A stretch of 63,650 nucleotides of DNA, taken from positions 1 through 63,650 of the forward strand of contig JAGAQA010000017.1 of the NCBI GenBank assembly GCA_017622995.1, given 5' to 3'. The translations under genes were made by a program, and so were the position numbers. Of this stretch, positions 1 through 63,650 are shown piece after piece (the first letter of the stretch is position 1; each line of letters starts with the position of its first letter). The notes below the pieces were generated by a model. That model was not told where the DNA came from. It worked only from the letters and a program-made list of their open reading frames with translations, and made no database searches. The DNA is from Oscillospiraceae bacterium. Its GTDB lineage: Bacteria; Bacillota; Clostridia; Oscillospirales; Oscillospiraceae.

Positions 1-138
1 CTGGGGGAAGGTGCCCCAGTGCGCACACTGGGGCGGATGAGGGGCGGAACCAGGTAAGTTGTACCGCCCCACACCCGTCTCGCTGCGCGAGCCACCCTCT
101 CCCAGGAGAGGGCTTCGGCCCGACAAATCCCAATTTGC
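1..138. repeat. Family B short element, cut by window start
   Basis: GC-rich non-coding element. It carries a palindrome near GTGCCCCAGTGCGCACACTG and ends in GCCACCCTCTCCCAGGAG followed by CCGACAAATCCCAATTT. Bases 1-109 are identical to 63542-63650. The right end is the inverse of the AATTGGGATTTGTCGGG seen at about 63514, so the whole element would have terminal inverted repeats. No open frame of interest. Confidence 0.8.
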
Positions 139-152
139 AGAGGCAACCCGCT

Positions 153-1019
153 TTATACCTCGAAAAAGCTCTTGATGGTTGACATAACGTTGTCTTCCAC
201 CTTTGCCAGCATCAGAAATTCCCCGTTTTCGCCGTAGGCTCGGTAGGTGCCGTTGGCCATGGGACGGGTAAAGGAATTGCCGTTGCGGCAGCGCTTTTCC
301 TGATTGGGTGTAAGGGTCACCGCGGGATACCGGGTGAACATACTGTCCATCCCCCGCAGATAGGTTTCCGGGCTGTCGGTTTCCAGCAGGGTTTCCAGGG
401 GAACGGCCTCCGTAATGGAATAGTCCCCCGCCTGGGTTCTGCGCAGAGACTCCATGCAGCCCAGGGTCCCCAAAGCCGCGCCAATGTCGTCGCAGAGGGT
501 TCGGATATAGGTGCCCTTGGAGCAGCGTACCCGAAGCCGGAGCCGGTTTTCTTCAAAAGAAAGCAGGGTCAGCTCAAAAATGGTGATGGGCCGGGGCTTA
601 CGTTCCACCTGCTGCCCCTTTCGGGCCAGGTCGCAGAGCTTCTGCCCATTTACCTTCAGGGCCGAATACATGGGGGGCACCTGAAGAATCTCTCCCCGGA
701 ATTGGGGAAGCACCGCTTCCACGTCGGCCAAGCTCAGGGAAACGGGCCGCTCCTCCAGCACCCTGCCGGTCACATCCTGGGTATCGGTGCGTTTTCCCAG
801 CAGCAGCACCGTTTCATAGGTCTTTTCCGCGTGCTCGAAAAACTCAACCGCCCGGGTGGCCCGGCCCACAAATACCGGCAATACGCCGGTAGCCATTGGG
901 TCCAGGGTGCCGCCGTGGCCGATGCGCCGGGTATCAAACACCCTTCTGAGCCTTGCCGTTACATCCTGGCTGGTCCAACCCTGGGGCTTGTCCACAATCA
1001 CAATGCCGTTCATTGGCAC
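153..1019 (-). CDS. truB: tRNA pseudouridine(55) synthase TruB
   Basis: Isomerises U55 to pseudouridine in the T-loop of tRNAs in the cytoplasm. The family signature GHGGTLDPMATG is at residues 34-45, with the catalytic aspartate at D40. The nucleotide-binding region GTYIRTLCDDIG lies at about 168-179, and a short C-terminal PUA-like part follows. Its 288 residues are normal for Firmicutes. It is the last gene of the rimP-to-truB operon and its start overlaps the 3' end of nrnA by about 10 bases, which implies translational coupling. The start could also be the ATG two codons downstream (1013). Confidence 0.97.
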   Translation of the reverse strand: MPMNGIVIVDKPQGWTSQDVTARLRRVFDTRRIGHGGTLDPMATGVLPVFVGRATRAVEFFEHAEKTYETVLLLGKRTDTQDVTGRVLEERPVSLSLADVEAVLPQFRGEILQVPPMYSALKVNGQKLCDLARKGQQVERKPRPITIFELTLLSFEENRLRLRVRCSKGTYIRTLCDDIGAALGTLGCMESLRRTQAGDYSITEAVPLETLLETDSPETYLRGMDSMFTRYPAVTLTPNQEKRCRNGNSFTRPMANGTYRAYGENGEFLMLAKVEDNVMSTIKSFFEV

Positions 1020-1963
1020 AGCTCCGTCATCACTTCTTCCACCGCTTTCACGGCCTCTTCCATGGCCATGTGCAGGGTGCCGCCTGCCGCGCCCTTGTGA
1101 CCGCCGCCGCCGAACCGCACGGCGATCCGGGTGGCGTCATAGCCGGGCACCGCCCGGACAGACAGCTTGACCACTCCGTTTTCCGCCTCCCGCAGGGTAG
1201 CGGCTATATTCACACCGGCAACGGACCGGGGGAAATTGGAGATGTTGTCCATATCGTCGCTGCTGACCCCCAGCCGCTCCTCCACCGCTTTGGGGATGGC
1301 GCAGATGGCCATGGTGTCGCCGCCCAGCATCTGCATATGCTCCACCATCCAGGCCTGCATACGCAGCTTGCCCAGGGTGTTGGTTTCAAACAGCTGCTGG
1401 TTCAGCTCAAAGACCTTTGCCCCATACTGGGCGCAGATGGCCGCCACCCGGAAGGTATGGGCGGTGGTGTTTGCAAAGCGGAAGCAGCCCGTATCGGTGG
1501 ACAGACCCACATAGATGGCGTCCATCAGTCTGGGCTCCGGGGAGACACCCAAACAGGCCAGCACATCCCAGATGACCTCGGCGCAGCTGGCGCTGTTGGG
1601 ATCCACCAGCTCCTGCTCGGTAAAGGAGGTGGCCGACCCGTGGTGGTCGATGCGCAGCACCACCCGATCCAGCAGATGCTGGAACTCCTGGGGCAGCATC
1701 CCGGGGGAGGCCACGTCTGTAGAAATAATGATGTCGTTTTCCCCGGCCTCCTCCACCGTCAGGCCCTCATGGAGCCAGGCGTATCGGGGGGTAATGCCGG
1801 GGTTGCGCAGCACATGGGCGGTTTTTCCCAGACTGCGCAGGCCCAGACACAGGGCCGCGGAGCTGCCCACGGTGTCGCCGTCCGGACGAGCGTGGGTCAG
1901 AATCACATAATTGTCCTGCTCTTTCAGGAACTCGGCTGCCTCAGCCCTGGTCAGATTCATCAT
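1010..1963 (-). CDS. nrnA: DHH-family oligoribonuclease / pAp phosphatase NrnA
   Basis: Predicted to degrade nano-RNAs and dephosphorylate 3'-phosphoadenosine 5'-phosphate. The manganese-binding DHH domain shows RPDGD at about residues 26-30 and DHH at 106-108. The DHHA1 domain carries GGGGHKGAAGG near the C terminus. The length of 317 residues fits the NrnA class. A GGAGGT motif sits upstream of two adjacent ATG codons (1963 or 1960). Its start overlaps rbfA and its end overlaps truB, the usual rbfA-nrnA-truB order of Firmicutes. Confidence 0.93.
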   Translation of the reverse strand: MMNLTRAEAAEFLKEQDNYVILTHARPDGDTVGSSAALCLGLRSLGKTAHVLRNPGITPRYAWLHEGLTVEEAGENDIIISTDVASPGMLPQEFQHLLDRVVLRIDHHGSATSFTEQELVDPNSASCAEVIWDVLACLGVSPEPRLMDAIYVGLSTDTGCFRFANTTAHTFRVAAICAQYGAKVFELNQQLFETNTLGKLRMQAWMVEHMQMLGGDTMAICAIPKAVEERLGVSSDDMDNISNFPRSVAGVNIAATLREAENGVVKLSVRAVPGYDATRIAVRFGGGGHKGAAGGTLHMAMEEAVKAVEEVMTELCQ

Positions 1964-2309
1964 CGTGGGCTACCTCCAGAGAGTTGATGAGCTTCAGCAT
2001 TTTGGCGCCGTATTCAATGCTGTCATCCTCTGCCCAGACGATTTCAGGTGCGTAACGCAGCTGCAGGCTGTGGCCCAGCTCCCGGCGCAGATACCCCCCG
2101 GCAGACTTCAGGCCCGCCAGAGCATTCTTCGCCTTCTCGCTCTGTAAGAAGCTGACATACACTTTGGTATAGCGCAGATCCGGGGTGGTTTCCACCCGGG
2201 TAATGGAGATCATGGTGTCCTGGACTCTGGGATCCTTCACGGTCCGCAGGAGACTGGACAATTCCTTCATAATCTCTTCGTTGATTCGATTGATGCGATT
2301 GGATGCCAT
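1941..2309 (-). CDS. rbfA: 30S ribosome-binding factor RbfA
   Basis: Small KH-like factor that binds the 30S subunit and helps mature the 16S rRNA 5' end. The 122-residue length and the N-terminal RINRINEEI and central VYVSFLQSE segments are typical. An AAGGAGG site lies nine bases upstream of the ATG at 2309, which is why I prefer it over the codon three residues earlier. It lies between infB and nrnA, as in Bacillus. A family A repeat was inserted between infB and rbfA. Confidence 0.95.
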   Translation of the reverse strand: MASNRINRINEEIMKELSSLLRTVKDPRVQDTMISITRVETTPDLRYTKVYVSFLQSEKAKNALAGLKSAGGYLRRELGHSLQLRYAPEIVWAEDDSIEYGAKMLKLINSLEVAHDDESDQG

Positions 2310-2347
2310 TATATACATCCTCCTTGTATAGGGGCTTCAGCAAATTT

Positions 2348-2471
2348 ACAATTGACAGTTGACAGTTGACAATTGTGGTATCCCTTCGGGATAAATCTGA
2401 TTTTTTTCATTTCAAATCATCCCCGCAGGGGATTCCTTCATTGTCAATTGTTCATTGTCAATTGTCAATTG
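2348..2471. repeat. Family A dispersed element, copy 1
   Basis: The left end is a run of TTGACAGTTGAC units followed by ATCCCTTCGGGAT. The right end is ATCCCCGCAGGGGAT followed by inverse TTGTCAATTG units. The ends are inverted repeats of about 45 bases around a variable AT-rich core. It sits inside the infB-rbfA gap of a running operon, so it is transcribed as RNA. Confidence 0.85.
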
Positions 2472-2478
2472 AAATATC

Positions 2479-4809
2479 TTACCGCTTCACTTCCTGCATG
2501 GTGAAGCACTCGAAGATGTCGCCTTCCTTGATGTCGTTGAACTTCACAACGCTCATGCCGCATTCATAACCGGCGGTGACCTCCTTGGCAGCATCCTTGA
2601 AGCGCTGCAGAGAGCCGATTTCGCCCTCGTGAATGACGATGTTGTCCCGGAGAATCCGGACCTGGGCGTCTCTTGTGACCTTGCCGTCCTTGACCATGCA
2701 GCCCGCGATGGTGCCCACGGCGCTGACCTTGTAGGTCATGCGGACCTCGGCGTGGCCAATGACCACTTCCTCATACTTGGGCGCCAGCATACCCTTCATG
2801 GCGGACTCAATCTCGTCGATGGCATCGTAGATCACCCGGTAGTAGCGGATGTCCACGTTGGAGCGCTGGATGGATGCCTGGGCACCGGCATCGGCACGGA
2901 CATTGAAGCCCACGATGATGGCGCCGGAGGTGGAGGCCAGCAGCACGTCGCTTTCGTTGATGGCGCCTACGCCGGTGTGGATCACCCGGACCCGGACCTC
3001 TTCGTTGGAGATCTTTTCCAGGCTGGCCTTCACGGCCTCGGCAGAGCCCTGCACGTCCGCCTTGACAATCAGAGGCAGCTCCTTCATTTCGCCCTCCTGC
3101 ATCCGGGCGAACAGATTGTCCAGGGTCACCTTCTGCTGCAGCTTGGCGGCCGCGTCCTTGGCGGCCTGGCGGCGCTGCTCCACCAGCTCCCGGGCCATGC
3201 GCTCGTCGGTAACCACGTCGAACTCGTCGCCGGGGGTGGGAACATCCGCAAGGCCGGTGATCTCAACAGGCTGGCTGGGACCGGCGGTCTTTACGGTGCG
3301 GCCCTTGTCGTTGGTCATCACACGGACACGGCCTACGGCAGTACCAGCGATGAGGATGTCGCCCTGCTTCAGGGTGCCGTTCTGCACCAGCAGGGTGGCG
3401 ATGGGGCCTCTGCTCTTGTCCAGACGGGCCTCGATGACGGTGCCCTTGCCCCGGCGGTTGGGGTTGGCCTTCAGCTCCTGAACCTCGGCGGTCAGGGTGA
3501 CCATTTCCAGCAGCTCCTCCAGACCCATGCCGGTCTTGGCGGAGATGGGACAGATCACCGTATCGCCGCCCCACTCCTCGGGGATCAGCTCATACTCGGT
3601 GAGCTGCTGCTTGATCCGGTCCGGGTTGGCAGTGGGCTTATCCATCTTGTTGATGGCAACAATGATGGGCACCTTGGCAGCCTTAGCGTGGTTGATGGAC
3701 TCAATGGTCTGGGGCATGATGCCGTCGTCGGCAGCCACCACCAGAATGGCAATATCGGTACACATGGCGCCGCGGGCACGCATGGAGGTAAAGGCGGCGT
3801 GGCCCGGGGTATCCAGGAAGGTGATGGACTTGCCGTTTACGTCCACGGTGTAGGCGCCGATGTGCTGGGTAATGCCGCCGGCCTCCCCCGCGGTGACGGA
3901 GGTCTTCCGGATGGCATCCAGCAGGGAGGTCTTGCCGTGGTCAACGTGACCCATGACCACCACAACGGGGGCCCGGGTTTCCAGCTCGTCGGCGGTGTCC
4001 ACATGATCGTCGATGATCCGCTCCTCGATGGTGACGGTAACTTCCTTCTCCACCTTGCAGCCCATTTCGGTAGCCACAAACTCCGCGGTATCGTAGTCGA
4101 TGGTCTGGTTGATACCGGCCATGACGCCGTTCTTCAGCAGCAGCTTGATCACTTCACCGGCGGTCTTCTTCATCCGGGAGGCCAGCTCGCCTACGGTGAT
4201 CTCGTCGGGAATCTTTACGGTGAGGGGTGCCTTCCGGGCAACCTCCATCTGCAGGCGGCGCATTTTCTCCTGCTCCTCGTTGCGGGACTTGTTGCCCCGG
4301 AACTTGTTGTCCTTCTTATTCTGCTGCTGGCCCTTCTTGCCGCCGATGCGCTGCTTGCCGCCCTGGTAATTCTGCACACGCTCGGAAACCAGAGCATCCA
4401 CCCGGTCATCAAAACGGGCGGAATTCACCTGCACGGCAGAGGTATCCACCACCCGGCGCTCCCGCTTGCGTTCCGGCTCCTTGGGCTTTTCGGCCTTGGG
4501 GGAAGCCTGGGTATTCCCCTGGGGGGCAGCGGTATTTTCCGCCTTGGGCGCTTCCGCCTTGGGCTTGGGCTGGGCAGCCTTGGGCGCTTCCGCCTTGGGC
4601 TTGGGCTGGACGGCAAACACCTGCTCCAGAGAATCGATGGGATGGCGCTGGGTCATCACGTCAAACACCACGTTCAGCTCCTGATCCGTCAGAACCTGGG
4701 AGTTGGACTTGGGCTTTTCCCCGAACGCGCCGATAATGTCGCTGATCTCCTTTGCCGCGACGCCGAAATCCGCCGCCACTTCCTTCAAACGATACTTCAC
4801 AAAACTCAT
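2479..4809 (-). CDS. infB: Translation initiation factor IF-2
   Basis: GTPase that places initiator tRNA on the 30S subunit. The N terminus holds an IF2-N fold followed by a low-complexity K/A/P-rich linker with repeated [11 protein letters not shown] (about residues 68-115) and a second IF2-N region at about 205-260. The G domain starts with GHVDHGKT at 287-294 and continues with DTPGHAAF and NKMD. Beta-barrel domains and the C-terminal tRNA-binding domain follow. At 776 residues it is a normal Clostridia IF2. The ATG at 4809 has GGAGGTG ten bases upstream and was preferred over a codon seven residues earlier. Confidence 0.98.
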
Positions 4810-4881
4810 ATTCGAAATGCACCTCCACAATTGGGGCTGCCTGTTCCGGAGGAACCGGCACCCACCTTCAAACAGTTACGC

Positions 4882-5304
4882 TTATTTCACATGTTTCTTA
4901 CCCCTGCGCAGATTCCGCTGGTGGGCTTTTGCCTCCTGCTGACGCTTCTTTGCCTTTTCGGCCTTTTGGGTCAGCACCTCCAGCGCGGGTTGGTTGCTTT
5001 CATTTTGGGGCAGGGCCTGCACCAGCGCCAGAGCCAGGGACACATCGGTAATAGCCCCGATGGCCAGAGCGTCCCGGCCGATGGCCGCGCCCACTTCGTC
5101 CTTGGTCCAGGGCAGGCGCACACACTGCTGCTCCGTACCGGCGGCAAAGCTCTTGGCTCTGCGCCAGGTATGGTCCGAAGCATCCGAGGCAACCAGAATC
5201 ACATAGGCTTTTCCGGCTCTTGCCGCGCCGCCTACCGGCTCCTCGCCCAGTTCCGCCAGCCCCGCCTTTCTGGCCAGTGCCAGATAGTTAAGGGCTTTAT
5301 CCAT
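4882..5304 (-). CDS. ylxQ: YlxQ-type L7Ae/L30e RNA-binding protein
   Basis: Small L7Ae/L30e-fold protein, predicted to bind kink-turn RNA. The N-terminal LALARKAGLAELGEEPV and the central VILVASDASDHT segments match the fold. A basic C-terminal tail (KAEKAKKRQQEAK and onwards) extends beyond the fold. It overlaps rnpM by eight bases in the standard nusA-ylxR-ylxQ-infB order. The in vivo role of this ylxQ subfamily is not settled. Confidence 0.9.
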   Translation of the reverse strand: MDKALNYLALARKAGLAELGEEPVGGAARAGKAYVILVASDASDHTWRRAKSFAAGTEQQCVRLPWTKDEVGAAIGRDALAIGAITDVSLALALVQALPQNESNQPALEVLTQKAEKAKKRQQEAKAHQRNLRRGKKHVK

Positions 5305-5566
5305 TCTGCTGCTCCATTTCTTTTTCCAGACGCTCGTAAACCTGCTGGGGAATCTGGGTTTCCAGACTCCGGTCCAGGGCTTTGGAGCGAATGGCCTTTT
5401 TCAGACATTCGGCATTGGGGCACAGGTAAGCGCCCCGGCCGGGGGCCTTGCCGCTGAAATCCAGGGAAACCGTACCCTCCGGCCCCCGGACCACCCGGAT
5501 GAGCTCCCGTTTTGCCTTCCGTTCCCGGCAGCCCATACACTGCCGCTGAGGAATTTTCTTCTGCAT
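5297..5566 (-). CDS. rnpM: YlxR/RnpM family RNA-binding protein
   Basis: 89-residue protein of the DUF448/YlxR family, reported in Bacillus to bind and modulate RNase P. Visible hallmarks are QRQCMGCRERK at the N terminus, the basic RVVRGPEG strand, and GRGAYLCPNAECL with paired cysteines. It lies between nusA and ylxQ, the conserved position. Confidence 0.92.
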   Translation of the reverse strand: MQKKIPQRQCMGCRERKAKRELIRVVRGPEGTVSLDFSGKAPGRGAYLCPNAECLKKAIRSKALDRSLETQIPQQVYERLEKEMEQQNG

Positions 5567-5590
5567 TCCTGCCGTTCCTCCCCGAAAGGA

Positions 5591-6739
5591 TCAGGCTTCC
5601 GCAGTCCCATCTTCCGCAGGCGCTTCTTCTGCCTTTGCCTGGGAAGCGGACTTGATGTCAATTTTGTAGTTGCCGCAGAGCCGGGCAGCCAGGCGGGCGT
5701 TCTGGCCCTCCTTGCCGATGGCCAGGCTCAGCTGGTCGTCAGGCACCACCACCCGGCAGGCCTTCTGGCCGGGAACCAGGGTGACGCTGAGCACGTCGGC
5801 AGGGCTGAGGGCGGCCTTGATGTATTCGCAGGGATCCTCGCTCCAGACCACGATTTCGATTTTCTCGCCGTTCAGGGCTTCCACCACCGCGTTCACCCGG
5901 TCGCCTCTGGGGCCCACGCAGGCGCCCACGGGATCCACGCCCTCCATGGCGGCCCGGACGGCCATCTTGGTCCGGGAACCGGCTTCCCGGGCGATGTTGC
6001 GGATTTCCACCTGACCCTCCGCAATTTCCGGAGTCTCCAGCTCGAAGAGCCGGCGAACCAGGTTGGGATGGGTCCGGGAAACCTGAACCATGGGGCCCCG
6101 GTCGGCTCTGCGCACATCCAGCACATAAACCCGCAGCAGCTGGCCCTCCACATAGGTCTCTCCGGGGATCTGCTCGTCCTTTCTCAGCAGCGCGTCGGAC
6201 ATTTCATTGCCCTGGCCCACACGGACGATCACATCGCCGGTGCCGGGCACAATCCGGGAAACGGTGCCGGTGAGCAGCTCCTGGGCCTTGCTGGAATAGC
6301 TCTCGTACATCACGCCCCGCTCTGCCTCCCGGATGCCCTGGATGACCACCTGCTTGGCGGTCTGGGCGGCGATGCGGCCAAACTTCTGATAGTCCACGGG
6401 GATATGGATCTGGTCCCCCACCTGGGCGTTTTCCTGATAGTTCCGGGCAGCGTCGATCTGGATTTCCAGAGCGGTATCCTCCACCTCTTCCACGGCGGTC
6501 TTCACCAGGTGAATGCTGAGGCCGTGCTCGTCCAGATTTACCACCACGTTGTCGGCGGGAACATCCCGGTGATCCTCCCGGTCCTTCCGGTAGGCGTTGG
6601 CCAGGGCCTGCTTCAGCCGCTCCACCATATAGTCAACGGGAATGCCCTTCAGCTTTTCCAGCTCCCGCAGGCTTGCGAAAATCTCCGCGCCCACATCGAT
6701 CTGGGGCTCCTGCTTTGCGGCTTTTGTTTTTCTTGCCAT
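5591..6739 (-). CDS. nusA: Transcription elongation/termination factor NusA
   Basis: Binds RNA polymerase and nascent RNA and modulates pausing and intrinsic termination. The polymerase-binding N-terminal domain (to about residue 130) is followed by an S1 domain (about 135-200, with RIVPGTGDVIVRVGQ) and two KH domains (about 230-345, with GPRGDRVNAVVEAL and IGKEGQNARLAARL). It ends at 382 residues without the acidic repeats of E. coli NusA, the usual Firmicutes form. The operon leader contains an intrinsic terminator, so autoregulation is plausible. Confidence 0.97.
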   Translation of the reverse strand: MARKTKAAKQEPQIDVGAEIFASLRELEKLKGIPVDYMVERLKQALANAYRKDREDHRDVPADNVVVNLDEHGLSIHLVKTAVEEVEDTALEIQIDAARNYQENAQVGDQIHIPVDYQKFGRIAAQTAKQVVIQGIREAERGVMYESYSSKAQELLTGTVSRIVPGTGDVIVRVGQGNEMSDALLRKDEQIPGETYVEGQLLRVYVLDVRRADRGPMVQVSRTHPNLVRRLFELETPEIAEGQVEIRNIAREAGSRTKMAVRAAMEGVDPVGACVGPRGDRVNAVVEALNGEKIEIVVWSEDPCEYIKAALSPADVLSVTLVPGQKACRVVVPDDQLSLAIGKEGQNARLAARLCGNYKIDIKSASQAKAEEAPAEDGTAEA

Positions 6740-6753
6740 GTTTCTTCCTCCAA

Positions 6754-7215
6754 TCAGAATTCCACCCGAAGCCGCACCAACGCGACCTGGGACTTTTCAA
6801 ATGTTACGGTTTCCTTTCCAACTTCCAGGGTTACCCTTCCGTCCTCGTAGCCCCGGAGCACACCGGGGATCTCCTTGCGCCCACCCCAGGGGCGATAGAG
6901 CTTTACGGTAACGGCAGCGCCCATGAACTGCTGAAAGTCAGAAGGCCTTTTCAGCGCCCGTTCCAGTCCGGCAGAGCAGACCTCAAAATGGTAGCTGCCG
7001 GGAATGGGGTCTTTCTCGTCCAGGATCGGGTCCATGGCCCGGGAAACGGCCTCGCAGTCATCTATGTCCACGCCGCCTTCCTTGTCGATATACAGCCGCA
7101 GAAAATACTCGGAGCCCTCCCGGACGTATTCCACGTCCCAGAGTGTACAGCCCTTCTCTCTGATGACCGGTTCGGCGAAGGAGGCAACCAGCTCTGTAAC
7201 CTTCAAAAGAACCAT
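6754..7215 (-). CDS. rimP: Ribosome maturation factor RimP
   Basis: Assists 30S assembly. The N-terminal domain (EPVIREKGCTLWDVEYVREG) and the C-terminal SH3-like domain (SDFQQFMGAAVTVKLY onwards) are both clear. First gene of the nusA-infB operon. The start is uncertain. The ATG at 7215 begins MVLLKVTEL, but AAAGG lies directly against it, so the in-frame TTG at 7206 with AAGAAAGGATGG upstream may be the real start. The frame is open to a TTG at 7269, just past the leader terminator. Confidence 0.93.
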   Translation of the reverse strand: MVLLKVTELVASFAEPVIREKGCTLWDVEYVREGSEYFLRLYIDKEGGVDIDDCEAVSRAMDPILDEKDPIPGSYHFEVCSAGLERALKRPSDFQQFMGAAVTVKLYRPWGGRKEIPGVLRGYEDGRVTLEVGKETVTFEKSQVALVRLRVEF

Positions 7216-7270
7216 CCTTTCTTGTGGGAGCTCTTGCATCATTTTGGGAGCTTCCCTGATTTCGCTCAAG

Positions 7271-7298
7271 AAAAAGAGAGGGGCGCGCCCCTCTCTTT
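7271..7298 (-). terminator. Intrinsic terminator in the rimP-nusA-infB leader
   Basis: Perfect 26-base palindrome (AAAGAGAGGGGCG and its complement, 7273-7298), giving an 11-bp stem with a GCGC loop. On the minus strand the stem is followed by further Ts, so the U-tract is UUUUUCUU. It lies downstream of a strong minus-strand promoter (7325-7353) and upstream of rimP. It is therefore placed as a leader attenuator as well as a stop for read-through from 7423. Confidence 0.85.
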
Positions 7299-7324
7299 CT
7301 TCCTACTTACTTACTTTCGGGTGT

Positions 7325-7353
7325 ATTATAACACGCATTTTCCGGTTTTGCAA
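7325..7353 (-). promoter_or_regulatory. SigA-type promoter of the rimP-nusA-infB operon
   Basis: On the minus strand, TTGCAA (7348-7353), a 17-base spacer, then a perfect TATAAT (7325-7330). The predicted start is near 7318, about 20 bases before the leader terminator and about 100 bases before rimP. Confidence 0.85.
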
Positions 7354-7422
7354 TAGGGAAACCGGAAATTTCTCCCGATGATTCTTCGGGTTTTTCAGAA
7401 ACGGGGAGAAGGTTTATGGTTC

Positions 7423-8688
7423 TTATTCAATGTTTTCACCCTTTTTACAGTCCTCCAGGCACAGGGAAACGGCGCAGCACACCGCCATGACGGTTACCGC
7501 CAGATTCCGGTGGGTCATATAGGCATGGATCATGGAGTGATTCCGAAGCGCCATGTACCACACAAAGGGATACAGCGCCAGCAGCAGCATGGGGGCCGCT
7601 TTCCGCCAGGAAAGCCGGAACCGGCAGGCTTTGCTCAGCAGTGCATACGCCAGCACCAGCGCCAGCAGCAGCACCAGCAGCTTTCCCATCGGGTTCACAT
7701 AATTCTGCGCATTCTGCCAGATCACCCGGAACAGGCTCATTCGCTCCTCCGCGCCGGTTCTGCCCAGGGCGTTTTTCAGGGCATCGGCGATCACATTCTG
7801 CTCGGTCAGCAGACTGGCGCAGACCCATTTGCCTGCCCACATGGCGCCGTAGCCCAGCACCCACAGAAGAGAATGGAAAAGCATCCTTTTGCTTTTCTCC
7901 CAGGGGCTCCCCTGGGTGAGCATCCCCTCCACCGCCAGCAGCACACCCAGGGCCGCCAGGGGGTAGGTGAGGAAGTCAAAAAAAGCTGTCAGGATTCCCA
8001 GCCACAGATAGAGCAGCCAGCCCCAGGTTTTTTTGTAGGTTTCCAGCAGCAGCATCCCGGCGGTAAAGGTCAGCAGCAGCAGGTAAACATCCGTAAACTG
8101 AAGGCACAGCGCCGTGGAAACAGGGTTCAGGCACAGAAGGGCCGCCCCCATGGGGATGGCCAGCCGAAGGCCCCCCCGTTTCCGGCAAAGGGCCAGCACC
8201 ACGCAGGCAAGGATCAGCTGCGCCATCATATTGAGCAGCCGGATGTCCGATGGGGTGAAAAACAGCAGCAATGGCTTCAGCAGCAGCAGATACCCATGCC
8301 AGTACCGGGCATAGGTCACCTCCCGGAAGCCCTCCTGCTTCTGGGCATACCGGCTCAGGGAATCCACCGGCACCATATCCCCCGGGGTATACTCCGGCCG
8401 GGGATTTACCAGGGCATCGTGCAGGGGTGTGCCGGTGCCCTCATAGATGGCATTGGAGAGCATCAGGCTGTCCGTAAAGCCGTCCAGCTCCGTACCGTTG
8501 TGGTAGGGTGCCCACTGATACCGGTCCCCTTCCGTAAGGATATAGGGCAGACTGATCTCCACATTGTGCCGCATCCGGGCGGTGGGCAGGGCATATACCG
8601 CGGTCATCAGCAAAATACCTGCCAGAATGGCCCCCAGGATGCTGGCTGCCGCAAGCCCGGCCCTGGAAAGGACAGAGGATTTCTTCAT
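7423..8688 (-). CDS. Polytopic membrane protein, GT-C-like, function unknown
   Basis: 421 residues with about ten predicted membrane helices. After a first helix (about 10-35) there is a ~100-residue extracytoplasmic loop (RMRHNVEISLPYILTEGDR onwards), then alternating hydrophobic segments to the C terminus. The layout resembles GT-C glycosyltransferase-like membrane proteins of Firmicutes, and the late NHSMIHAYMTHRNL segment looks like a conserved loop. I do not recognise a catalytic motif. It is a single-gene unit between the trpA-like operon terminator and the rimP promoter. A second GT-C-like protein is encoded at 54192-55856. Confidence 0.75.
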   Translation of the reverse strand: MKKSSVLSRAGLAAASILGAILAGILLMTAVYALPTARMRHNVEISLPYILTEGDRYQWAPYHNGTELDGFTDSLMLSNAIYEGTGTPLHDALVNPRPEYTPGDMVPVDSLSRYAQKQEGFREVTYARYWHGYLLLLKPLLLFFTPSDIRLLNMMAQLILACVVLALCRKRGGLRLAIPMGAALLCLNPVSTALCLQFTDVYLLLLTFTAGMLLLETYKKTWGWLLYLWLGILTAFFDFLTYPLAALGVLLAVEGMLTQGSPWEKSKRMLFHSLLWVLGYGAMWAGKWVCASLLTEQNVIADALKNALGRTGAEERMSLFRVIWQNAQNYVNPMGKLLVLLLALVLAYALLSKACRFRLSWRKAAPMLLLALYPFVWYMALRNHSMIHAYMTHRNLAVTVMAVCCAVSLCLEDCKKGENIE

Positions 8689-8737
8689 GGAATCGCTCCT
8701 TAAAATCTTGTTTTCTTCATTTTAACACATAGAAAAC

Positions 8738-8772
8738 AAAAAAGCTACCCGCAAGGTAATCTTGCGGGCAGC
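8738..8772 (-). terminator. Terminator of the ten-gene nucleoside operon
   Basis: Inverted repeat GCTACCCGCAAG / CTTGCGGGCAGC (8744-8755 and 8761-8772) with a 5-base loop. On the minus strand it is followed by six Ts (8738-8743). It lies just downstream of the last operon gene at 8783. Confidence 0.9.
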
Positions 8773-8782
8773 GATTGGGGAA

Positions 8783-9523
8783 TCAGCACTGAGCGGCAAA
8801 TTCTCTGATTTTTGCCTTCATGGCAGGGATGTCCTCCTGGAGCTTCAGGATGGTGCTGCCGACAAACGCGGCATCGCCGCCGGCCTCCTTCACCATGCGC
8901 ACATCCTCCGGGGCATGGACACCCACGCCGCAGTAGATGGGGCGCTGGATGCCGCTGGCCCGCAGGCCCTCCACGCAGTCCTTCAGCGTGGGATACTTGG
9001 GATTCACATAGCCCTGACCGGGAGTGGGCTTGGCCTGAAGGTAGACAAAGCCGTTGGAATCCTTGGCCGAGGCAATCTCCTCCTCCAGCATCTGATACTG
9101 GACATAGCAGGATACCCGCAGGCCGGCATCGATGATCTTCTGCTTCACCTCGTTGCCGGACAGGCCCACCAGCAGAAGGTCCTCAAAGCCGTTGTCCTTG
9201 CAATAGCGGATGTATTTGTCCACGCCGATTTCCAGAATGGTATTCTCATAGGCCAGCAGCAGCAGTTTGGTATGGGGATTCTGACGCTTGATGGTGAGAA
9301 TTTCCTCCATGTAGGCGTCGTAATCGTCACAGTTTTCCAGGGCCTTTGCCATGCGGCTCTTGATCAGATCGCTTTCCAGGTAGGGATCCCGGGAGGGGAA
9401 GTCCACCTCAATGATGCGGCAGCCGGCATCCACATATTCCCTGGCCATCTGAATGCTGGATTCCATGGTGGGGTAACCGTTGGACAGATAGAGAATAATA
9501 TCCATATATTGCTCCTTATTCAC
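8783..9523 (-). CDS. TrpA-like TIM-barrel enzyme (not tryptophan synthesis)
   Basis: 246 residues with tryptophan synthase alpha architecture. The segment IIEVDFPSRDPYLESD aligns with the TrpA active-site loop. The general acid Glu49 is kept (E39) and the SDP-type Asp is kept (D46), but the essential Asp60 position is Glu (E50) and the following Gly-Pro is lost. The phosphate-binding ends GVGVHAPEDV and FVGSTILK are kept, so a phosphorylated substrate is likely. No trpB or other trp gene is present. It is last in the nucleoside operon, overlapping the dehydrogenase gene by 8 bases. A lyase or aldolase role on a sugar phosphate is inference only. Confidence 0.8.
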   Translation of the reverse strand: MNKEQYMDIILYLSNGYPTMESSIQMAREYVDAGCRIIEVDFPSRDPYLESDLIKSRMAKALENCDDYDAYMEEILTIKRQNPHTKLLLLAYENTILEIGVDKYIRYCKDNGFEDLLLVGLSGNEVKQKIIDAGLRVSCYVQYQMLEEEIASAKDSNGFVYLQAKPTPGQGYVNPKYPTLKDCVEGLRASGIQRPIYCGVGVHAPEDVRMVKEAGGDAAFVGSTILKLQEDIPAMKAKIREFAAQC

Positions 9524-10661
9524 CGTAGTAGGCCTGCAGAATCAGGGCCCGGAACTGCTCCACAGAGGGGATAATGGGATTGGTCTTGGTGCAGCCGTCG
9601 GCCTTGGATACCACGGCCATCTCGTCCACCTTGGCCAGGAAGGCTTCCTCGTCGGGGAGCACCTCCTTCAGGGTTCCGGGGATGCCAAGAATGTGGTTCA
9701 GTTCTTTGACCACCTGGATCAGGTCTCTGCGGCCGATGGAGGCGGCAAAGGCATCGTACTTTGCCTTGGCATAGGGCTCATCGGAATTGAATTTCATGAT
9801 GTAGGGCAGCAGAATGGCATCCGCCACGCCGTGAGAGATATGGAAGAAGCCCCCAAGGGTCTGGGCGATGGAGTGCACAATGCCCAGAGACACGTTGGTA
9901 AAGGCCATGCCCGCAATCATAGAGGCGTTTGCCATGATCTCTCTGGCATCCAGATTGCTGCCGTCGGCATAGGCCACCGGCAGAACATCGATGATGTCCT
10001 TGGCTGCCGCCTGGGCCAGCACGTCGCTGAGGTAGTGGGCCCGGTTGGAAACCAGGGCCTCCAGGGCATGGGTCAGCGCGTCCATACCGGTCTCGGCGGT
10101 GATGCGGGGCGGCATGGAGGCGCAGACCTCCGGGTCGCAGATGGCAATATCGGGCATCATCTCCATATTGCCCAGGCCTCTCTTCATGCCCTCGTCATCG
10201 GTAATGACCACGGAGCGGGAAACCTCGCTGGCGGAGCCGGAGGTGGAGGGAATGCAGCAGTACTTGGCCTTATGGCGCAGGGTGGGGAAGGGGTTGGGAG
10301 GCAGAATGTCCTCCATTTTGGTCAGCTCGGGATGCTCGTAGAACACCCACATGGTCTTGCCCGCATCCATGGCGGAGCCGCCGCCCATGCCCACAATCAG
10401 GTCGGGCTCAAACTCCAGCATTTCCTTGGCGCCCCGGCGAACCGTGGCGATGCTGGGATCGGGCTCCACGCCGGAGATCACCCGCACCTGGGCCCCGCTC
10501 TCCTGGAAATAGCCGATCACCTTATCCAGCATACCGCTGCGCTGCATGGAGGAACCGCCCACCACGATGCACACGCGCTTATAGTGCAGGGTTTTAATGT
10601 ACTCCAGGCAGCCCTTGCCGAACATCAGCTCGCTGCCTGCCAGCTTAACAGGTCTCATCAT
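9516..10661 (-). CDS. Iron-containing (group III) alcohol dehydrogenase
   Basis: NAD(P)-dependent alcohol or aldehyde oxidoreductase of the Fe-ADH family, 381 residues. The nucleotide-binding motif GGGSAMDAGK is at 93-102. The metal-binding region runs from ETGMDALTHALEAL to GIVHSIAQTLGGFFHISHG, with the expected Asp/His ligands. RBS AAAGGAG lies upstream of tandem ATG codons. It sits between btpA-like and trpA-like genes, so it probably reduces a small aldehyde formed in that pathway. Substrate unknown. Confidence 0.9.
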   Translation of the reverse strand: MMRPVKLAGSELMFGKGCLEYIKTLHYKRVCIVVGGSSMQRSGMLDKVIGYFQESGAQVRVISGVEPDPSIATVRRGAKEMLEFEPDLIVGMGGGSAMDAGKTMWVFYEHPELTKMEDILPPNPFPTLRHKAKYCCIPSTSGSASEVSRSVVITDDEGMKRGLGNMEMMPDIAICDPEVCASMPPRITAETGMDALTHALEALVSNRAHYLSDVLAQAAAKDIIDVLPVAYADGSNLDAREIMANASMIAGMAFTNVSLGIVHSIAQTLGGFFHISHGVADAILLPYIMKFNSDEPYAKAKYDAFAASIGRRDLIQVVKELNHILGIPGTLKEVLPDEEAFLAKVDEMAVVSKADGCTKTNPIIPSVEQFRALILQAYYGE

Positions 10662-10684
10662 AATAAAACACTCCTTTGTTATGC

Positions 10685-11473
10685 TCAGCCCTTGGCTTCG
10701 ATCAGTTCTCTTGCCAGGGCGTAGTCAATGGGATTGGTCAGGACACCGTCCTTTTTGAAGCTGGAGCCCACAATGCAGCCGTCCGCGATGGTCAGCTGCT
10801 CCCGGACATTGGCGGGCTTCACGCCGCTGCCCGCGAAGACAGGGATTTTCACCACTTTTTTCACCCGGGCAATCATCTCAATGGGGGTCTCCTCACCGAT
10901 GACGGAACCGGTAATGATGATGCCGTCGGCACCAGCCCCCGCCGCCTCCTTGGCGCTGGCCTCAATGGAAATGCTGGGGCAAAGCATATAGCTGTGCTTG
11001 ACCTGGCAGTCGGCCAGGATCTTGATGTGCTCCAGGCCCATTCTCTTGCGGTAGTTTACGCAGTCGTGGGCACAGGGATAGATGATGCCGTCGGAGAACA
11101 GCACGGTATCCACAAACACCGGCACCCGGATAAAGGTGGCGCCTGCCGCGGCGGCAATGGCCAGGGATGCCTCGTAATCATTGAAGGCCGCGTCCACACC
11201 TACGGGAATGGACACCGCGTCCGCCACCTTCCGGGCGGCGGCAGCCAGAGCCGCGATCTGGGCCTTGTTCAGCTTGGCCGTAAAGGGTGTGTCTCCCATA
11301 TTCTCCACGATAACGGCATCCACACCGGCCTTTTCCAGGGTTTGGGCATCCTGCACCGCCTGGGAAAGAATCTTTTCCATATCTCCCCCGTAGCCGAAGC
11401 TTCCGGGCAGAGGCAGGCAGTGGACCATTCCGATGACGGAGCCCGCGCCGTTTGCAATCAACGCTTTTGACAT
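10685..11473 (-). CDS. BtpA/SgcQ family TIM-barrel protein
   Basis: 262 residues. The N-terminal IGMVHCLPLPGSFGYGG, the central DAVIVENMGDTPF, and the C-terminal GADGIIITGSVIGEETP and FAGSGVKPANVREQL are hallmarks of the BtpA/SgcQ family. Members are annotated as photosystem I biogenesis factors in cyanobacteria. In heterotrophs they occur in sugar and nucleoside gene clusters, with no established reaction that I know of. Start ATG 11473 has GGGGAGA upstream. The context implies an enzymatic step after nucleoside cleavage. Confidence 0.85.
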   Translation of the reverse strand: MSKALIANGAGSVIGMVHCLPLPGSFGYGGDMEKILSQAVQDAQTLEKAGVDAVIVENMGDTPFTAKLNKAQIAALAAAARKVADAVSIPVGVDAAFNDYEASLAIAAAAGATFIRVPVFVDTVLFSDGIIYPCAHDCVNYRKRMGLEHIKILADCQVKHSYMLCPSISIEASAKEAAGAGADGIIITGSVIGEETPIEMIARVKKVVKIPVFAGSGVKPANVREQLTIADGCIVGSSFKKDGVLTNPIDYALARELIEAKG

Positions 11474-11489
11474 AACCAATCTCCCCTTA

Positions 11490-12251
11490 TCAAAGCTTGT
11501 CGCCGTATTTCACATGATAGTTATAAATGCCTTCCAGAGCGGCCCGGCACAGCAGATCCTCCGCGTCGGTGCGGTCCTGGCCCTTCAGAACCTCCTTCAG
11601 GTTTTCCAGAACGGTGGTCATGGTCAGCACGCAGGACTTGACCCCCATGAGTCTGCCCACGGTGAGGATGCAGGAGGTTTCCATATCGCAGCCGATTACC
11701 CCCAGTTTTTTCAGCTCCGCGAAGCCCGGGGCCATATCCCGGCCGAATTCCAGAGAGAACTTGGAATCGTGGGTCTGGGTATAGAAGCCGTCCATGGTGC
11801 AGTTGATGCCGTTTTCGTATTCGGCGCCCATCTGCGTGACCGTTTCATTCATCACATTCACCAGCTCCAGATCCGCCACGGCGGGGTAGGAGGGCTCCAC
11901 ATAGGTATTGCTGGTGCTCTCCCGGCGCATGGCGGCGATGGGAATGATGAATTTGCCCAGCATATCATCCCGCAGGGCCATGGCGGTGCCCATCCGCACA
12001 GCCACCTTCATACCGGCCTCGTACATCTCCTCCATGGCGATGGCCGCGCTGGGCGCGCCGATGCCGGTGGAGGTAACGGTGATTCTCACGCCCTTGTAGG
12101 TGCCGGTATAGGTGTTGAATTCCCGCTGGAAGGCAACCTTCTGGGGGTTGTCCAGATACTGCTTCACCACCTCCACACGCCAGGGATCACCGGAAAAAAT
12201 CACATAGCTTCCCACGGTTTCGGGGGACGCGCCCATGTACAGTGTTTTCAT
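11490..12251 (-). CDS. Nucleoside phosphorylase (NP-I, PNP/UP type)
   Basis: Phosphorolysis of a nucleoside to base plus (deoxy)ribose-1-phosphate. Seen: the phosphate-binding GDPWR (21-25), TVTSTGIGAPSAA (60-70), the MRMGT motif with R86, and the ribose-binding Met-Glu pair in GCDMETS (M190-E191). This is the hexameric uridine/purine phosphorylase fold. The base-recognition segment GFYTQTHDSKFSLEFG matches neither uridine phosphorylase (Q/R pair) nor DeoD clearly, so base specificity is open. Its stop overlaps the start of... the upstream pfkB gene's last codons by 4 bases, so the two are coupled. Confidence 0.9.
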   Translation of the reverse strand: MKTLYMGASPETVGSYVIFSGDPWRVEVVKQYLDNPQKVAFQREFNTYTGTYKGVRITVTSTGIGAPSAAIAMEEMYEAGMKVAVRMGTAMALRDDMLGKFIIPIAAMRRESTSNTYVEPSYPAVADLELVNVMNETVTQMGAEYENGINCTMDGFYTQTHDSKFSLEFGRDMAPGFAELKKLGVIGCDMETSCILTVGRLMGVKSCVLTMTTVLENLKEVLKGQDRTDAEDLLCRAALEGIYNYHVKYGDKL

Positions 12252-13213
12252 TTTATTCTCTCCTTTATCTGCGTCATTTTAGCTTCCAGCTGCTCCGCGG
12301 TGGGCAGATTGGAACAGCAGCCCACATCCCGCAGTACAAAATCCGCAAGGGCAGCCCCCAGACAGCCGCACTCCACAGCCGGACGGTTATTGAGCACGCC
12401 ATACAGGAAACCGGACATATACGCATCGCCGGAGCCTGTGGTATCCACAATCTCCTCTTTGGAAATACCGCTGGTGGGAATTCTGTGCTCCCGGAAGCCA
12501 TTGTCTGTTTTCTCATACACAATGCTGCCGCTGCCGCCCAGGGTGGTGACGATATACAGGGCTCTGCCGATCTCAAAGAGCTTGGTTATCCCGTCGCAGC
12601 CGTAGAGCTGTTCAATCAGTTCCCGCTCCACCTCGTTGGTGAAAATGATGGTGCTGCTCTCCAGAAGCTCCCGCAGGAAATCCACCGGGAAGGCATCCAT
12701 GTCGTCCTTCATGCCGAAGGCCACCGGCACACCGGCTGCCTTGCAGCCCTCCAGGAAATAGCGGTTGTCCGGCTTGCTGGCCACGGTAATCACGCCCAGG
12801 CGGGTGTTTTCAAAGATGCCGCTGTCAATGGGCCGGGCATGCTTTTTGTCCATGGAGCCGGGGTAGAAGATGGTGATATGATCCCCGTTTTTATCCTGTA
12901 ACAGGTAGCAGGTGGAGGTTGCCTCCCCGGGAATCACGGTCACGGCGTCGGTGGGTATGTTGTTGCGGGTCAGATAGGCCCGGAACCCATTCTCCTCCCA
13001 GTCCGGCCCCACCCGGAGCACGGGCATTGCCCGTTTGCCCAGGCGGCAGAGGGCGGAGGCAATGTTGACCCCGCAGCCGCCGTAATTGATTTTCGTATTG
13101 TCGGCATTGGTGACAATGGAGGTGAACCCCACCCGGGCCGGTTCCGCGATCTTGATGATGTGGTCCATGCTCACATAGCCGCTGGTCAGAACATCGTATT
13201 TGTATTCTTTCAT
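12248..13213 (-). CDS. PfkB-family carbohydrate/nucleoside kinase
   Basis: Ribokinase-fold ATP-dependent kinase, 321 residues. The N-terminal GGCGVNIASALCRLG (45-59) is the substrate-binding di-glycine region. The C-terminal DTTGSGDAYMSGFLYG (257-272) carries the anion hole and catalytic base D263. It overlaps the phosphorylase gene by 4 bases, so the likely substrate is either the imported nucleoside or the pentose-1-phosphate produced next to it. The latter would give a pentose-1,5-bisphosphate, as in haloarchaeal nucleoside catabolism. This is inference. Confidence 0.9.
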   Translation of the reverse strand: MKEYKYDVLTSGYVSMDHIIKIAEPARVGFTSIVTNADNTKINYGGCGVNIASALCRLGKRAMPVLRVGPDWEENGFRAYLTRNNIPTDAVTVIPGEATSTCYLLQDKNGDHITIFYPGSMDKKHARPIDSGIFENTRLGVITVASKPDNRYFLEGCKAAGVPVAFGMKDDMDAFPVDFLRELLESSTIIFTNEVERELIEQLYGCDGITKLFEIGRALYIVTTLGGSGSIVYEKTDNGFREHRIPTSGISKEEIVDTTGSGDAYMSGFLYGVLNNRPAVECGCLGAALADFVLRDVGCCSNLPTAEQLEAKMTQIKERIK

Positions 13214-13220
13214 GCTTCCC

Positions 13221-13787
13221 TCACAGTTCTCCGCCGTCCAGCTTTTGGAAAAGCTCCTGGCTGGTCATCACCTGGCCCAGGTATTTGCGGATGTCCTCCA
13301 AATGCACCTGGTTCACCACCTCGGAATTGGTGGCCACGCAATCGCTGAGGACGATTGGATTGTAGTCCAGGTAGAAGGCATCCGTCACCGTGGCCCGGAT
13401 GCAGCAGTTCGTCTTCGTTCCTACAATAATCACATTTTTCACATCCAGCTGCCGCAGCACCAGATCCAGATCCGTGCCGAAAAAGCCGCTGTAGCGCCGC
13501 TTGCGGATGACATAATCCTTCTTTTCGTCCACCGGCAGCATGGGATCGATTTCAATGCCCCAGGTGCCCTCGATGCAGTTGGGCCGCATGGAGGCGATGC
13601 GCCGGTCAGGCTTGTCCTTCCGGTTGCAGTGCTGCATGAAAATGATGGGGCAGTCGTGGGCCCGGCAGGCGTCCAGAACCCTGCGGATCACAGGCAGAAT
13701 CTCCCGGTTTTGGGGATAGTACACCAGGCCCTCCGGATCGGTGAAATCCCGAACCATATCCACAATGATCAGTGCTGTCTGCTTCAT
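13221..13787 (-). CDS. Isochorismatase-like cysteine hydrolase
   Basis: 188-residue amidohydrolase of the isochorismatase/nicotinamidase superfamily. The catalytic triad is visible as D10 (LIIVDMVRDF), K96 (VIRKRRYSGFFGTDL) and C129 (GTKTNCCIRATVTDAF). Relatives include nicotinamidase, N-carbamoylsarcosine amidase and the pyrimidine-degrading RutB. Being inside the nucleoside operon, hydrolysis of a nitrogenous base derivative or ureido compound is plausible. It overlaps the upstream permease gene by 4 bases. Confidence 0.85.
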   Translation of the reverse strand: MKQTALIIVDMVRDFTDPEGLVYYPQNREILPVIRRVLDACRAHDCPIIFMQHCNRKDKPDRRIASMRPNCIEGTWGIEIDPMLPVDEKKDYVIRKRRYSGFFGTDLDLVLRQLDVKNVIIVGTKTNCCIRATVTDAFYLDYNPIVLSDCVATNSEVVNQVHLEDIRKYLGQVMTSQELFQKLDGGEL

Positions 13788-14695
13788 ACCTGGAACCCTC
13801 TGACCTTCACATTTTTGTACTTGACGTAGGAGGCCGCGCCCAGCACCACAATCATCAGCAGGTAGGGGAAGCAGTCAAACAGGCCGGAGGCCTCTCCCGC
13901 GTACACACTCAGGTTTACCGCCAGGGAACGGGACAGTCCGAACAGGATGGCGTACAGGCTGGACTGCACCGGCTTGCCCCGGCCGCAGTAGATTGCCGCC
14001 AGCGCGATGAAGCCCCGGGCCGCCACCATGGAATTGGTAAACAGGCCCAGCCGGTCCAGGGCCAGATTCATTCCCGCCAGAGCGCAGCCTACGGCGCCCA
14101 GAAGAATGGCCGCGTACTTGTACAGATCCACCCGCAGGCCGATGGCCTTTGCCGCGTCCTCGCTTTCACCCACCACCCGGACATATACGCCGAAGCGGGT
14201 GCGGTACATCAGCAGGGAGGTCAGGAAGATCAGGAGGAAGCTCACATAGGTAAGCACCGGATGCCCGCTGAGGATGGGCCCCAGAATGGGAATATCCTTG
14301 ATGATGGGAATGTTGAGCTTCAGGGCGTTTACATCGAACTCGGGGATGATGATGTTGGAGGACTTCATCATAACCAGGATAAAGCCTGCCACGGCGGTGG
14401 ACATCATGTTGATGGCCAGGCCCACAATAATCACATTGCCCTTCATGGTCACGCCGAAGAAGGCGAAAATCAGGCCGTAGAGCAGGGTTGTCAGCAGGCA
14501 CACCAGCAGCGCGAAGGCAAAATTCCGGGTGAAATAGTAGGTCAGCACGGAAAACAGAGCGCCATTGAGCATCATGCCCTCCAGCGCGATATTCAGAACG
14601 TTGGCCTTGTAGGCAAACAGTCCGCCCAGCACCGCCAGAATGATGGGGGCGCTGTGATAAACGCAGTCATAGAGAATACTGATCATCAGCTGCAT
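13784..14695 (-). CDS. Nucleoside-type ABC transporter permease (second)
   Basis: 303 residues, about eight to ten membrane helices, of the branched-chain permease superfamily (BPD_transp_2), as in the YufQ/NupQ permeases of BMP-dependent importers. Characteristic are LGGLFAYKANVLNIALEGMM near the N terminus and VDLYKYAAILLGAVGCALAG. It overlaps the partner permease gene by 10 bases and pairs with it to form the membrane channel. Confidence 0.92.
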   Translation of the reverse strand: MQLMISILYDCVYHSAPIILAVLGGLFAYKANVLNIALEGMMLNGALFSVLTYYFTRNFAFALLVCLLTTLLYGLIFAFFGVTMKGNVIIVGLAINMMSTAVAGFILVMMKSSNIIIPEFDVNALKLNIPIIKDIPILGPILSGHPVLTYVSFLLIFLTSLLMYRTRFGVYVRVVGESEDAAKAIGLRVDLYKYAAILLGAVGCALAGMNLALDRLGLFTNSMVAARGFIALAAIYCGRGKPVQSSLYAILFGLSRSLAVNLSVYAGEASGLFDCFPYLLMIVVLGAASYVKYKNVKVRGFQV

Positions 14696-15768
14696 GTCTT
14701 GCTCTCCTTTCCCTTTTTCCCCTTCAGTCTTTCGAACAGGTGGAATCGACCGTCGATGAACTTGACTGCCAGGAACAGGACAATCAGCGCCTGAATCAGG
14801 GCAACGATCTCCTTGGGCACATTGGTATACATATTGATCTTATCCGAGCCGGTTTTCAGCGCCGCGTAGAAAATGGAGGCGATGAAAATACCCACCGGGT
14901 TGTGGCCGCCCATCAGCGCGATGAGCATACCGTCCCAGCCCAGGCCGGGGTTTCCGGAGAAGGTCAGGGTGTAGCGGTACTGATCCTCCATCATCCATCC
15001 GGCACCGGCAAAGCCTGCCAGAGCGCCGGACAGGAGCATGAGAAGAATAATCTTCTTTCCCACATTCATGCCGGTGGCCTCGGCGAATTCCGCGTTCATG
15101 CCCATGGCCTTGATTTCATAGCCCAGGCGGCCCCGGCGCATATACAGGGTCATCACAATCCAGATGGCCACCACAATGAAGAAGAAGGCGGTGAGTCTGG
15201 ATTTTCCGAAGATACGGGAGAACATGGCGCTTTCCGACACCATAGGTGTGCACACATAGCCGGAACCGTTGTCCCGGAAGATGCCGGTGGTCAGAAACTC
15301 CAGCACCTTGGCCAGGGCGTAGTTCAGCATCAGCGTCACCACCATTTCGTCTGCCCGGAGCTTTGCCTTGAGAAGGGCAGGCACCAGGGAGTAGGCCATG
15401 CCGCACAGCACGCCTACGGCCAGGCAGACCAGCTTGACCACGAAGGGATTTCCCGTCATGCGGCTGCCCAGAATACCGGCAAAGAAGGCGCCCAGCAGCA
15501 GCGAGCCCTCTACGCCCATGTTGTAAATGTTGGCCTTAAAGGTCACGGCAATGGCCAGACCCGTGAGGATCATGGGGCCCGCGTAGTGCAGGGTGTTCTG
15601 GAAGCCAACCTTGGTAAACAGGGACTTCTGCAGCAGCACCCAGTAGGTATTCAGGGGATTCTCCCCAATCACCGCGATGACGATGCCGCCAACCAGGAAG
15701 GCCAGCAAAATGGGGATCAGACAGTTCAGCAGACCCCGCAGGCCCGCGCCCAGCTTTTTTCCGTTCAT
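14686..15768 (-). CDS. Nucleoside-type ABC transporter permease (first)
   Basis: 360 residues with about nine membrane helices, of the YufP/NupP type. The segment GLAIAVTFKANIYNMGVEGSLLLGAFFAG matches the family core, and AEATGMNVGKKIILLMLLSGALAGFAGAG is the cytoplasmic coupling region. It overlaps the ATPase gene by 4 bases. Works with the second permease, the two-domain ATPase and the lipoprotein encoded at 17391. Confidence 0.92.
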   Translation of the reverse strand: MNGKKLGAGLRGLLNCLIPILLAFLVGGIVIAVIGENPLNTYWVLLQKSLFTKVGFQNTLHYAGPMILTGLAIAVTFKANIYNMGVEGSLLLGAFFAGILGSRMTGNPFVVKLVCLAVGVLCGMAYSLVPALLKAKLRADEMVVTLMLNYALAKVLEFLTTGIFRDNGSGYVCTPMVSESAMFSRIFGKSRLTAFFFIVVAIWIVMTLYMRRGRLGYEIKAMGMNAEFAEATGMNVGKKIILLMLLSGALAGFAGAGWMMEDQYRYTLTFSGNPGLGWDGMLIALMGGHNPVGIFIASIFYAALKTGSDKINMYTNVPKEIVALIQALIVLFLAVKFIDGRFHLFERLKGKKGKESKTCS

Positions 15769-17294
15769 TGTGCCGCCTCCTTATCTGTAATACCGGCCAT
15801 GAGCAGACCGATCTGCATCATATCCGTCTTGGTGGGATCCACCTCGCCGGTGACTTCGCCCTTGTACAGAACGATGACCCGGTCGGACAGGCTCATAATC
15901 TCCGGCAGCTCACTGGAAATCAGGATTACGGCATTGCCCTGATTTCTGTACTCCAGAAGCTGACGGTGAATGGACTCAATGGAGCCGATGTCAATGCCCC
16001 GGGTGGGCTGGCAGGCAATCAGCAGCTTGGGCCCCGCGCTGAGCTCCCGGGCCACAATGATCTTCTGGGCGTTGCCGCCGGACAGGGCCCCGACGGTGCC
16101 TTCCAGGTCGCCCACCCGAATATCAAAGCGTTCAATCTGGCTGTCCCGGCGCTGACGCATGACCTTGGTGTTCATCAGGCCGCCCCGGCATACCTCTTTC
16201 TGGGTGTGGTAGCCCGCCACGGCGTTTTCCGTCAGGGTCATGGTCCGGCACAGGCCCTGGGCAAACCGGTCCTCGGGAATGATGCCGATGCCCTTCTGCC
16301 GCAGCTTATCCGGCCAGATGTTGGTTACGTCCTCTCCGTCGAACATCACCCTGCCGGCAGTTGCCTCCATTAGGCCGCTGATGATCTTCACCAGCTCGCT
16401 CTGTCCGTTGCCTTCCACGCCCGCGATGCCCAGGATCTCTCCTCTGGCTACCTGGAAGGAAACGTTTTTCAGGCACTCCTTGCCAAAGCTGTTGATGGTG
16501 GTCAGGTTCTCCGCCTGATAGATCACGCCGCCGTCTGATACCTTTCTGCGGTCATTCTCCACCGTCAGCATCACATCCCGGCCTACCATCATCTGCGCCA
16601 GCTCCTGCTCCGAGGTGTCCTTGGTGCGCATGGAGCCCACGACCTTGCCCCGCTTGATGACCACAACGCTGTCGGATACTTCCATCACCTCCCGGAGCTT
16701 GTGGGTGATGACAATGATGGTCTTGCCCTTTTCCTTCAGGTCCTTCAGTCTGTCAATCAGATCGTTGGCCTCCTGGGGGGTCAGAACGGCGGTGGGCTCG
16801 TCCAGAATGAGAATGTCCACATTCCGGTAGAGCATTTTCAGGATTTCCACCCGCTGGCGGCTGCCAACGGATATATCTTCAACCTTATCCAAAGGATTGA
16901 GTTCAAAGTGATAGTTGTGAATCAGCTCCTCCACCTTCCGGATTTCTTCCTTCCGGTCGATGAGGCCGCCTTTTTTTGTAATCTCCGCGCCCAGCAGAAT
17001 ATTCTCATAGACGCTGAGGCTGGGCACCAGCTTGAAATGCTGGTGCACCATGCCAATGCCGTTGGCAATGGCATCGATGGGGCTTCTCAGCTTCACCTGG
17101 CTGCCCCGGATCCGGATTTCGCCCTCTGTGGGCTCCAACAGGCCGTAGAGCATATTCATCAGCGTGGTCTTGCCCGCGCCGTTTTCGCCCACGATACAGG
17201 TGATCTCTTTTTCGGGGATCGCCAAATCGATGTGATCGTTGGCGGTAAAGGAGCCGAACCGCTTGGTCAGCCCAACTGTTTGAATCATATACAT
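15765..17294 (-). CDS. Nucleoside-type ABC transporter, tandem ATPase
   Basis: 509 residues with two nucleotide-binding domains, the RbsA/YufO layout. The first has Walker A GENGAGKT (36-43), signature [12 protein letters not shown] and [10 protein letters not shown]. The second has a degenerate Walker A (GVEGNGQSE) and signature [25 protein letters not shown] lies 6 bases before the ATG. Energises uptake of the ligand bound by the BMP lipoprotein. Confidence 0.95.
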
Positions 17295-17390
17295 GTTTTT
17301 GTCCTCATTGTTCCTTGTCTGGCATCTGGCTGCAAAGGCTCGTCTCTGAAGCCGGGGCTGTCTCCATTTGAGACAGCCCCGGGCGTCCGA

Positions 17391-18620
17391 TTACTTGAAG
17401 TTGATGTTGGGGCAGGTGCTCTGATCGAAGCTGTCGCCGTTCTGCATATTGGTCACCTTGATGGTGCCGTCAGAAATCTTCGCGGACAGATCCTTCACAT
17501 AGTCCTGGATCTCCGTCCACTTGGCCTGGGCCTCGTCGGTCTTGGCAATGGCGGCAGAGATGGTTGCCAGATCGGTGATGGAGGTGGAGCCGCTGGCCAG
17601 ATCGAACATGGTGATGCGGTCATACTTATCCAGCTCGCCGTTCATCAGGGCCTCGGTCAGTTCCTTCACAACCACCCGGGTGTTCTTGATGACGGAGGTC
17701 AGGATGTAGCCGGGCTGCTGGCCGTCCTTGTTGGCGTCGCAGTGGATCGCCAGCTTGCCTTCTTCCTTGGCCTTGGCGGCAACGCCGTCGCCGATGGAAC
17801 CGGCCACCGCGTAAACCACGTTGGCGCCGTTGTCATAGTAGGTGCCTGCCACGGTGCTGCCGCCGGCAACATCGGAGAAGCCCGCATCGTACTTTGCGTA
17901 GTAGTCATAGGTTACACCCAGCTCCTGGGCAACGTGCTGCACGCCTTCGATAAAGCCGTAGCTGAACACGGTGATGCCGTCGGAATTGGTGCCGCCGATG
18001 AAGCCCATGGCTCTTGCCTGGGAGGTGGGGGTAAAGCTGTAGCCGTCGCCGAACAGCACATCGGCATTTTCGTTGACCAGGGTTGCCAGCGCGCCCGCCA
18101 GGTAGGAGGACTCATTGACGTTGTACAGAATGGAAATCACGTTGTCGTGGATGGTCTTGCCCTCGGCATCCACGTTGGGGGTGGCGTTAAACACAACAAA
18201 GGTGGTGTCGGGGTACTGGACCGCGATGGGATCGGCACCGGCTTCGCCGCTGACCAGCGCATCGAAATCGTACTCCATGGAGAAAATCAGGTTGTAGCCG
18301 TCCTCAGCCAAAGCGGCCAGGGTGTCACCGGTGCTCTCGGTGGGCTCCACAACCTTGTAGGCAATGCCGTACTGGTCGGCCAGCTCCTTGGCGCCCTCCA
18401 CAGCGGACTGGTTGTAGCCGTTGTCGTTCTGACCGGAAGCGTCGCAGACTACCGCAATCTTTACCTCTGCGGCGGCGGGGGCCTCCGGGGCGGGAGCAGC
18501 AGTCTCACCGGCGGGAGCAGCGGGGGCTGCGGTGGTCGCAGCGGGAGCGGAGCTGCCGCCGCAGGCTGCCAGACTCAGCACCATAACGGCAGCAAGGGCC
18601 AATGTCAGGATCTTTTTCAT
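17391..18620 (-). CDS. BMP-family nucleoside-binding lipoprotein
   Basis: Solute receptor of the operon's ABC importer. A lipoprotein signal (LTLALAAVMVLSLAAC) with lipobox Cys at about 20 is followed by an Ala/Pro-rich tether to about residue 52. The BMP domain then starts with VKIAVVCDASGQNDNGYNQSA and contains YDYYAKYDAGFSDVAGG. This PnrA/BmpA family typically binds purine or pyrimidine nucleosides. First gene of the operon, behind a good promoter at 18712-18740. Confidence 0.95.
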   Translation of the reverse strand: MKKILTLALAAVMVLSLAACGGSSAPAATTAAPAAPAGETAAPAPEAPAAAEVKIAVVCDASGQNDNGYNQSAVEGAKELADQYGIAYKVVEPTESTGDTLAALAEDGYNLIFSMEYDFDALVSGEAGADPIAVQYPDTTFVVFNATPNVDAEGKTIHDNVISILYNVNESSYLAGALATLVNENADVLFGDGYSFTPTSQARAMGFIGGTNSDGITVFSYGFIEGVQHVAQELGVTYDYYAKYDAGFSDVAGGSTVAGTYYDNGANVVYAVAGSIGDGVAAKAKEEGKLAIHCDANKDGQQPGYILTSVIKNTRVVVKELTEALMNGELDKYDRITMFDLASGSTSITDLATISAAIAKTDEAQAKWTEIQDYVKDLSAKISDGTIKVTNMQNGDSFDQSTCPNINFK

Positions 18621-18711
18621 AATTTGGTTCCTCCTTGTTTTTTTGTCAGCCAGATTATGGCTGGATCTGTTGTCTTGTTATCATGTTGTCATGACCACTA
18701 GAACTATTGCT

Positions 18712-18740
18712 ATCTTACTCCAGGATATTTCCCTTGTCAA
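18712..18740 (-). promoter_or_regulatory. SigA-type promoter of the nucleoside operon
   Basis: Minus strand: TTGACA (18735-18740), a 17-base spacer, TAAGAT (18712-18717). The leader of about 85 bases to the ATG holds a small AGCCA/TGGCT hairpin (about 18651-18665) and a GTCATGAC palindrome (about 18688). Either could be an operator. I recognise no purine riboswitch. Confidence 0.8.
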
Positions 18741-18871
18741 TTTGGCATAATTACAAAATTTGTCTCCTTTCTTTTGTATATCCCAAACAAATCCTCACCC
18801 GCCGCCGCCATCCGGCAGCCACCTCCGGTGACGGAAGCCATCCAGAGCACAACAACAGCAGCCTCCCCACG

Positions 18872-18908
18872 AAAACAACCCTCTCAAACCATCGGCTTGA
18901 GAGGGTTG
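18872..18908 (-). terminator. Hairpin with U-tract downstream of the GH4 gene
   Basis: Perfect 12-bp inverted repeat CAACCCTCTCAA / TTGAGAGGGTTG (18876-18887 and 18897-18908) with a 9-base loop. It is followed on the minus strand by TTTTC. It lies about 130 bases past the GH4 stop codon and is the likely terminator of the alpha-glucoside operon. The rest of 18741-19040 holds no gene I can support. Confidence 0.6.
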
Positions 18909-19007
18909 AATTCCGTTCTTTGGTTCCTGCTGCCGCAAGTCTGTCGCGGTGCAGCCAGGGAGGCGTCGTGTAGCGATTCTGTGGGAGGCCGGCTGGAATC
19001 GGTGCGT

Positions 19008-19032
19008 GAATAAGCCGCAACGCGGCTTATTC
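19008..19032. repeat. Perfect hairpin directly after the GH4 gene
   Basis: Inverted repeat GAATAAGCCGC / GCGGCTTATTC, 11 bp with a 3-base loop, eight bases past the GH4 stop. No T-run follows on either strand. It could be an mRNA 3'-end stabiliser or the first part of a two-step terminator together with the hairpin at 18876-18908. Confidence 0.6.
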
Positions 19033-19040
19033 AGCAGACA

Positions 19041-20420
19041 TTACTTCAGCTCCGGCCAGTAGCCCTTGTTGGCCTCGATCATCTCGTCCAGAATCTCCTT
19101 GGCCACGGTCATGCTGGGCACGGTCTTGTTCAGGGTGAAGGCCTGCAGCACCTTCTCGTAGCTGCCTTCGATGCAGCCCTCCACCAGCAGCTTCTCGGAG
19201 TTCACCTGCTGCATCATGAGGCCCTGCTGGAACAGGGGAATGGGATCCCGGGCGATGACCTCGGGGCCGTTCTTGCCGATGTAGGCAGGCAGCTCCACCA
19301 TGGCGTCATAGGGCATATTGGGAATGGCTCCCCGGTTCTCGGTGATGACCAGGAAGCGGGCCTTGGTGTCGTTTTTCAGGGCGATGGCCAGGTCGGCAAT
19401 CCAGTCGCCGTGGCTGCCTGCATAGAAGACCTTCTCATCCACCTTGCCGGTGGCGAGATAGGTGTCCACGCCGTCGAACAGGTTCTTCTCCCGGGTTTCC
19501 ATAACCTCGTTGGCACGGGTGTGGGTGGGATCGGAATGCTCCACAAACTCCTTCTGCTGCAGGTAGTAGTTGAGGTAGGTGTTGGGCAGGTACTCGGGGA
19601 AGTTCTCCATGATCTCATAGACGCCCTTCCACACATAGTACCAGCTGCCCTTGGTGTGCCGGTTGCCCTCGGTGCCGGTGCCCTCCTGCTTGACGGACAC
19701 GCCCAGGGCGGCCTTGTCCTTCAGGTAGGCCGCGGGCATCAGGATCTGGTGCTCCTTGATGTAGGCCCGCAGAGGCTCCATCAGGTCCTTACCCTTGTAC
19801 TCGATGGAGGTGAACCAACCGAAGTGGTTCAGGCCAAAGTAATCGTAGACGATGTTCTCCTTGTCCTTGATTTCCATGGCGGCAGCCACCACGTCGATGA
19901 TGGCGATGGGTATATCGCAGATGTTGATGATCCGGGCGTTGGGCCGCAGCTTCCGGCAGGCCTCAGAGACGATGGCGGCGGGGTTGGAGTAGTTCAGGAT
20001 CCAGTAGTCCTTCTTGGCGTATTTCTCCGCGTCGTCAATGACCTTCATCATGGGGAAGATGGTGCGCATACCGTAGGCCATACCGCCGGTGCCGCAGGTC
20101 TCCTGACCCACGCAGCCGTGGCGCAGGGGGATTTTCTCGTCCTGCTCCCGCATGGCGTACTTGCCCACGCGCATCTGGGCGAAGATGAAGGAGGCGTCGG
20201 TGTAGGCGGTTTCGGGGTCGGTGGTGACGGTGAGCTGAATGTCGCACTTGAGATCCTGGTGCAGAATCCAGTCCACAACCACAGCTACCTTGTCCTGGCG
20301 CTCCTTGTCGATGTCGAACAGACGGATTTCGTCCACTTCCAGCTCGGCCTTGCGCAGGGCGATGGACTTGACAATACCGGCGGTGAAGGTGCTGCCGCCG
20401 CCAACAATGGTAATAATCAT
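19041..20420 (-). CDS. malH: GH4 6-phospho-alpha-glucosidase
   Basis: NAD+- and metal-dependent family 4 glycosidase cleaving phosphorylated alpha-glucosides made by the PTS. The N-terminal IVGGGSTFTAG is the NAD site. The motif Cys-Asp-Ile-Pro (C168-P171 from this start) is the alpha-glucosidase type; beta enzymes carry CNVP there. About 459 residues, normal length. AAAGGA is 8 bases before ATG 20420 and only 2 before ATG 20426, so I prefer 20420. Last gene of an antiterminator-EIICB-GH4 operon. Confidence 0.9.
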   Translation of the reverse strand: MIITIVGGGSTFTAGIVKSIALRKAELEVDEIRLFDIDKERQDKVAVVVDWILHQDLKCDIQLTVTTDPETAYTDASFIFAQMRVGKYAMREQDEKIPLRHGCVGQETCGTGGMAYGMRTIFPMMKVIDDAEKYAKKDYWILNYSNPAAIVSEACRKLRPNARIINICDIPIAIIDVVAAAMEIKDKENIVYDYFGLNHFGWFTSIEYKGKDLMEPLRAYIKEHQILMPAAYLKDKAALGVSVKQEGTGTEGNRHTKGSWYYVWKGVYEIMENFPEYLPNTYLNYYLQQKEFVEHSDPTHTRANEVMETREKNLFDGVDTYLATGKVDEKVFYAGSHGDWIADLAIALKNDTKARFLVITENRGAIPNMPYDAMVELPAYIGKNGPEVIARDPIPLFQQGLMMQQVNSEKLLVEGCIEGSYEKVLQAFTLNKTVPSMTVAKEILDEMIEANKGYWPELK

Positions 20421-20456
20421 ACTCATGTTCCTTTCTTTCAGAGATGGGGAATTTCA

Positions 20457-20592
20457 TCAATTGACAGTTGATCGTTGACAATTGTGGAATCCCTTCGGGA
20501 TAAATTCAAAATAAGCTGATTTTCAGGTCAATTTTTGAATCATCCCCGCAGGGGATTCCTTCATTGTCAATTGTTCATTGTCAATTGTCAAC
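20457..20592. repeat. Family A dispersed element, copy 2
   Basis: Same termini as the 2348 copy: TTGACAGTTGATCGTTGAC plus ATCCCTTCGGGAT on the left, ATCCCCGCAGGGGAT plus TTGTCAATTG units on the right. The AT-rich core differs. It lies inside the PTS-GH4 gap of an operon. Confidence 0.85.
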
Positions 20593-20625
20593 TCTGCTGA
20601 GTGGCTCCAGGCCGCTCGGCGAAAT

Positions 20626-22203
20626 TTACAGCTTTGCCAGCTGATCCTCCACAGCCTGGCGCACCTCGGCCACATGCTGGCCGTAGATGATCTGAACGTC
20701 GTTGCCCTTCTTCACAATACCCCGGTTGTCGGACTTGTTGATCAGCTCCTCATTCAGCAGGCTGGGATCCGCCAGGGACACACGCAGACGGGTGATGCAG
20801 TTTTCCACGGTCTTGATGTTCTGCTTGCCGCCCAGGCCCTGGATGATGTTCATGGCCAGCTCGTCGGAGCCGGTTTCGGCCTTGGCCGTCACCTTCTCCG
20901 CGGGAGCAGCGGCGGTCTCACCATCACCCAGGGACTTCTTCTCCCGGCCGGGGGTGTGGTAGTTGAACTTCTTGATGAGGAAGGTGAACACCAGGAAGTA
21001 GACCACGATCTGCAGCAGGCCCAGGACCCACATGAGCCACATCCGGTTGGTCTTGTCGGCATTGGCGATGTTGGTCAGGATGCTGCCCAGCAGGTTGCCG
21101 TTCCACAGGGCCACCACGCCGAAGGCCTTCAGCAGAGCCATAAACAGGCCCGCGATGGCGGAGTGCAGCAGGTACAGCAGGGGAGCGGCGAAGATGAACA
21201 TGAAGTCGATGGGCTCGGTGATGCTGGACAGGCAAGCGCTGATCACCAGGGGCAGGATCATAGTGGCGGTCTTCTTCCGGTTTTCGGGATAGGCAGTGTA
21301 GATGAAAGCCGCGCCAATGCCGAAGTAACCGAACATCTTGGTAAAGCCGATGGAGGTATAATAGATGCTGTCGGAGAACCGGGCAACGGGCATATTCATC
21401 TCCGCTACCACGATGGGATAGGCGCCCACAATGGTGGTCTCGCCCAGCTGCAGCACGCCGCCCAGGTCAGAGAACTGGAAGGGGGTGTATACCAGGTGAT
21501 GCAGGCCGGTGGGCAGCAGCAGCCGCTCCAGGAAGCCGTACAGGAAGATGCCGAAGGCGCCGGTGCTCTTGATAACGCCGCCCAGGGCGCTGATACCTCT
21601 CTGCACGATGGGCCATACGGTGTTGGTCACCAGGGCGAACAGAATGGCGGTGACCACCAGCCAGACGTAGGAATAGTTGGCGCCGGCGAAGATCATCATG
21701 GCGCCCTTGAAGCGCTTCTGGAAGGTGCGGTTGTAGACCCAGCCCACGATGCAGCCCAGAATGATGCCGCCGAAGACGCTCATATCCACGCACTGGATGC
21801 CCAGGATCTTGGCCTGGCCGGTACCGTACAGGCCGATCATGGGCTGCTCGGCAGCCAGACCGCCGGTGATGGTCAGCAGGGTGTTGGAGCAGACCAGGTA
21901 CATGACGTAGGTGACGAAGCCCAAAAGCGCTGCCTTATGCTTGTCGTTCTTGGCAAAGGCGGCGGGCAGGCCGATGACGAACAGGATGTTCAGGTGGTTG
22001 ATCATCGCCATGGCGGCATTGTAGATCAGCTTGCCCACCATCTGGATGGGTGCCCACTGGAGGAAGGGCAGGAAACCGGTGATGGTGCTGTTTGTCAGAA
22101 GCACACCGATAACAATGAGGATACCTGCCGGGGACAGATACATCAGCGGCTGCACCATGGCCTTGGAAAAGCTTTCCATGGCGCTCATGATCTTTTGTTT
22201 CAT
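20626..22203 (-). CDS. PTS alpha-glucoside transporter subunit EIICB
   Basis: Imports and phosphorylates an alpha-glucoside such as maltose. The EIIC membrane domain (about residues 1-430) has roughly ten helices and the substrate-site region SITEPIDFMFIFAAP. A short Ala-rich linker joins an EIIB domain with the phospho-cysteine motif ENCITRLRVSL at about 465-475. No EIIA domain is fused, so a separate glucose-type EIIA must supply phosphate. Start ATG 22203 has GAAGGAGAA upstream. The neighbouring GH4 enzyme of the alpha type fixes the substrate class. Confidence 0.92.
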   Translation of the reverse strand: MKQKIMSAMESFSKAMVQPLMYLSPAGILIVIGVLLTNSTITGFLPFLQWAPIQMVGKLIYNAAMAMINHLNILFVIGLPAAFAKNDKHKAALLGFVTYVMYLVCSNTLLTITGGLAAEQPMIGLYGTGQAKILGIQCVDMSVFGGIILGCIVGWVYNRTFQKRFKGAMMIFAGANYSYVWLVVTAILFALVTNTVWPIVQRGISALGGVIKSTGAFGIFLYGFLERLLLPTGLHHLVYTPFQFSDLGGVLQLGETTIVGAYPIVVAEMNMPVARFSDSIYYTSIGFTKMFGYFGIGAAFIYTAYPENRKKTATMILPLVISACLSSITEPIDFMFIFAAPLLYLLHSAIAGLFMALLKAFGVVALWNGNLLGSILTNIANADKTNRMWLMWVLGLLQIVVYFLVFTFLIKKFNYHTPGREKKSLGDGETAAAPAEKVTAKAETGSDELAMNIIQGLGGKQNIKTVENCITRLRVSLADPSLLNEELINKSDNRGIVKKGNDVQIIYGQHVAEVRQAVEDQLAKL

Positions 22204-22257
22204 GGGACATTCTCCTTCTTTCTTCTCAGAAATGGTTTTGGAAATGTTTCTATTTTT

Positions 22258-22288
22258 CGGAAGAACCACGCGCGCTTTGGCTCTTCCG
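22258..22288 (-). other. Intercistronic hairpin between antiterminator and EIICB genes
   Basis: CGGAAGAACCA / TGGCTCTTCCG (one mismatch) begins directly after the antiterminator gene's stop codon. On the minus strand it is followed by AAAAATAG, not a T-run. It is therefore more likely a processing or stability element than a terminator. Confidence 0.5.
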
Positions 22289-23116
22289 TTATTCCCTGTG
22301 TTTCAGCACCTGGGTCAGGTGGATCAGAATGTAGAATTTTTCCTGCTCGTCCATGGTGTGGCCGGTGCTTTGCCGGATGAAGTCCTCCATCCGGGCGATG
22401 CACAGCCTGTGCCGGGGATCCCGGGAAAGCAGCTCGGCATACATGGGGTCGCCCTCTTCTGCGCTGTCCGGGTGGGGCTGCCGGATGCGCTGGGCCAGAA
22501 ATTTCAGATGGGTGGTCAGGCGCATGGTGTCCAGGCTGTTCTGCTGCAAATCGATCCGGTAGGTTTCCCGCACAATGTCCAGGGCGCCCTTGATAAACTT
22601 CAGGGAAAAGTAGGCGGCGTTGCGGTCTACCGAGATGGTGACCAGGTGCAGGGCGATGTAGCCCGCCTCGTCCTCGGGGAGGGTGATGCCGCAGCAGTCC
22701 TCTATGATCTTCAGCGAACGCCTGCCCAGGTCGTACTCCTTCTGATAGAGAAGCTGGGTTTCATTCAGCAAAAGGTTCGGCAGCTGGATGCCCTTTTTCT
22801 GCCGTTCGATGGCAAAGCCGATGTGGTCGATGAGGGAGATGGTGGCCTGATTGCTCATGGAAAAGCCTGCATCCTCTGCCATTGCCAGGATCTGTTCCGC
22901 GGAGCGCATGACGCTGGGTTCCACATCCTGAAGCATCTGGAGGAATTTGGTCTGCATTTCGTCCTGCACATAGTAGATCTTTTCAATGCGGCGCTCCTCC
23001 ACCGGATCCCCCGGCCGCTTCTGAAAGCCGATGCCCTTCCCCAGGACAATGGCCTCCCGCCCGTCCGGCATGACCGTAGAAACCGCATTGTGATTGAATA
23101 CCTTGATTGCCTTCAC
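22289..23116 (-). CDS. BglG/LicT-family transcription antiterminator
   Basis: RNA-binding antiterminator controlled by PTS phosphorylation. The N-terminal CAT domain (about 1-57: KAIKVFNHNAVSTVMPDGREAIVLGKGIGFQ) is followed by two PRD domains (about 65-170 and 172-275) with conserved histidines such as in IALHLVTIS and TTHLKFLA. 275 residues is the family length. GTG start with GGAGGTG five bases upstream. It heads the alpha-glucoside operon. I could not find the RNA target or its overlapping terminator in the leader. Confidence 0.92.
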   Translation of the reverse strand: MKAIKVFNHNAVSTVMPDGREAIVLGKGIGFQKRPGDPVEERRIEKIYYVQDEMQTKFLQMLQDVEPSVMRSAEQILAMAEDAGFSMSNQATISLIDHIGFAIERQKKGIQLPNLLLNETQLLYQKEYDLGRRSLKIIEDCCGITLPEDEAGYIALHLVTISVDRNAAYFSLKFIKGALDIVRETYRIDLQQNSLDTMRLTTHLKFLAQRIRQPHPDSAEEGDPMYAELLSRDPRHRLCIARMEDFIRQSTGHTMDEQEKFYILIHLTQVLKHRE

Positions 23117-23183
23117 AGTAGCACCTCCGTAGAATTTGGATCACCGGACCGGCCGCAGGCTCTGGGGGATTCTCCTAAGGGTA

Positions 23184-23330
23184 ACTATTCAGTGGCATGT
23201 GTCATTGCGTAAAAGCCGCGGGCACTGGTGTGGTGACCGAAGGGAATCCTCTTGCGTGGAATCCCCCGGTTTTTTCGGGTATATCCCGAATGCTTCACGG
23301 CCGAAAACCGCGGCTACTGAATAAGTTCTT
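23184..23330. repeat. Family C-related element with ACTGAATA-type ends
   Basis: About 147 bp bounded by AACTATTCAGT and ACTGAATAAGTT, which are inverted repeats. Inside are TGTCATTGCG and GTGGTGACCGAAGGGAATCC, the latter shared with the copy at 32704. The rest of 23117-23557 is AT-rich with an imperfect palindrome around TTTTTACTGT / ACAGTAAAAA (23333-23370). I see no gene there. Confidence 0.65.
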
Positions 23331-23551
23331 ATTTTTACTGTGCATGCGGAGCTTTTACAGTAAAAAAAAGCATAAGTCCCCAAGTTGGTTTCCCAAATTC
23401 AAGAACTCATGCCTGATCGAACAGTAACACGTACGAGGATTTTTTGATTTTCAAGCCGGGGTAGTTTCTAAAACTGCAACAGAATTTTTGTTGATTTTTC
23501 ACAATTTCTCTTTCTCCCCCGGTTTTTTCCCGATTTCTGCCCACAGTTACA

Positions 23552-23615
23552 AAAAGAAAAGCTGCCGCGTCGGAGGGAGCCCGTCCTTGGGCGCCCGAAG
23601 CCGGCACAGCAGCAT
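23552..23615 (-). terminator. Probable terminator of the GntR gene
   Basis: Long GC-rich imperfect hairpin bounded by GCTGC (about 23563) and GCAGC (about 23610). On the minus strand it is followed by TTTTCTTTTT. It lies 20 bases past the GntR stop codon. Confidence 0.6.
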
Positions 23616-23632
23616 TTTTTGAACGTTATGCA

Positions 23633-24361
23633 TCAGGTATTGGCCTGATCGATGTAGAACTTGTAGTGATCCGTGCGGTAATAGCACTTGAAGGTCTCAA
23701 AGGGGATTTCCTTGCCGTGAAGAATGCCGCTGGTGGTACAGTAGAACAGAATCACCGGCATATTGACGCTGATGCCCAGCAGGGAGGCAATCCGCGCTTC
23801 CGGAAGCACGGCCTCCAGGGTGCGGCGGGATTTGGTAATGACCAGGGAATAATCCTTGCGCAGGACCTCGTACAGGGAGTGCTCCTCCAGATTCACCTTT
23901 TCCAGCCCCGGGAACAGCTTCAGGGGCAGATAGGCATCGGTGTAGTTCAGGGGTTCGCCGTCGGCATAGGTCACACGGCCGATCTTCAAAACCGGATCGT
24001 TGACCATAATATTCAGCCGTCTGGCCCGTTTTTCATCCGCGGGGATCACCTCAGAAACAATGGTTTTCTTGGAAGGAATCCGTCCCAGGCGCAAAACATC
24101 CTCGGTACAGCTGTTCAGCTCAAACAGATTCTGATTGCCCACGTCGCCCTTTACAAAGGTGCCCTTGCCCTGGATCCGGTAGAGATAACCCTCATTCACC
24201 AGCTCGTCAATTGCCTTCCGGACGGTAATGCGGCTGAACTGGTACTTTTCCATCATTTCCCGTTCGCTCTCGATCATCATGCCCTCGGCGTAGACCCCGG
24301 ACTCGATTTTCTCCAGAATGCTCTTTTTGAGGCTGTAATACTTTATCATCTTTCCATCCAT
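23633..24361 (-). CDS. GntR/HutC-family transcriptional regulator
   Basis: 242 residues. The N-terminal winged helix (about 5-75: ESEREMMEKYQFSRITVRKAIDELVNEGYLYRIQGKGTF) is followed by a UTRA ligand-binding domain (about 95-240, with GEPLNYTDAYLPLKLFP and KEIPFETFKCYYR). UTRA regulators sense small metabolites such as sugar phosphates. ATG 24361 has AGAGG six bases upstream; longer forms lack an RBS. It is 98 bases downstream of the symporter gene on the same strand, so symporter control or the alpha-glucoside operon are both possible targets. Confidence 0.9.
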   Translation of the reverse strand: MDGKMIKYYSLKKSILEKIESGVYAEGMMIESEREMMEKYQFSRITVRKAIDELVNEGYLYRIQGKGTFVKGDVGNQNLFELNSCTEDVLRLGRIPSKKTIVSEVIPADEKRARRLNIMVNDPVLKIGRVTYADGEPLNYTDAYLPLKLFPGLEKVNLEEHSLYEVLRKDYSLVITKSRRTLEAVLPEARIASLLGISVNMPVILFYCTTSGILHGKEIPFETFKCYYRTDHYKFYIDQANT

Positions 24362-24459
24362 AGACATCCTCTTTTCTGCGAATGTTCCGGATCTTGCTCT
24401 TTTCATTGTAGGTCAATTACAGCCGTTTGTCAATTCCTTCTTTCAATCGGGAATTGGTA

Positions 24460-25746
24460 TCATTTTCTGTTTGTTTCCTGCTGGCTGGATCCATTCCGCT
24501 TCTTTTTCAGCCAATCCTTGCCGTCCACGAACCGTTCCACAATGTAGCTGACCACATAGTCTCCCGCTGCATTGACCATGGTTGCGGGAGGATCCACCAG
24601 ATTGCCCAGGGCAATGGCAATGGGGTAGGCAATGGCCATCTGCTCTGGGAAGAATACGGTGCACAGCACCAGCTCCCCGGTGCCGCCGCCGCCGGGCACA
24701 CCGGACATGGCAACGGAGGAGAGGGTGGCCACCAGAATGGCCAGAATGGCCTCGCCGGTGCCGAAATTCTTGCCGAAAATGCCGAAGAGGAAGTCCACCT
24801 TGATAATGGCCGACATCGCCGAGCCGTCCATATGCATGGTGGCGCCCATGGGCAGCACAATGTCGGCTACATCCCGGTTGATGCCCGTATCCTCAGCCGC
24901 TTCCAGGTTGGTGGGGATGGTGGCAACGGAGGAGCAGGTGCCGAAGGACACCGCCGCCGGCTTAAACAGGTGCCGGAACATCACCTTCACCGCCCCCTTG
25001 CCGCCGCCGAACCGGGCGTAGATAGGGAAGAACACAAACATATAGGCAAAGCACATCACATAGTAGAGCACCAAAGTCCGGCCGTAGTCACCGATGAGCT
25101 CCGGTCCGTAGGTGGCAACCAGGCTGGCGAAGAAGCCCAAAAAGCCCAGGGGTGCGTAGTAGGTGATGATCTTTACCACCTTCATGGTGCACTTGGTTGC
25201 ATCCTCCAGCAGCTTCGCGGTCATGGTTTCGGGACCGCCGGCCATCTGAATACCGAAGCCGAAAAGCACGGCGAACACGATAAGGGGCAGAATGGCTCTG
25301 CGGCTCCACAGATCCGCAAAGTCCGGCTTGGTAAAGAAGTTGATGATCATATCCGTGACGCCCAGAGTCTGACCGATTTCACCCTCCACCACCGTGTACT
25401 TGCCCTGAACCACCGGATAAATCCGGCAGACCACATACATAATGAGGGCGGCAATGGACGCGGTGACGCAGAAGGTCAGCACCGTCACCCCCATGATCTT
25501 GCCTGCCCGGCGCATGGAGGCCATGTTGGCAATGGCGGAGGTGATGGACAGAAACACCATGGGAACCACAATGCAGAACATCAGGTTAATGAACACGGTG
25601 CCCAGGGGCTCCAGAACCGTAGCGCCGGGGGAAACCAGGTCATCCCCCTGCCGGACCACCGGGAACAGAAGGCCCAGGATGCAGCCGGCAAGGATACCCA
25701 CCAGCATGGAAATCAGAAAGCCATTGTTTTTGATCATTTTTTTCAT
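24460..25746 (-). CDS. Dicarboxylate/amino acid:cation symporter (DAACS)
   Basis: 428-residue secondary transporter of the glutamate/aspartate/C4-dicarboxylate family. Eight or more helices plus two re-entrant loops are expected. Visible hallmarks are the serine-rich loop SFGTCSSVATIPTNLEAA, MGATMHMDGSA, and GGGGTGELVL. Start ATG 25746 has AAGGAGGG upstream. Divergent from an AraC regulator 117 bases away, which probably controls it. Ion (Na+ or H+) and substrate cannot be fixed from sequence. Confidence 0.92.
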   Translation of the reverse strand: MKKMIKNNGFLISMLVGILAGCILGLLFPVVRQGDDLVSPGATVLEPLGTVFINLMFCIVVPMVFLSITSAIANMASMRRAGKIMGVTVLTFCVTASIAALIMYVVCRIYPVVQGKYTVVEGEIGQTLGVTDMIINFFTKPDFADLWSRRAILPLIVFAVLFGFGIQMAGGPETMTAKLLEDATKCTMKVVKIITYYAPLGFLGFFASLVATYGPELIGDYGRTLVLYYVMCFAYMFVFFPIYARFGGGKGAVKVMFRHLFKPAAVSFGTCSSVATIPTNLEAAEDTGINRDVADIVLPMGATMHMDGSAMSAIIKVDFLFGIFGKNFGTGEAILAILVATLSSVAMSGVPGGGGTGELVLCTVFFPEQMAIAYPIAIALGNLVDPPATMVNAAGDYVVSYIVERFVDGKDWLKKKRNGSSQQETNRK

Positions 25747-25794
25747 GACGTACGCCCTCCTTGCAATACATACCCTGATTGTATACCACAACTA

Positions 25795-25824
25795 TTGCAA
25801 AAAAAATGCGGTATATGCTATACT
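25795..25824 (+). promoter_or_regulatory. Promoter of the AraC gene in the divergent intergenic region
   Basis: TTGCAA (25795-25800), an 18-base spacer, TATACT (25819-25824). The same region holds repeated TTGCAAT and TGCAAAAAAATGC-like words and GTATA pairs (25771-25839), plausible AraC operators between the two divergent genes. Confidence 0.65.
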
Positions 25825-25863
25825 GTATGCAAAAAATGCTGTGTGCTTTCAGGAGGGATCACC

Positions 25864-26691
25864 ATGGCGGACTGCACCAAGCAGGGCTTTTTGTCGGAGA
25901 ACTTCAGGCTCTTCCATCTGACCTCCCCCAGTGGGGTTACCACAGAGCTCCATTACCACGAATTCTGCAAAATTCTGTTTCTCCTGCGGGGCAGGGGCGA
26001 ATATCTGATTGACGGAAAGCTCTACCGGCTCCTGCCGGGAGACATTGTGCTGCTGAAGGCCGGCAGCGTCCACCGGGCCATGCTGTCCCCGGAGGAACCC
26101 TATGAGCGGATCATTCTGTATGTGCTGCCGGACTATCTCCAAAAGCTATCCGGTGAGGCATCGGATCTCATTTCCCTTTTTTCCCCATCTCAGGTGCTGC
26201 GGCCCAGGGAGGACCGGCTTTCCCGGCTGGCCCTTCGTCTGGAACAGGACCTGCAAGGGGAGGCCTTCGGCAAGGCGCTTCTTTGCCGGGCGGATTTTCT
26301 GAAGCTGTGTGTCTATTTGGGCAGAGCTCTGGCTTCCTCCGCCGTTACCGCAAAGCCCCTGCCCCCCAGGGATCCACGGGTGCAGCAGATCCTTGGCTAT
26401 CTGGATGATCACATCACCGAGGACATCACCATCGATCAGCTTGCCAATCGGTTTTTTCTCAGCAAGTACCACATGATGCGCCTTTTCCGGACGGAAACCG
26501 GCATTTCCATTCACCAGTACATCACTCAGAAGCGACTGCTGCTGGCCAGAAGCTATCTCGCTTCAGGTATGCGGGCCACGGAGAGCTGCTACCGCAGCGG
26601 CTTCGGCAGCTATTCCTCCTTCACCCGTGCCTGCAAAAAGCTCCTTGGCACCACCCCCACCGGAAGGGGCGGGGAAGCATTTGAGGAGTAA
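25864..26691 (+). CDS. AraC-family transcriptional regulator
   Basis: 275 residues. N-terminal cupin-type sensor (about 20-110: ELHYHEFCKILFLLRGRGEYLIDGKLYRLLPGDIVLLKAGSVH) and a C-terminal double helix-turn-helix (about 180-272: ITIDQLANRFFLSKYHMMRLFRTETG and ESCYRSGFGSYSSFTRACKKLLG). ATG 25864 has AGGAGGG upstream; the open frame continues much further upstream without a start signal. Divergent from the symporter gene, its likely target. Confidence 0.93.
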   Translation: MADCTKQGFLSENFRLFHLTSPSGVTTELHYHEFCKILFLLRGRGEYLIDGKLYRLLPGDIVLLKAGSVHRAMLSPEEPYERIILYVLPDYLQKLSGEASDLISLFSPSQVLRPREDRLSRLALRLEQDLQGEAFGKALLCRADFLKLCVYLGRALASSAVTAKPLPPRDPRVQQILGYLDDHITEDITIDQLANRFFLSKYHMMRLFRTETGISIHQYITQKRLLLARSYLASGMRATESCYRSGFGSYSSFTRACKKLLGTTPTGRGGEAFEE

Positions 26692-26738
26692 CGGATGGGG
26701 AACCATTCCGCTGCTTTATTCATATTAGGATGCTTTCA

Positions 26739-27065
26739 CGAACGAAGCCCTCTCCTGGGAGAGGGTGGCCCCGAAGGGGGCGGGTGTGGGGCGGTATCCG
26801 GTTGAGCATTTGAGCTCTTTGGGCGCAATGCGCCCTTGGCTCTCCCCCTGGGAGAGCTGGTACGGCATCTGCCGTGACTGGGAGGAGATCCCGGGTGCGG
26901 CCCCCTCTCCGCCCCAGTGCGTACTACTTCTGCACCGCTTCTTATGGGAGAGGCGAGGGCGTTATCTAAGTTTCCAGCTGCTGCCGCCCCACATCCGTCT
27001 CGCCCTTATGGGCGAGCCACCTTCTCCCAGGAGAAGGCTTTGCGTTTCTTAATGAGCTAAATCCC
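26739..27065 (+). repeat. Family B long element, copy 1
   Basis: About 327 bp, from CGAACGAAGCCCTCTCCTGG to TTTCTTAATGAGCTAAATCCC. The ends are imperfect inverted repeats of about 60 bases (AAGCCYTCTCCTGGGAGARG, then GGCGGG-TGTGGG). Internal hairpins include TTTGGGCGCAATGCGCCC. No coding frame that I can support. It is the same element as the two copies flanking the bsh gene. Confidence 0.85.
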
Positions 27066-27186
27066 TCTTTTTGCATTTTTCTCCATTTTTGTCTACTTGT
27101 TATGTTTACTTCCTTTTTCTTCATTTTGTTACACTTCCGCTTCTCACGCTTTCCAATCTTGCATCTTTCTGCATTTTTCACAAAAT

Positions 27187-27380
27187 TTCTCCACAGGTCT
27201 TTTACAACCTGTGGAAATTTCTTTTCGGTTTTCCAGGGGGTTCTGTTTATAACCGTTGGCTCTATTCTTCTTTTATGCACCTGATTGTATGATTATCATG
27301 CTTATTTTTGAATTATCCACTGCTTTCAACATTTTTCCACAAAAATTATCCACAACTGTGGATACAGTTGTGGATAATTT
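27187..27380. promoter_or_regulatory. DnaA-box cluster with a perfect 38-base palindrome
   Basis: AT-rich tract with seven DnaA-box-like nonamers: TTCTCCACA (27187), TGTGGAAAT (27210), TTATCCACT (27313), TTTTCCACA (27333), TTATCCACA (27346), TGTGGATAC (27357), TGTGGATAA (27369). The last three lie in a perfect 17-bp inverted repeat (27343-27359 and 27364-27380, loop GGAT). On the minus strand the palindrome is followed by TTTTTG, so it may also terminate the nfn operon. The rest of 27066-27410 is T-rich without genes. Confidence 0.7.
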
Positions 27381-27410
27381 CACTATTTGATATTTCTTTT
27401 TACCGTTTTG

Positions 27411-28793
27411 TTACTTGCTGAGGTAAGCATCAATGGCGGCTGCGCCCTTCTTGCCCGCGCCCATGGCCAGAATGACGGTGGCTGCGCCGGTAACGGCATC
27501 GCCGCCGGCGAACACGCCCTCACGGGTGGTCATCTCGTTTTCGTTGACAATCAGGCAGCCCTTCTTGTTGGTGTCCAGGCCGGGGGTGGTGGAACGGATC
27601 AGGGGGTTGGGGCTGGTGCCCAGGGCCATGATCACGGTATCCACATCCAGCACGAACTCGCTGCCGGGAACCTCCACGGGACGGCGGCGGCCGGAGGCGT
27701 CAGGCTCACCCAGCTCCATACGGATGCACTTGATGCCGCAGACACGGCCATCCTCATCGCCCAGGATTTCCACAGGGTTGCACAGGGTCTTGAACTCGAT
27801 GCCCTCTTCCTTGGCGTGGTGCTGCTCCTCCTTACGGGCGGGCATTTCGGCCTCGCCCCGGCGGTAGACGATGTACACGTGCTCGGCACCCAGACGCATG
27901 GCGCAGCGGGCGCCGTCCATGGCCACGTTGCCGCCGCCCACAACGGCTACGGCCTTGGACTTGATCACAGGGGTATCGGAGTCGGGATCGTAGGCCTTCA
28001 TCAGATTGGTACGGGTCAGGTACTCGTTGGCGGACAGCACACCCTTCAGGGACTCGCCGGGGATGTGCATGAACATGGGCAGGCCCGCGCCGGAGCCTAC
28101 AAACACAGCCTGGTAGCCCATCTCAAACAGCTCGTCGATGGTCAGCACCCGGCCGATGACCATGTTGGTCATGACCTTCACGCCCTGAGCCTCCAGCTTC
28201 TTGACCTCGTTGGCAACGATGGACTTGGGAAGACGGAACTCGGGGATGCCGTAGACCAGCACGCCGCCGGCGGTGTGCAAGGCCTCAAAAATGCTGACCT
28301 CATAGCCCTTCTTCGCCAGATCGCTGGCAGCGGTGAGACCGGCAGGGCCAGAGCCCACCACGGCAACCTTCTTGCCGTTGGAGGGAACCTTCTCCGGCAT
28401 GGCGTTTACGTTCTCCCGATACCAGTCGGCAACAAAACGCTCCAGGCGGCCGATGGCAACAGGCTCACCCTTGATGCCCCGGACACACTTGCTCTCGCAC
28501 TGGGTCTCCTGGGGGCAGACACGGCCGGAAAGGGCCGGCAGGGCATTGGTGGAGGTGATGATCTCATAGGCAGCCTTGAAGTCACCCTCGGCTACCTTCT
28601 TGATAAACTCGGGGATGCGCACGTTAACCGGGCAGCCTTCCACGCACTTGGGGTTCTTACAGTTCAGGCATCTGCCTGCCTCTTCCTTGGCCATTTCTTC
28701 GGTATAGCCCAGGGCAACCTCCTGAAAGTTCCGGGCACGGACCTTGGGATCCTGCTCGGGCATGGGGGTTTTGGTCAGAGTCATATTCGCCAT
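27411..28793 (-). CDS. nfnB: NADPH-ferredoxin transhydrogenase large subunit (NfnB / GltD-like)
   Basis: Flavoprotein of the glutamate synthase beta-subunit family. Cysteines for two [4Fe-4S] clusters are at C42/C45/C50/C54 (CLNCKNPKCVEGC) and C93/C99/C103 (CPQETQCESKC). Two Rossmann motifs follow: VVGSGPAGLTAASDLAKKG for FAD (about 149-167) and VVGGGNVAMDGARCA for NADP(H) (about 286-300). At 460 residues, and directly downstream of a partner FAD/NAD-binding subunit, it fits NfnB of the bifurcating complex better than a GltD, since no gltB is present. Confidence 0.88.
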   Translation of the reverse strand: MANMTLTKTPMPEQDPKVRARNFQEVALGYTEEMAKEEAGRCLNCKNPKCVEGCPVNVRIPEFIKKVAEGDFKAAYEIITSTNALPALSGRVCPQETQCESKCVRGIKGEPVAIGRLERFVADWYRENVNAMPEKVPSNGKKVAVVGSGPAGLTAASDLAKKGYEVSIFEALHTAGGVLVYGIPEFRLPKSIVANEVKKLEAQGVKVMTNMVIGRVLTIDELFEMGYQAVFVGSGAGLPMFMHIPGESLKGVLSANEYLTRTNLMKAYDPDSDTPVIKSKAVAVVGGGNVAMDGARCAMRLGAEHVYIVYRRGEAEMPARKEEQHHAKEEGIEFKTLCNPVEILGDEDGRVCGIKCIRMELGEPDASGRRRPVEVPGSEFVLDVDTVIMALGTSPNPLIRSTTPGLDTNKKGCLIVNENEMTTREGVFAGGDAVTGAATVILAMGAGKKGAAAIDAYLSK

Positions 28794-28807
28794 TTCCGTT
28801 TTCCTCC

Positions 28808-29662
28808 TTACTTGATGAGGGCCTTGCCCATGGCTTCCATCCGGCAGACATGATCCTTGGCAACCTCAGCCTCACGCTCCCGGTAGATGCCGTTGCGGCT
28901 CATAAGCTCTGCGTAATCCACCTTGTGACCGTCGAACTCGGGGCCGTCCACGCAGGCGAACTTGGTCTCGCCGCCCACGGTGACCCGGCAGCCGCCGCAC
29001 ATACCGGTGCCGTCCACCATAATGGGGTTCAGGGAGACCACAGTATGTACGCCGAAGGGCTCGGTGGTCTTGCTGACAAACTTCATCATGGGCACGGGGC
29101 CGATGGCCAGAACCTCATCGTACTGGACGCCGCTTTCCAGCAGGGCCTGCAGCTTCACGGTGCCGAAGCCCTTTTCGCCGTAGGAGCCGTCGTCGGTCAT
29201 CAGGTACAGGTGATCGGAGCAGGCGCGGAATTCGTCCTCCAGAATCACGATGTCCTTGGTCCGGAAGCCGATGATCACATCCACCTCTGCGCCGGCTTCC
29301 TTAAAAGCCACGGCAGCAGGCAGGGCGATGGCGCAGCCAACACCGCCGCCAACCACGCAGACCCGCTTCTTGCCCTCCACATCGGTGGGCTTGCCCAGAG
29401 GGCCCACGAAGTCTCGGATGTAATCGCCCTCGTTCAGCGCGCCCAGAGCCTTGGTGGAGAAACCAACCTTCTGGAAAATAATGGTTACAGTGCCCTTCTC
29501 CCGGTCGTAACCGGCAATGGTCAGGGGAACACGCTCACTCTGCTCGTCAATGCGGAAGATGATGAACTGCCCGGCCTTTGCCTTCTTGGCAACAAAGGGG
29601 GCCTCGATCTCCATCAGCGTGACGGCATCGTTCAGCTCTTTCTTTCGAACGATCTTATACAT
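28808..29662 (-). CDS. nfnA: NfnA-type FAD/NAD-binding [2Fe-2S] subunit
   Basis: 284 residues, dihydroorotate dehydrogenase electron-transfer (PyrK-like) family. The FAD domain (about 1-100) has RVPLTIAGYD. An NAD-binding part follows (VCVVGGGVGCAIALPAA), and the C-terminal [2Fe-2S] cysteines are in GTGMCGGCRVTVGG and KFACVDGPEF. Start ATG 29662 has AAAGGATGG upstream and begins MYKIVRKKEL; an upstream in-frame codon lies across the promoter at 29744-29772 and is excluded. Partners NfnB in reversible electron bifurcation between NADPH, NADH and ferredoxin. Confidence 0.88.
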   Translation of the reverse strand: MYKIVRKKELNDAVTLMEIEAPFVAKKAKAGQFIIFRIDEQSERVPLTIAGYDREKGTVTIIFQKVGFSTKALGALNEGDYIRDFVGPLGKPTDVEGKKRVCVVGGGVGCAIALPAAVAFKEAGAEVDVIIGFRTKDIVILEDEFRACSDHLYLMTDDGSYGEKGFGTVKLQALLESGVQYDEVLAIGPVPMMKFVSKTTEPFGVHTVVSLNPIMVDGTGMCGGCRVTVGGETKFACVDGPEFDGHKVDYAELMSRNGIYREREAEVAKDHVCRMEAMGKALIK

Positions 29663-29743
29663 AACGCAACCATCCTTTAATAGAATATCCATTACATTTG
29701 AGATAGGACAGGCGTTTTCAGCCCATTCGATCTCATTGTACTC

Positions 29744-29772
29744 ATTATAAATTCTTTTGGAGCATTTGTCAA
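29744..29772 (-). promoter_or_regulatory. Consensus SigA promoter of nfnAB
   Basis: Minus strand TTGACA (29767-29772), a 17-base spacer, TATAAT (29744-29749): a full match to the vegetative consensus. Leader of about 75 bases to the nfnA ATG. Confidence 0.92.
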
Positions 29773-29805
29773 AACAATTCTTCATATTTTGGCAATTCCT
29801 ACTAT

Positions 29806-29834
29806 TTTAAAGGCCGCCCCGGTGAGGGCGGCCC
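29806..29834 (-). terminator. Terminator of mscL
   Basis: GGCCGCCC / GGGCGGCC (29812-29819 and 29826-29833), followed on the minus strand by TTTAAAA. Nine bases past the mscL stop codon. Confidence 0.8.
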
Positions 29835-29842
29835 TGTTGGTA

Positions 29843-30307
29843 TTATTTCTGTTTCAGCAGATCCCGAATCTCGGTGAGCAGCAGCTCTTCCTTGGTAGGC
29901 TCGGGTTCGGCAGGGGTTTCCGCGGCTGCCGCTTCCGCTTCCTTCTTCTTTCCGGCCTCGCTGAGCTTGTTGAGGCCCTTCACCAGGAAGAACACCACCA
30001 GTGCCAGAATCAGGAAGTTGATAATGGCGGAGATGAAATTGCCGTAGTTCAGGGTATTCAGAATTACGTTGCCGTTTTCATCCAGCTTTTCAGCAAAGAG
30101 CCGGGGCAGGGTGAGCTTCATTTCGGAAAAATCCACGCCGCCGATGAAGATGGACACGATGGGCATGATCACATCGTCGGTCAGGCTCTTGGTAATGCCG
30201 GAGAAGGCGGCGCCGATGATGGTACCAACGGCCAGAGCCATGGCGTTGCCCTTGATGGCAAAAGCGGTGAATTCATCCCACCAGCCGGGTTTTTTAAGCT
30301 TGTTCAT
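29843..30307 (-). CDS. mscL: Large-conductance mechanosensitive channel MscL
   Basis: Tension-gated pentameric emergency valve. 154 residues. N-terminal helix and first membrane helix (FAIKGNAMALAVGTIIGAAFSGITKSLTDDVIMPIVS), a periplasmic loop, a second membrane helix (AIINFLILALVVFFLVKGLNKL) and a charged cytoplasmic helix. ATG 30307 (MNKLKKPGWW) has GAAAGGATG upstream. Single-gene unit with its own terminator. Confidence 0.95.
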   Translation of the reverse strand: MNKLKKPGWWDEFTAFAIKGNAMALAVGTIIGAAFSGITKSLTDDVIMPIVSIFIGGVDFSEMKLTLPRLFAEKLDENGNVILNTLNYGNFISAIINFLILALVVFFLVKGLNKLSEAGKKKEAEAAAAETPAEPEPTKEELLLTEIRDLLKQK

Positions 30308-30350
30308 AGTAACATCCTTTCTGATGATGCCGTTCATCTTGTCGTGAAAT

Positions 30351-30436
30351 GACAATTGAAAATTGACAGTTGACAATTATGGTATCCCTTCGGGATTTTT
30401 TAATCATCTCCGGAGGGGATTCCTTCATTGTCAATT
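30351..30436. repeat. Family A dispersed element, short copy 3
   Basis: Termini as in the other copies but with a very short core: ATCCCTTCGGGAT, a few Ts, ATCTCCGGAGGGGAT. It fills the gap between serS and mscL. Confidence 0.8.
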
Positions 30437-30468
30437 CGATTTCAGATCATCCTGTATTTCACAAATTC

Positions 30469-31755
30469 TTACTTCTTCTCAATTACTTCCAGGCCGCCCA
30501 GGTACTTGCGCAGCACTTCGGGCACCACCACGGAGCCGTCGGCTCTCTGGTTCTGCTCCACCATAGCCGGGAAAATTCGGGAGGTGGCCAGACCGGAGCC
30601 GTTCAGGGTGTGCATGAATTCGATCTTGCCGTCGGCGCGGCGGAACCGCATATTGCCCCGGCGGGCCTGATAATCTCTGGCGTTGGATACGGAGGAAACT
30701 TCCTTGTAGCCGTTCATGGAGGGAATCTGGATTTCAATGTCGTAGGTCCGGGCCATGGAAGCGGAGCAGTCACCGGCAGCCAGCTTTACGGTACGGAAGT
30801 GGAAGCCCAGGCCCTTCACCAGATTTTCTGCCTTGTGGACCAGCTCCTCAAAGGCGGCATCGGAATCCTCCGGGCGGGTGAACTGGAACATTTCCACCTT
30901 GTTGAACTGATGGCCCCGAACCATACCCCGCTCGTCGGCACGGTGAGAACCGGCTTCCCGGCGGAAGCAGGGGGTGTAGGCAAAGAACTTCTTGGGCAGA
31001 TCCGCCTCGGTGAGGATCTCATCCCGGTAGATGGAGGCCAGGGCGGCCTCTGCGGTGGGCAGCATGTAGTGCACCCGATCATCGGTGGGGTTGGCGATCT
31101 TGTAGACCTCGTCCGCAAACTTGGGGAACTGACCGGCGGTTTCGCCGCACTGGTACTCCAGCATATGGGGCGGCAGGATAAACTCATAGCCGTCGGCAAT
31201 GTGGCAGTCGATGAAGTAGTTCAGCAGCGCCCACTCCAGTCTGGCGCCCAGACCGGTGTACATCCAGTTGCCCGTACCGGCCAGCTTGACGCCCCGCTCG
31301 TAGTCAATGAGGCCCAGATCCTGGCACAGATCCACATGGTGCTTGGGGGTGAAGTCGAACTTGTGGGGCTCGCCGAAATACTTGAGGGGCTGGTTGTTCT
31401 CCTTACCGCCGGGGAGCAGGTCCGGGTCCGGCAGGTTGGGCAGGCTCAGCATGGCGGTGCGGTATTCGGCCTGAACCTCGTCCAGCTTCTTGGCATCCTC
31501 GGCCATCTGGGCCTTCAGCTGTGCCATCTCGGCGAAAATGGGGGCAACGTCCTTTCCGGCCTTCTTCAACTGGGGGATTTCCTTGGAAACCTTGTTCTGC
31601 TGTGCCTTCAGACTCTCGGTGGCCGCGATCAGCTTCCGGCGCTGCTCGTCCAGCTCCAGAATCCGGTCTACGGTTGCGTCGCAGTCCACTTCCTTGGCCT
31701 TGAACCCGGCCTTGACTGCGTCGGGGTTTTCCTTAATGCGTTTGATGTCGATCAT
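30469..31755 (-). CDS. serS: Seryl-tRNA synthetase
   Basis: Class II aminoacyl-tRNA synthetase, 428 residues. The N-terminal antiparallel coiled-coil arm (about 25-100) binds the long variable arm of tRNA-Ser. The catalytic domain shows motif 2 (FAYTPCFRREAGSHRADERGMVRGHQF) and motif 3 (TSRIFPAMVEQNQRADGSVVVPEVLRKYLGG). It starts 17 bases after parB and there is no space for a T-box, so it is probably co-transcribed with parB. Confidence 0.97.
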   Translation of the reverse strand: MIDIKRIKENPDAVKAGFKAKEVDCDATVDRILELDEQRRKLIAATESLKAQQNKVSKEIPQLKKAGKDVAPIFAEMAQLKAQMAEDAKKLDEVQAEYRTAMLSLPNLPDPDLLPGGKENNQPLKYFGEPHKFDFTPKHHVDLCQDLGLIDYERGVKLAGTGNWMYTGLGARLEWALLNYFIDCHIADGYEFILPPHMLEYQCGETAGQFPKFADEVYKIANPTDDRVHYMLPTAEAALASIYRDEILTEADLPKKFFAYTPCFRREAGSHRADERGMVRGHQFNKVEMFQFTRPEDSDAAFEELVHKAENLVKGLGFHFRTVKLAAGDCSASMARTYDIEIQIPSMNGYKEVSSVSNARDYQARRGNMRFRRADGKIEFMHTLNGSGLATSRIFPAMVEQNQRADGSVVVPEVLRKYLGGLEVIEKK

Positions 31756-31772
31756 GTTTTCTTACCTCTTTT

Positions 31773-32633
31773 TCATTTTTGCAGTTTCATCAGGGCATCC
31801 AGCAGTACCTGCAGATCCTCCTGACCATAGAATTCCAATTCAAAATGGCCCTTGCGCTTACCGTTGACGATTTTGACTCCGCGACCCAGGTGCTTGCTGA
31901 GATTCTTTTCGCATTCGGCCACGTAATCCACTTCCAGTGTGACGGGGGGCTTCTTTTCCGGCTCCCTGGTCATGTTTTTGCAGAGCAGCTCGGCCTGACG
32001 GACGGACAGTCCCAGGGCGATGATCTTCTGAGCCGCTTCCAGCTGCTTCTTTTCATTCTTCAGCTGCAAAACCGCTCTGGCATGTCCCGCTGTCAGCAAG
32101 CCTTCCCGGAGCTTGTCCAAAACCGGTTGGCTCAGACCCAGCAGCCGCAAAGCGTTGGCCACGGCGGGCCGTGATTTTCCCACCCGGGCGGCAGCCTCTT
32201 CCTGGGTCATGCCGTATTCCCGGATCAGCGCATCGTAGCCCATGGCTTCTTCCACCGGGTTCAGGTCGGTGCGTTGGAGATTTTCGATGAGGGCCAGCTC
32301 CATGGCCTTTTTGTCGTCCGCCTCTACTACCACCACCGGCACCTCTGCCAGCTCTGCCAGGCGGGATGCCCGCCAACGGCGCTCGCCGGCGATGATCTGG
32401 TAGTAGCCGTTGGGCATTTCCCGTACAGTCAGGGGTTGAATGATGCCATGGGTCCGGATGGACTCGGCCAATTCTTCCAGCTCTTCCGGGTCAAAGTCCC
32501 GCCGGGGCTGATCCGGATTGGGCTCAATTTTGTGCAGCGGTAGAGTTTTGAGACCGCTCTGCACTGCCGGTTCCTCTGTAAAGTCTCCCAGCAGCGCCCC
32601 CAGGCCCTTTCCCAGGCCCTTTTGTGATGCCAT
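31773..32633 (-). CDS. parB: Chromosome partitioning protein ParB (Spo0J)
   Basis: CTPase that loads at parS and spreads as a clamp. 286 residues. An N-terminal basic start (GLGKGLGALLG), the CTP-binding ParB-N domain (about 30-115, with AGERRWRASRLA), a central helix-turn-helix for parS (about 125-195, TQEEAAARVGKSRPAVANALRLLGL) and a C-terminal dimer domain. Two perfect parS sites are 1 kb away, upstream of parA. Confidence 0.96.
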   Translation of the reverse strand: MASQKGLGKGLGALLGDFTEEPAVQSGLKTLPLHKIEPNPDQPRRDFDPEELEELAESIRTHGIIQPLTVREMPNGYYQIIAGERRWRASRLAELAEVPVVVVEADDKKAMELALIENLQRTDLNPVEEAMGYDALIREYGMTQEEAAARVGKSRPAVANALRLLGLSQPVLDKLREGLLTAGHARAVLQLKNEKKQLEAAQKIIALGLSVRQAELLCKNMTREPEKKPPVTLEVDYVAECEKNLSKHLGRGVKIVNGKRKGHFELEFYGQEDLQVLLDALMKLQK

Positions 32634-32652
32634 AGTATGCCTCCTTCATCGG

Positions 32653-32857
32653 CAATTGACAATTGACAGTTGAGAATTGACAGTTCTGATTGCCATTACA
32701 CCTTGTCATTGCGAGGCAGTGCGCACACTGCCGTGGTGACCGAAGGGAATACTCTTGAGTGCAATCTTACGTTTTTAGGTTCTCATGTAAAACCCACAAT
32801 TCTATTTCATATTCCCGAAGGGAATTCCATCATTGTCAATTATCCATTGTCAATTGT
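32653..32857. repeat. Family A element with a nested family C element, between parA and parB
   Basis: The outer ends are family A (CAATTGACAATTGAC on the left; TTCCCGAAGGGAA and TTGTCAATTG units on the right). Inside, from 32704, is a family C segment (TGTCATTGCGAGGCAGTGCG, then GTGGTGACCGAAGGGAAT). This nesting implies sequential insertion. It fills the 225-base gap between parA and parB. Confidence 0.8.
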
Positions 32858-32858
32858 T

Positions 32859-33614
32859 CTACAGTTTTTTAACTACTTCCTCTGCCATTTCCTTATAGGC
32901 CACGCTGCCCCTACTGAGCTTATCGTACGCCATCACCGGCAGGCCGTGGCTGGGTGCTTCCGCAAGGCGCACATTTCTTGGCACCACAGAGGTCAGAACC
33001 TTTCCCGGGAAGTGCCGCCGCACCTCCTGTGCCACCTGGGCGGAGAAGTTGGTCCGGCCATCGTACATGGTGAGCACCACGCAGAAGATTTCCAGTGCGG
33101 GGTTCAGCCTGCGTTTCACTGTCCGCAGGGTTGCCATCAGATCGCTGAGGCCTTCCAGCGCGTAGTATTCGCACTGCACAGGCACCAGAATCCCGTCCGC
33201 CGCGCAGAGGGCGTTGAGGGTCAGCAGCTCCAGTGACGGGGGGCAGTCCACAAAAATCACATCGTATTGGTCCTTCACCGGTTCCAGTGCCGCCTTCAGC
33301 TGATGCTCCCGGTCCGCGGCGCCGATCAGCTCCACACCGGCTCCGGCCAGATCCGGGGAGGAGGGCAGCACATCACCGAATCTGGTGCTGACAATGGCAC
33401 TTTCCGCCGGTATGCCGTTGATGGTCACATCGTAGCTGGAGTATTTCATTTTACGCTTGTCCACACCCATGCCGGATGTGGCATTGGCCTGTGGGTCAAA
33501 GTCGCAGAGCAGAACCTTTTTCCCAAGGTCGTTGAGGGCCGCCGTCAGATTGACAGCCGTCGTGGTCTTGCCCACGCCGCCCTTCTGATTGACGATGGCG
33601 ATTATTTTGCCCAT
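32859..33614 (-). CDS. parA: Chromosome partitioning ATPase ParA (Soj)
   Basis: Walker-type ATPase working with ParB in origin segregation. 251 residues. Deviant Walker A KGGVGKTTTA (11-20), with the signature lysine. Walker A' DFDPQANATSG and Walker B VIFVDCPPSL are present. Chromosomal Soj type without an N-terminal helix-turn-helix. Normally adjacent to parB; here a nested repeat separates them. Confidence 0.96.
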   Translation of the reverse strand: MGKIIAIVNQKGGVGKTTTAVNLTAALNDLGKKVLLCDFDPQANATSGMGVDKRKMKYSSYDVTINGIPAESAIVSTRFGDVLPSSPDLAGAGVELIGAADREHQLKAALEPVKDQYDVIFVDCPPSLELLTLNALCAADGILVPVQCEYYALEGLSDLMATLRTVKRRLNPALEIFCVVLTMYDGRTNFSAQVAQEVRRHFPGKVLTSVVPRNVRLAEAPSHGLPVMAYDKLSRGSVAYKEMAEEVVKKL

Positions 33615-33665
33615 TTCTTGCTCCTCTCATTCTCTCCGCAGACCATTTCCGGCTGCGGTTTTCTT

Positions 33666-33681
33666 TGTTTCACGTGAAACA
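33666..33681. promoter_or_regulatory. parS site 1
   Basis: TGTTTCACGTGAAACA, an exact 16-base match to the consensus centromere site, about 50 bases upstream of parA. Confidence 0.97.
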
Positions 33682-33712
33682 GTCTTCTCCAACCGGCTGT
33701 TCGTGCCGACTA

Positions 33713-33728
33713 TGTTTCACGTGAAACA
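33713..33728. promoter_or_regulatory. parS site 2
   Basis: A second exact TGTTTCACGTGAAACA, 47 bases (centre to centre) from site 1. It abuts the stop codon of the zinc-ribbon membrane protein gene. Confidence 0.97.
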
Positions 33729-34121
33729 TCATTCCATCGGCAGCGGATCCGTGGGAGACGTGGTGCCAACCGTGGAATAATTCTGGCCCAAAGCAGGCTT
33801 CTGCCGTCTCAGCATCAGATAGACACAGGCAGAAGACAAAAGCAGCAACAGCACGGAAAGCACGATTGTAAGAATTCGGTATTTGCGCAGCTGCTGCCTG
33901 GTTTGCGCCAGCTTCTCTTCCGTGGAGAGTCCACGCTTTTTCCCGGTGGATCTGCGGGAGGAGGACTCCCCTCTGCGGGGAAGCACCAGAACCGTATCAA
34001 AGGGAACGGGCTGTTTCTCCATTTCCCGGAGACAGTCCGGACAAAATGACTGTCCTTCTTCCACCTGGACCCCGCATTTCAGGCAATTCAAGCACTTCAC
34101 CCCCAAAAAAGAACGTTGCAC
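33729..34121 (-). CDS. Zinc-ribbon single-pass membrane protein, unknown
   Basis: Up to 130 residues. An N-terminal zinc ribbon (C13-x2-C16 ... C27-x2-C30, from the GTG at 34121) is followed by a basic linker (RRGESSSRRSTGKKRG) and one membrane helix at about 88-110 (ILTIVLSVLLLLLSSACVYLML). A short tail of about 20 residues follows. The start is uncertain: GTG 34121 or GTG 34100, neither with a strong RBS. Lies immediately upstream of parS and parA on the same strand. No function recognised. Confidence 0.75.
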   Translation of the reverse strand: MQRSFLGVKCLNCLKCGVQVEEGQSFCPDCLREMEKQPVPFDTVLVLPRRGESSSRRSTGKKRGLSTEEKLAQTRQQLRKYRILTIVLSVLLLLLSSACVYLMLRRQKPALGQNYSTVGTTSPTDPLPME

Positions 34122-34216
34122 CTATTCTACAACAGATTGTTCCATTCGTAAAGAGGGGGAAGAAAAAAAGTGTTGGAAGAAAATCATGGGTTTGATCAGC
34201 AAAAGTTCCTTTTGCT

Positions 34217-34392
34217 AATTGACAATTGACAATTGATAATTGACAGTTGGGGAATCCCCTTCGGGGATAAATAATAAATAATTGTGAAAAAGGAAGTTTT
34301 CTGTGTAGTTACCAGACTTCTTAACCAATTCTTTTTAAATCATCCCGAAGGGATACAATAATTGTCAATTGTTCATTGTCAATTGTCAATTG
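34217..34392. repeat. Family A dispersed element, copy 5
   Basis: 176 bp with TTGACAATTGAC ends and CCCTTCGGGG / ATCCCGAAGGGAT hairpins near each end. The ~85-base AT-rich core is unlike the other copies. Bases 34122-34216 and 34393-34449 hold nothing I recognise apart from the next promoter. Confidence 0.8.
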
Positions 34393-34449
34393 AGATTATT
34401 TCTCTTTTCCCCATCAGAAAAATTCACACATACTGTCATAAAATTACTA

Positions 34450-34478
34450 TTGACAATCACGTGATTATATGTTATAGT
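34450..34478 (+). promoter_or_regulatory. Promoter of the DUF1836-hflK-hflC operon with palindromic spacer
   Basis: TTGACA (34450-34455), a 17-base spacer, TATAGT (34473-34478). A perfect 12-base palindrome AATCACGTGATT (34455-34466) fills the start of the spacer, a position where a dimeric repressor would block polymerase. Confidence 0.85.
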
Positions 34479-34508
34479 CTTGTTATCACAAAGAAAGGGG
34501 TGATTCTC

Positions 34509-35066
34509 ATGCAGTGGATCTTACCCGGCACCGTTTTACAATCCGATACATCCCAGGCAGACAAGACTTCCGAAACCTTCGCCGCCATGTTTCTGGCAGG
34601 CGATCTGCAGCTGGGGCAGGTTTGTGCCGTCACCGGGCTGGAGCCCTACATCATCCAGAACTGGGTCCGGCGGGGTTACCTCTCCCCTCCCGTCAACAAA
34701 AAGTACAGCCTCAACCAGCTCTGCCGAATTCTGAACATCAACCTGCTGCGGGGCTGTTTTCCACTGGAAACCATCTGTACTCTGCTAAGTTATGTCAACG
34801 GCAGGCTGGATGAGGAAAGCGACGATCTGATTGACGACAATGCCCTGTATGGCATCTTCGTAAAGCTGGCCGCTTCCGTGAAAAATCAGCGCTTCGATCT
34901 GGAAACCGCCATTGCCCAGTCTCTGGAAAATCTGCCGGAACGGATGCCCGGCGCCAATGAACGCATTCAAAAAGCCCTGAAAGCCATGCTGCTGGCTTGG
35001 GTCAGCGGAGAACTCCGGGCCCAGGCCGCCGCATTGACGGACGAAATGGAAAGGATGGAACATTAA
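34509..35066 (+). CDS. DUF1836 family DNA-binding-like protein
   Basis: 185 residues. A MerR-like helix-turn-helix region (about 35-90: GDLQLGQVCAVTGLEPYIIQNWVRRGYLSPPVNKKYSLNQLCRILNINLLR) is followed by a helical C-terminal half. Family function is not established; the fold suggests a regulator. AAAGGGG precedes ATG 34509. It ends one base before hflK and heads that operon, so it may bind the AATCACGTGATT palindrome in its own promoter (inference). Confidence 0.8.
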   Translation: MQWILPGTVLQSDTSQADKTSETFAAMFLAGDLQLGQVCAVTGLEPYIIQNWVRRGYLSPPVNKKYSLNQLCRILNINLLRGCFPLETICTLLSYVNGRLDEESDDLIDDNALYGIFVKLAASVKNQRFDLETAIAQSLENLPERMPGANERIQKALKAMLLAWVSGELRAQAAALTDEMERMEH

Positions 35067-36059
35067 ATGGAAGAAAACGGCACCTACCGCTGGTCCGCGC
35101 CCAAGCCAAAAAAACAGCCGGACCTGAAAAAAATCAAGCGCACTGCCCTGCTCACTGTCCTGTTTGCAATTGTCATTGTCTTTGGCCTTACCTGCTACTA
35201 CACTGTGGACGATAAGCAGCAGGCGGTGGTCACAACCTTCGGCAAGGTCACGGACATTACCGATGCCGGTGTCCATCTGAAGCTGCCCTTTGGCATCCAG
35301 CAGGTGGAAAAGGTGGATGTAAACGTTTATCAGAAAATCACCCTGGGCTACAACCCCGTTGGCAGCGGCTACACCGTGGACGACCGGGAAAGCGCCATGA
35401 TCACCGGCGACTACAACATCGTCAACGTGGATTTCTTCGTGGAGTACAAGATTTCCGACCCGGTGCAGTACCTCTACTCCTCCAACGATCCGGAGAACAT
35501 TCTGCGGAATCTGGTTCAGAGCCAGGTGCGCAACGTGGTGGGTTCCTCCACTGTGGATTCGGTGCTGACGGACGGCAAGGAGAATATCCAGATGCAGGTC
35601 CGCACTCTGGTAACCGACATTCTGAGTCAATATGACATTGGCCTTTCCCTGGTGGATGTAAAGATTCAGGACGCCGAACCCCCCACGCAGGAGGTCATCG
35701 AGGCCTTTAAGAATGTGGAAACCGCCAAGCAGCAGGCCGAAACCGTGATCAACGACGCGAAGGCCTACAAAAATGCCCAGCTGCCCCAGGCCCAGGCCAA
35801 GGCGGATAAGCTGATCCAGAACGCCCAGTATCTGAAGGAAAAGCGCATCAACGAGGCCACCGAGCAGGTCGCCATGTTCAACGCCATGTATCAGGAATAC
35901 GCCCTCAACCCCCAGGTCACCAAGTCCCGGATGTACTATGAGGCCATCTCCCAGATCATGCCGGGGGTAAAGCTCTATATCAATACAAGCAGCGGCAGTG
36001 ATGTGCAGATGCTGCTGCCCCTGGAAGACCTGGTTTCCGAAGGAGGAACCGCAAAATGA
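35067..36059 (+). CDS. hflK: SPFH/band-7 protein HflK
   Basis: Membrane-anchored SPFH protein. 330 residues. Cytoplasmic N terminus, one membrane helix at about 28-48 (RTALLTVLFAIVIVFGLTCYY), a band-7 domain (about 50-235), then a long helical segment rich in Gln/Ala (TAKQQAETVINDAKAYKNAQLPQ). With HflC it would form the large membrane cage that regulates the FtsH protease. Start is directly after DUF1836; the stop overlaps hflC by 4 bases. Confidence 0.9.
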   Translation: MEENGTYRWSAPKPKKQPDLKKIKRTALLTVLFAIVIVFGLTCYYTVDDKQQAVVTTFGKVTDITDAGVHLKLPFGIQQVEKVDVNVYQKITLGYNPVGSGYTVDDRESAMITGDYNIVNVDFFVEYKISDPVQYLYSSNDPENILRNLVQSQVRNVVGSSTVDSVLTDGKENIQMQVRTLVTDILSQYDIGLSLVDVKIQDAEPPTQEVIEAFKNVETAKQQAETVINDAKAYKNAQLPQAQAKADKLIQNAQYLKEKRINEATEQVAMFNAMYQEYALNPQVTKSRMYYEAISQIMPGVKLYINTSSGSDVQMLLPLEDLVSEGGTAK

Positions 36060-36934
36060 AAAAACGAAATATCTTTTTGATTGTACTGGTTTTGCTGGCC
36101 GTACTGGTCATTTCAAACAGCTTCTTCACCGTACGGGAGGATGAATACGCCTGCACCGTCCGGTTTTCCAAAATCATCTCCACCACGGGGGAAGCGGGTC
36201 TTCACTTCAAGGTGCCCTTTGTGGACAGCGTGAAATATTTCACAAAGGCCACCCAGCTCTACGACATCCCCCCTTCCGAGGTGCTGACCTCCGACAAGCA
36301 GAACATGACTGTGGACTGCTACATTCTCTGGTCCATCGATGACCCCAAGCTCTTCTATCAGCGGCTGGGCACCACCGGCAACGCCGAGCAGCGTCTGGAC
36401 GCCCTGACCTACAATGAGCTGAAAACCGTCATGGGCACCCTGGCCCAGGCGGACATTGTAAACATGGAGGACGGCGCCAAGCGGAATGACATCTACAATT
36501 CCATTGCCACCGATGTGGACAATCTGGCCCGGACCTACGGCATCCGGGTGGAGGATGTGAAAATCAAGCAATTTGACCTGCCGGAATCCAACCTGAACGC
36601 CGTGTACAACCGGATGATTTCCGAACGGAACCAGATTGCCGAAAAGTACACCGCCGACGGCAATTACGAAGCCTCCATCATCCGCAACGATGTGGATAAG
36701 CAGGTAAACATTCTGGTATCCAACGCCAAAGCGGAAGCGGCCAAGCTGGAAGCCGAGGGCGAAGGCGAATACATGCGGATGCTGGCGGAAGCCTACCAGA
36801 CCAAGGATCAGCAGGAGTTCTACGAGTTCACCCGGGCGCTGGACGCCCTGAAGGAAAGCCTCACCGGCGATGAAAAGACCGTAATCCTGGACAAGGATTC
36901 CAAGCTGGGACAGATTCTCATGGGGAAAAACTAA
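36056..36934 (+). CDS. hflC: SPFH/band-7 protein HflC
   Basis: 292 residues. Membrane helix at about 5-22 (NIFLIVLVLLAVLVISNSFF), then the band-7 domain beginning VREDEYACTVRFSKI and a helical Ala/Glu-rich C-terminal stretch (AKAEAAKLEAEGEGEYMRMLAEAYQ) typical of HflC. Overlaps hflK by 4 bases, so the two are translated together. Followed by a strong terminator. Confidence 0.9.
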   Translation: MKKRNIFLIVLVLLAVLVISNSFFTVREDEYACTVRFSKIISTTGEAGLHFKVPFVDSVKYFTKATQLYDIPPSEVLTSDKQNMTVDCYILWSIDDPKLFYQRLGTTGNAEQRLDALTYNELKTVMGTLAQADIVNMEDGAKRNDIYNSIATDVDNLARTYGIRVEDVKIKQFDLPESNLNAVYNRMISERNQIAEKYTADGNYEASIIRNDVDKQVNILVSNAKAEAAKLEAEGEGEYMRMLAEAYQTKDQQEFYEFTRALDALKESLTGDEKTVILDKDSKLGQILMGKN

Positions 36935-36941
36935 ACAAAAA

Positions 36942-36957
36942 TATTTCATGTGAAACA
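36942..36957. promoter_or_regulatory. Degenerate third parS-like site
   Basis: TATTTCATGTGAAACA, two mismatches to the parS consensus seen twice at 33.7 kb. Between the hflC stop codon and its terminator. Confidence 0.5.
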
Positions 36958-36960
36958 ACG

Positions 36961-36995
36961 AAAAGATGGCTGCCAGTCTGGCAGCCATCTTTTTT
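36961..36995 (+). terminator. Terminator of the hflKC operon
   Basis: AGATGGCTGCCA / TGGCAGCCATCT with a 3-base loop (36964-36990), followed by TTTTTGG. Confidence 0.93.
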
Positions 36996-37030
36996 GGTCA
37001 GCGGTAAGATGATTTGCATAAGGAACCTTT

Positions 37031-37361
37031 CGCGAACGAAGCCCTCTCCTGGGAGAGGGTGCCCCCGAAGGGGGCGGGTGTGGGACGGTATCCGGTTGAG
37101 CATTTGAGCACTTTGGGCGCAAAGCGCCCTTGGCTCTCCCTCTGGGAGAGCTGGCACGGCATCTGCCGTGACTGAGAGGAGATCCCGGGTGCGGCCCCCT
37201 CTCCGCCCCAGTGCGCGCTACTTCTGCACCGCTTCTTTTGGGAGAGGCAAGGGCGTTATCTGAGTTTCCAGCTGCTACCGCCCCACATCCGTCTCGCCCT
37301 TACGGGCGAGCCACCTTCTCCCAGGAGAAGGCTTTGCGTTTCTTAATGAACTATATCCCCT
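37031..37361 (+). repeat. Family B long element, left arm flanking bsh
   Basis: About 331 bp, CGCGAACGAAGCCCTCTCC to TTCTTAATGAACTATATCCCC. It ends one base before the bsh stop codon. The copy at 38374-38708 is its inverse with about ten mismatches by eye; the copy at 26739 is the same way round. Confidence 0.9.
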
Positions 37362-38330
37362 TTAGTTCTGCATCCTGATCTGCTGCTCCGTAATAGGATG
37401 GTAGGCGATCAGCTCGCACCCGTCCAGATTCTCGTGGTGCATGTCCACGGCGGTGATCTGGTGGTTATCGTAGGTGGTATAATAGTAAATTCCCCTGGTC
37501 ACATTGCAGCAGCAGGTATACAGGGTGATTTCAAACTCCCCTTCCCCCAGCTTGCACAGGCCCCGCTGCTGGTCCACGCTGCCGAGAATGTGGAAGAACT
37601 GGCTGACGGAGGACATCTCGTCCTCCCCGGACAGGGAATTCAGCTTGGTAAAGGCCACCTTCACAAACCGGGACTGACTGCTGAGGTCGCCGGGCAGCCC
37701 CATGCCGCCCATACCCCGGCTGTAGGCGTTCAGGTCGGTGCCGAAGGTGTTCTCCGGATTGTCAATGGACAGATGCCGGTAGTTATTCAGGTTGAACATC
37801 TGATAGGGAAAAGGCGGATTGTTGGTGAGCACCCCAACGGGATTGTCATAGATGTGGAGCCCATCCGCTGTGATTTCCAGGGTGATGCAGTCGTTGGCAT
37901 CGGCCACAATCCAGTGGAGCTGGGCAATGGGCAGGCTGGGCAGGAAGGGAATGCCCACCAGATTGAGGTTTTGCAGCTTCTCTCTTGCCTGGGATACATT
38001 TTCGCAGGTTCCCAGAAGCCAGGGAATCAGCTCATACTGGGCAATGTTGTCCTTCCCTTCCGCTTCCGGGAAGAAAGCGCAGTTGCCCACAAAGTTCAGG
38101 CCGCACATACCCAGGCCCTTTTCATTGAAGGCCTCGTAGTAAAGGGGGGTATTTTCCATCATGGCCCCCATGCCGATCATGGCGTAGTGGTGGGTCAGGG
38201 GTTCCCTGCACTTGAAGCGAATGGGATAGTTCCGGGGAGTGACGAGAATATTGTCCCCGTAGGAGCGCTCATAGTCCAGGGTTCTGCCCATGTAGAAATC
38301 CTTGGTTTTGTAGGTGGCGGCAGTACACAT
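37362..38330 (-). CDS. bsh: Choloylglycine hydrolase family (bile salt hydrolase-like)
   Basis: Ntn-hydrolase cleaving amide bonds of conjugated bile acids, or of penicillin V in the sister clade. 322 residues. The active-site set of Clostridium bile salt hydrolases is visible: C2 (exposed after Met removal), R16, D19 (MGRTLDYERSYG), N79 (MCGLNF), N171 (LTNNPPFPYQ) and R221 (SQSRFVKVAF). ATG 38330 has AAAGGATG upstream. No signal peptide, so cytoplasmic. It is exactly bracketed by two inverted family B elements, which suggests acquisition or rearrangement through them. Confidence 0.88.
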   Translation of the reverse strand: MCTAATYKTKDFYMGRTLDYERSYGDNILVTPRNYPIRFKCREPLTHHYAMIGMGAMMENTPLYYEAFNEKGLGMCGLNFVGNCAFFPEAEGKDNIAQYELIPWLLGTCENVSQAREKLQNLNLVGIPFLPSLPIAQLHWIVADANDCITLEITADGLHIYDNPVGVLTNNPPFPYQMFNLNNYRHLSIDNPENTFGTDLNAYSRGMGGMGLPGDLSSQSRFVKVAFTKLNSLSGEDEMSSVSQFFHILGSVDQQRGLCKLGEGEFEITLYTCCCNVTRGIYYYTTYDNHQITAVDMHHENLDGCELIAYHPITEQQIRMQN

Positions 38331-38373
38331 AAAGAACATCCTTTCTATATTTGAATTTGTGTTGTAGTCAGCA

Positions 38374-38708
38374 AAAGGGGGATATAGTTCATTAAGAAAC
38401 GCAAAGCCTTCTCCTGGGAGAAGGTGGCTCGCCCGTAAGGGCGAGACGGATGTGGGGCGGTAGCAGCTGGAAACTAAGATAACGCCCTTGCCTCTCCCAA
38501 AAGAAGCGGTGCAGAAGTAGCGCGCACTGGGGCGGAGAGGAGTCCGCGCCCGGGATCTCCTCTCAGTCACGGCAGATGCCGTGCCAGCTCTCCCAGAGGG
38601 AGTGCCAAGGGCGCTTTGCGCCCTAAGTGCTCAAATGCTCAACCGGATACCGCCCCACACCCGCCCCCTTCGGGGGCACCCTCTCCCAGGGGAGGGCTTC
38701 GTTTGCGA
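38374..38708 (-). repeat. Family B long element, right arm flanking bsh
   Basis: Inverse copy of 37031-37361. Homology starts 44 bases upstream of the bsh start codon and extends to CTTCGTTTGCGA. A minus-strand -35 for bsh could overlap its inner edge (TTGCTG near 38370), but this is weak. Confidence 0.9.
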
Positions 38709-38794
38709 TAGTATCCTATGGCTTACAATCTCTGTGAAAGATACCATTAGTATACCCCCGAAAACGAAACACAAACGAAACAAAAAGCAGAAAT

Positions 38795-38812
38795 CCCCGC
38801 CAAAAGGCGGGG
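38795..38812 (-). terminator. Terminator after remB
   Basis: CCCCGCC / GGCGGGG with an AAAA loop, five bases past the remB stop. On the minus strand it is followed by ATTTCTGCTTTTTG, a weak U-tract. Bases 38709-38794 show nothing further. Confidence 0.65.
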
Positions 38813-38817
38813 TAATC

Positions 38818-39063
38818 CTATTTTCCCAGTCTCTTTTCCAGGGTGTAGACATTGAGGGCGGTCAGGTGCACCTGGGTCATGCCGTACTCCGCCGTCAGCA
38901 CAAAGGACTTGGGCAGATCATCACAGGGCACCACCTGGCCCTGGGCCTCGGCGTTGTCCAGAAAATCCCGGGTGCGCTTGGAGGTGGTGGTATTGTCCAG
39001 GTCAAAAATGCCCAGGATGCTGCTGTCCCGGACAGCCATATCATTGCCGATGGATAGATACAT
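38818..39063 (-). CDS. remB: RemB-like regulator (YaaB, DUF370)
   Basis: 81-residue protein of the extracellular matrix regulatory family, DNA-binding in Bacillus for RemA; RemB is the paralogue encoded near recF and gyrB. The sequence MYLSIGNDMAVRDSSILGIF at the N terminus and the C-terminal TQVHLTALNVYTLEKRL are typical. A TAGGAGGT RBS sits right before ATG 39063; the longer open frame upstream is repeat DNA. In Bacillus it lies between recF and gyrB; here it lies downstream of rnhA. Confidence 0.85.
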   Translation of the reverse strand: MYLSIGNDMAVRDSSILGIFDLDNTTTSKRTRDFLDNAEAQGQVVPCDDLPKSFVLTAEYGMTQVHLTALNVYTLEKRLGK

Positions 39064-39077
39064 GGGATACCTCCTAA

Positions 39078-39217
39078 AGGCGGCAGTGCCGCCGGACAAT
39101 GCGTTACGGGTGTTGGGCACAAGATACAGCTGCCGCCGGGCCCCTCGACCAGGCTGTGCCTGGAGACAATTCGTCACGAACGTGGGCATAACGTACTGCC
39201 GCCATTGGGCCCCTCGA
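39078..39217 (-). repeat. Family D tandem repeat, two units
   Basis: Two ~70-base units read on the minus strand as CGAGGGGCCC-(G/A)(G/A)(C/T)GGCGGC ... GTAACGCATTG or GTGACGAATTG ... ending at the next CGAGGGGCCC. The same unit pair is found at 44833-44970 in the other orientation. Directly upstream of the remB RBS. Confidence 0.75.
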
Positions 39218-39250
39218 CCGGTAGGCTGAGCGAAAAATTGGGATTTGCCG

Positions 39251-39616
39251 AATTGACAATTGACAATGGACAGTTGACAATTGTGGTATCCCTTCGGGAT
39301 GAATTTGAATCTCCAAATGATCCTATTTGAAAAATGCACAAAGGGACGTTTGCCGTGAAAATCCAACCGCCTTCCGTAGGGGCGGGCGTCCTCGACCGCC
39401 CGGCAGTAATGTGTTTCCTTTTTTGGGAACGTCAGGCGAATTCGGAAAGCTGTACCCGGGAAGTCCAGGAGGCCTTCCCCTACGGGAAAAACATCCCGTT
39501 CCCAAGGAAATGAACCTGGACGTTTTTAATCTATTTCATAAATTTCTTAAAAAATGATTGAATCATCCCCGCATGGGATTCCTTCATTGTCAATTGTCCA
39601 TTGTCAATTGTCAATT
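39251..39616. repeat. Family A element with nested family E element
   Basis: Family A ends (TTGACAATTGAC and ATCCCTTCGGGAT at 39251-39300; ATCCCCGCATGGGAT and TTGTCAATTG units at 39566-39616) enclose a family E element at 39374-39485. Family E is bounded by CCGTAGGGG and CCCCTACGG and contains GCGGGCGTCCTCGACCGCCC. A fragment of family B end (AAATTGGGATTTGCCG) precedes it. The 39064-39673 gap has no gene. Confidence 0.8.
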
Positions 39617-39673
39617 CGATTAATCCCAATTTATCAAACAAACGACCAATCATGGTACACGAATTTTCCATGG

Positions 39674-40117
39674 TCAAGTCGATTTCAGCTTTTTCCATTC
39701 CTCCACCGCCAGCTCATCGCAGCGGTTGTTTTTGGGATTCTCGGCGTGGCCCTTTACCCAGTGGTAGTGAACCTCATGCCGCTGGGTTAAGGCAAGGAGC
39801 TCTTCCCAGAGGTCCGGGTTCAGGGCCGGTTTTTTGTCGCTTTTAATCCAGCCCTTTTTCTTCCAGCCCCAGGCCCATCCCTTTTGGAGGGCATCGATCA
39901 CATACTTGGAGTCGGAGTACAGCTCCACAATGCAGGGCTCTTTCAGAGCTTTCAGCCCTTCAATCACCGCCGTCAGCTCCATCCGGTTGTTGGTGGTCTG
40001 TTTTTCTCCCCCGGACAGCTCCTTTTCGATGCCCTGGTAGCTGAGAATGGCCCCCCAACCCCCGGGGCCGGGGTTGCCGGAGCAAGCCCCGTCCGTATAG
40101 AGGGTTACGGTTTTCAT
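39674..40117 (-). CDS. rnhA: Ribonuclease HI
   Basis: Degrades RNA in RNA-DNA hybrids. 147 residues. The catalytic acids D9 ([15 protein letters not shown]), E47 ([13 protein letters not shown]), D69 ([12 protein letters not shown]) and the late D in [12 protein letters not shown] are all present, as is the HYHWVKGH strand with the conserved His. It overlaps gyrA by 4 bases, so it is co-translated with it. Confidence 0.96.
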
Positions 40118-42627
40118 TCCGGATTCTCCTGGGTTTCCCCGGCTTCTTCCTGCTCCACCCGTTCGATGGAGACCACCTTGTTGCCCTCGTCGATGCGCAT
40201 GACGATGACGCCCTGCACATCCCGCTTGTAGACATTGATGGAGGAAGCGGGAATCCGGATGATGACGCCGCCGTTTTCAATCAGCATCACATCGTCGTTG
40301 TCGCCCACCACCCGGCAGCCGGCAATATTACCGGTCTTCGGGGTGATGTTGTAGTTCTTCAGGCCCTTGCCGCCCCGGCTCTGGGGAATCTTTTCTCCGT
40401 CGGGACCAGTGCGCAGGTATTCGGGCAGGTTGGTGCGCTTGCCGTAGCCGTTTTCGGTGACGGTGAGCAGGGTCTTCCCCTCTTCGTACCTTTCGGCGCC
40501 CACCACATAGTCCCCTTCATTCAGGCTGATGCCCCGAACGCCGCCGGCATCTCTGCCCATGCAGCGAACATCGGTTTCGTTGAAGCAGATGGCCATGCCC
40601 TGGGCGGTGGCCAGAATGATGTTGTCGCTGCCGTTGGTGCGGAGGACGTTGATGAGATGATCGTCCTCCTCCAGGGTCAGCGCCCGGATGCCGCCCTTCC
40701 GGTTGGTCTTCAGGGCAACAAAGGGCAGCCGCTTCACCACACCCTTCCGGGTAGCCATCAGCAGATATTCGTCATCATTGAATTCTCTGGTCACCACCAT
40801 GGCTGTGACGGTCTCCCCCGGTTCCAGAGGCAGCACATTGACAATGGCGGTGCCTCTTGCCGTCCGTCCGGCCTCGGGAATCTGGTAGCCCTTCCGGTGG
40901 TGAACCCTGCCGGAATCGGTGAAGAACAGAATGTGATCGTGGGTGGAGGCAATGTTCAGGGACTTTACATAATCCTCTTCCTTCAGATTCTGGGCATTCA
41001 CGCCCCGGCCGCCCCGGCTCTGGGTCCGGTAGGTGTCCACGGGCATCCGCTTGATATAGCCCTGATTGGAGAGGGTAAAGGCGCAGGTCTCTTCCTCAAT
41101 CAGATCCTCAATGTCAATTTCGTCCTCGATGTCCTGAATGACGGTTTTCCGCTCGTCGCCGAACTTGTCCCGGATGGCAATCAGCTCTTCCCGCAGAACG
41201 GCCCGGAGCTTGCTTTCGTCGGCCAGAAGCTCCTGGTAGTAGGCGATTTTTTCTTCCAGCTCCTTGTATTCCGCTTCCAGCTTTTCCCGGTTCAGACCCT
41301 GCAGGGCAATGAGCCGCATGTCGCAGATGGCCTGGGCCTGGACATCATCCAAAGAAAACCTTTCCATCAGGTTCTGCTTGGCATTGTCATAGGAGGAACG
41401 GATGATGCGGATGACCTCGTCAATGTTGTCCTGGGCAATGAGCAGGCCTTCCAACAGGTGGGCACGCTCCTGAGCCTTGCGCAGATCGTACTGGGTCCGG
41501 CGGGTCAGCACCTCTTCCTGATACTTCAGGTATTCGTCCAGAATTTGCCGCAGGGAAAGAATTCTGGGCTGCTTCTGATCGTCCACCAGAGCCAGCATGA
41601 TGATGGAGAAGTTGCTTTGCAGGGCGGTCTGCTTAAAGAGGTTATTCAGCACCACCTGGGGATTGGCGTCTTTTTTCAGCTCAATGACCATCCGCATGCC
41701 GTTCCGGTCGGTTTCGTCCCGCAGGTCGGAGATGCCCTCCAGCCGCTTGTCCTTCACCTGGTCGGCAATGGTTTTGATGAGCTGCCGCTTGTTCACCTGA
41801 TAGGGCAGCTCGGTGACAATGATCCGGGTCCGGTCCTTGCCGAACTCTTCAAATTCGGTTTTGGCCCGCACCACTACCTTGCCCCGGCCGGTGGCGTAGG
41901 CCGCCCGGATACCGCTGCGGCCCATGATGATGCCGCCGGTGGGAAAATCAGGCCCCGTGATGCAGTCCATCAGGTTTACCAGGCTTACCTCCGGGTCATC
42001 CAGCACGGCAACGCAGGCATTGATGACCTCCGTCAGGTTGTGGGGCGGGATGTTGGTGGCCATACCCACGGCGATGCCGGAGGAGCCGTTGACCAGCAGA
42101 TTGGGGAACCGGCTGGGGAGCACTCTGGGCTCCTTCCGGCTTTCATCGAAGTTGGGATCCCAGTTCACCGTATCCTTATCGATGTCCCGGAGCATTTCAT
42201 TGGAAATTTTGGAAAGCCTAGCCTCGGTATAACGGTAGGCCGCGGGGGGATCCCCGTCCACGGAGCCAAAGTTGCCGTGGCCGTCCACCAGCAGATAGCG
42301 CATGGAAAAATCCTGGGCCAGGCGCACCATGGCATCGTAAACGGAGGCGTCGCCATGGGGGTGGTACTTACCCAGCACGTCACCCACGCAGGTGGCGCTC
42401 TTCTTAAAGGGCTTGTCGGAGGTCAGGCCGCTTTCGTACATGGTATACAGAATCCGGCGGTGAACGGGTTTCAGACCGTCCCGCACATCCGGCAGGGCAC
42501 GGCCAACGATGACGCTCATGGCGTACTCAATATAGGACCGCTCCATTTCCTCCACCAGGTGGGATTCGGTGATTACCTGGTCAGGAAAGGCGATGTCTTC
42601 GGGTTTATAAGAACGATTATGTGCCAA
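40114..42627 (-). CDS. gyrA: DNA gyrase subunit A
   Basis: Breakage-reunion subunit, 837 residues. The active-site tyrosine is in [14 protein letters not shown] (about residue 130), and the quinolone-resistance region [17 protein letters not shown] precedes it. The C-terminal pinwheel carries a GyrA-box-like SRGGRGV, which separates it from ParC. Follows gyrB by 14 bases. Confidence 0.97.
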
Positions 42628-42641
42628 AATGCGTCACCTCC

Positions 42642-44570
42642 TTAAATGTCAATATTCACGGCGTACCGGGCGTTGCGCTCGATCCAGTCCTTCCGGGGCT
42701 CTACCTGCTCGCCCATGAGCACGGTAAATACCTCGTCGGCCCGGGCGGCATCGTCCAGGGTGATCCGGCGCAGACTGCGCTTCTCGGGATCCATGGTGGT
42801 CTCCCACAGCTCGTGGGGATCCATTTCACCAAGGCCCTTGTACCGGGCAATGTCCACCTTGGCGTTGGGGTTGTCAGAGCGCATTTCGGCGGAAACCCGG
42901 TCCCGCTGCTCATCGGAATAGGCAACCCGGGTGGTCTTACCCCTTGTCAGCTTGTACAGGGGCGGCACGGCGGAGTAGACATAGCCGTTTTCAATCATGG
43001 GCCGCATATAGCGGAAGAAGAAGGTCAGCAGCAGGGTTCGGATATGGGCGCCGTCCACGTCCGCATCGGCCATGATGATGACCTTGTGATAGCGCAGCTT
43101 CTCGATGTCGAACTCCTCGCCGATGCCCGCGCCCAGAGCCACAATCAGGGGATAGAGCTTGTCATTGCCGTAAATCTTGTCGGCCCGGGCCTTTTCCACG
43201 TTCAGCATTTTGCCCCACATGGCGAGAATTGCCTGGAACCGGGAGTCTCTGCCCTGAATGGCAGAGCCTGCGGCGGAGTCACCCTCCACGATGTAGATTT
43301 CGCAGAGGCTGGGGTCCCGCTCGTTGCAGTCCTGGAGCTTGTCCGGCATCTGTCCGGATTCCAGTCCGGTCTTCCGGCGGATGGATTCTCTGGCCTTCCG
43401 TGCGGCCTCCCGGGCTCTATTTGCCATCATGGCCTTTTCCAGAATGGCCTTGGCGATCTGGGGATGCTCCTCAAAGAAGGTGGTCAGCTGGTCGTTTACC
43501 ACCTGGTCCACCAGGGTACGGATATAGGCATTGCCCAGCTTTGCCTTGGTCTGGCCCTCAAACTGGGCATCCGTCAGCTTCACGGAAATGATGGCGGTGA
43601 TGCCCTCCCGGCAGTCTTCGCCGGAAACCTTGTCGTCCCCCTTGATGATGCCGTTTTTCACGCCGTAGGCATTGAGGACTCTGGTGAGAGCGGTCTTAAA
43701 GCCGGTTTCATGCATACCGCCCTCCGGGGTGCGGACATCGTTGGCAAAGGACAGCATCAGTTCGTTGTAGCCGTCGTTGTACTGCACGGCGATTTCCGCG
43801 CTGGCGTCTCCCTTGGAGCCCGCCATGTAGATCACATCGTCGCAGAGGGGGGTCTTGTTCCGGTTGGCCCACCGGGCAAACTCCCGGATGCCGCCCTCAA
43901 AGCACATGGTGTCGGTCTTCTTTTCTTCGGCGCGGTCATCGGTGATGGTGATGGACAGCCCCGCGTTCAGGAAGGCCTCCTCCCGCATCCGCTCGTGGAG
44001 AATTTCGTAGTCATAGACCAGGGAATCGAACATCTCCGGGTCGGGCTGGAAGGTGACCTCGGTGCCGGTATGGTCGGTCTTGCCCACGATGGTCATTTCC
44101 TGGGTGATGTGGCCCCGGGCGAACTTCATTTCATAGATTTGTCCGTTCTTGTGGACCCGGACCCGCAGCCATTCCGACAGGGCGTTGACAACAGACGCGC
44201 CCACACCGTGCAAACCACCGGATACCTTATAGCCGCCGCCGCCGAACTTGCCGCCGGCATGGAGCACCGTATAAACCACCTCCAGAGCGGGCCGGCCGGT
44301 CTGAGGCTGAATGTCCACGGGGATGCCCCGGCCGTCATCGGTGACGGTGATGGAGTCCCCGGGATTGATGGTTACGGTGATGTGCTTGCAGTAGCCTGCC
44401 AGGGCTTCATCAATGGCGTTGTCTACGATTTCGTAGACCAGATGATGAAGACCGGAAGAAGACGTGGAGCCAATATACATACCCGGGCGCTTGCGGACCG
44501 CTTCCAGTCCTTCCAGCACCTGAATCTGCTCCGCGCCGTATTCCTGTGTTACTTTTGTCTCGTCAGACAT
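42642..44570 (-). CDS. gyrB: DNA gyrase subunit B
   Basis: ATPase subunit, 642 residues. GHKL ATPase domain ([41 protein letters not shown]) and TOPRIM domain ([33 protein letters not shown]). Where most GyrB proteins read PLRGKILNVEKA this one has [15 protein letters not shown] 44570 with GGAGGAC upstream; the longer open frame covers repeat DNA. It heads the gyrB-gyrA-rnhA unit. Confidence 0.97.
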
Positions 44571-44663
44571 CGTTGTCCTCCTATATGATTGATCTTGCGC
44601 CGGTTTTTCAAAGAAATCCAAAGGTTTGGGATGCCTTTGAAAAACCAGCGGATATGCGTTTTT

Positions 44664-44820
44664 AATTGACAATGGACAATTGTCAATTGTGGTATCCCTT
44701 CGGGATGAATTGGATTTGTGACGATCGGCTTTGATAAGCAAATGAATAAATCGGGATTTACCGGGGTGATACCTTCCCCCGGGGGAAGCGATTTGCGCCC
44801 CCCAACTCCCAATTTGCAGA
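44664..44820. repeat. Truncated family A end plus decayed family B short element
   Basis: 44664-44710 is only the left end of family A (TTGACAATGGACAATTGTC, ATCCCTTCGGGAT). 44749-44820 resembles a collapsed family B short element: ATCGGGATTTACCGGGGTG, ACCTTCCCCCGGGGGAAG, then ACTCCCAATTTGCAG. The gap 44571-44968 has no gene. Confidence 0.65.
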
Positions 44821-44832
44821 AGCGTCACTGAT

Positions 44833-44970
44833 CGAGGGGCCCAATGGATGTAATGGGATGTACCACGTTCGTAACGCATTGGGTGCAGGCCCTGCCTGCT
44901 CGAGGGGCCCGGCGGCGGCTGTACCTTGTGCCCAACGTCCGTAACGCACTGGCCGCGGGCCCTGCCCGCT
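44833..44970 (+). repeat. Family D tandem repeat, two units
   Basis: Unit 1 is 44833-44900 and unit 2 is 44901-44970. Both start CGAGGGGCCC and contain CGTAACGCAYTGG and a GGGCCCTGCC hairpin. Unit 2 runs into the recF stop codon. Confidence 0.75.
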
Positions 44971-46072
44971 ACCCTTCCACCAGCTGTCCATTGGAAATCT
45001 CCATGGTCTTGCCCAATTTGGTAAACCTTCCGGGCTCGCAGCAGGTGATGAATACCTGGCCGCTTTTGATCTGGTTCAGCACAAAATCCTGCCGTTTTTC
45101 GTCCAGCTCGGAGAGCACATCGTCCAGCAGCAGCACCGGCTCTTCCCCAAATTCCCGCTTCATCAGCTCCCGCTGGGCCAGCTTCAGGCTGATGGCCGCG
45201 GTCCGGGTCTGGCCCTGAGAGCCGAAGGCTTTCAGATCCACGCCGCTGAGGGTGATGGTAAAGTCATCCTTATGGGGCCCCGTCAGGCACTGGCCGGATT
45301 GGAGCTCTGCCCGGGCATGGCTTTCCAAATGGGCCCGGAGCCGCTCCCGCAACACCTCCGTGGGCGCGAAGGGGTCTTCCACCGTGGAAACGGTTTTGTA
45401 TTCCAGGTGAAATTCCTCGGTGCCTCCGGAAAACTGACCGTGAAAGCGGGCGGCCTCCGCTCCCAGGGATTGATAGAACCGGGCCCGGTAGGAAATCAGC
45501 AGCGCCCCCACCTGGCAGAGCCGTTCATTGTAGTCGGGCAGTATGGAAAGCAGGCGGATGTCTTCATGGCTGTCCTTCAGAATCCGGCTTTTTTGCTCCA
45601 GAATCCGGTTGTATTCCGTGAGCGCCGCCTCATAATTGGGCCGCAGGGCGCACAGCACCGTGTCCCCCAGTCTTCGTCTGGCGGAGGCGCCGCTTTTTAG
45701 AATCATCAGATCCTCCGGGCAGAAGAGCACCGAAGGCAGAAGGCCGGTTAAGTCTGCGGCGCTTTTCTTTTTGACGCCGTTGCGCCAAAGCTGCCTGGGT
45801 CTTCCCGGAAACAGCAGCCAGCGGATATTCTGCTCTCTTCCCTGAGAATAAATCTGGCCGGTAATCTCGCCAAAATCCTCGTCAAAGCGGACCATTTCCC
45901 CATTTTTCTGGGTGCGAAAGCTTTTTCCGCTGCCCAAAAAGCCGATTGATTCCAAAAGGTTGGTCTTTCCCTGGGCATTGCTGCCCACGATCAGATTCAC
46001 CCCCTGGTCAAACCGGAACACTTCCTGCCGGTAATTCCGAAAGCCCCGCAGTTCCAGCTCAATCAGATGCAT
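44969..46072 (-). CDS. recF: DNA replication and repair protein RecF
   Basis: SMC-like ATPase that helps load RecA at gaps. 367 residues. Walker A GSNAQGKT (30-37), the signature-like region SQGQTRTAAISLKLAQ, and Walker B VLLLDDVLSELDEKRQ. The start ATG 46072 overlaps yaaA by 14 bases, as is usual. A family D repeat abuts its 3' end. Confidence 0.96.
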   Translation of the reverse strand: MHLIELELRGFRNYRQEVFRFDQGVNLIVGSNAQGKTNLLESIGFLGSGKSFRTQKNGEMVRFDEDFGEITGQIYSQGREQNIRWLLFPGRPRQLWRNGVKKKSAADLTGLLPSVLFCPEDLMILKSGASARRRLGDTVLCALRPNYEAALTEYNRILEQKSRILKDSHEDIRLLSILPDYNERLCQVGALLISYRARFYQSLGAEAARFHGQFSGGTEEFHLEYKTVSTVEDPFAPTEVLRERLRAHLESHARAELQSGQCLTGPHKDDFTITLSGVDLKAFGSQGQTRTAAISLKLAQRELMKREFGEEPVLLLDDVLSELDEKRQDFVLNQIKSGQVFITCCEPGRFTKLGKTMEISNGQLVEG

Positions 46073-46310
46073 TGCTGTGAATGATGAAGCTCTGGCCCTG
46101 GAAACAGAAGGTATCTCCCTCATGGAGCTTTTTGCCCCGCATGGTGCAAACCTCCCCGTTGACGGTGACCAGCCCATCCAGGATTACCCCTTTGGCCTCA
46201 CCGCCGGTGGCAACCAGACTGGCGTATTTCAGGGCCGCTTCCAGCTTGATGTATTCCGTCTCAATGGTCAGCTGCGCGGCGGCATTCTTTTTTTTGACAG
46301 TAACCTTCAT
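46059..46310 (-). CDS. yaaA: S4-domain protein YaaA
   Basis: 83-residue RNA-binding S4-domain protein found between dnaN and recF in most Firmicutes. The central IKLEAALKYASLVATGGEAKGVILDGLVTVNGEVCTMRGKKL is the S4 core. ATG 46310 with GGGAGAA upstream. The exact role is unsettled; Bacillus YaaA has been connected with ribosome assembly. Confidence 0.9.
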   Translation of the reverse strand: MKVTVKKKNAAAQLTIETEYIKLEAALKYASLVATGGEAKGVILDGLVTVNGEVCTMRGKKLHEGDTFCFQGQSFIIHSNASD

Positions 46311-46323
46311 TAAAATTCTCCCA

Positions 46324-47436
46324 TCAGCCGTTCTTGATTCTGACAGGCAGAACCATATAGGCAAAATCATGCTTGTCATCCACCGGCGTCAGCACAATGG
46401 GGCTCAAACCGTTGGTCAGCTCCAGGGTGACCTCCTCGCTGGGCACAGCCCGCAGGGCGTCGATGAGATAACGGACATTAAAGCCGATTTCCGTCTCCTT
46501 GCCGTCACCGGCATAGGCGCATTTGTCCTCCGCCGCGCCGATGGTATTGCTGGTGCGCATCAGAACCTCCTGGTTGGAGAACACACAGCGCACAGGGCTC
46601 TTGTTCTTTTCGGAAACAATCAGACCCACACGCTCCACGCTGGAAGCCAGATCCCCCACATTGGCAACCAGCCTGATGGGGCTGCCGCTGGGCACCACCC
46701 GGCGCCAATCCAGGAAATCACCCTCCAGCAGCCGGCAGACCAGGGTGGCAGACCCTACCTGGAAGAGGATGTGCTTGCTGCCCAGCAGGAAGGAAGCGTT
46801 TTCCTCCGTATCCGTCAGAATTTTTTCCAGCTCCTTCAGCCCCTGGGAGGGAACCACAAAGTTCATCTCTCTGCCCAGGCCCTCGCCCGGATGGTAGGTC
46901 CGTCTTGCCAGACGGAAGCCGTCCACAGCCACGGCGGTTACGGCGGAATCGGAAACCTCAAACTTCACGCCGTTGTGGATGGGCCGGGCCTGATTGTCGG
47001 CCACGGCAAAGATGGTGCCGGAAATCAGCTCCTTCAGCTTGTTCTGGGGAATCAGAATGGGCCGTCCGTCATTCACGTCGGGCAGCTCCGGATAATCCTC
47101 GGCGCTTTCGGCGGAAATGGTAAAGGAGGCAAAGCCCGCCCGGATGGATACCTTATATTGGGTTTCGTCCACCACCACGGTGACGGGACCCTCCGGCAGC
47201 CGCCGGATAATGTCGCCAAAGAGCTTGGAAGGCAGAATGCAGGAGCCGGGCTCCACCACATCGGCGTCAATATCGCAGGTAATGCCGGTTTCCATATTGT
47301 AGCCGGTGAGAGAAATGCCGTGACCAGCCTTGCAGAGAATGCCTTCAATGAGACTCAGGCTGCTCTTTACAGCCACCGTTCGGGAGGCTACGTTGAGTCC
47401 CTGCAGCAGTGCGTTTTTTTCACAGGTAAAGCGCAT
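46324..47436 (-). CDS. dnaN: DNA polymerase III sliding clamp (beta subunit)
   Basis: Processivity clamp, 370 residues in three clamp domains. Begins MRFTCEKNALLQGLNVASRTV and ends with the typical TPVDDKHDFAYMVLPVRI, close to the conserved (M)LPMR terminus. Located between dnaA and yaaA, separated from dnaA by the origin-like region. Confidence 0.97.
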   Translation of the reverse strand: MRFTCEKNALLQGLNVASRTVAVKSSLSLIEGILCKAGHGISLTGYNMETGITCDIDADVVEPGSCILPSKLFGDIIRRLPEGPVTVVVDETQYKVSIRAGFASFTISAESAEDYPELPDVNDGRPILIPQNKLKELISGTIFAVADNQARPIHNGVKFEVSDSAVTAVAVDGFRLARRTYHPGEGLGREMNFVVPSQGLKELEKILTDTEENASFLLGSKHILFQVGSATLVCRLLEGDFLDWRRVVPSGSPIRLVANVGDLASSVERVGLIVSEKNKSPVRCVFSNQEVLMRTSNTIGAAEDKCAYAGDGKETEIGFNVRYLIDALRAVPSEEVTLELTNGLSPIVLTPVDDKHDFAYMVLPVRIKNG

Positions 47437-47756
47437 GGAAAAACTTCCTTTCTCTTGAATAAGATATAGATATATATATCCAGATATATTTTTGGTAGTA
47501 ACAGTCGCAGTAGGGGAAATTTATGTGGATAACCCCGATTTTCTCTAGGTGAATCCCTTCTTTTTTTCCACAACCTTGTGTGGAAAGCTTTTCTTCTTTC
47601 CACAGCCTCCAAAAAGCCAAATTTTCCCCATAATTTCTCCACAGGTTATCTTTTCACATTTCACAGCCCCTGTGGATAAATTTTAGGATGCAAAAAGGGA
47701 TTCTTTTTCCCTTCTGGCAGGCGGTGACGGGACCTCCCAGAGAACCGCAACGCATT
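47437..47756. promoter_or_regulatory. oriC: Putative oriC (dnaA-dnaN intergenic region)
   Basis: 320 bases with two exact DnaA boxes (TGTGGATAA at 47524-47532 and 47671-47679). Near matches are TTTTCCACA (47564), TGTGGAAAG (47579), CTTTCCACA (47596) and TTCTCCACA (47635). Next to dnaN lies a very AT-rich stretch (47456-47491, repeated ATAGATATATAT-like) suited as unwinding element. Equivalent to incC of the bipartite Bacillus origin. Confidence 0.8.
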
Positions 47757-49073
47757 TTAAAGACAGGCGTTGATGTTGGCGGTGATGGTCTGGATGTTTT
47801 CCTGCACGGTCTTGTCCCCGTTTTTCAGGGCCACCTCCACCTTCCGGATGGCGTAGAGCACTGTGGAGTGATCCTTGGCGAATTCCCGGCCGATGTCGGG
47901 AAGAGAGAGGTTGGTGAGCTTCCGGATCAGATACATGGCAGTCTGCCGGGCCTCGGCCACGCCCTTGTTTTTCAGAGTGCCCCGGAGCACGGTTTCGTCC
48001 ACGGAGTAGAACTTGCAGACCTGGCTGATGATCAGACTGGGGGTGGGCAGGGCGTTTCCTTCGGACTTGAACATATCGTCAATGGCCCGGCTCACGTTGG
48101 GCAGATCCAGGGGCATATTGTTGAGGTCCCGGTAGGCAAGGATCTTTTTGACGGTGCCCTCCAGCTGCCGGACATTGTTGGTCACGTTGACGGCAATGTA
48201 GTTGAGCACATCGTCGGAAAGGGTGAGCCCCAGGCTCTTTGCCTTGTTTTTGAGAATGGCCATTCTGGTTTCGTAATCCGGGGGCTGGATGTCGGCAAGA
48301 AGGCCCCATTCAAAACGGGTCCGCAGCCGGTCCTCCAGGGTCAGCATATCGCTGGGCTTCCGGTCGGAGGTCATGACGATCTGCTTGTGCTCCTCGTAGA
48401 GCTTGTTGAAGGTATGGAAGAATTCCTCCTGGGTAGATTCCTTACCGGCGATAAACTGAATATCATCTATGAGGAACAGGTCGCTTTCCCGGTATTTGCT
48501 CCTGAATTCGATATTTTTGCCGTTTGCAATGGCGGCAATCAGCTCATTGGTAAACTCGTCGCCCTTAATGTAGACGATGTTGGCATTGGGATTCTGCTTG
48601 CGGATGCCGTTGGCAATGGCGTAGAGCAGATGGGTCTTGCCCACACCGGCAGGGCCGTAGATGAACAGGGGATTATACACCTGTCCCGGGGTTTTGGACA
48701 CGGCGATGGCCGCGCTGTGGGCGAACCGGTTGGAAGGTCCCACCACAAAATTGTCAAAGGTGAACTGGGGGTTAAAGTCCATGCTGGTGGACGCGGCTTT
48801 GCCCTTATTCAGATAGTTTTCCCGTTCTTCATCACCGAAAACCAGCAATTTGGCATCGGAATGAAAAATTTCCTTCAGGGCGTCCTGAATATATTCGGTG
48901 CACCGGCGGCTGATGATTTCCCGGCGGAAGTCCGAGGGAGAATAGAGAATCAGGTTGTTTTCATTGAGCTCCACAATCTCTGCGTCATCGAACCAGGCGG
49001 ACACGGTAACGGCACCCAGCCGTTCCTCCATATGATTCAGAATCTTGGCCCAAACGTAGGCGGATGAATACAT
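47757..49073 (-). CDS. dnaA: Chromosomal replication initiator DnaA
   Basis: Initiator ATPase, 438 residues. Domain I about 1-75 and a short linker. AAA+ domain III has Walker A GPAGVGKT (140-147), Walker B LFLIDDIQF and sensor regions. Domain IV holds the DNA-binding signature DHSTVLYAIRKVE. ATG 49073 with GAGAGGAG upstream. Promoter at 49153-49181 with a DnaA box beside it, so autoregulation is likely. Confidence 0.97.
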   Translation of the reverse strand: MYSSAYVWAKILNHMEERLGAVTVSAWFDDAEIVELNENNLILYSPSDFRREIISRRCTEYIQDALKEIFHSDAKLLVFGDEERENYLNKGKAASTSMDFNPQFTFDNFVVGPSNRFAHSAAIAVSKTPGQVYNPLFIYGPAGVGKTHLLYAIANGIRKQNPNANIVYIKGDEFTNELIAAIANGKNIEFRSKYRESDLFLIDDIQFIAGKESTQEEFFHTFNKLYEEHKQIVMTSDRKPSDMLTLEDRLRTRFEWGLLADIQPPDYETRMAILKNKAKSLGLTLSDDVLNYIAVNVTNNVRQLEGTVKKILAYRDLNNMPLDLPNVSRAIDDMFKSEGNALPTPSLIISQVCKFYSVDETVLRGTLKNKGVAEARQTAMYLIRKLTNLSLPDIGREFAKDHSTVLYAIRKVEVALKNGDKTVQENIQTITANINACL

Positions 49074-49152
49074 ATTGGACTCCTCTCTGTCTGTTTTTCC
49101 ATTGCCCGGAACAGGCCGAAAAGGCTTTTTTGGGCACAATATTTCATCCTGG

Positions 49153-49206
49153 ATTATAGCACATTTCCGCCTGAATTACAAGTTTTATTCCCCAAAGTTA
49201 TGCACA
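49153..49206 (-). promoter_or_regulatory. dnaA promoter with adjacent DnaA box
   Basis: Minus strand TTGTAA (49176-49181), 17-base spacer, TATAAT (49153-49158), giving a ~70-base leader. A TTATGCACA DnaA box (TTATNCACA class) lies at 49198-49206, 17 bases upstream of the -35. The rest of the dnaA-yitT gap, 49207-49408, is AT-rich with repeated TTTTCCGGGAAA-like words and no gene. Confidence 0.85.
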
Positions 49207-49408
49207 GGTTTTCCAGGGAAAAACAACCGGTTTTTATCCGATTTTTTTCCGGGAAAGGGGCAAAAATCCGCCCCGGGGGAAATTCGGTTTTTCCGGGAAA
49301 ATCAGGGACCGGAACAGAAAATCCTTCAGCTGTCCTCCCCATGGATACAATATACAAAAAGAAAGCTTTTTTCCGGGGAAAGTTATACGGATCTTTCCGC
49401 AAAAAGGC

Positions 49409-49437
49409 TTGACCCCTGTTTTTGGGTATGCTATAGT
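49409..49437 (+). promoter_or_regulatory. Promoter of the YitT gene
   Basis: TTGACC (49409-49414), 17-base spacer, TATAGT (49432-49437), about 67 bases before the start codon. Confidence 0.8.
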
Positions 49438-49503
49438 AATTAATCAAGAAGAATCCTTCTTCTCGGAAAAAATATCAATTTAATATTGTGAAAAGGAAGA
49501 AAA

Positions 49504-50424
49504 ATGCGAAATATCAAGCTTATTTGGACCTATTTTGTCATTGCTTTCGCGGCGATGCTGGCGGCTCTCAATTATGAGCTTTTCGTGTTTCCCAACCAGT
49601 TCGCCCCTTCGGGGATCAACGGCATCTGCACCATGATCCAGTACATCAGCGGTATCAGCGTGGGCTATCTCAGCCTGGTGGTCAACATCCCCCTGGCGGT
49701 TCTGGTATTCTTCAAGGTCAGCAAGCCCCTGGCGGTGAGAAGCATGGTGTATGTGGTTGTCTTCTCCGTGAGCCTTCTGGTGCTGGACAGGGTGGATCTT
49801 TCCGCCTTTGCCTACGCCACGGAAAACGGCACCAGCCGGATTCTGGGACCCCTGACAGCCGGTATCATCATGGGCTTTCTCTATTCCATTCTGATCAAGG
49901 CCAGCGCCTACACCGGCGGTACGGATTTTGTGGCAGCCATCATTCACAGCAAACATCCGGAACAGAGTGTATTTGGTCTGAGCTTTGTTATGAACGCCAT
50001 GGTGGCCATTGCCAGCTACTTTGTCTATGATTACAAGATGGAGCCGGTACTGCTGTGCATTCTCTACAGCTTCGCCTCCTCCAATATGGCGGAGCGGTTT
50101 CTGAAAAACGGCCGCAGCGCGGTCCGGTTTGAAATCGTAACCAATTCTCCGGAGGAACTCAGCAAGGAGATCATCGAAAAGCTTCACCACACCACGACGG
50201 TGTTCCCGGCCAAGGGTATGTACAACGGGCGGGAGGTAAGCATTGTCATGTGCGTGGTCAACAATACCCAGGTGGCTGCCCTTTCCGGCATCGTGGGGCA
50301 CTACCCCCACACCTTTGCCATCATGAGCCAGGTCAGTCAGGTGATGGGCAATTTCCGGCACTTCTCCAAGGAGGGCCAGGAGGTGGTCCCCGTCCTGGAC
50401 CAGGGCGACGGAAAAACCGTTTGA
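49504..50424 (+). CDS. YitT family membrane protein (DUF161 + DUF2179)
   Basis: 306 residues. Five or six membrane helices in the first 190 residues (LNYELFVFPNQFAPSGINGICTMIQYISG, YTGGTDFVAAI), then a soluble DUF2179 domain (about 205-295: EIIEKLHHTTTVFPAKGMYNGREVSIVMCVVNNTQ). Widespread in Firmicutes, with no firmly assigned transport role. Divergent from dnaA. Confidence 0.9.
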   Translation: MRNIKLIWTYFVIAFAAMLAALNYELFVFPNQFAPSGINGICTMIQYISGISVGYLSLVVNIPLAVLVFFKVSKPLAVRSMVYVVVFSVSLLVLDRVDLSAFAYATENGTSRILGPLTAGIIMGFLYSILIKASAYTGGTDFVAAIIHSKHPEQSVFGLSFVMNAMVAIASYFVYDYKMEPVLLCILYSFASSNMAERFLKNGRSAVRFEIVTNSPEELSKEIIEKLHHTTTVFPAKGMYNGREVSIVMCVVNNTQVAALSGIVGHYPHTFAIMSQVSQVMGNFRHFSKEGQEVVPVLDQGDGKTV

Positions 50425-50479
50425 TTCCATAAACCCCGGGAGAAAGAGCCTATAAGGCTTTGCGTGTGTCAAAAAAATC

Positions 50480-50604
50480 TGTCATTGCGAGGCAGTGCGC
50501 ACACTGCCGTGGCAATCCCCAAACTATTTTGGGTTCGTATCGAAAGATCGTACCATTCAACCGGGAAATTCGCACACCAGTCTGCGGACTGGTTCGGAAT
50601 GACA
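50480..50604. repeat. Family C dispersed element, complete copy
   Basis: 125 bp from TGTCATTGCGAGGCAGTG to TTCGGAATGACA, with TGTCATT/AATGACA ends and internal hairpins (AGTGCGCACACT; AGTCTGCGGACT). The first 35 bases match the segment at 32704. It fills the gap before guaB, close to the RBS AAGGAGGAA. Confidence 0.75.
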
Positions 50605-50685
50605 TCACTTTTTTGACATTCTGAGAGCCCATCAGGCTTTTGAATCCCTGATATACATAAGAATTCTCAAGGAGGAACGATTCCA

Positions 50686-52191
50686 ATGGCTTACTATTAT
50701 CCCGAACCCAGCCACACCTTCAGCGAATATCTTCTGGTTCCCGGCTACACGTCCGAGGATTGCATCCCCGACAAGGTATCCCTGAGAACCCCCCTGGTCA
50801 AGTACCGGAAGGGACAGGAGGAGTGCCCCATCAGCCTGAACATCCCTCTGACCTCTGCCGTGATGCAGTCCGTATCCAACGATACCCTGGCCATCGCCCT
50901 GGCCAAGGAAGGCGGCATCAGCTTTATTTACGGCTCCCAGTCCATTGAGAGCCAGGCGGCCATGGTGTCCAAGGTGAAGCACCACAAAGCCGGCTTCGTT
51001 ACCTCCGCATCCAATCTGACCCCGGACAATACCCTGGCCGACGTTCTGGCCCTGAAGGAGAAGAACGGCTTCTCCACCGTGGCAATCACCGATGACGGCA
51101 CGTCGGGCGGCAAGCTCCTGGGCATCGTCTCCAGCCGGGACTACCGGGTCAGCCGGATGGATGTGTCCGAGAAGGTAGCCACCTTTATGACCCCCCGGGA
51201 GAAGCTGATTACCGCTCCCGCCGAAACCACCCTGAAGGAAGCCAACGACATCATCTGGGCCCACAAGCTGAACAGCCTGCCCATTGTGGATGCCAACGAC
51301 CACCTGATGTATTTCGTATTCCGGAAGGACTACGCCTCCCACAAGGCCAATCCTCTGGAGCTGCTGGACAGCCAGAAGCGCTATCTGGTGGGCGCGGGCA
51401 TCAATACCCGTGACTACGAGAAGCGGATTCCCGCTCTGCTGGAGGCCGGTGTGGATGTGCTGGTCATCGACTCCTCCGAGGGCTACACCTGCTGGCAGAA
51501 GAAGACCATCGATTGGGTCCGCAAGACCTACGGCGACACCGTAAAGATCGGCGCCGGCAACGTGGTGGACCGGGACGGCTTCCGGTTCCTGGCCGAGGCC
51601 GGGGCGGACTTCGTCAAGGTGGGCATCGGCGGCGGCTCCATCTGCATCACCCGGGAAACCAAGGGCATTGGCCGTGGTCAGGCAACGGCCCTCATTGAGG
51701 TTGCCGCGGCCAGAGATCAGTACTTCCAGGAGACCGGCGTGTATGTGCCTATCTGCTCCGACGGCGGTATTGTCCACGATTACCACATGACCCTGGCCCT
51801 GGCCATGGGAGCGGATTTCCTGATGCTGGGCCGTTACTTCGCCCGGTTCGACGAAGGCCCCACCCCCAAGATTATGGTAAACGGCGCTTATATGAAGGAA
51901 TACTGGGGCGAGGGCTCCAACCGTGCCCGGAACTGGCAGCGCTATGACCTGGGCGGCTCCGCGAAGCTGAGCTTTGAGGAGGGCGTGGATTCCTATGTTA
52001 CCTACGCCGGTCCCCTCCACGACAATGTGGAAGCTTCCCTCTACAAGGTCCGCTCCACCATGTGCAACGTAGGCGTCACCAACATCCCCGACCTGCAGCG
52101 GGATGCCAAGCTGACCCTGGTGTCCTCCGTCTCCATTGTGGAAGGCGGCTACCACGATGTGACCCTGCGCTCTTCCAATCCGGTGAAGTAA
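50686..52191 (+). CDS. guaB: IMP dehydrogenase
   Basis: NAD-dependent conversion of IMP to XMP, first step to GMP. 501 residues. TIM barrel interrupted by a CBS pair (about 108-222). The catalytic loop is [12 protein letters not shown] with C320. The NAD/IMP site [23 protein letters not shown] precedes it, and the mobile flap and RYF motif follow ([14 protein letters not shown]). Single gene with a strong terminator. Confidence 0.95.
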
Positions 52192-52203
52192 GAGATAATA
52201 GAT

Positions 52204-52239
52204 ACTCCCTTTGCGAAAAAATCGCAAAGGGAGTTTTTT
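52204..52239 (+). terminator. Terminator of guaB
   Basis: ACTCCCTTTGCGA / TCGCAAAGGGAGT (13 bp, 5-base loop) followed by TTTTT. As a near-symmetric hairpin with an A-rich loop it also faces the convergent prsW gene. Confidence 0.95.
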
Positions 52240-52245
52240 CTGTTT

Positions 52246-52956
52246 TCACCGAATATACCGGTCTTCCCGGGACAGATTCTTTACCATCCGGGAGGTGATA
52301 AAGAACAGCACTATCACGAAAAGCAGAAATACCCATTCGGAAAACCTGCTTTCGGAGGTGGCGATAAAATCGTAGATGCCGTGGAGCACCGTGGGAAGCA
52401 GCACGGCCAAATGCCGGCAGCGTTTGGACTGGACCTCATAGCCGTAATTGGAATACCGTTTGGCCATGCCGTAGAAAGCGCCCATGAAGACGCCAAAGCA
52501 GGCGTGGCCCGGCACGGCGGTGACGGCCCGGACCAGGGCGGTGCCCATGCCGTACATGGCAACGTAGCCGATGTTCTCCCACAGGGCAAAGCCCAGGCTG
52601 ACAGCCGTGGCGTAGACCACGCCGTCAAACTGGCAGTTAAAGGCGGGGGTGTACCAGGTGTGCCGTTTTAAGAGCAGATACTTAAACCCTTCCTCGGAAA
52701 GACCCACCACTACAAAGTACATGAGCACCCGGTAAAGAAGGCTGTCCTCCGGCCACAGGGCATCCAGAATGCCGGTGCCCAGCCGCTCGGTGAACACCGC
52801 CAGGGTGGTGGACACGGCGCCCCAGAACACCAGGGCGATGAGCAGAGCCAGAGGCTCCTTGTCCAGCTTATCGGCCTTATAGATCTTAACCAGCAGAACA
52901 ATGGCGGGAATCACCGCCGCCGCGGTCAAAATGGGTTTGGCGGGAAAAAAGAGCAT
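52246..52956 (-). CDS. PrsW-type intramembrane metalloprotease
   Basis: 236 residues, about seven helices. Family motifs in order: GLSEEGFKYL (Glu-Glu pair), FDGVVYATAVSLGFALWENIGYV, GHACFGVFMGAFYG and VLHGIYDF, supplying the metal-binding Glu and His residues. In Bacillus PrsW starts degradation of the anti-sigma factor RsiW; no anti-sigma gene is near, so the substrate is unknown. Confidence 0.88.
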   Translation of the reverse strand: MLFFPAKPILTAAAVIPAIVLLVKIYKADKLDKEPLALLIALVFWGAVSTTLAVFTERLGTGILDALWPEDSLLYRVLMYFVVVGLSEEGFKYLLLKRHTWYTPAFNCQFDGVVYATAVSLGFALWENIGYVAMYGMGTALVRAVTAVPGHACFGVFMGAFYGMAKRYSNYGYEVQSKRCRHLAVLLPTVLHGIYDFIATSESRFSEWVFLLFVIVLFFITSRMVKNLSREDRYIR

Positions 52957-52986
52957 AGAATTCCTCCTTGCCTGAAACCAGCTTCG

Positions 52987-54087
52987 TTACGTTTCCCAAT
53001 CAAAGCCCTGGAAAACGGGCTTTCCGGTGTAGGTATGGGGGGCTTTCTCTCCCCGGAGGACTTCCAGCACGGCGTTTGCCATGGCCTCCTGCTCGCATTC
53101 GCCGGGATAGACGGCAATGGGGGCAATCCAGCCGCAGCGCTGCCGCACCCCCTCCAGAATATCCCCATAGCGCATCAGGCCACCGGTGAGGAGAATGCCA
53201 TCCACCCTTCCCTCCAGCACTGCCGCCATGGCGCCGATGGATTTGCACAGCTGATAGATCATGGCATTCCAGATGGTTTGGGCCTTTTTGTCCCCTGCTT
53301 CCACCAGGGCGTGGATCTTTGATGCGTCAGAGGTGCCGAAGTGGCTGACAAAGCCACCAGAACGGGACAGCATGGCCCGCATTTGTTCGGTTGTGTGGCC
53401 TTCGTCCAGATACTGCAGCACTTCCATGATGGGAATGGAGCCCAGCCGGGTGGGGGTGAAGGGTCCGTCGCCGCCGGCACCCTCGGTGCTGTCGATCATC
53501 CTTCCCTTTTGGTGGGCGGTGACGGTGATGCCGCCGTCCACATGGCAGACAATGAGGTTCAGCTCCTCATACCGCTTGCCCAGGCTTTTGGCATGGATGG
53601 CGGCAATGCCCTTCTGATTCAGTACATGGGTCTGAGCCCGGCGGTAGAGCCCGGCAATGCCGGTGAGCCGGGCATAGTCGCAGAGCTCATCCACATTGGT
53701 GGGGTTCACGGTGTACATGGGCTTTCCGCAGGCGGTGCCCAGCTCATAGGCCAGCATCACCCCCAGCTTGGCGGGGTGATCGGAGCCGCCCTTGTCGGCG
53801 GCGGTGTCCAGAACCAGCTGACGGTCAATGGTCATCACGCCGCTGGCCTGGGAATAGGCGCAGCCCCCCCGGCCCACGAACACATCCATATCCCCGGGGG
53901 TCAGGCCGTGGGAGCTCAGGAAGTCCAGAATCACCTGCTTGCGCATGGGCATCTGGTCGTTGGTGGTGGGATATTTCAAAAGCTCCGGGGCATCGTGAAA
54001 AATGCTCTCGGTATAGATATTCCGTTCGTCTTCAAAATAGCTTACCTTGGTGGAGGTAGAGCCGGGGTTGATAATCAGCAGTTTCAT
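52987..54087 (-). CDS. buk: Butyrate kinase
   Basis: ASKHA-fold kinase: butyryl-phosphate + ADP to butyrate + ATP, the last step of one butyrate route. 366 residues. N-terminal phosphate loop LLIINPGSTSTKVSYFED, adenosine-binding region LIVCHVDGGITVTAHQKGRMIDS, and ILLTGGLMRYGDIL near the C terminus. ATG 54087 with AGGAGCC upstream. The partner phosphotransbutyrylase gene is not in the window. A branched-chain 2-oxo acid kinase role cannot be excluded. Confidence 0.92.
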   Translation of the reverse strand: MKLLIINPGSTSTKVSYFEDERNIYTESIFHDAPELLKYPTTNDQMPMRKQVILDFLSSHGLTPGDMDVFVGRGGCAYSQASGVMTIDRQLVLDTAADKGGSDHPAKLGVMLAYELGTACGKPMYTVNPTNVDELCDYARLTGIAGLYRRAQTHVLNQKGIAAIHAKSLGKRYEELNLIVCHVDGGITVTAHQKGRMIDSTEGAGGDGPFTPTRLGSIPIMEVLQYLDEGHTTEQMRAMLSRSGGFVSHFGTSDASKIHALVEAGDKKAQTIWNAMIYQLCKSIGAMAAVLEGRVDGILLTGGLMRYGDILEGVRQRCGWIAPIAVYPGECEQEAMANAVLEVLRGEKAPHTYTGKPVFQGFDWET

Positions 54088-54152
54088 GGGAAAGGCTCCT
54101 TCTTGTATTTTTCTATTCCCTATCATACCACTTTTTTCGGAAAAAGGAAGAG

Positions 54153-54183
54153 AAAATCCCACGCGGATACGCATCCGCGTGGG
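54153..54183 (-). terminator. Terminator after the GT-C-like gene
   Basis: CCCACGCGGAT / ATCCGCGTGGG (11 bp, 4-base loop, 54158-54183), followed on the minus strand by ATTTTCTCTT. Confidence 0.85.
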
Positions 54184-54191
54184 AGAATAGG

Positions 54192-55856
54192 TTACATAAT
54201 ATTCTTGTACATCTCCAGGGTTTCCTTCAGGGGCCCCCGCATGGCAAAGGCCATCAGGAGCGCCGCCAGCAGGGCAAAAAGGGGCATCAGCCAGCGAAGC
54301 TTGCCGGAAAGGGGCTTGCAGCTTTCCCGGATGGAATCCGCGGAATGCAGCCTCAGCCGTGCATAGCCCAGCTTGGCCAGAGGGAACACCAGCACATAGT
54401 AGGGCATGGTATATTGGCCCTTGGCCTCCCAGAAGCAGTGAAATACAAAGCCTCCCAGCAGGATCACGGCCAGCAGATCCTCGCTGTCCTTCCTGGTTTC
54501 GGGACTGGGCACCCAGGCCCACAGCACCAGACCACCGTAGATCAGGCTCTGCAAAACGCTGAGACCCTGGGCAAGATAAAACTGATTGGAGGTGGAGAGA
54601 AACTCCTGAGCCCATTGGGGCATGGGGGTTTCGTTGCACAGCATCATCACATTGTTCAGCCACAGACCCTGAAACAGAGGCTCACACCACTGGGTGGCGT
54701 TTTTCAGCACCAGGAACCGGACAAAGGAGAGGGGGTTGTGGAGGTAGCCACTGAGAATGACTTTCAGGTCTTCCAGGGCAATCTGATTTTGAATTACCGC
54801 GTTTTGCCCGGATTGGGCATAGGTGTCATTGGCGTAGCTGCTCCACCAGCCGGGAGAGGATTCCACGCCATCCGTCAGGCCCATCACCAGCCAGGTGGAG
54901 GTGGGATAGCCATTGTTCAGGGTGCAGCCGGAAAGCTGCTCCATGATTTTGATGGGAAGCCTGGTTGCCGCCAAAAAACCCACAAGCAGCAGAAAAATCG
55001 GCAGAAGCACCCCTTTGTTTTGTTTCATCAGGCCGGAGTAGACGAGATACAGCAGAACACCCACTACAAAAATCTCATAATTGGCCTTGATCATCACGGC
55101 CAGGGAGAGGGCCAGGGCGCTGAAAACAGCCCGGTGCCAGCCACCCTTTTCACAGAACCGGATGGCCAGCAGAAGCCCCGTCATGGACAGAGCCAGGCCC
55201 TGGAGGGTTCCGTAGACGAAGGTTACATAAAACATCAATGGATAAAACAGGATGCCAAGAATTGTTACCGCCAGACAGCCCCGGTCCTTCAGGCCGAATA
55301 GATAGGAAAATTCCCCCATGGCCCACAGAATCACCATGTAGGCAAAGCAGTTGATATACTGAAAACAGATCACGTTGTCCTGGCCGAACACCGACAGCAG
55401 TAGGTATTGGTAAAGTGCCAGACCGGACTGGTGGGGGTAAATGCTCATATAGCTGCCGTTTTCAAACCAATAGGAGTAGCCCTGAAGCAGACCAAGGGCA
55501 GATTCCCGGGTCCATTTGGCATCGGTCAGGGGCAGAAGTCGGGCAAAGCCCACCCACCAGATGGCCAGGGCACCGGCACACAGGATCATCCCCCACCGGG
55601 CAATGCGCAGGGGCCTTCCCTGCTGCCCCTTTTGCAGAAACGGGATTTTCCAGTATTGCAGCAGTGCCAGGCAGAGCACGGCAAACAGCAGGCACAGGAG
55701 CACCGTGTAATCGGAGCAGATCCAGGATATTTCGTTGTAGGGCAGGTAACTGGTAAAGACCAGCGAGCTGACAAACAGCCACAGGGCGACAAAACCAAAC
55801 AGCAGCCGAACCAACCGGCGGTAAAAATCACAGCAGCCTTGCCGGATCCGTTTCAT
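54192..55856 (-). CDS. GT-C/GT39-like membrane glycosyltransferase-like protein
   Basis: 554 residues, about twelve membrane helices. It has an early extracytoplasmic segment with charged residues (LPLTDAKWTRESALGLLQGYSYWFENG) and a late FWEAKGQYTMPYYVLVFPLAKL, which resembles the W-E-A-x-x-R/Y-x-x-P-Y motif of Firmicutes GT39-like proteins. ATG 55856 with AAAGGAAGTG upstream. Lipid-linked sugar donor and acceptor unknown. Monocistronic. Confidence 0.78.
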   Translation of the reverse strand: MKRIRQGCCDFYRRLVRLLFGFVALWLFVSSLVFTSYLPYNEISWICSDYTVLLCLLFAVLCLALLQYWKIPFLQKGQQGRPLRIARWGMILCAGALAIWWVGFARLLPLTDAKWTRESALGLLQGYSYWFENGSYMSIYPHQSGLALYQYLLLSVFGQDNVICFQYINCFAYMVILWAMGEFSYLFGLKDRGCLAVTILGILFYPLMFYVTFVYGTLQGLALSMTGLLLAIRFCEKGGWHRAVFSALALSLAVMIKANYEIFVVGVLLYLVYSGLMKQNKGVLLPIFLLLVGFLAATRLPIKIMEQLSGCTLNNGYPTSTWLVMGLTDGVESSPGWWSSYANDTYAQSGQNAVIQNQIALEDLKVILSGYLHNPLSFVRFLVLKNATQWCEPLFQGLWLNNVMMLCNETPMPQWAQEFLSTSNQFYLAQGLSVLQSLIYGGLVLWAWVPSPETRKDSEDLLAVILLGGFVFHCFWEAKGQYTMPYYVLVFPLAKLGYARLRLHSADSIRESCKPLSGKLRWLMPLFALLAALLMAFAMRGPLKETLEMYKNIM

Positions 55857-55982
55857 GGAAACACTTCCTTTGTTGAATGAATTTGTGAACAGAAAACAGG
55901 AGAACGACAGGATCAGATTCTTCGCGAAAGATCTGTTCTGAAAACACATTTGTACTATTAGCATATTCTACCAAATATGAAC

Positions 55983-56015
55983 TGTATTTACAATACATCT
56001 GTATAAATAATACAG
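55983..56015 (+). promoter_or_regulatory. Two tandem palindromes upstream of the XRE gene
   Basis: TGTATT-TAC-AATACA (55983-55997) and CTGTAT-AAATA-ATACAG (55999-56015) sit directly before the RBS GAGGTG. They look like operator half-sites for autoregulation. A TTTACA at 55987 could be a -35. Confidence 0.65.
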
Positions 56016-56026
56016 AGGTGGTAATT

Positions 56027-56374
56027 ATGGCGATTGACTACACAGCGATTGGACAGCGTATCAAACAAAAACGGGTAGAACGGGGCATGACCCAGGAAAA
56101 ATTATCGGAATGCGTTGGAATCGGACCCAGTCATATGAGTCACATTGAAAGCGGAACCACTGTCCCCAGCTTTGAGGTATTTGTGGCGCTTTTGAACGCG
56201 CTGGACTGCTCTGCCGATGAAATCCTCTGCAAGGAGCTCCGAACCGCCCGGCCCATTGTGAACAGCTGGCTGGCGGATCTGGTAAGCGACTGCGACCCGG
56301 CGGAGATCAAGATCCTTTCCGATACCGTAACGGCGCTGAAAGCCAGCCTGCGGAAAAACCGGGAAACAGAATAA
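56027..56374 (+). CDS. XRE-family helix-turn-helix regulator
   Basis: 115 residues. An HTH_3 domain (about 5-62: IGQRIKQKRVERGMTQEKLSECVGIGPSHMSHIESGTTVPSFEVFVALLNAL) and a short helical C terminus. ATG 56027 has GAGGTG six bases upstream, preferred over the GTG nine bases earlier. Divergent from the GT-C-like gene and followed by its own terminator. No partner toxin is visible. Confidence 0.88.
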   Translation: MAIDYTAIGQRIKQKRVERGMTQEKLSECVGIGPSHMSHIESGTTVPSFEVFVALLNALDCSADEILCKELRTARPIVNSWLADLVSDCDPAEIKILSDTVTALKASLRKNRETE

Positions 56375-56410
56375 GAGAGGGAATGCCTGGCGCATTCCCT
56401 CTCTTATTTT
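56370..56410 (+). terminator. Terminator of the XRE gene
   Basis: Perfect 17-bp stem AATAAGAGAGGGAATGC and its complement (56370-56386, 56392-56408), followed by TT. It overlaps the stop codon. Confidence 0.88.
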
Positions 56411-56475
56411 ATGTAATTCCGGATGATCTACAAGAAACATCTGTCGACAAGTTTCGACAATGGGAGCGTTTGTGA

Positions 56476-56646
56476 ATGGACAATTGACAATGAACAATTG
56501 ACAATTATGGTATCCCTTCGGGATGATTCAAAGAATTGGTCAGGAAGTCCGGGAAAGCCCGGAAAACTTCCGGTTTCACAATACGATTAATTCATCCCCG
56601 AAGGGAATTCCTTCATTGTCAATTATCAATTGTTAACTGTCAATTG
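56476..56646. repeat. Family A dispersed element, copy 8
   Basis: 171 bp. TTGACAATGAACAATTGAC and ATCCCTTCGGGAT on the left; ATCCCCGAAGGGAAT and inverse TTGTCAATT units on the right. The core holds a GGAAGTCCGGGAAAGCCCGG hairpin. It occupies most of the gap 56375-56736. Confidence 0.8.
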
Positions 56647-56695
56647 CCCCAACTCCTCCTTTCCCCTGTTTTGTATTTCTCCTCCGCAAGGAAAG

Positions 56696-56725
56696 AAAAG
56701 CGCCTCCCGGTTGGGAAGCGCTTTT
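56696..56725 (-). terminator. Terminator of the Na+ decarboxylase operon
   Basis: AAAAGCGCCTCCC / GGGAAGCGCTTTT with a 4-base loop and one mismatch; the minus strand ends in TTTTCTTTCC. About ten bases past the last stop codon. Confidence 0.85.
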
Positions 56726-56736
56726 GTGGAAGAAGC

Positions 56737-57948
56737 TTAGCCAAAGACGCTGAGCAGGAAGCCGGCGGCGATGGCGGAGCCGATGACACCGGCCACGTTG
56801 GGGCCCATGGCGTGCATCAGCAGGAAGTTGGAGGGATTGGCCTTCTGGCCTTCCTTGTTGGCCACACGGGCGGCCATGGGAACGGCGGACACACCGGCGG
56901 AGCCGATCAGAGGGTTTACCTTACCCTTGGTGGCCATGCACATCACATTGCCGCCCAGCAGACCGCCGGCGGTGGAGATACCGAAGGCCACAACACCCAG
57001 AACAACGATCTTCAGGGTCTGGGCAGTCAGGAAGGTGGAGCCCACCATGGTGGAACCAACGGCGGTGGACAGCAGGATGGTCACGATGTTCATCAGGGCG
57101 TTCTGCACGGTATCGGAAAGACGATCGGTGCAGCCGGTTTCCTTGAACAGGTTGCCCAGCATCAGGCAGCCGATCAGAGGCGCGGTGTCGGGCAGCAGCA
57201 GGGCCACGAACATGGTCACGATGATGGGGAAGATGATCTTCTCGGTCTTGCTGACGTTCCGGGTCTGAACCATCTTGATCTTCCGGGTTTCGGGAGTGGT
57301 CAGCAGGTTCATAATGGGGGGCTGAATCAGGGGAATCAGGGCCATGTAGGAGTAGGCGGCCACGGCGATGGCGCCCAGCAGGTGGGGAGCCAGGCGGGTG
57401 GTCAGGAAGATGGCGGTGGGGCCGTCCGCGCCACCGATGATGCCGATGGAGGCGGCCTCCTGGCCGGTAAAGCCCATGCATACGGCGCCGAAAAAGGCAA
57501 CGAACACGCCCAGCTGAGCGGCAGCGCCCAGCAGCAGGCTCTTGGGATTACTGAGCAGAGGGCCAAAGTCGGTCATGGCGCCCACGCCCATGAAGATCAG
57601 GCAGGGGTACAGGCTGGTCTTGACACCGATGTAGAAGATGTCCAGCAGGCCGCCCTCCCGCATGATCTGGCCGAAGCTGTGATACATGGGGCTGGAGGGA
57701 TCCATAAAGGCGGTCCACAGGTCCTGATGATACAGACCCGCGTTGGGCAGGTTGGTCAGCAGGCAGCCGAAAGCGATGCCCACCAGCAGCAGGGGTTCGA
57801 ACTTCTTGACGATGGCCAGGTACAGCAGTACGCAGGAGATGGCCAGCATCACCAGGTTCTGCCAGCCGTTATTGGAAAGGAAGCCGGTGATAATCGCGGC
57901 AAAGCCGGAATTGGACCACAGCTTCAGAAGGATAGCACCAACATTCAT
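56737..57948 (-). CDS. oadB: Na+-translocating decarboxylase beta subunit
   Basis: 403-residue membrane subunit that decarboxylates the carboxybiotin and exports Na+. About nine helices. Characteristic are IFMGVGAMTDFGPLLSNPKS, GGADGPTAIFLTTRLAPHLLGAIAVAAYSYMAL (with the conserved Asp of the GGADGP loop) and PMAARVANKEGQKANPSNFLLMHAMGPNVAGVIGSA. Last gene of the operon. Confidence 0.95.
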   Translation of the reverse strand: MNVGAILLKLWSNSGFAAIITGFLSNNGWQNLVMLAISCVLLYLAIVKKFEPLLLVGIAFGCLLTNLPNAGLYHQDLWTAFMDPSSPMYHSFGQIMREGGLLDIFYIGVKTSLYPCLIFMGVGAMTDFGPLLSNPKSLLLGAAAQLGVFVAFFGAVCMGFTGQEAASIGIIGGADGPTAIFLTTRLAPHLLGAIAVAAYSYMALIPLIQPPIMNLLTTPETRKIKMVQTRNVSKTEKIIFPIIVTMFVALLLPDTAPLIGCLMLGNLFKETGCTDRLSDTVQNALMNIVTILLSTAVGSTMVGSTFLTAQTLKIVVLGVVAFGISTAGGLLGGNVMCMATKGKVNPLIGSAGVSAVPMAARVANKEGQKANPSNFLLMHAMGPNVAGVIGSAIAAGFLLSVFG

Positions 57949-57960
57949 TGGGAGCCCTCC

Positions 57961-58368
57961 TTAACCGATCACAACCAGAGGCGCCCCGGTGTCAACAGTG
58001 GAACCCTTGGAGACCAGAACCTGGGTAACGGTTCCGTCCTTGGGAGCCATAATCTCGTTTTCCATCTTCATAGCCTCCAGGACGCACAGAACGTCGCCGG
58101 ACTTGACGGCCTGACCCTGAGATACATTGACCTTCAGGATGTTGCCGGGCATGGGGGCGTTGACGGGTTCACCGGCACCGGTAACCACGGGAGCGGCGGC
58201 AGGAGCGGGGGCGGCAGCAGGAGCGGGAGCCGCAGCGGGGGCAGCGGCGGCAGGGGCGGCAGCGGGAGCGGAAGGAGCAATGGCCTCGTACTCATCCAGC
58301 AGGATGGCTTCACCGGCTTCCACCTCGACCTCGTAGGTGCGGCCCTTCAGCGTAACTTTATACTTCAT
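57961..58368 (-). CDS. Biotin carboxyl carrier protein of the decarboxylase
   Basis: 135 residues. A short N-terminal beta part, an Ala/Pro-rich flexible linker (about 30-62) and a biotinyl domain with the attachment motif EAMKM (biotin lysine K101). It carries CO2 between the carboxyltransferase and the membrane subunit. It is a free protein here, matching an alpha subunit that lacks its biotin domain. Confidence 0.93.
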
Positions 58369-58370
58369 AA

Positions 58371-58721
58371 TTATTTGACCTCCTTGATGGATTTGAAGCG
58401 CAGCTCGTTCAGGGGCTTGCCCATCTGATTGGCCACGATGGCCATGATCATCGCTGCGGTCTTGGGCTCCACATCGTACAGCTTCAGCTCACCGGCGGAA
58501 CCGGGGGCAACCTTCTTGGGTGCGGCAGCGGGAGCGGCAGGAGCGGTGGCCTGGGCGGCAGCGGACGCGGCTGCCTTCATTTTGGTATCCTTGGCGGCAA
58601 AATACTTGCCCATGGCGGTAACCACGCACATCAGCAGGATCAGGCCGAAGAACACCACAGCGTAGCCCAGCAGGGCGTAAACGCCGGCCTCGCCGATAGA
58701 AATATCAGAAGTAAGCATCAT
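58371..58721 (-). CDS. OadG-family small membrane subunit
   Basis: 116 residues with one membrane helix near the N terminus ([29 protein letters not shown]), an Ala/Pro-rich linker and a small C-terminal domain ([39 protein letters not shown]). It anchors or assembles the complex. Two bases separate it from the carrier gene. Confidence 0.85.
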
Positions 58722-58736
58722 AGTAAGGGTTCCTCC

Positions 58737-60146
58737 TTACGCTTCGGTAATGGTATAGGTAACCTTGTTCTCTTCCTTTGCTCTGCGGCCTTCCAGGAAC
58801 TTCTCGGCCTGAGCGGGGAAGCAGATGTAGCTCATCACATCCTCTTCGGTTTCGGCCAGATCGCCCAGAGCGGCCTTGGCGTTTGCGAACTCTTCACCGG
58901 TACGCTTGCTGTCTTCCACGCGGCAGTCCATGGGTGCTTCCATGCCGGCCTCGCTGAGAATGCGCTTCTCCAGGTCGGGATCCACAGGAGCGGGGGCAAT
59001 GCCGTACTCGCCCTTGAAGTAGGCCTTCACTTCCTTGGAGATGTTCTTGTAGCGTTCGCCCACCAGCACATTGGTAACGGCCTGGTTGCCAACCATCTGG
59101 CTCAAGGGGGTGACCAGGGGAGGATAGCCCATATCCTTCCGGACGGAGGGGATCTCCGCCAGAGCGGCATCAAACTTATCCATGGCGTGCATATCGGTCA
59201 GGTTTGCAATCATGTTGGAGAGCATACCGCCGGGAACCTTGTACACCAGCGCCTGGGCGTCGGTGCCCATGGACTTGGGGTTCAGGGTCTTGTTGTCGAT
59301 GTACTTCTGCTTCACGGGCTTGAAGAAGTCGTTGACCTCGTTGATCACCTTCTCGTCCAGACCGGTTTCGATGCCCAGCTCGGACAGAGCATAGTACAGG
59401 GACTCGGTGGCGGGCTGAGAGGTGCCGTTGGAGAAGCAGGAGGTGGCGGTGTCGATGATGTCCACACCGGCTTCCACAGCCTTCATCACGGTCATGTAAG
59501 CCATGCCGGTGGTGCAGTGGGTGTGCAGGATCAGGGGCAGGGTCACGCCCGCGTCCTTGATGCCCTTGAACAGATCCTCGGCTTCCTTGGGGCTCATGGT
59601 ACCGGCCATGTCCTTCAGGCAGATGGTGTCAAAGCCCATGCTCTGGAGCTCTTTGCACATTTCGGCGTACTTGGCGGGGGTGTGTACGGGGCTCTGGGTG
59701 TAGGAGATGCAGCCGGAAGCCACGGTGTTGGCGGTGGCGTACTTCTTGGTAGCCTCCAGAGCGGTGCGGATGTTGCGGAAATCGTTCAGAGCGTCGAAGA
59801 TACGCAGCACGTCAATGCCGTTCTTGATGGACAGCTCTACGAACTTTTCCACCACGTCGTCGTGGTAGTGCTTGTAGCCCAGCAGGTTCTGGCCCCGGAG
59901 CAGCATCTGCAGCCGGGTGTTGGGCATGTGCTTACGGATGTTCCGCAGCCGCTCCCAGGGATCTTCGTTCAGGTAGCGCAGGCAGCTGTCAAAGGTAGCG
60001 CCGCCCCAGCACTCTACAGAGTAGTAACCGGCCTTGTCCATGGTGGACAGGATGTCTTCGTAGTCCGCGTAGGGCAGACGGGTGGCCATCAGGGACTGGT
60101 TGGCATCACGAAGGACGGTTTCAGTGAATTGGACTTTCTGAGCCAT
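58737..60146 (-). CDS. oadA: Oxaloacetate decarboxylase-type carboxyltransferase alpha subunit
   Basis: 469 residues. HMGL-like TIM barrel that transfers CO2 from oxaloacetate to biotin. Visible: TETVLRDANQSLMATRL at the start, ECWGGATFDSCLRYLNEDPWERL, LKDMAGTMSPKEA, and LILHTHCTTGMAYM with the metal-binding histidines. It ends after the conserved helical domain and lacks the C-terminal biotin domain, which is a separate gene. Next to pckA, so oxaloacetate is the likely substrate, though methylmalonyl-CoA relatives exist. Confidence 0.92.
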   Translation of the reverse strand: MAQKVQFTETVLRDANQSLMATRLPYADYEDILSTMDKAGYYSVECWGGATFDSCLRYLNEDPWERLRNIRKHMPNTRLQMLLRGQNLLGYKHYHDDVVEKFVELSIKNGIDVLRIFDALNDFRNIRTALEATKKYATANTVASGCISYTQSPVHTPAKYAEMCKELQSMGFDTICLKDMAGTMSPKEAEDLFKGIKDAGVTLPLILHTHCTTGMAYMTVMKAVEAGVDIIDTATSCFSNGTSQPATESLYYALSELGIETGLDEKVINEVNDFFKPVKQKYIDNKTLNPKSMGTDAQALVYKVPGGMLSNMIANLTDMHAMDKFDAALAEIPSVRKDMGYPPLVTPLSQMVGNQAVTNVLVGERYKNISKEVKAYFKGEYGIAPAPVDPDLEKRILSEAGMEAPMDCRVEDSKRTGEEFANAKAALGDLAETEEDVMSYICFPAQAEKFLEGRRAKEENKVTYTITEA

Positions 60147-60187
60147 GAGTAAGTAACCTCCGTTTTAAGAATTTTACAAAAAGGCGT

Positions 60188-60303
60188 CAATTGACAATTG
60201 ACAATGGACAGTTGACAATCGGGAAAGCTCCGGGACAGAAAGGCTTCGCGTCCCCAGGGGCTTTCTTTTTCAATTATCAATTGTCAATTATCAACTGTCA
60301 ATT
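60188..60303. repeat. Family A dispersed element, diverged copy 9
   Basis: 116 bp. TTGACAATTGACAATGGAC on the left and TTATCAATTGTCAATTATC on the right, but the inner hairpins are altered (GGGAAAGCTCC ... GGGGCTTTC). Confidence 0.7.
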
Positions 60304-60314
60304 CTTCACCAGAG

Positions 60315-60339
60315 GCCTGCGGAGGGACCCTCCGCAGGC
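60315..60339. repeat. Strong GC hairpin after pckA
   Basis: GCCTGCGGAGG / CCTCCGCAGGC, 11 bp with a 3-base loop, about 20 bases past the pckA stop. No T-run follows on the minus strand; it may be a poor terminator or an mRNA 3'-protecting hairpin. Confidence 0.7.
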
Positions 60340-60361
60340 GCTCTTGCTATGATGGATGTAA

Positions 60362-61966
<1,605 letters not shown>

Positions 61967-62071
61967 AATGGGGTACCTCCTATTATTTCTGGCGTTAAGA
62001 ACGAGCGGGAAATCCGCGGTTTCAACACATATTGGTAAACACTTTGGAAAGTCCCAAGTTTCACCAAATAC

Positions 62072-62100
62072 ATATTAACACACCGTTTCCGGAAAGTAAA
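62072..62100 (-). promoter_or_regulatory. Candidate pckA promoter
   Basis: Minus strand TTTACT (62095-62100), 17-base spacer, TAATAT (62072-62077), about 105 bases before the ATG. The leader includes near-repeats CAAATACATATTAACACA and CAACACATATTGGTAAACA (about 62065-62083 and 62023-62041) that could be operators. The AT-rich stretch 62101-62410 holds no gene that I can support. Confidence 0.6.
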
Positions 62101-62410
62101 CAGGATTTTCGATATTTTTTTACCGCTTCCAAAAATTGTTGAAATATATTGCATTTTCTCCCGGGTCCTCGCGAAAAATTTGGAAATATCCCCTTTTGTT
62201 CTTCGTATTTGGAATAACCCCCAAAAAGAAAATCTGGAAAATTATCCGGATTCTTTTTTGTAATTCCCGCCCCTTTTTCCCTGAAAGCCCCGGGATCAAA
62301 AAATCACGGAGAAGATTTTTGTGCACCGATGACAAAAAGCGGACCCACGCTCCGCCGGGAGTGAGCAGAATGCACAAAGAGGGCCGCCATGGACCCAGGC
62401 AGCCCGGTGC

Positions 62411-62440
62411 GAAAAAACTGCCGCCGGAAACCGGCGGCAG
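62411..62440 (-). terminator. Terminator of asd
   Basis: CTGCCGCCGG / CCGGCGGCAG with an AAA loop (62418-62440), followed on the minus strand by six Ts. Seven bases past the asd stop codon. Confidence 0.95.
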
Positions 62441-62447
62441 AAGATGT

Positions 62448-63449
62448 TTACTTGACCAGCAGCTCCGCGATCTGGATGGCGTTGGTGGCGGCGCCCTTTC
62501 TCACCTGGTCGCCGCAGCACCACAGGCACAAACCGTTGTCATCGGTCAGGTCCGGGCGGATCCGGCCTACGAAGACGATGTCCTGGTCGCTGGTGTCCAG
62601 GGGCATGGGATACTGCTTGTTTGCCAGGTCATCCACCAGCCTGCAGCCCGGGGCCTTGGCAATGACCTCCCGGGCCTCCTTCACGGAGACGGGCCGGTCA
62701 AAGTGCAGGCTCACGGAAATGGAGTGGCTGCGGACCACGGGCACACGGACGCAGGTGCAGCTGACCTTCAGCTCCGGCAGGTGCATGATCTTCCGGCCCT
62801 CGTTCTGCATCTTCATTTCCTCGCTGGTGTAGCCCTCAAACTGCTCGCCGCCGATCTGGGGGATCAGGTTGTAGGCAATCTGGTGGGAGAAGACCTTGGG
62901 CTCGTAGGGTTTGCCCTCCCGGAGGGCCTCCACCTCGTTCATCAGCTCAATGGGGCCGCCTGCACCGGCGCCGGAAACTGCCTGATAGGTGGAGGCGGTC
63001 ATGGCGCGGATGGGGGCGATGGAATTGAGGGCGTTGACGGCGGTGACGGTGATGATGGTGGAGCAGTTGGGGTTGCTGATAATGCCGTGATGGTCCTTCA
63101 CATCCCCGGGGTTGATCTCGGGCACGATCAGGGGCACGTTGGGATCCAGCCGGAAGGCGGAGGAATTGTCCACAAACACCGCGCCGGCCTTTACGATGGC
63201 GGGGGCAAACCTTTTGGCGATGTCATTTTCGGCAGCGCCCAGCACAATGTCCACACCCTCAAAGGCCTCGTCCCGGGCTTCCAGGATGGTTACGTCTTCA
63301 CCCCGGAATTTCAGGGTCTTGCCCGCGCTTCTGGCGCTTGCCAGGGGCAGGAGCTTCCCCACGGGGAAATCCCGTTCCTGCAAAATTTTGATCATTTCCT
63401 GACCTACGGCGCCGGTAGCGCCCAGGACGGCAACGGTATACTGTTTCAT
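62448..63449 (-). CDS. asd: Aspartate-semialdehyde dehydrogenase
   Basis: NADPH-dependent reduction of aspartyl phosphate, branch point to lysine, threonine and methionine. 333 residues. N-terminal GATGAVGQEM (10-19) binds NADP. The nucleophile is C129 in ISNPNCSTI. STYQAVSGAGAGG and the late VRVPVVRSHSISV with the catalytic His complete the family pattern. RBS AAGGAGG before the ATG. Monocistronic with a strong terminator. Confidence 0.96.
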   Translation of the reverse strand: MKQYTVAVLGATGAVGQEMIKILQERDFPVGKLLPLASARSAGKTLKFRGEDVTILEARDEAFEGVDIVLGAAENDIAKRFAPAIVKAGAVFVDNSSAFRLDPNVPLIVPEINPGDVKDHHGIISNPNCSTIITVTAVNALNSIAPIRAMTASTYQAVSGAGAGGPIELMNEVEALREGKPYEPKVFSHQIAYNLIPQIGGEQFEGYTSEEMKMQNEGRKIMHLPELKVSCTCVRVPVVRSHSISVSLHFDRPVSVKEAREVIAKAPGCRLVDDLANKQYPMPLDTSDQDIVFVGRIRPDLTDDNGLCLWCCGDQVRKGAATNAIQIAELLVK

Positions 63450-63511
63450 AGTGGTTTCCTCCTTAATATATAGAGAGAATAAAGCTATTTACGGAATACG
63501 GTGGCAGGATA

Positions 63512-63650
63512 AATTGGGATTTGTCGGGGAGATGCCTTCCCCTGGGGGAAGGTGCCCCAGTGCGCACACTGGGGCGGATGAGGGGCGGAACCAGGTAAGT
63601 TGTACCGCCCCACACCCGTCTCGCTGCGCGAGCCACCCTCTCCCAGGAGA
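63512..63650. repeat. Family B short element, cut by window end
   Basis: Starts AAATTGGGATTTGTCGGGG, then GCCTTCCCCTGGGGGAAGG. From 63542 it is identical, base for base, to the first 109 bases of the window. It lies upstream of asd. Confidence 0.85.

Follow-up and report, generated by a model that had tools for sequence, protein, structure and literature searches.

A conserved ten-gene operon with BtpA-family and TrpA-like barrels and a possible role in nucleoside catabolism

The ten-gene set described here is a real cassette. In the window, that is the whole stretch of 63,650 nucleotides from an Oscillospiraceae bacterium which we analyzed, ten open reading frames form one run on the minus strand from position 8783 to 18620 (Table 1). 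Among 25 loci detected that encode the BtpA protein, 21 show all ten genes in the same order, a grouping far beyond chance. We tentatively suggest, at well below even chances, that the cassette is a transferable catabolic operon for fermentative growth, with uptake of a nucleoside and breakdown of its pentose via a bisphosphate route and a cleavage step. We found no description of this cassette in the literature searched, most subscription journals being outside that search.

The run of ten genes had been proposed in the initial annotation, and the protein families named there for all ten genes were recovered by profile matches. The tight packing also claimed there holds for neighbors which overlap by 4–10 bases or lie 7–23 bases apart, but not for the BMP and ATPase genes with a gap of 96 bases. 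For the TrpA-like gene the listed GTG start at 9523 is probably wrong and the ATG at 9505 is favored; most relatives start at the position equivalent to this ATG. With the start moved to 9505 the overlap with the dehydrogenase gene therefore disappears. The BtpA gene probably starts with the ATG at 11473. The GC content of the operon (57–59%, with 53–61% across the window) is uninformative as a sign of transfer.

Table 1. Genes and candidate signals of the ten-gene operon (window coordinates)
Feature	Length (aa)	Position	Strand	Basis
Promoter-like site, TTGACA-17-TAAGAT, ~91 bases before the BMP start		18712..18740	-	consensus match only
BMP/PnrA-type substrate-binding lipoprotein	409	17391..18620	-	PF02608, 121.7 bits
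Tandem ABC ATPase	509	15765..17294	-	domain/profile matches
Permease A	360	14686..15768	-	PF02653 (BPD_transp_2)
Permease B	303	13784..14695	-	PF02653 (BPD_transp_2)
Isochorismatase-like cysteine hydrolase	188	13221..13787	-	profile matches, solved relatives, residue alignment
PfkB kinase	321	12248..13213	-	profile matches; best solved relative MJ0406
NP-I phosphorylase		11490..12251	-	nearest uridine phosphorylases, under their cut-off
BtpA/SgcQ-family TIM barrel		10685..11473 (proposed ATG 11473)	-	TIGR00259
Iron-type alcohol dehydrogenase (Fe-ADH)	381	9516..10661	-	nearest AdhE and FucO models
TrpA-like TIM barrel	240 (from proposed ATG 9505)	8783..9505	-	Trp_syntA-like (PF00290)
Terminator-like hairpin then T run; stem of 12 pairs, 8 G-C		8744..8772	-	scan

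The promoter-like and terminator-like sites said to bracket the operon were both recovered by our scan. As a class such sites are not much above chance: between 7500 and 20000 on both strands we counted 10 promoter-like sites (6.4 ± 2.6 in shuffles) and 13 terminator-like sites (9.9 ± 3.4 in shuffles). The two bracketing sites thus owe their credibility only to their positions. With regard to riboswitches, Rfam gave no match at the gathering threshold in seven loci (L033, L034, L037, L042, L044, L047, L052) and no match at E up to 1 between 18500 and 19100 of the window. We also looked for a shared operator in 23 regions upstream of the BMP gene, where no inverted repeat was common to more than 6. 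The maximum in ten block shuffles was 2, and as the shuffles ignore the relatedness of the loci we make no claim here.

The initial annotation had asked whether the gene set is kept together in relatives, and this is the case. The 25 loci were found via short exact peptide patterns and are close relatives only, so that their number is a lower bound. Besides the 21 complete loci, one of which (L033) has an extra gene after BMP, three are truncated by contig ends and one carries an internal deletion. Contigs extend as far as the dehydrogenase gene in 24 of the loci, and each of these has it, split into two frames in L056. The phosphorylase gene likewise occurs in every main-operon locus with a contig long enough to include it; L038 and L056 retain just a part of it. 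The carriers of the complete cassette are mostly titled Lachnospiraceae or other Clostridia, with one spirochaete metagenome-assembled genome among them; named species include Coprococcus comes and Robinsoniella peoriensis. Among 200 genomes of the family of G553, operon-type BtpA and TrpA-like proteins occur in the identical 7 genomes; in 10 further genomes there are BtpA relatives but no TrpA-like gene of the operon type. Five of the 7 (G548, G549, G550, G553, G554) are already among the 25 loci, as is probably G668 (L175), which is apparently the L050 genome, with an identical TrpA-like start; only G731 is clearly new, and several of the 7 contributed rows to the search profiles themselves. 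A variant operon in G031 has neither phosphorylase nor dehydrogenase and retains importer, hydrolase, kinase and BtpA together with two TrpA-like genes.

The phosphorylase scores 161.6 bits against the uridine phosphorylase model TIGR01718 (cut-off 280.3). It keeps the residues which align with R30, R48, R91, T94, M197 and E198 of E. coli uridine phosphorylase, which have functional roles in that enzyme. His8 of the E. coli protein, which binds the 5′-OH, seems to be Tyr5 in the operon phosphorylase, invariant in the copies covering that position; this correspondence lies outside the HMMER alignments and was left unused as evidence. The kinase has MJ0406, filed as a sugar kinase, as best solved relative and stays below the cut-offs of all 17 NCBIfam models listed for PfkB. 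Its scores for IolC (83 bits), ribokinase (71 bits) and ribose-1-phosphate (R1P) kinase (60 bits) are all far below the cut-offs (NF053626, 60.3 of 330; NF041134, 56.6 of 500 for the R1P kinase models). The dehydrogenase is below the cut-offs of both the AdhE (336 bits) and the FucO model (243 bits), and gives only 27.3 bits with NF053832, the family of the haloarchaeal glycolaldehyde reductase (cut-off 550). The solved relatives of the cysteine hydrolase include N-carbamoylsarcosine amidase-like proteins and RutB. D10, K96, C128 and C129, which we take to include the catalytic triad, are invariant in 24 aligned copies. The hydrolase ranks with the better conserved proteins, at 61–84% identity to the copy of the window in the loci having it. 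A nicotinamidase was rejected, as the histidine metal motif, presumably a nicotinamidase feature, is absent by eye. A formamidase as substitute for the hydrolase in G731 was likewise rejected; the hydrolase is intact there.

The BtpA protein clearly belongs to the BtpA/SgcQ family (TIGR00259, 238.5 bits, cut-off 153.4). We know of no reaction assigned to this family, nor did we find one in the literature searched. The predicted model (pLDDT 86.8) has its nearest structural neighbors in phosphate-binding barrels such as TrpF, HisF, a phosphoribosyl isomerase and hexulose-phosphate synthase; the epimerases NanE and RPE are also among the neighbors. Other folds were not seen among the matches listed, a listing that leaves room for them. 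TrpF and HisA carry their acid/base pair on strands 1 and 5. In BtpA the invariant H18 closes strand 1, and D155 and Q157 lie within strand 5. BtpA relatives often adjoin apparent PTS or FGGY-kinase systems, without phosphorylases.

The TrpA-like protein matches PF00290 above the cut-off and TIGR00262 with about 91 bits (90.6–91.0), under the curated cut-off of 102.35. We aligned 27 operon rows (>300 bits; the window protein occurs twice, as win and L126, leaving 26 distinct copies) with 68 low-scoring rows (≤110 bits), of which one is a non-TrpA homolog (L125, G552) and 67 are presumed true TrpA. The phosphate loops are retained, and E33 and E44, kept in all operon rows, align with E49 and D60, the catalytic acids of TrpA. 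The VTG loop which follows strand 6 in TrpA is replaced. Directly after this strand lies K159, which is found in all operon rows versus none of the 68 low-scoring rows, and which is invariant in the operon proteins like D35 and E87. Class I aldolases have their Schiff-base lysine at strand 6. In three intermediate homologs K159 is present in one and missing in two, E33 is missing in one and E44 in one. In a tree in which every third low-scoring row was sampled, the operon group falls on one side of a branch with weak support (57/41), with long-branched distant homologs nearby.

We suggest that the catabolism could proceed in the following steps, whose substrates and products we infer throughout from what the sequence gives directly: gene identity, linkage, families and conserved residues. 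The BMP-type ABC importer would take up a nucleoside. Then, the NP-I enzyme would free the base to leave a pentose-1-phosphate, and PfkB would add a 5-phosphate to yield the 1,5-bisphosphate. BtpA, whose phosphate-binding barrel resembles those of the phosphoribosyl isomerases, might turn this into a ketose bisphosphate. Retro-aldol cleavage of the ketose bisphosphate by the TrpA-like barrel could then release a C3 phosphate together with a C2 aldehyde. Finally the Fe-ADH could reduce the C2 aldehyde to the alcohol with re-oxidation of NADH, and the cysteine hydrolase may act on the released base. The roles of the barrels could also be permuted, with the TrpA-like protein as the isomerase. We consider unlikely a more specific version: BtpA would be a ribose-1,5-bisphosphate (R15P) isomerase, the TrpA-like protein would split a pentulose phosphate as a lysine-dependent aldolase derived from the tryptophan synthase alpha family, and gut bacteria would excrete the C2 alcohol. 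This would amount to a bacterial pentose-bisphosphate pathway with independently evolved enzymes and would provide a reaction for the BtpA/SgcQ family.

The outline of such a scheme stems from the initial annotation and has stood up in part. The lysine and the acids of the TrpA-like protein fit it, as does the genome of the window, in which neither Rubisco nor the archaeal R15P isomerase (e2b2 type) has a match; the conserved gene order, the kept phosphorylase residues, the strand 1 and strand 5 residues of BtpA and the haloarchaeal pairing of kinase and phosphorylase genes described below also speak for it. PF00016, the profile used for the large subunit of Rubisco, has a match in 4 of 17 genomes searched (G548, G549, G550, G552). 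In 14 carriers (12 genomes from the 25 loci plus G000, the genome of the window, and G031, the set also used for trpA and DeoB) the R15P isomerase was never over the cut-off, with weaker matches in five. Other points do not fit. There is no phosphatase among the ten proteins, so that cleavage of the bisphosphate would yield a phosphorylated C2 aldehyde, an odd substrate for the dehydrogenase. The phosphopentomutase DeoB is encoded elsewhere, over the cut-off, in 12 of the 14 carriers including the genome of the window, and normal ribose-1-phosphate therefore needs no new route. This weighs against the bisphosphate route or else hints at a non-standard nucleoside. Further, the G031 variant lacks phosphorylase and dehydrogenase, and the original scheme had no place for the hydrolase. 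Also against the scheme are the higher kinase scores for IolC and ribokinase than for R1P kinase, the BtpA relatives which adjoin PTS or FGGY-kinase systems or occur apart from an operon-type TrpA-like gene, and the intermediate homologs in which K159, E33 or E44 is missing.

It is a real possibility that the substrate is instead a non-standard nucleoside with a modified base or sugar, the base carrying an amide or ureido group. The phosphorylase would free the base, the cysteine hydrolase would attack this group, and kinase, barrels and dehydrogenase would process a sugar unusable by phosphopentomutase and the pentose phosphate pathway. The prevalence of DeoB argues for this, as plain ribose then needs no route of its own, and so does the well conserved hydrolase with its amidase relatives. 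Gene neighborhoods point the same way: the BtpA relative in L098 adjoins PfkB, a BMP importer, dihydropyrimidinase and (by eye) an apparent xanthine dehydrogenase, the one in L095 is near a ureidoglycolate lyase homolog, and a formamidase-family gene is found upstream of the G731 operon, another in G552 as neighbor of a distant TrpA-family gene. However, L098 and L095 hold distant BtpA relatives (35% and 38% identity), the formamidase was seen beside a single operon, and no evidence here names the substrate.

We regard as unlikely a plain salvage of nucleoside ribose with the Fe-ADH as an accessory, in which all that the barrels do is to isomerize or epimerize a mono-phosphorylated sugar so that it can enter the pentose phosphate pathway. 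A PTS setting lets one expect a sugar monophosphate, and in L106, L108 and L114 BtpA relatives lie beside apparent PTS components (by eye), with no kinase or phosphorylase among the neighbors read; the predicted likeness of BtpA to NanE and RPE would also agree. Yet two barrels and a dehydrogenase retained in every locus reaching it would be superfluous. Very improbable is a 5-phosphorylated N-riboside as intermediate, made by PfkB, opened by BtpA in an Amadori-type reaction and cleaved by the TrpA-like protein to leave glyceraldehyde 3-phosphate plus a two-carbon remnant. The phosphorylase-free G031 variant, the structural proximity of BtpA to TrpF and HisF and the two TrpA acids are in its favor, whereas the main operon keeps its phosphorylase and ordinary nucleosides have no NH available for the rearrangement. 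That the TrpA-like gene encodes a tryptophan synthase alpha chain located there by chance is hardly credible and was rejected: despite the PF00290 match, the kept acids and two genomes with trpB and no true trpA (G547 and G552), its TIGR00262 score is too low, its VTG loop is replaced, 10 of the 12 other ten-gene carriers tested possess a true trpA as well, and trpB has no match in the genome of the window. The TrpA-like protein is therefore no trpA stand-in in that genome, which answers the half of the second test of the initial annotation that concerns this protein.

If the favored bisphosphate scheme is true, nucleoside sugars in the gut would bypass the pentose phosphate pathway with carbon discarded as a C2 alcohol, two orphan barrel types would gain testable reactions, and a new bacterial use of nucleosides would emerge. 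Even if it is wrong, a cassette ordered alike in 21 loci is a well-defined target for the function of BtpA.

Compared with known systems, the TrpA-like protein shares with tryptophan synthase alpha the Pfam family, two catalytic acids and the phosphate loops, and differs in the strand-6 loop, in the invariant K159, D35 and E87 and in the lack of a TrpB match in the genome of the window. The E. coli sgc operon also has a BtpA-family barrel (SgcQ) within a sugar operon; it imports by a PTS and has neither a phosphorylase nor a TrpA-like gene. The DHAP shunt relies on MtnA plus a class II aldolase, both absent from the ten proteins, and a kinase as in the present operon is needless for a 5′-deoxy sugar. 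According to PMC10986504, PMC12632272 and PMC8102628, this shunt converts the sugar of 5′-deoxynucleosides into DHAP and an aldehyde, broadly the outcome suggested for the present operon. With the Rubisco-linked pentose bisphosphate pathway of Thermococcales, as outlined in passages of PMC9700705, the operon shares the idea of an R1P kinase, but not Rubisco or the archaeal R15P isomerase. Another related system is the haloarchaeal non-carboxylating pentose bisphosphate pathway. In the parts of PMC9700705 that describe it, the isomerase operon contains a PfkB kinase gene in all 8 species and in 6 of them also a gene resembling uridine phosphorylase, and the kinase made R15P from R1P. The proposed end products are DHAP and ethylene glycol, a reduced C2 compound that stems from the reduction of glycolaldehyde by an enzyme formerly annotated as glycerol-1-phosphate dehydrogenase. 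Unlike this pathway, the genome of the window is without the e2b2-type isomerase, the ten proteins comprise no HAD/RuBP phosphatase and no FucA-type aldolase and have two other barrels instead, and the Fe-ADH is outside the glycolaldehyde reductase family, the AdhE and FucO models fitting better. Both have, at the family level only, an NP-I phosphorylase and a PfkB kinase in one operon, and both have a proposed end with a reduced C2 compound; the present operon further encodes its own importer as well as a cysteine hydrolase.

The initial annotation named ten gene families, and all are borne out by the ORF calls together with domain and profile matches: a BMP lipoprotein, a tandem ABC ATPase, two permeases (PermA and PermB), a cysteine hydrolase, a PfkB kinase, an NP-I phosphorylase (NP), a BtpA-family protein, an iron alcohol dehydrogenase (Fe-ADH) and a TrpA-like protein. 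The intergenic gaps range from -10 to +23 bases, with the exception of 96 bases between the BMP and ATPase genes. A promoter-like site is located about 91 bases before the BMP gene, and the last gene is followed by a hairpin and a T run; sites and hairpins of these classes occur near chance frequency across the region.

Coordinates of the operon in the window, of its flanks and of related loci
Locus	Position	Feature
Window, minus strand	8783-18620	Ten ORFs of the operon
Window	9505	Later start of the TrpA-like gene, suggested by homologues
Window	11473	Later start of the BtpA gene, suggested by homologues
Window, upstream flank	19041-20426	ORF resembling family GH4 glycosidase (by eye)
Window, downstream flank	7423-8688	Membrane-protein-like ORF (by eye)
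L038	~9251-9432	Internal deletion fusing PermB start to NP middle; remaining operon kept
L056 (MAG contig)	1033-2300	Fe-ADH in two frames
L057 (G031:C21)	2121-13199	Variant of the operon lacking phosphorylase and dehydrogenase genes: BMP, ATPase, two permeases, cysteine hydrolase, PfkB, BtpA, TrpA-like 1, MFS transporter, TrpA-like 2, GntR
L098 (G319:C84)	1300-15236	Xanthine dehydrogenase-like genes (by eye), then GntR, PfkB, BtpA, BMP importer, dihydropyrimidinase
L174 (G620:C105)	6556-13731	Distant TrpA-like gene with mannose-type PTS parts (only IID confirmed by Pfam), two ADP-ribosylglycohydrolase-family genes, Fe-ADH
L176 (G731)	1277-2167	Gene of the formamidase/acetamidase family, immediately upstream of GntR-like gene and operon
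L177 (G552:C78)	8466-11867	Very divergent TrpA-family gene adjoining formamidase-family gene and GAT-type PTS permease

We scanned the genome collection with BtpA peptide patterns and retrieved 25 loci with a BtpA identity of 59-70%, mostly from Lachnospiraceae or other Clostridia by title, and one (L053) from a Spirochaetaceae MAG. The operon is real and conserved as a unit: all ten genes are present in identical order at 21 of the 25 loci, as the proposed joint conservation of the gene set predicts. Three loci (L032, L048, L056) are cut by contig ends, and L038, whose sequence contains no N, has lost most of PermB, the cysteine hydrolase, PfkB and the beginning of NP through a deletion. The split Fe-ADH of L056 is probably a sequencing error or a pseudogene. 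The fetched flanks hold a GntR/UTRA-type regulator gene at 18 loci (family named from one member), and a VOC (glyoxalase-fold) gene lies inside or beside the operon at 11 (named from two members); neither adjoins the operon of the window.

Among 200 genomes from the family of G553 (Robinsoniella, the genome of locus L047), seven carry an operon-type TrpA-like protein (>350 bits), and the same seven carry operon-type BtpA (>400 bits). One of them, G731, lies clearly outside the pattern scan and has the complete operon. A TrpA-like homologue in G620 reaches 184 bits and all remaining matches at most 104, while ten further genomes contain BtpA relatives not of the operon type, none above 215 bits. 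In the family to which the window belongs (150 genomes searched), a TrpA-like match above 100 bits is confined to the window's genome and G031, the genome of the variant locus L057; the next best has 62 bits, and two listed congeners of the window's genome have no match. In the tree the window's protein falls into a six-row group (itself twice and four Lachnospiraceae-titled copies) with support 99/93. As the 55 genomes listed from the window's family search and the 149 listed from that of G553 have no genome in common, the two families seem distinct, and we infer that horizontal transfer is likely.

The TrpA-like protein scores 91 bits against a trpA equivalog cut-off of 102. A true trpA (281-303 bits) exists alongside the operon copy in 10 of the 14 carriers tested; none was found in the window's genome, G031, G547 and G552. 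The window's genome has no trpB match, which upholds the view that the protein is not a trpA substitute there. In G031 the trpB match is weak (152 bits, below cut-off), and G547 (C85) and G552 (C2) possess trpB (L182/L183) with no trpA adjoining, which suggests indole use. All 27 operon rows (the window's protein counted twice) share E33, D35, E44, E87, Q157, K159, Y191 and C192; the 68 low-scoring TrpA-family rows have in these columns E (68), G (68), E or D, mostly A or L, V (67), S (62) or R (4), A (63), and mostly V or I, respectively. G193, G195 and G216 are conserved in every one of the 27, S217 in all but one. In the AlphaFold model (mean pLDDT 95.1) residues 154-157 form the sixth barrel strand and K159 follows directly. 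Class I aldolases typically carry their Schiff-base lysine where strand 6 ends; the modelled K159 would match it in position, which is not proof. Three homologues are intermediate. G031 has two of them, of which one lacks K159 and the other has Q for E33; the third, in G620, lacks E44 and K159. Each TrpA-like copy of L057 has lost a different active-site residue; the MFS transporter there is nearest to bile-salt and lactate models. The L174 neighbourhood is perhaps another riboside route.

NP is nearest to uridine phosphorylases. Residues that correspond to phosphate- and ribose-binding positions of the E. coli enzyme are conserved. Opposite its base-site Arg168 stands a His beside a gap, so that the base is not readable from the alignment. 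PfkB meets no NCBIfam cut-off and has MJ0406 as nearest PDB entry. For the cysteine hydrolase, the closest structures are uncharacterised members of the isochorismatase family; N-carbamoylsarcosine amidase-like proteins and RutB are among those that follow. The models that fit Fe-ADH best are AdhE and FucO, a ranking consistent with a small aldehyde substrate. The gene row at L098 may connect BtpA with pyrimidine or hydantoin-type bases. Phosphopentomutase (DeoB) exceeds its cut-off in 12 of 14 carriers, including the window's genome; G550 has no match and G552 partial matches only. An e2b2-type ribose-1,5-bisphosphate isomerase above cut-off was found in none of the 14, and weaker matches in five (114-174 bits) may be MtnA relatives. 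PF00016 (Rubisco) matches in 4 of 17 genomes searched, with no match in the window's genome.

Among the papers listed in our literature searches, none describes this operon. Its biochemical logic is only partly readable and it is best filed under nucleoside-sugar catabolism; less probably, it would define two new enzyme reactions. For the bisphosphate-type scheme of the initial annotation, the most economical assignment would make BtpA the isomerase and the TrpA-like protein the aldolase. The lack of a phosphatase among the ten proteins counts against this route, and further difficulties are the DeoB already present in carriers, the L057 variant without NP and ADH, and the unexplained cysteine hydrolase. 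The best rival explanation is a modified nucleoside as substrate, for which the amide/ureido context at several distant BtpA or TrpA-like loci speaks; sequence does not decide between the two. For the bisphosphate-type scheme, the closest described logic is the haloarchaeal pathway of PMC9700705, which comprises phosphorylase, ribose-1-phosphate kinase, isomerase, phosphatase, aldolase and glycolaldehyde reductase. The operon fills the phosphorylase, kinase and reductase positions with the same broad classes, and the two barrels would have to cover the remaining steps.
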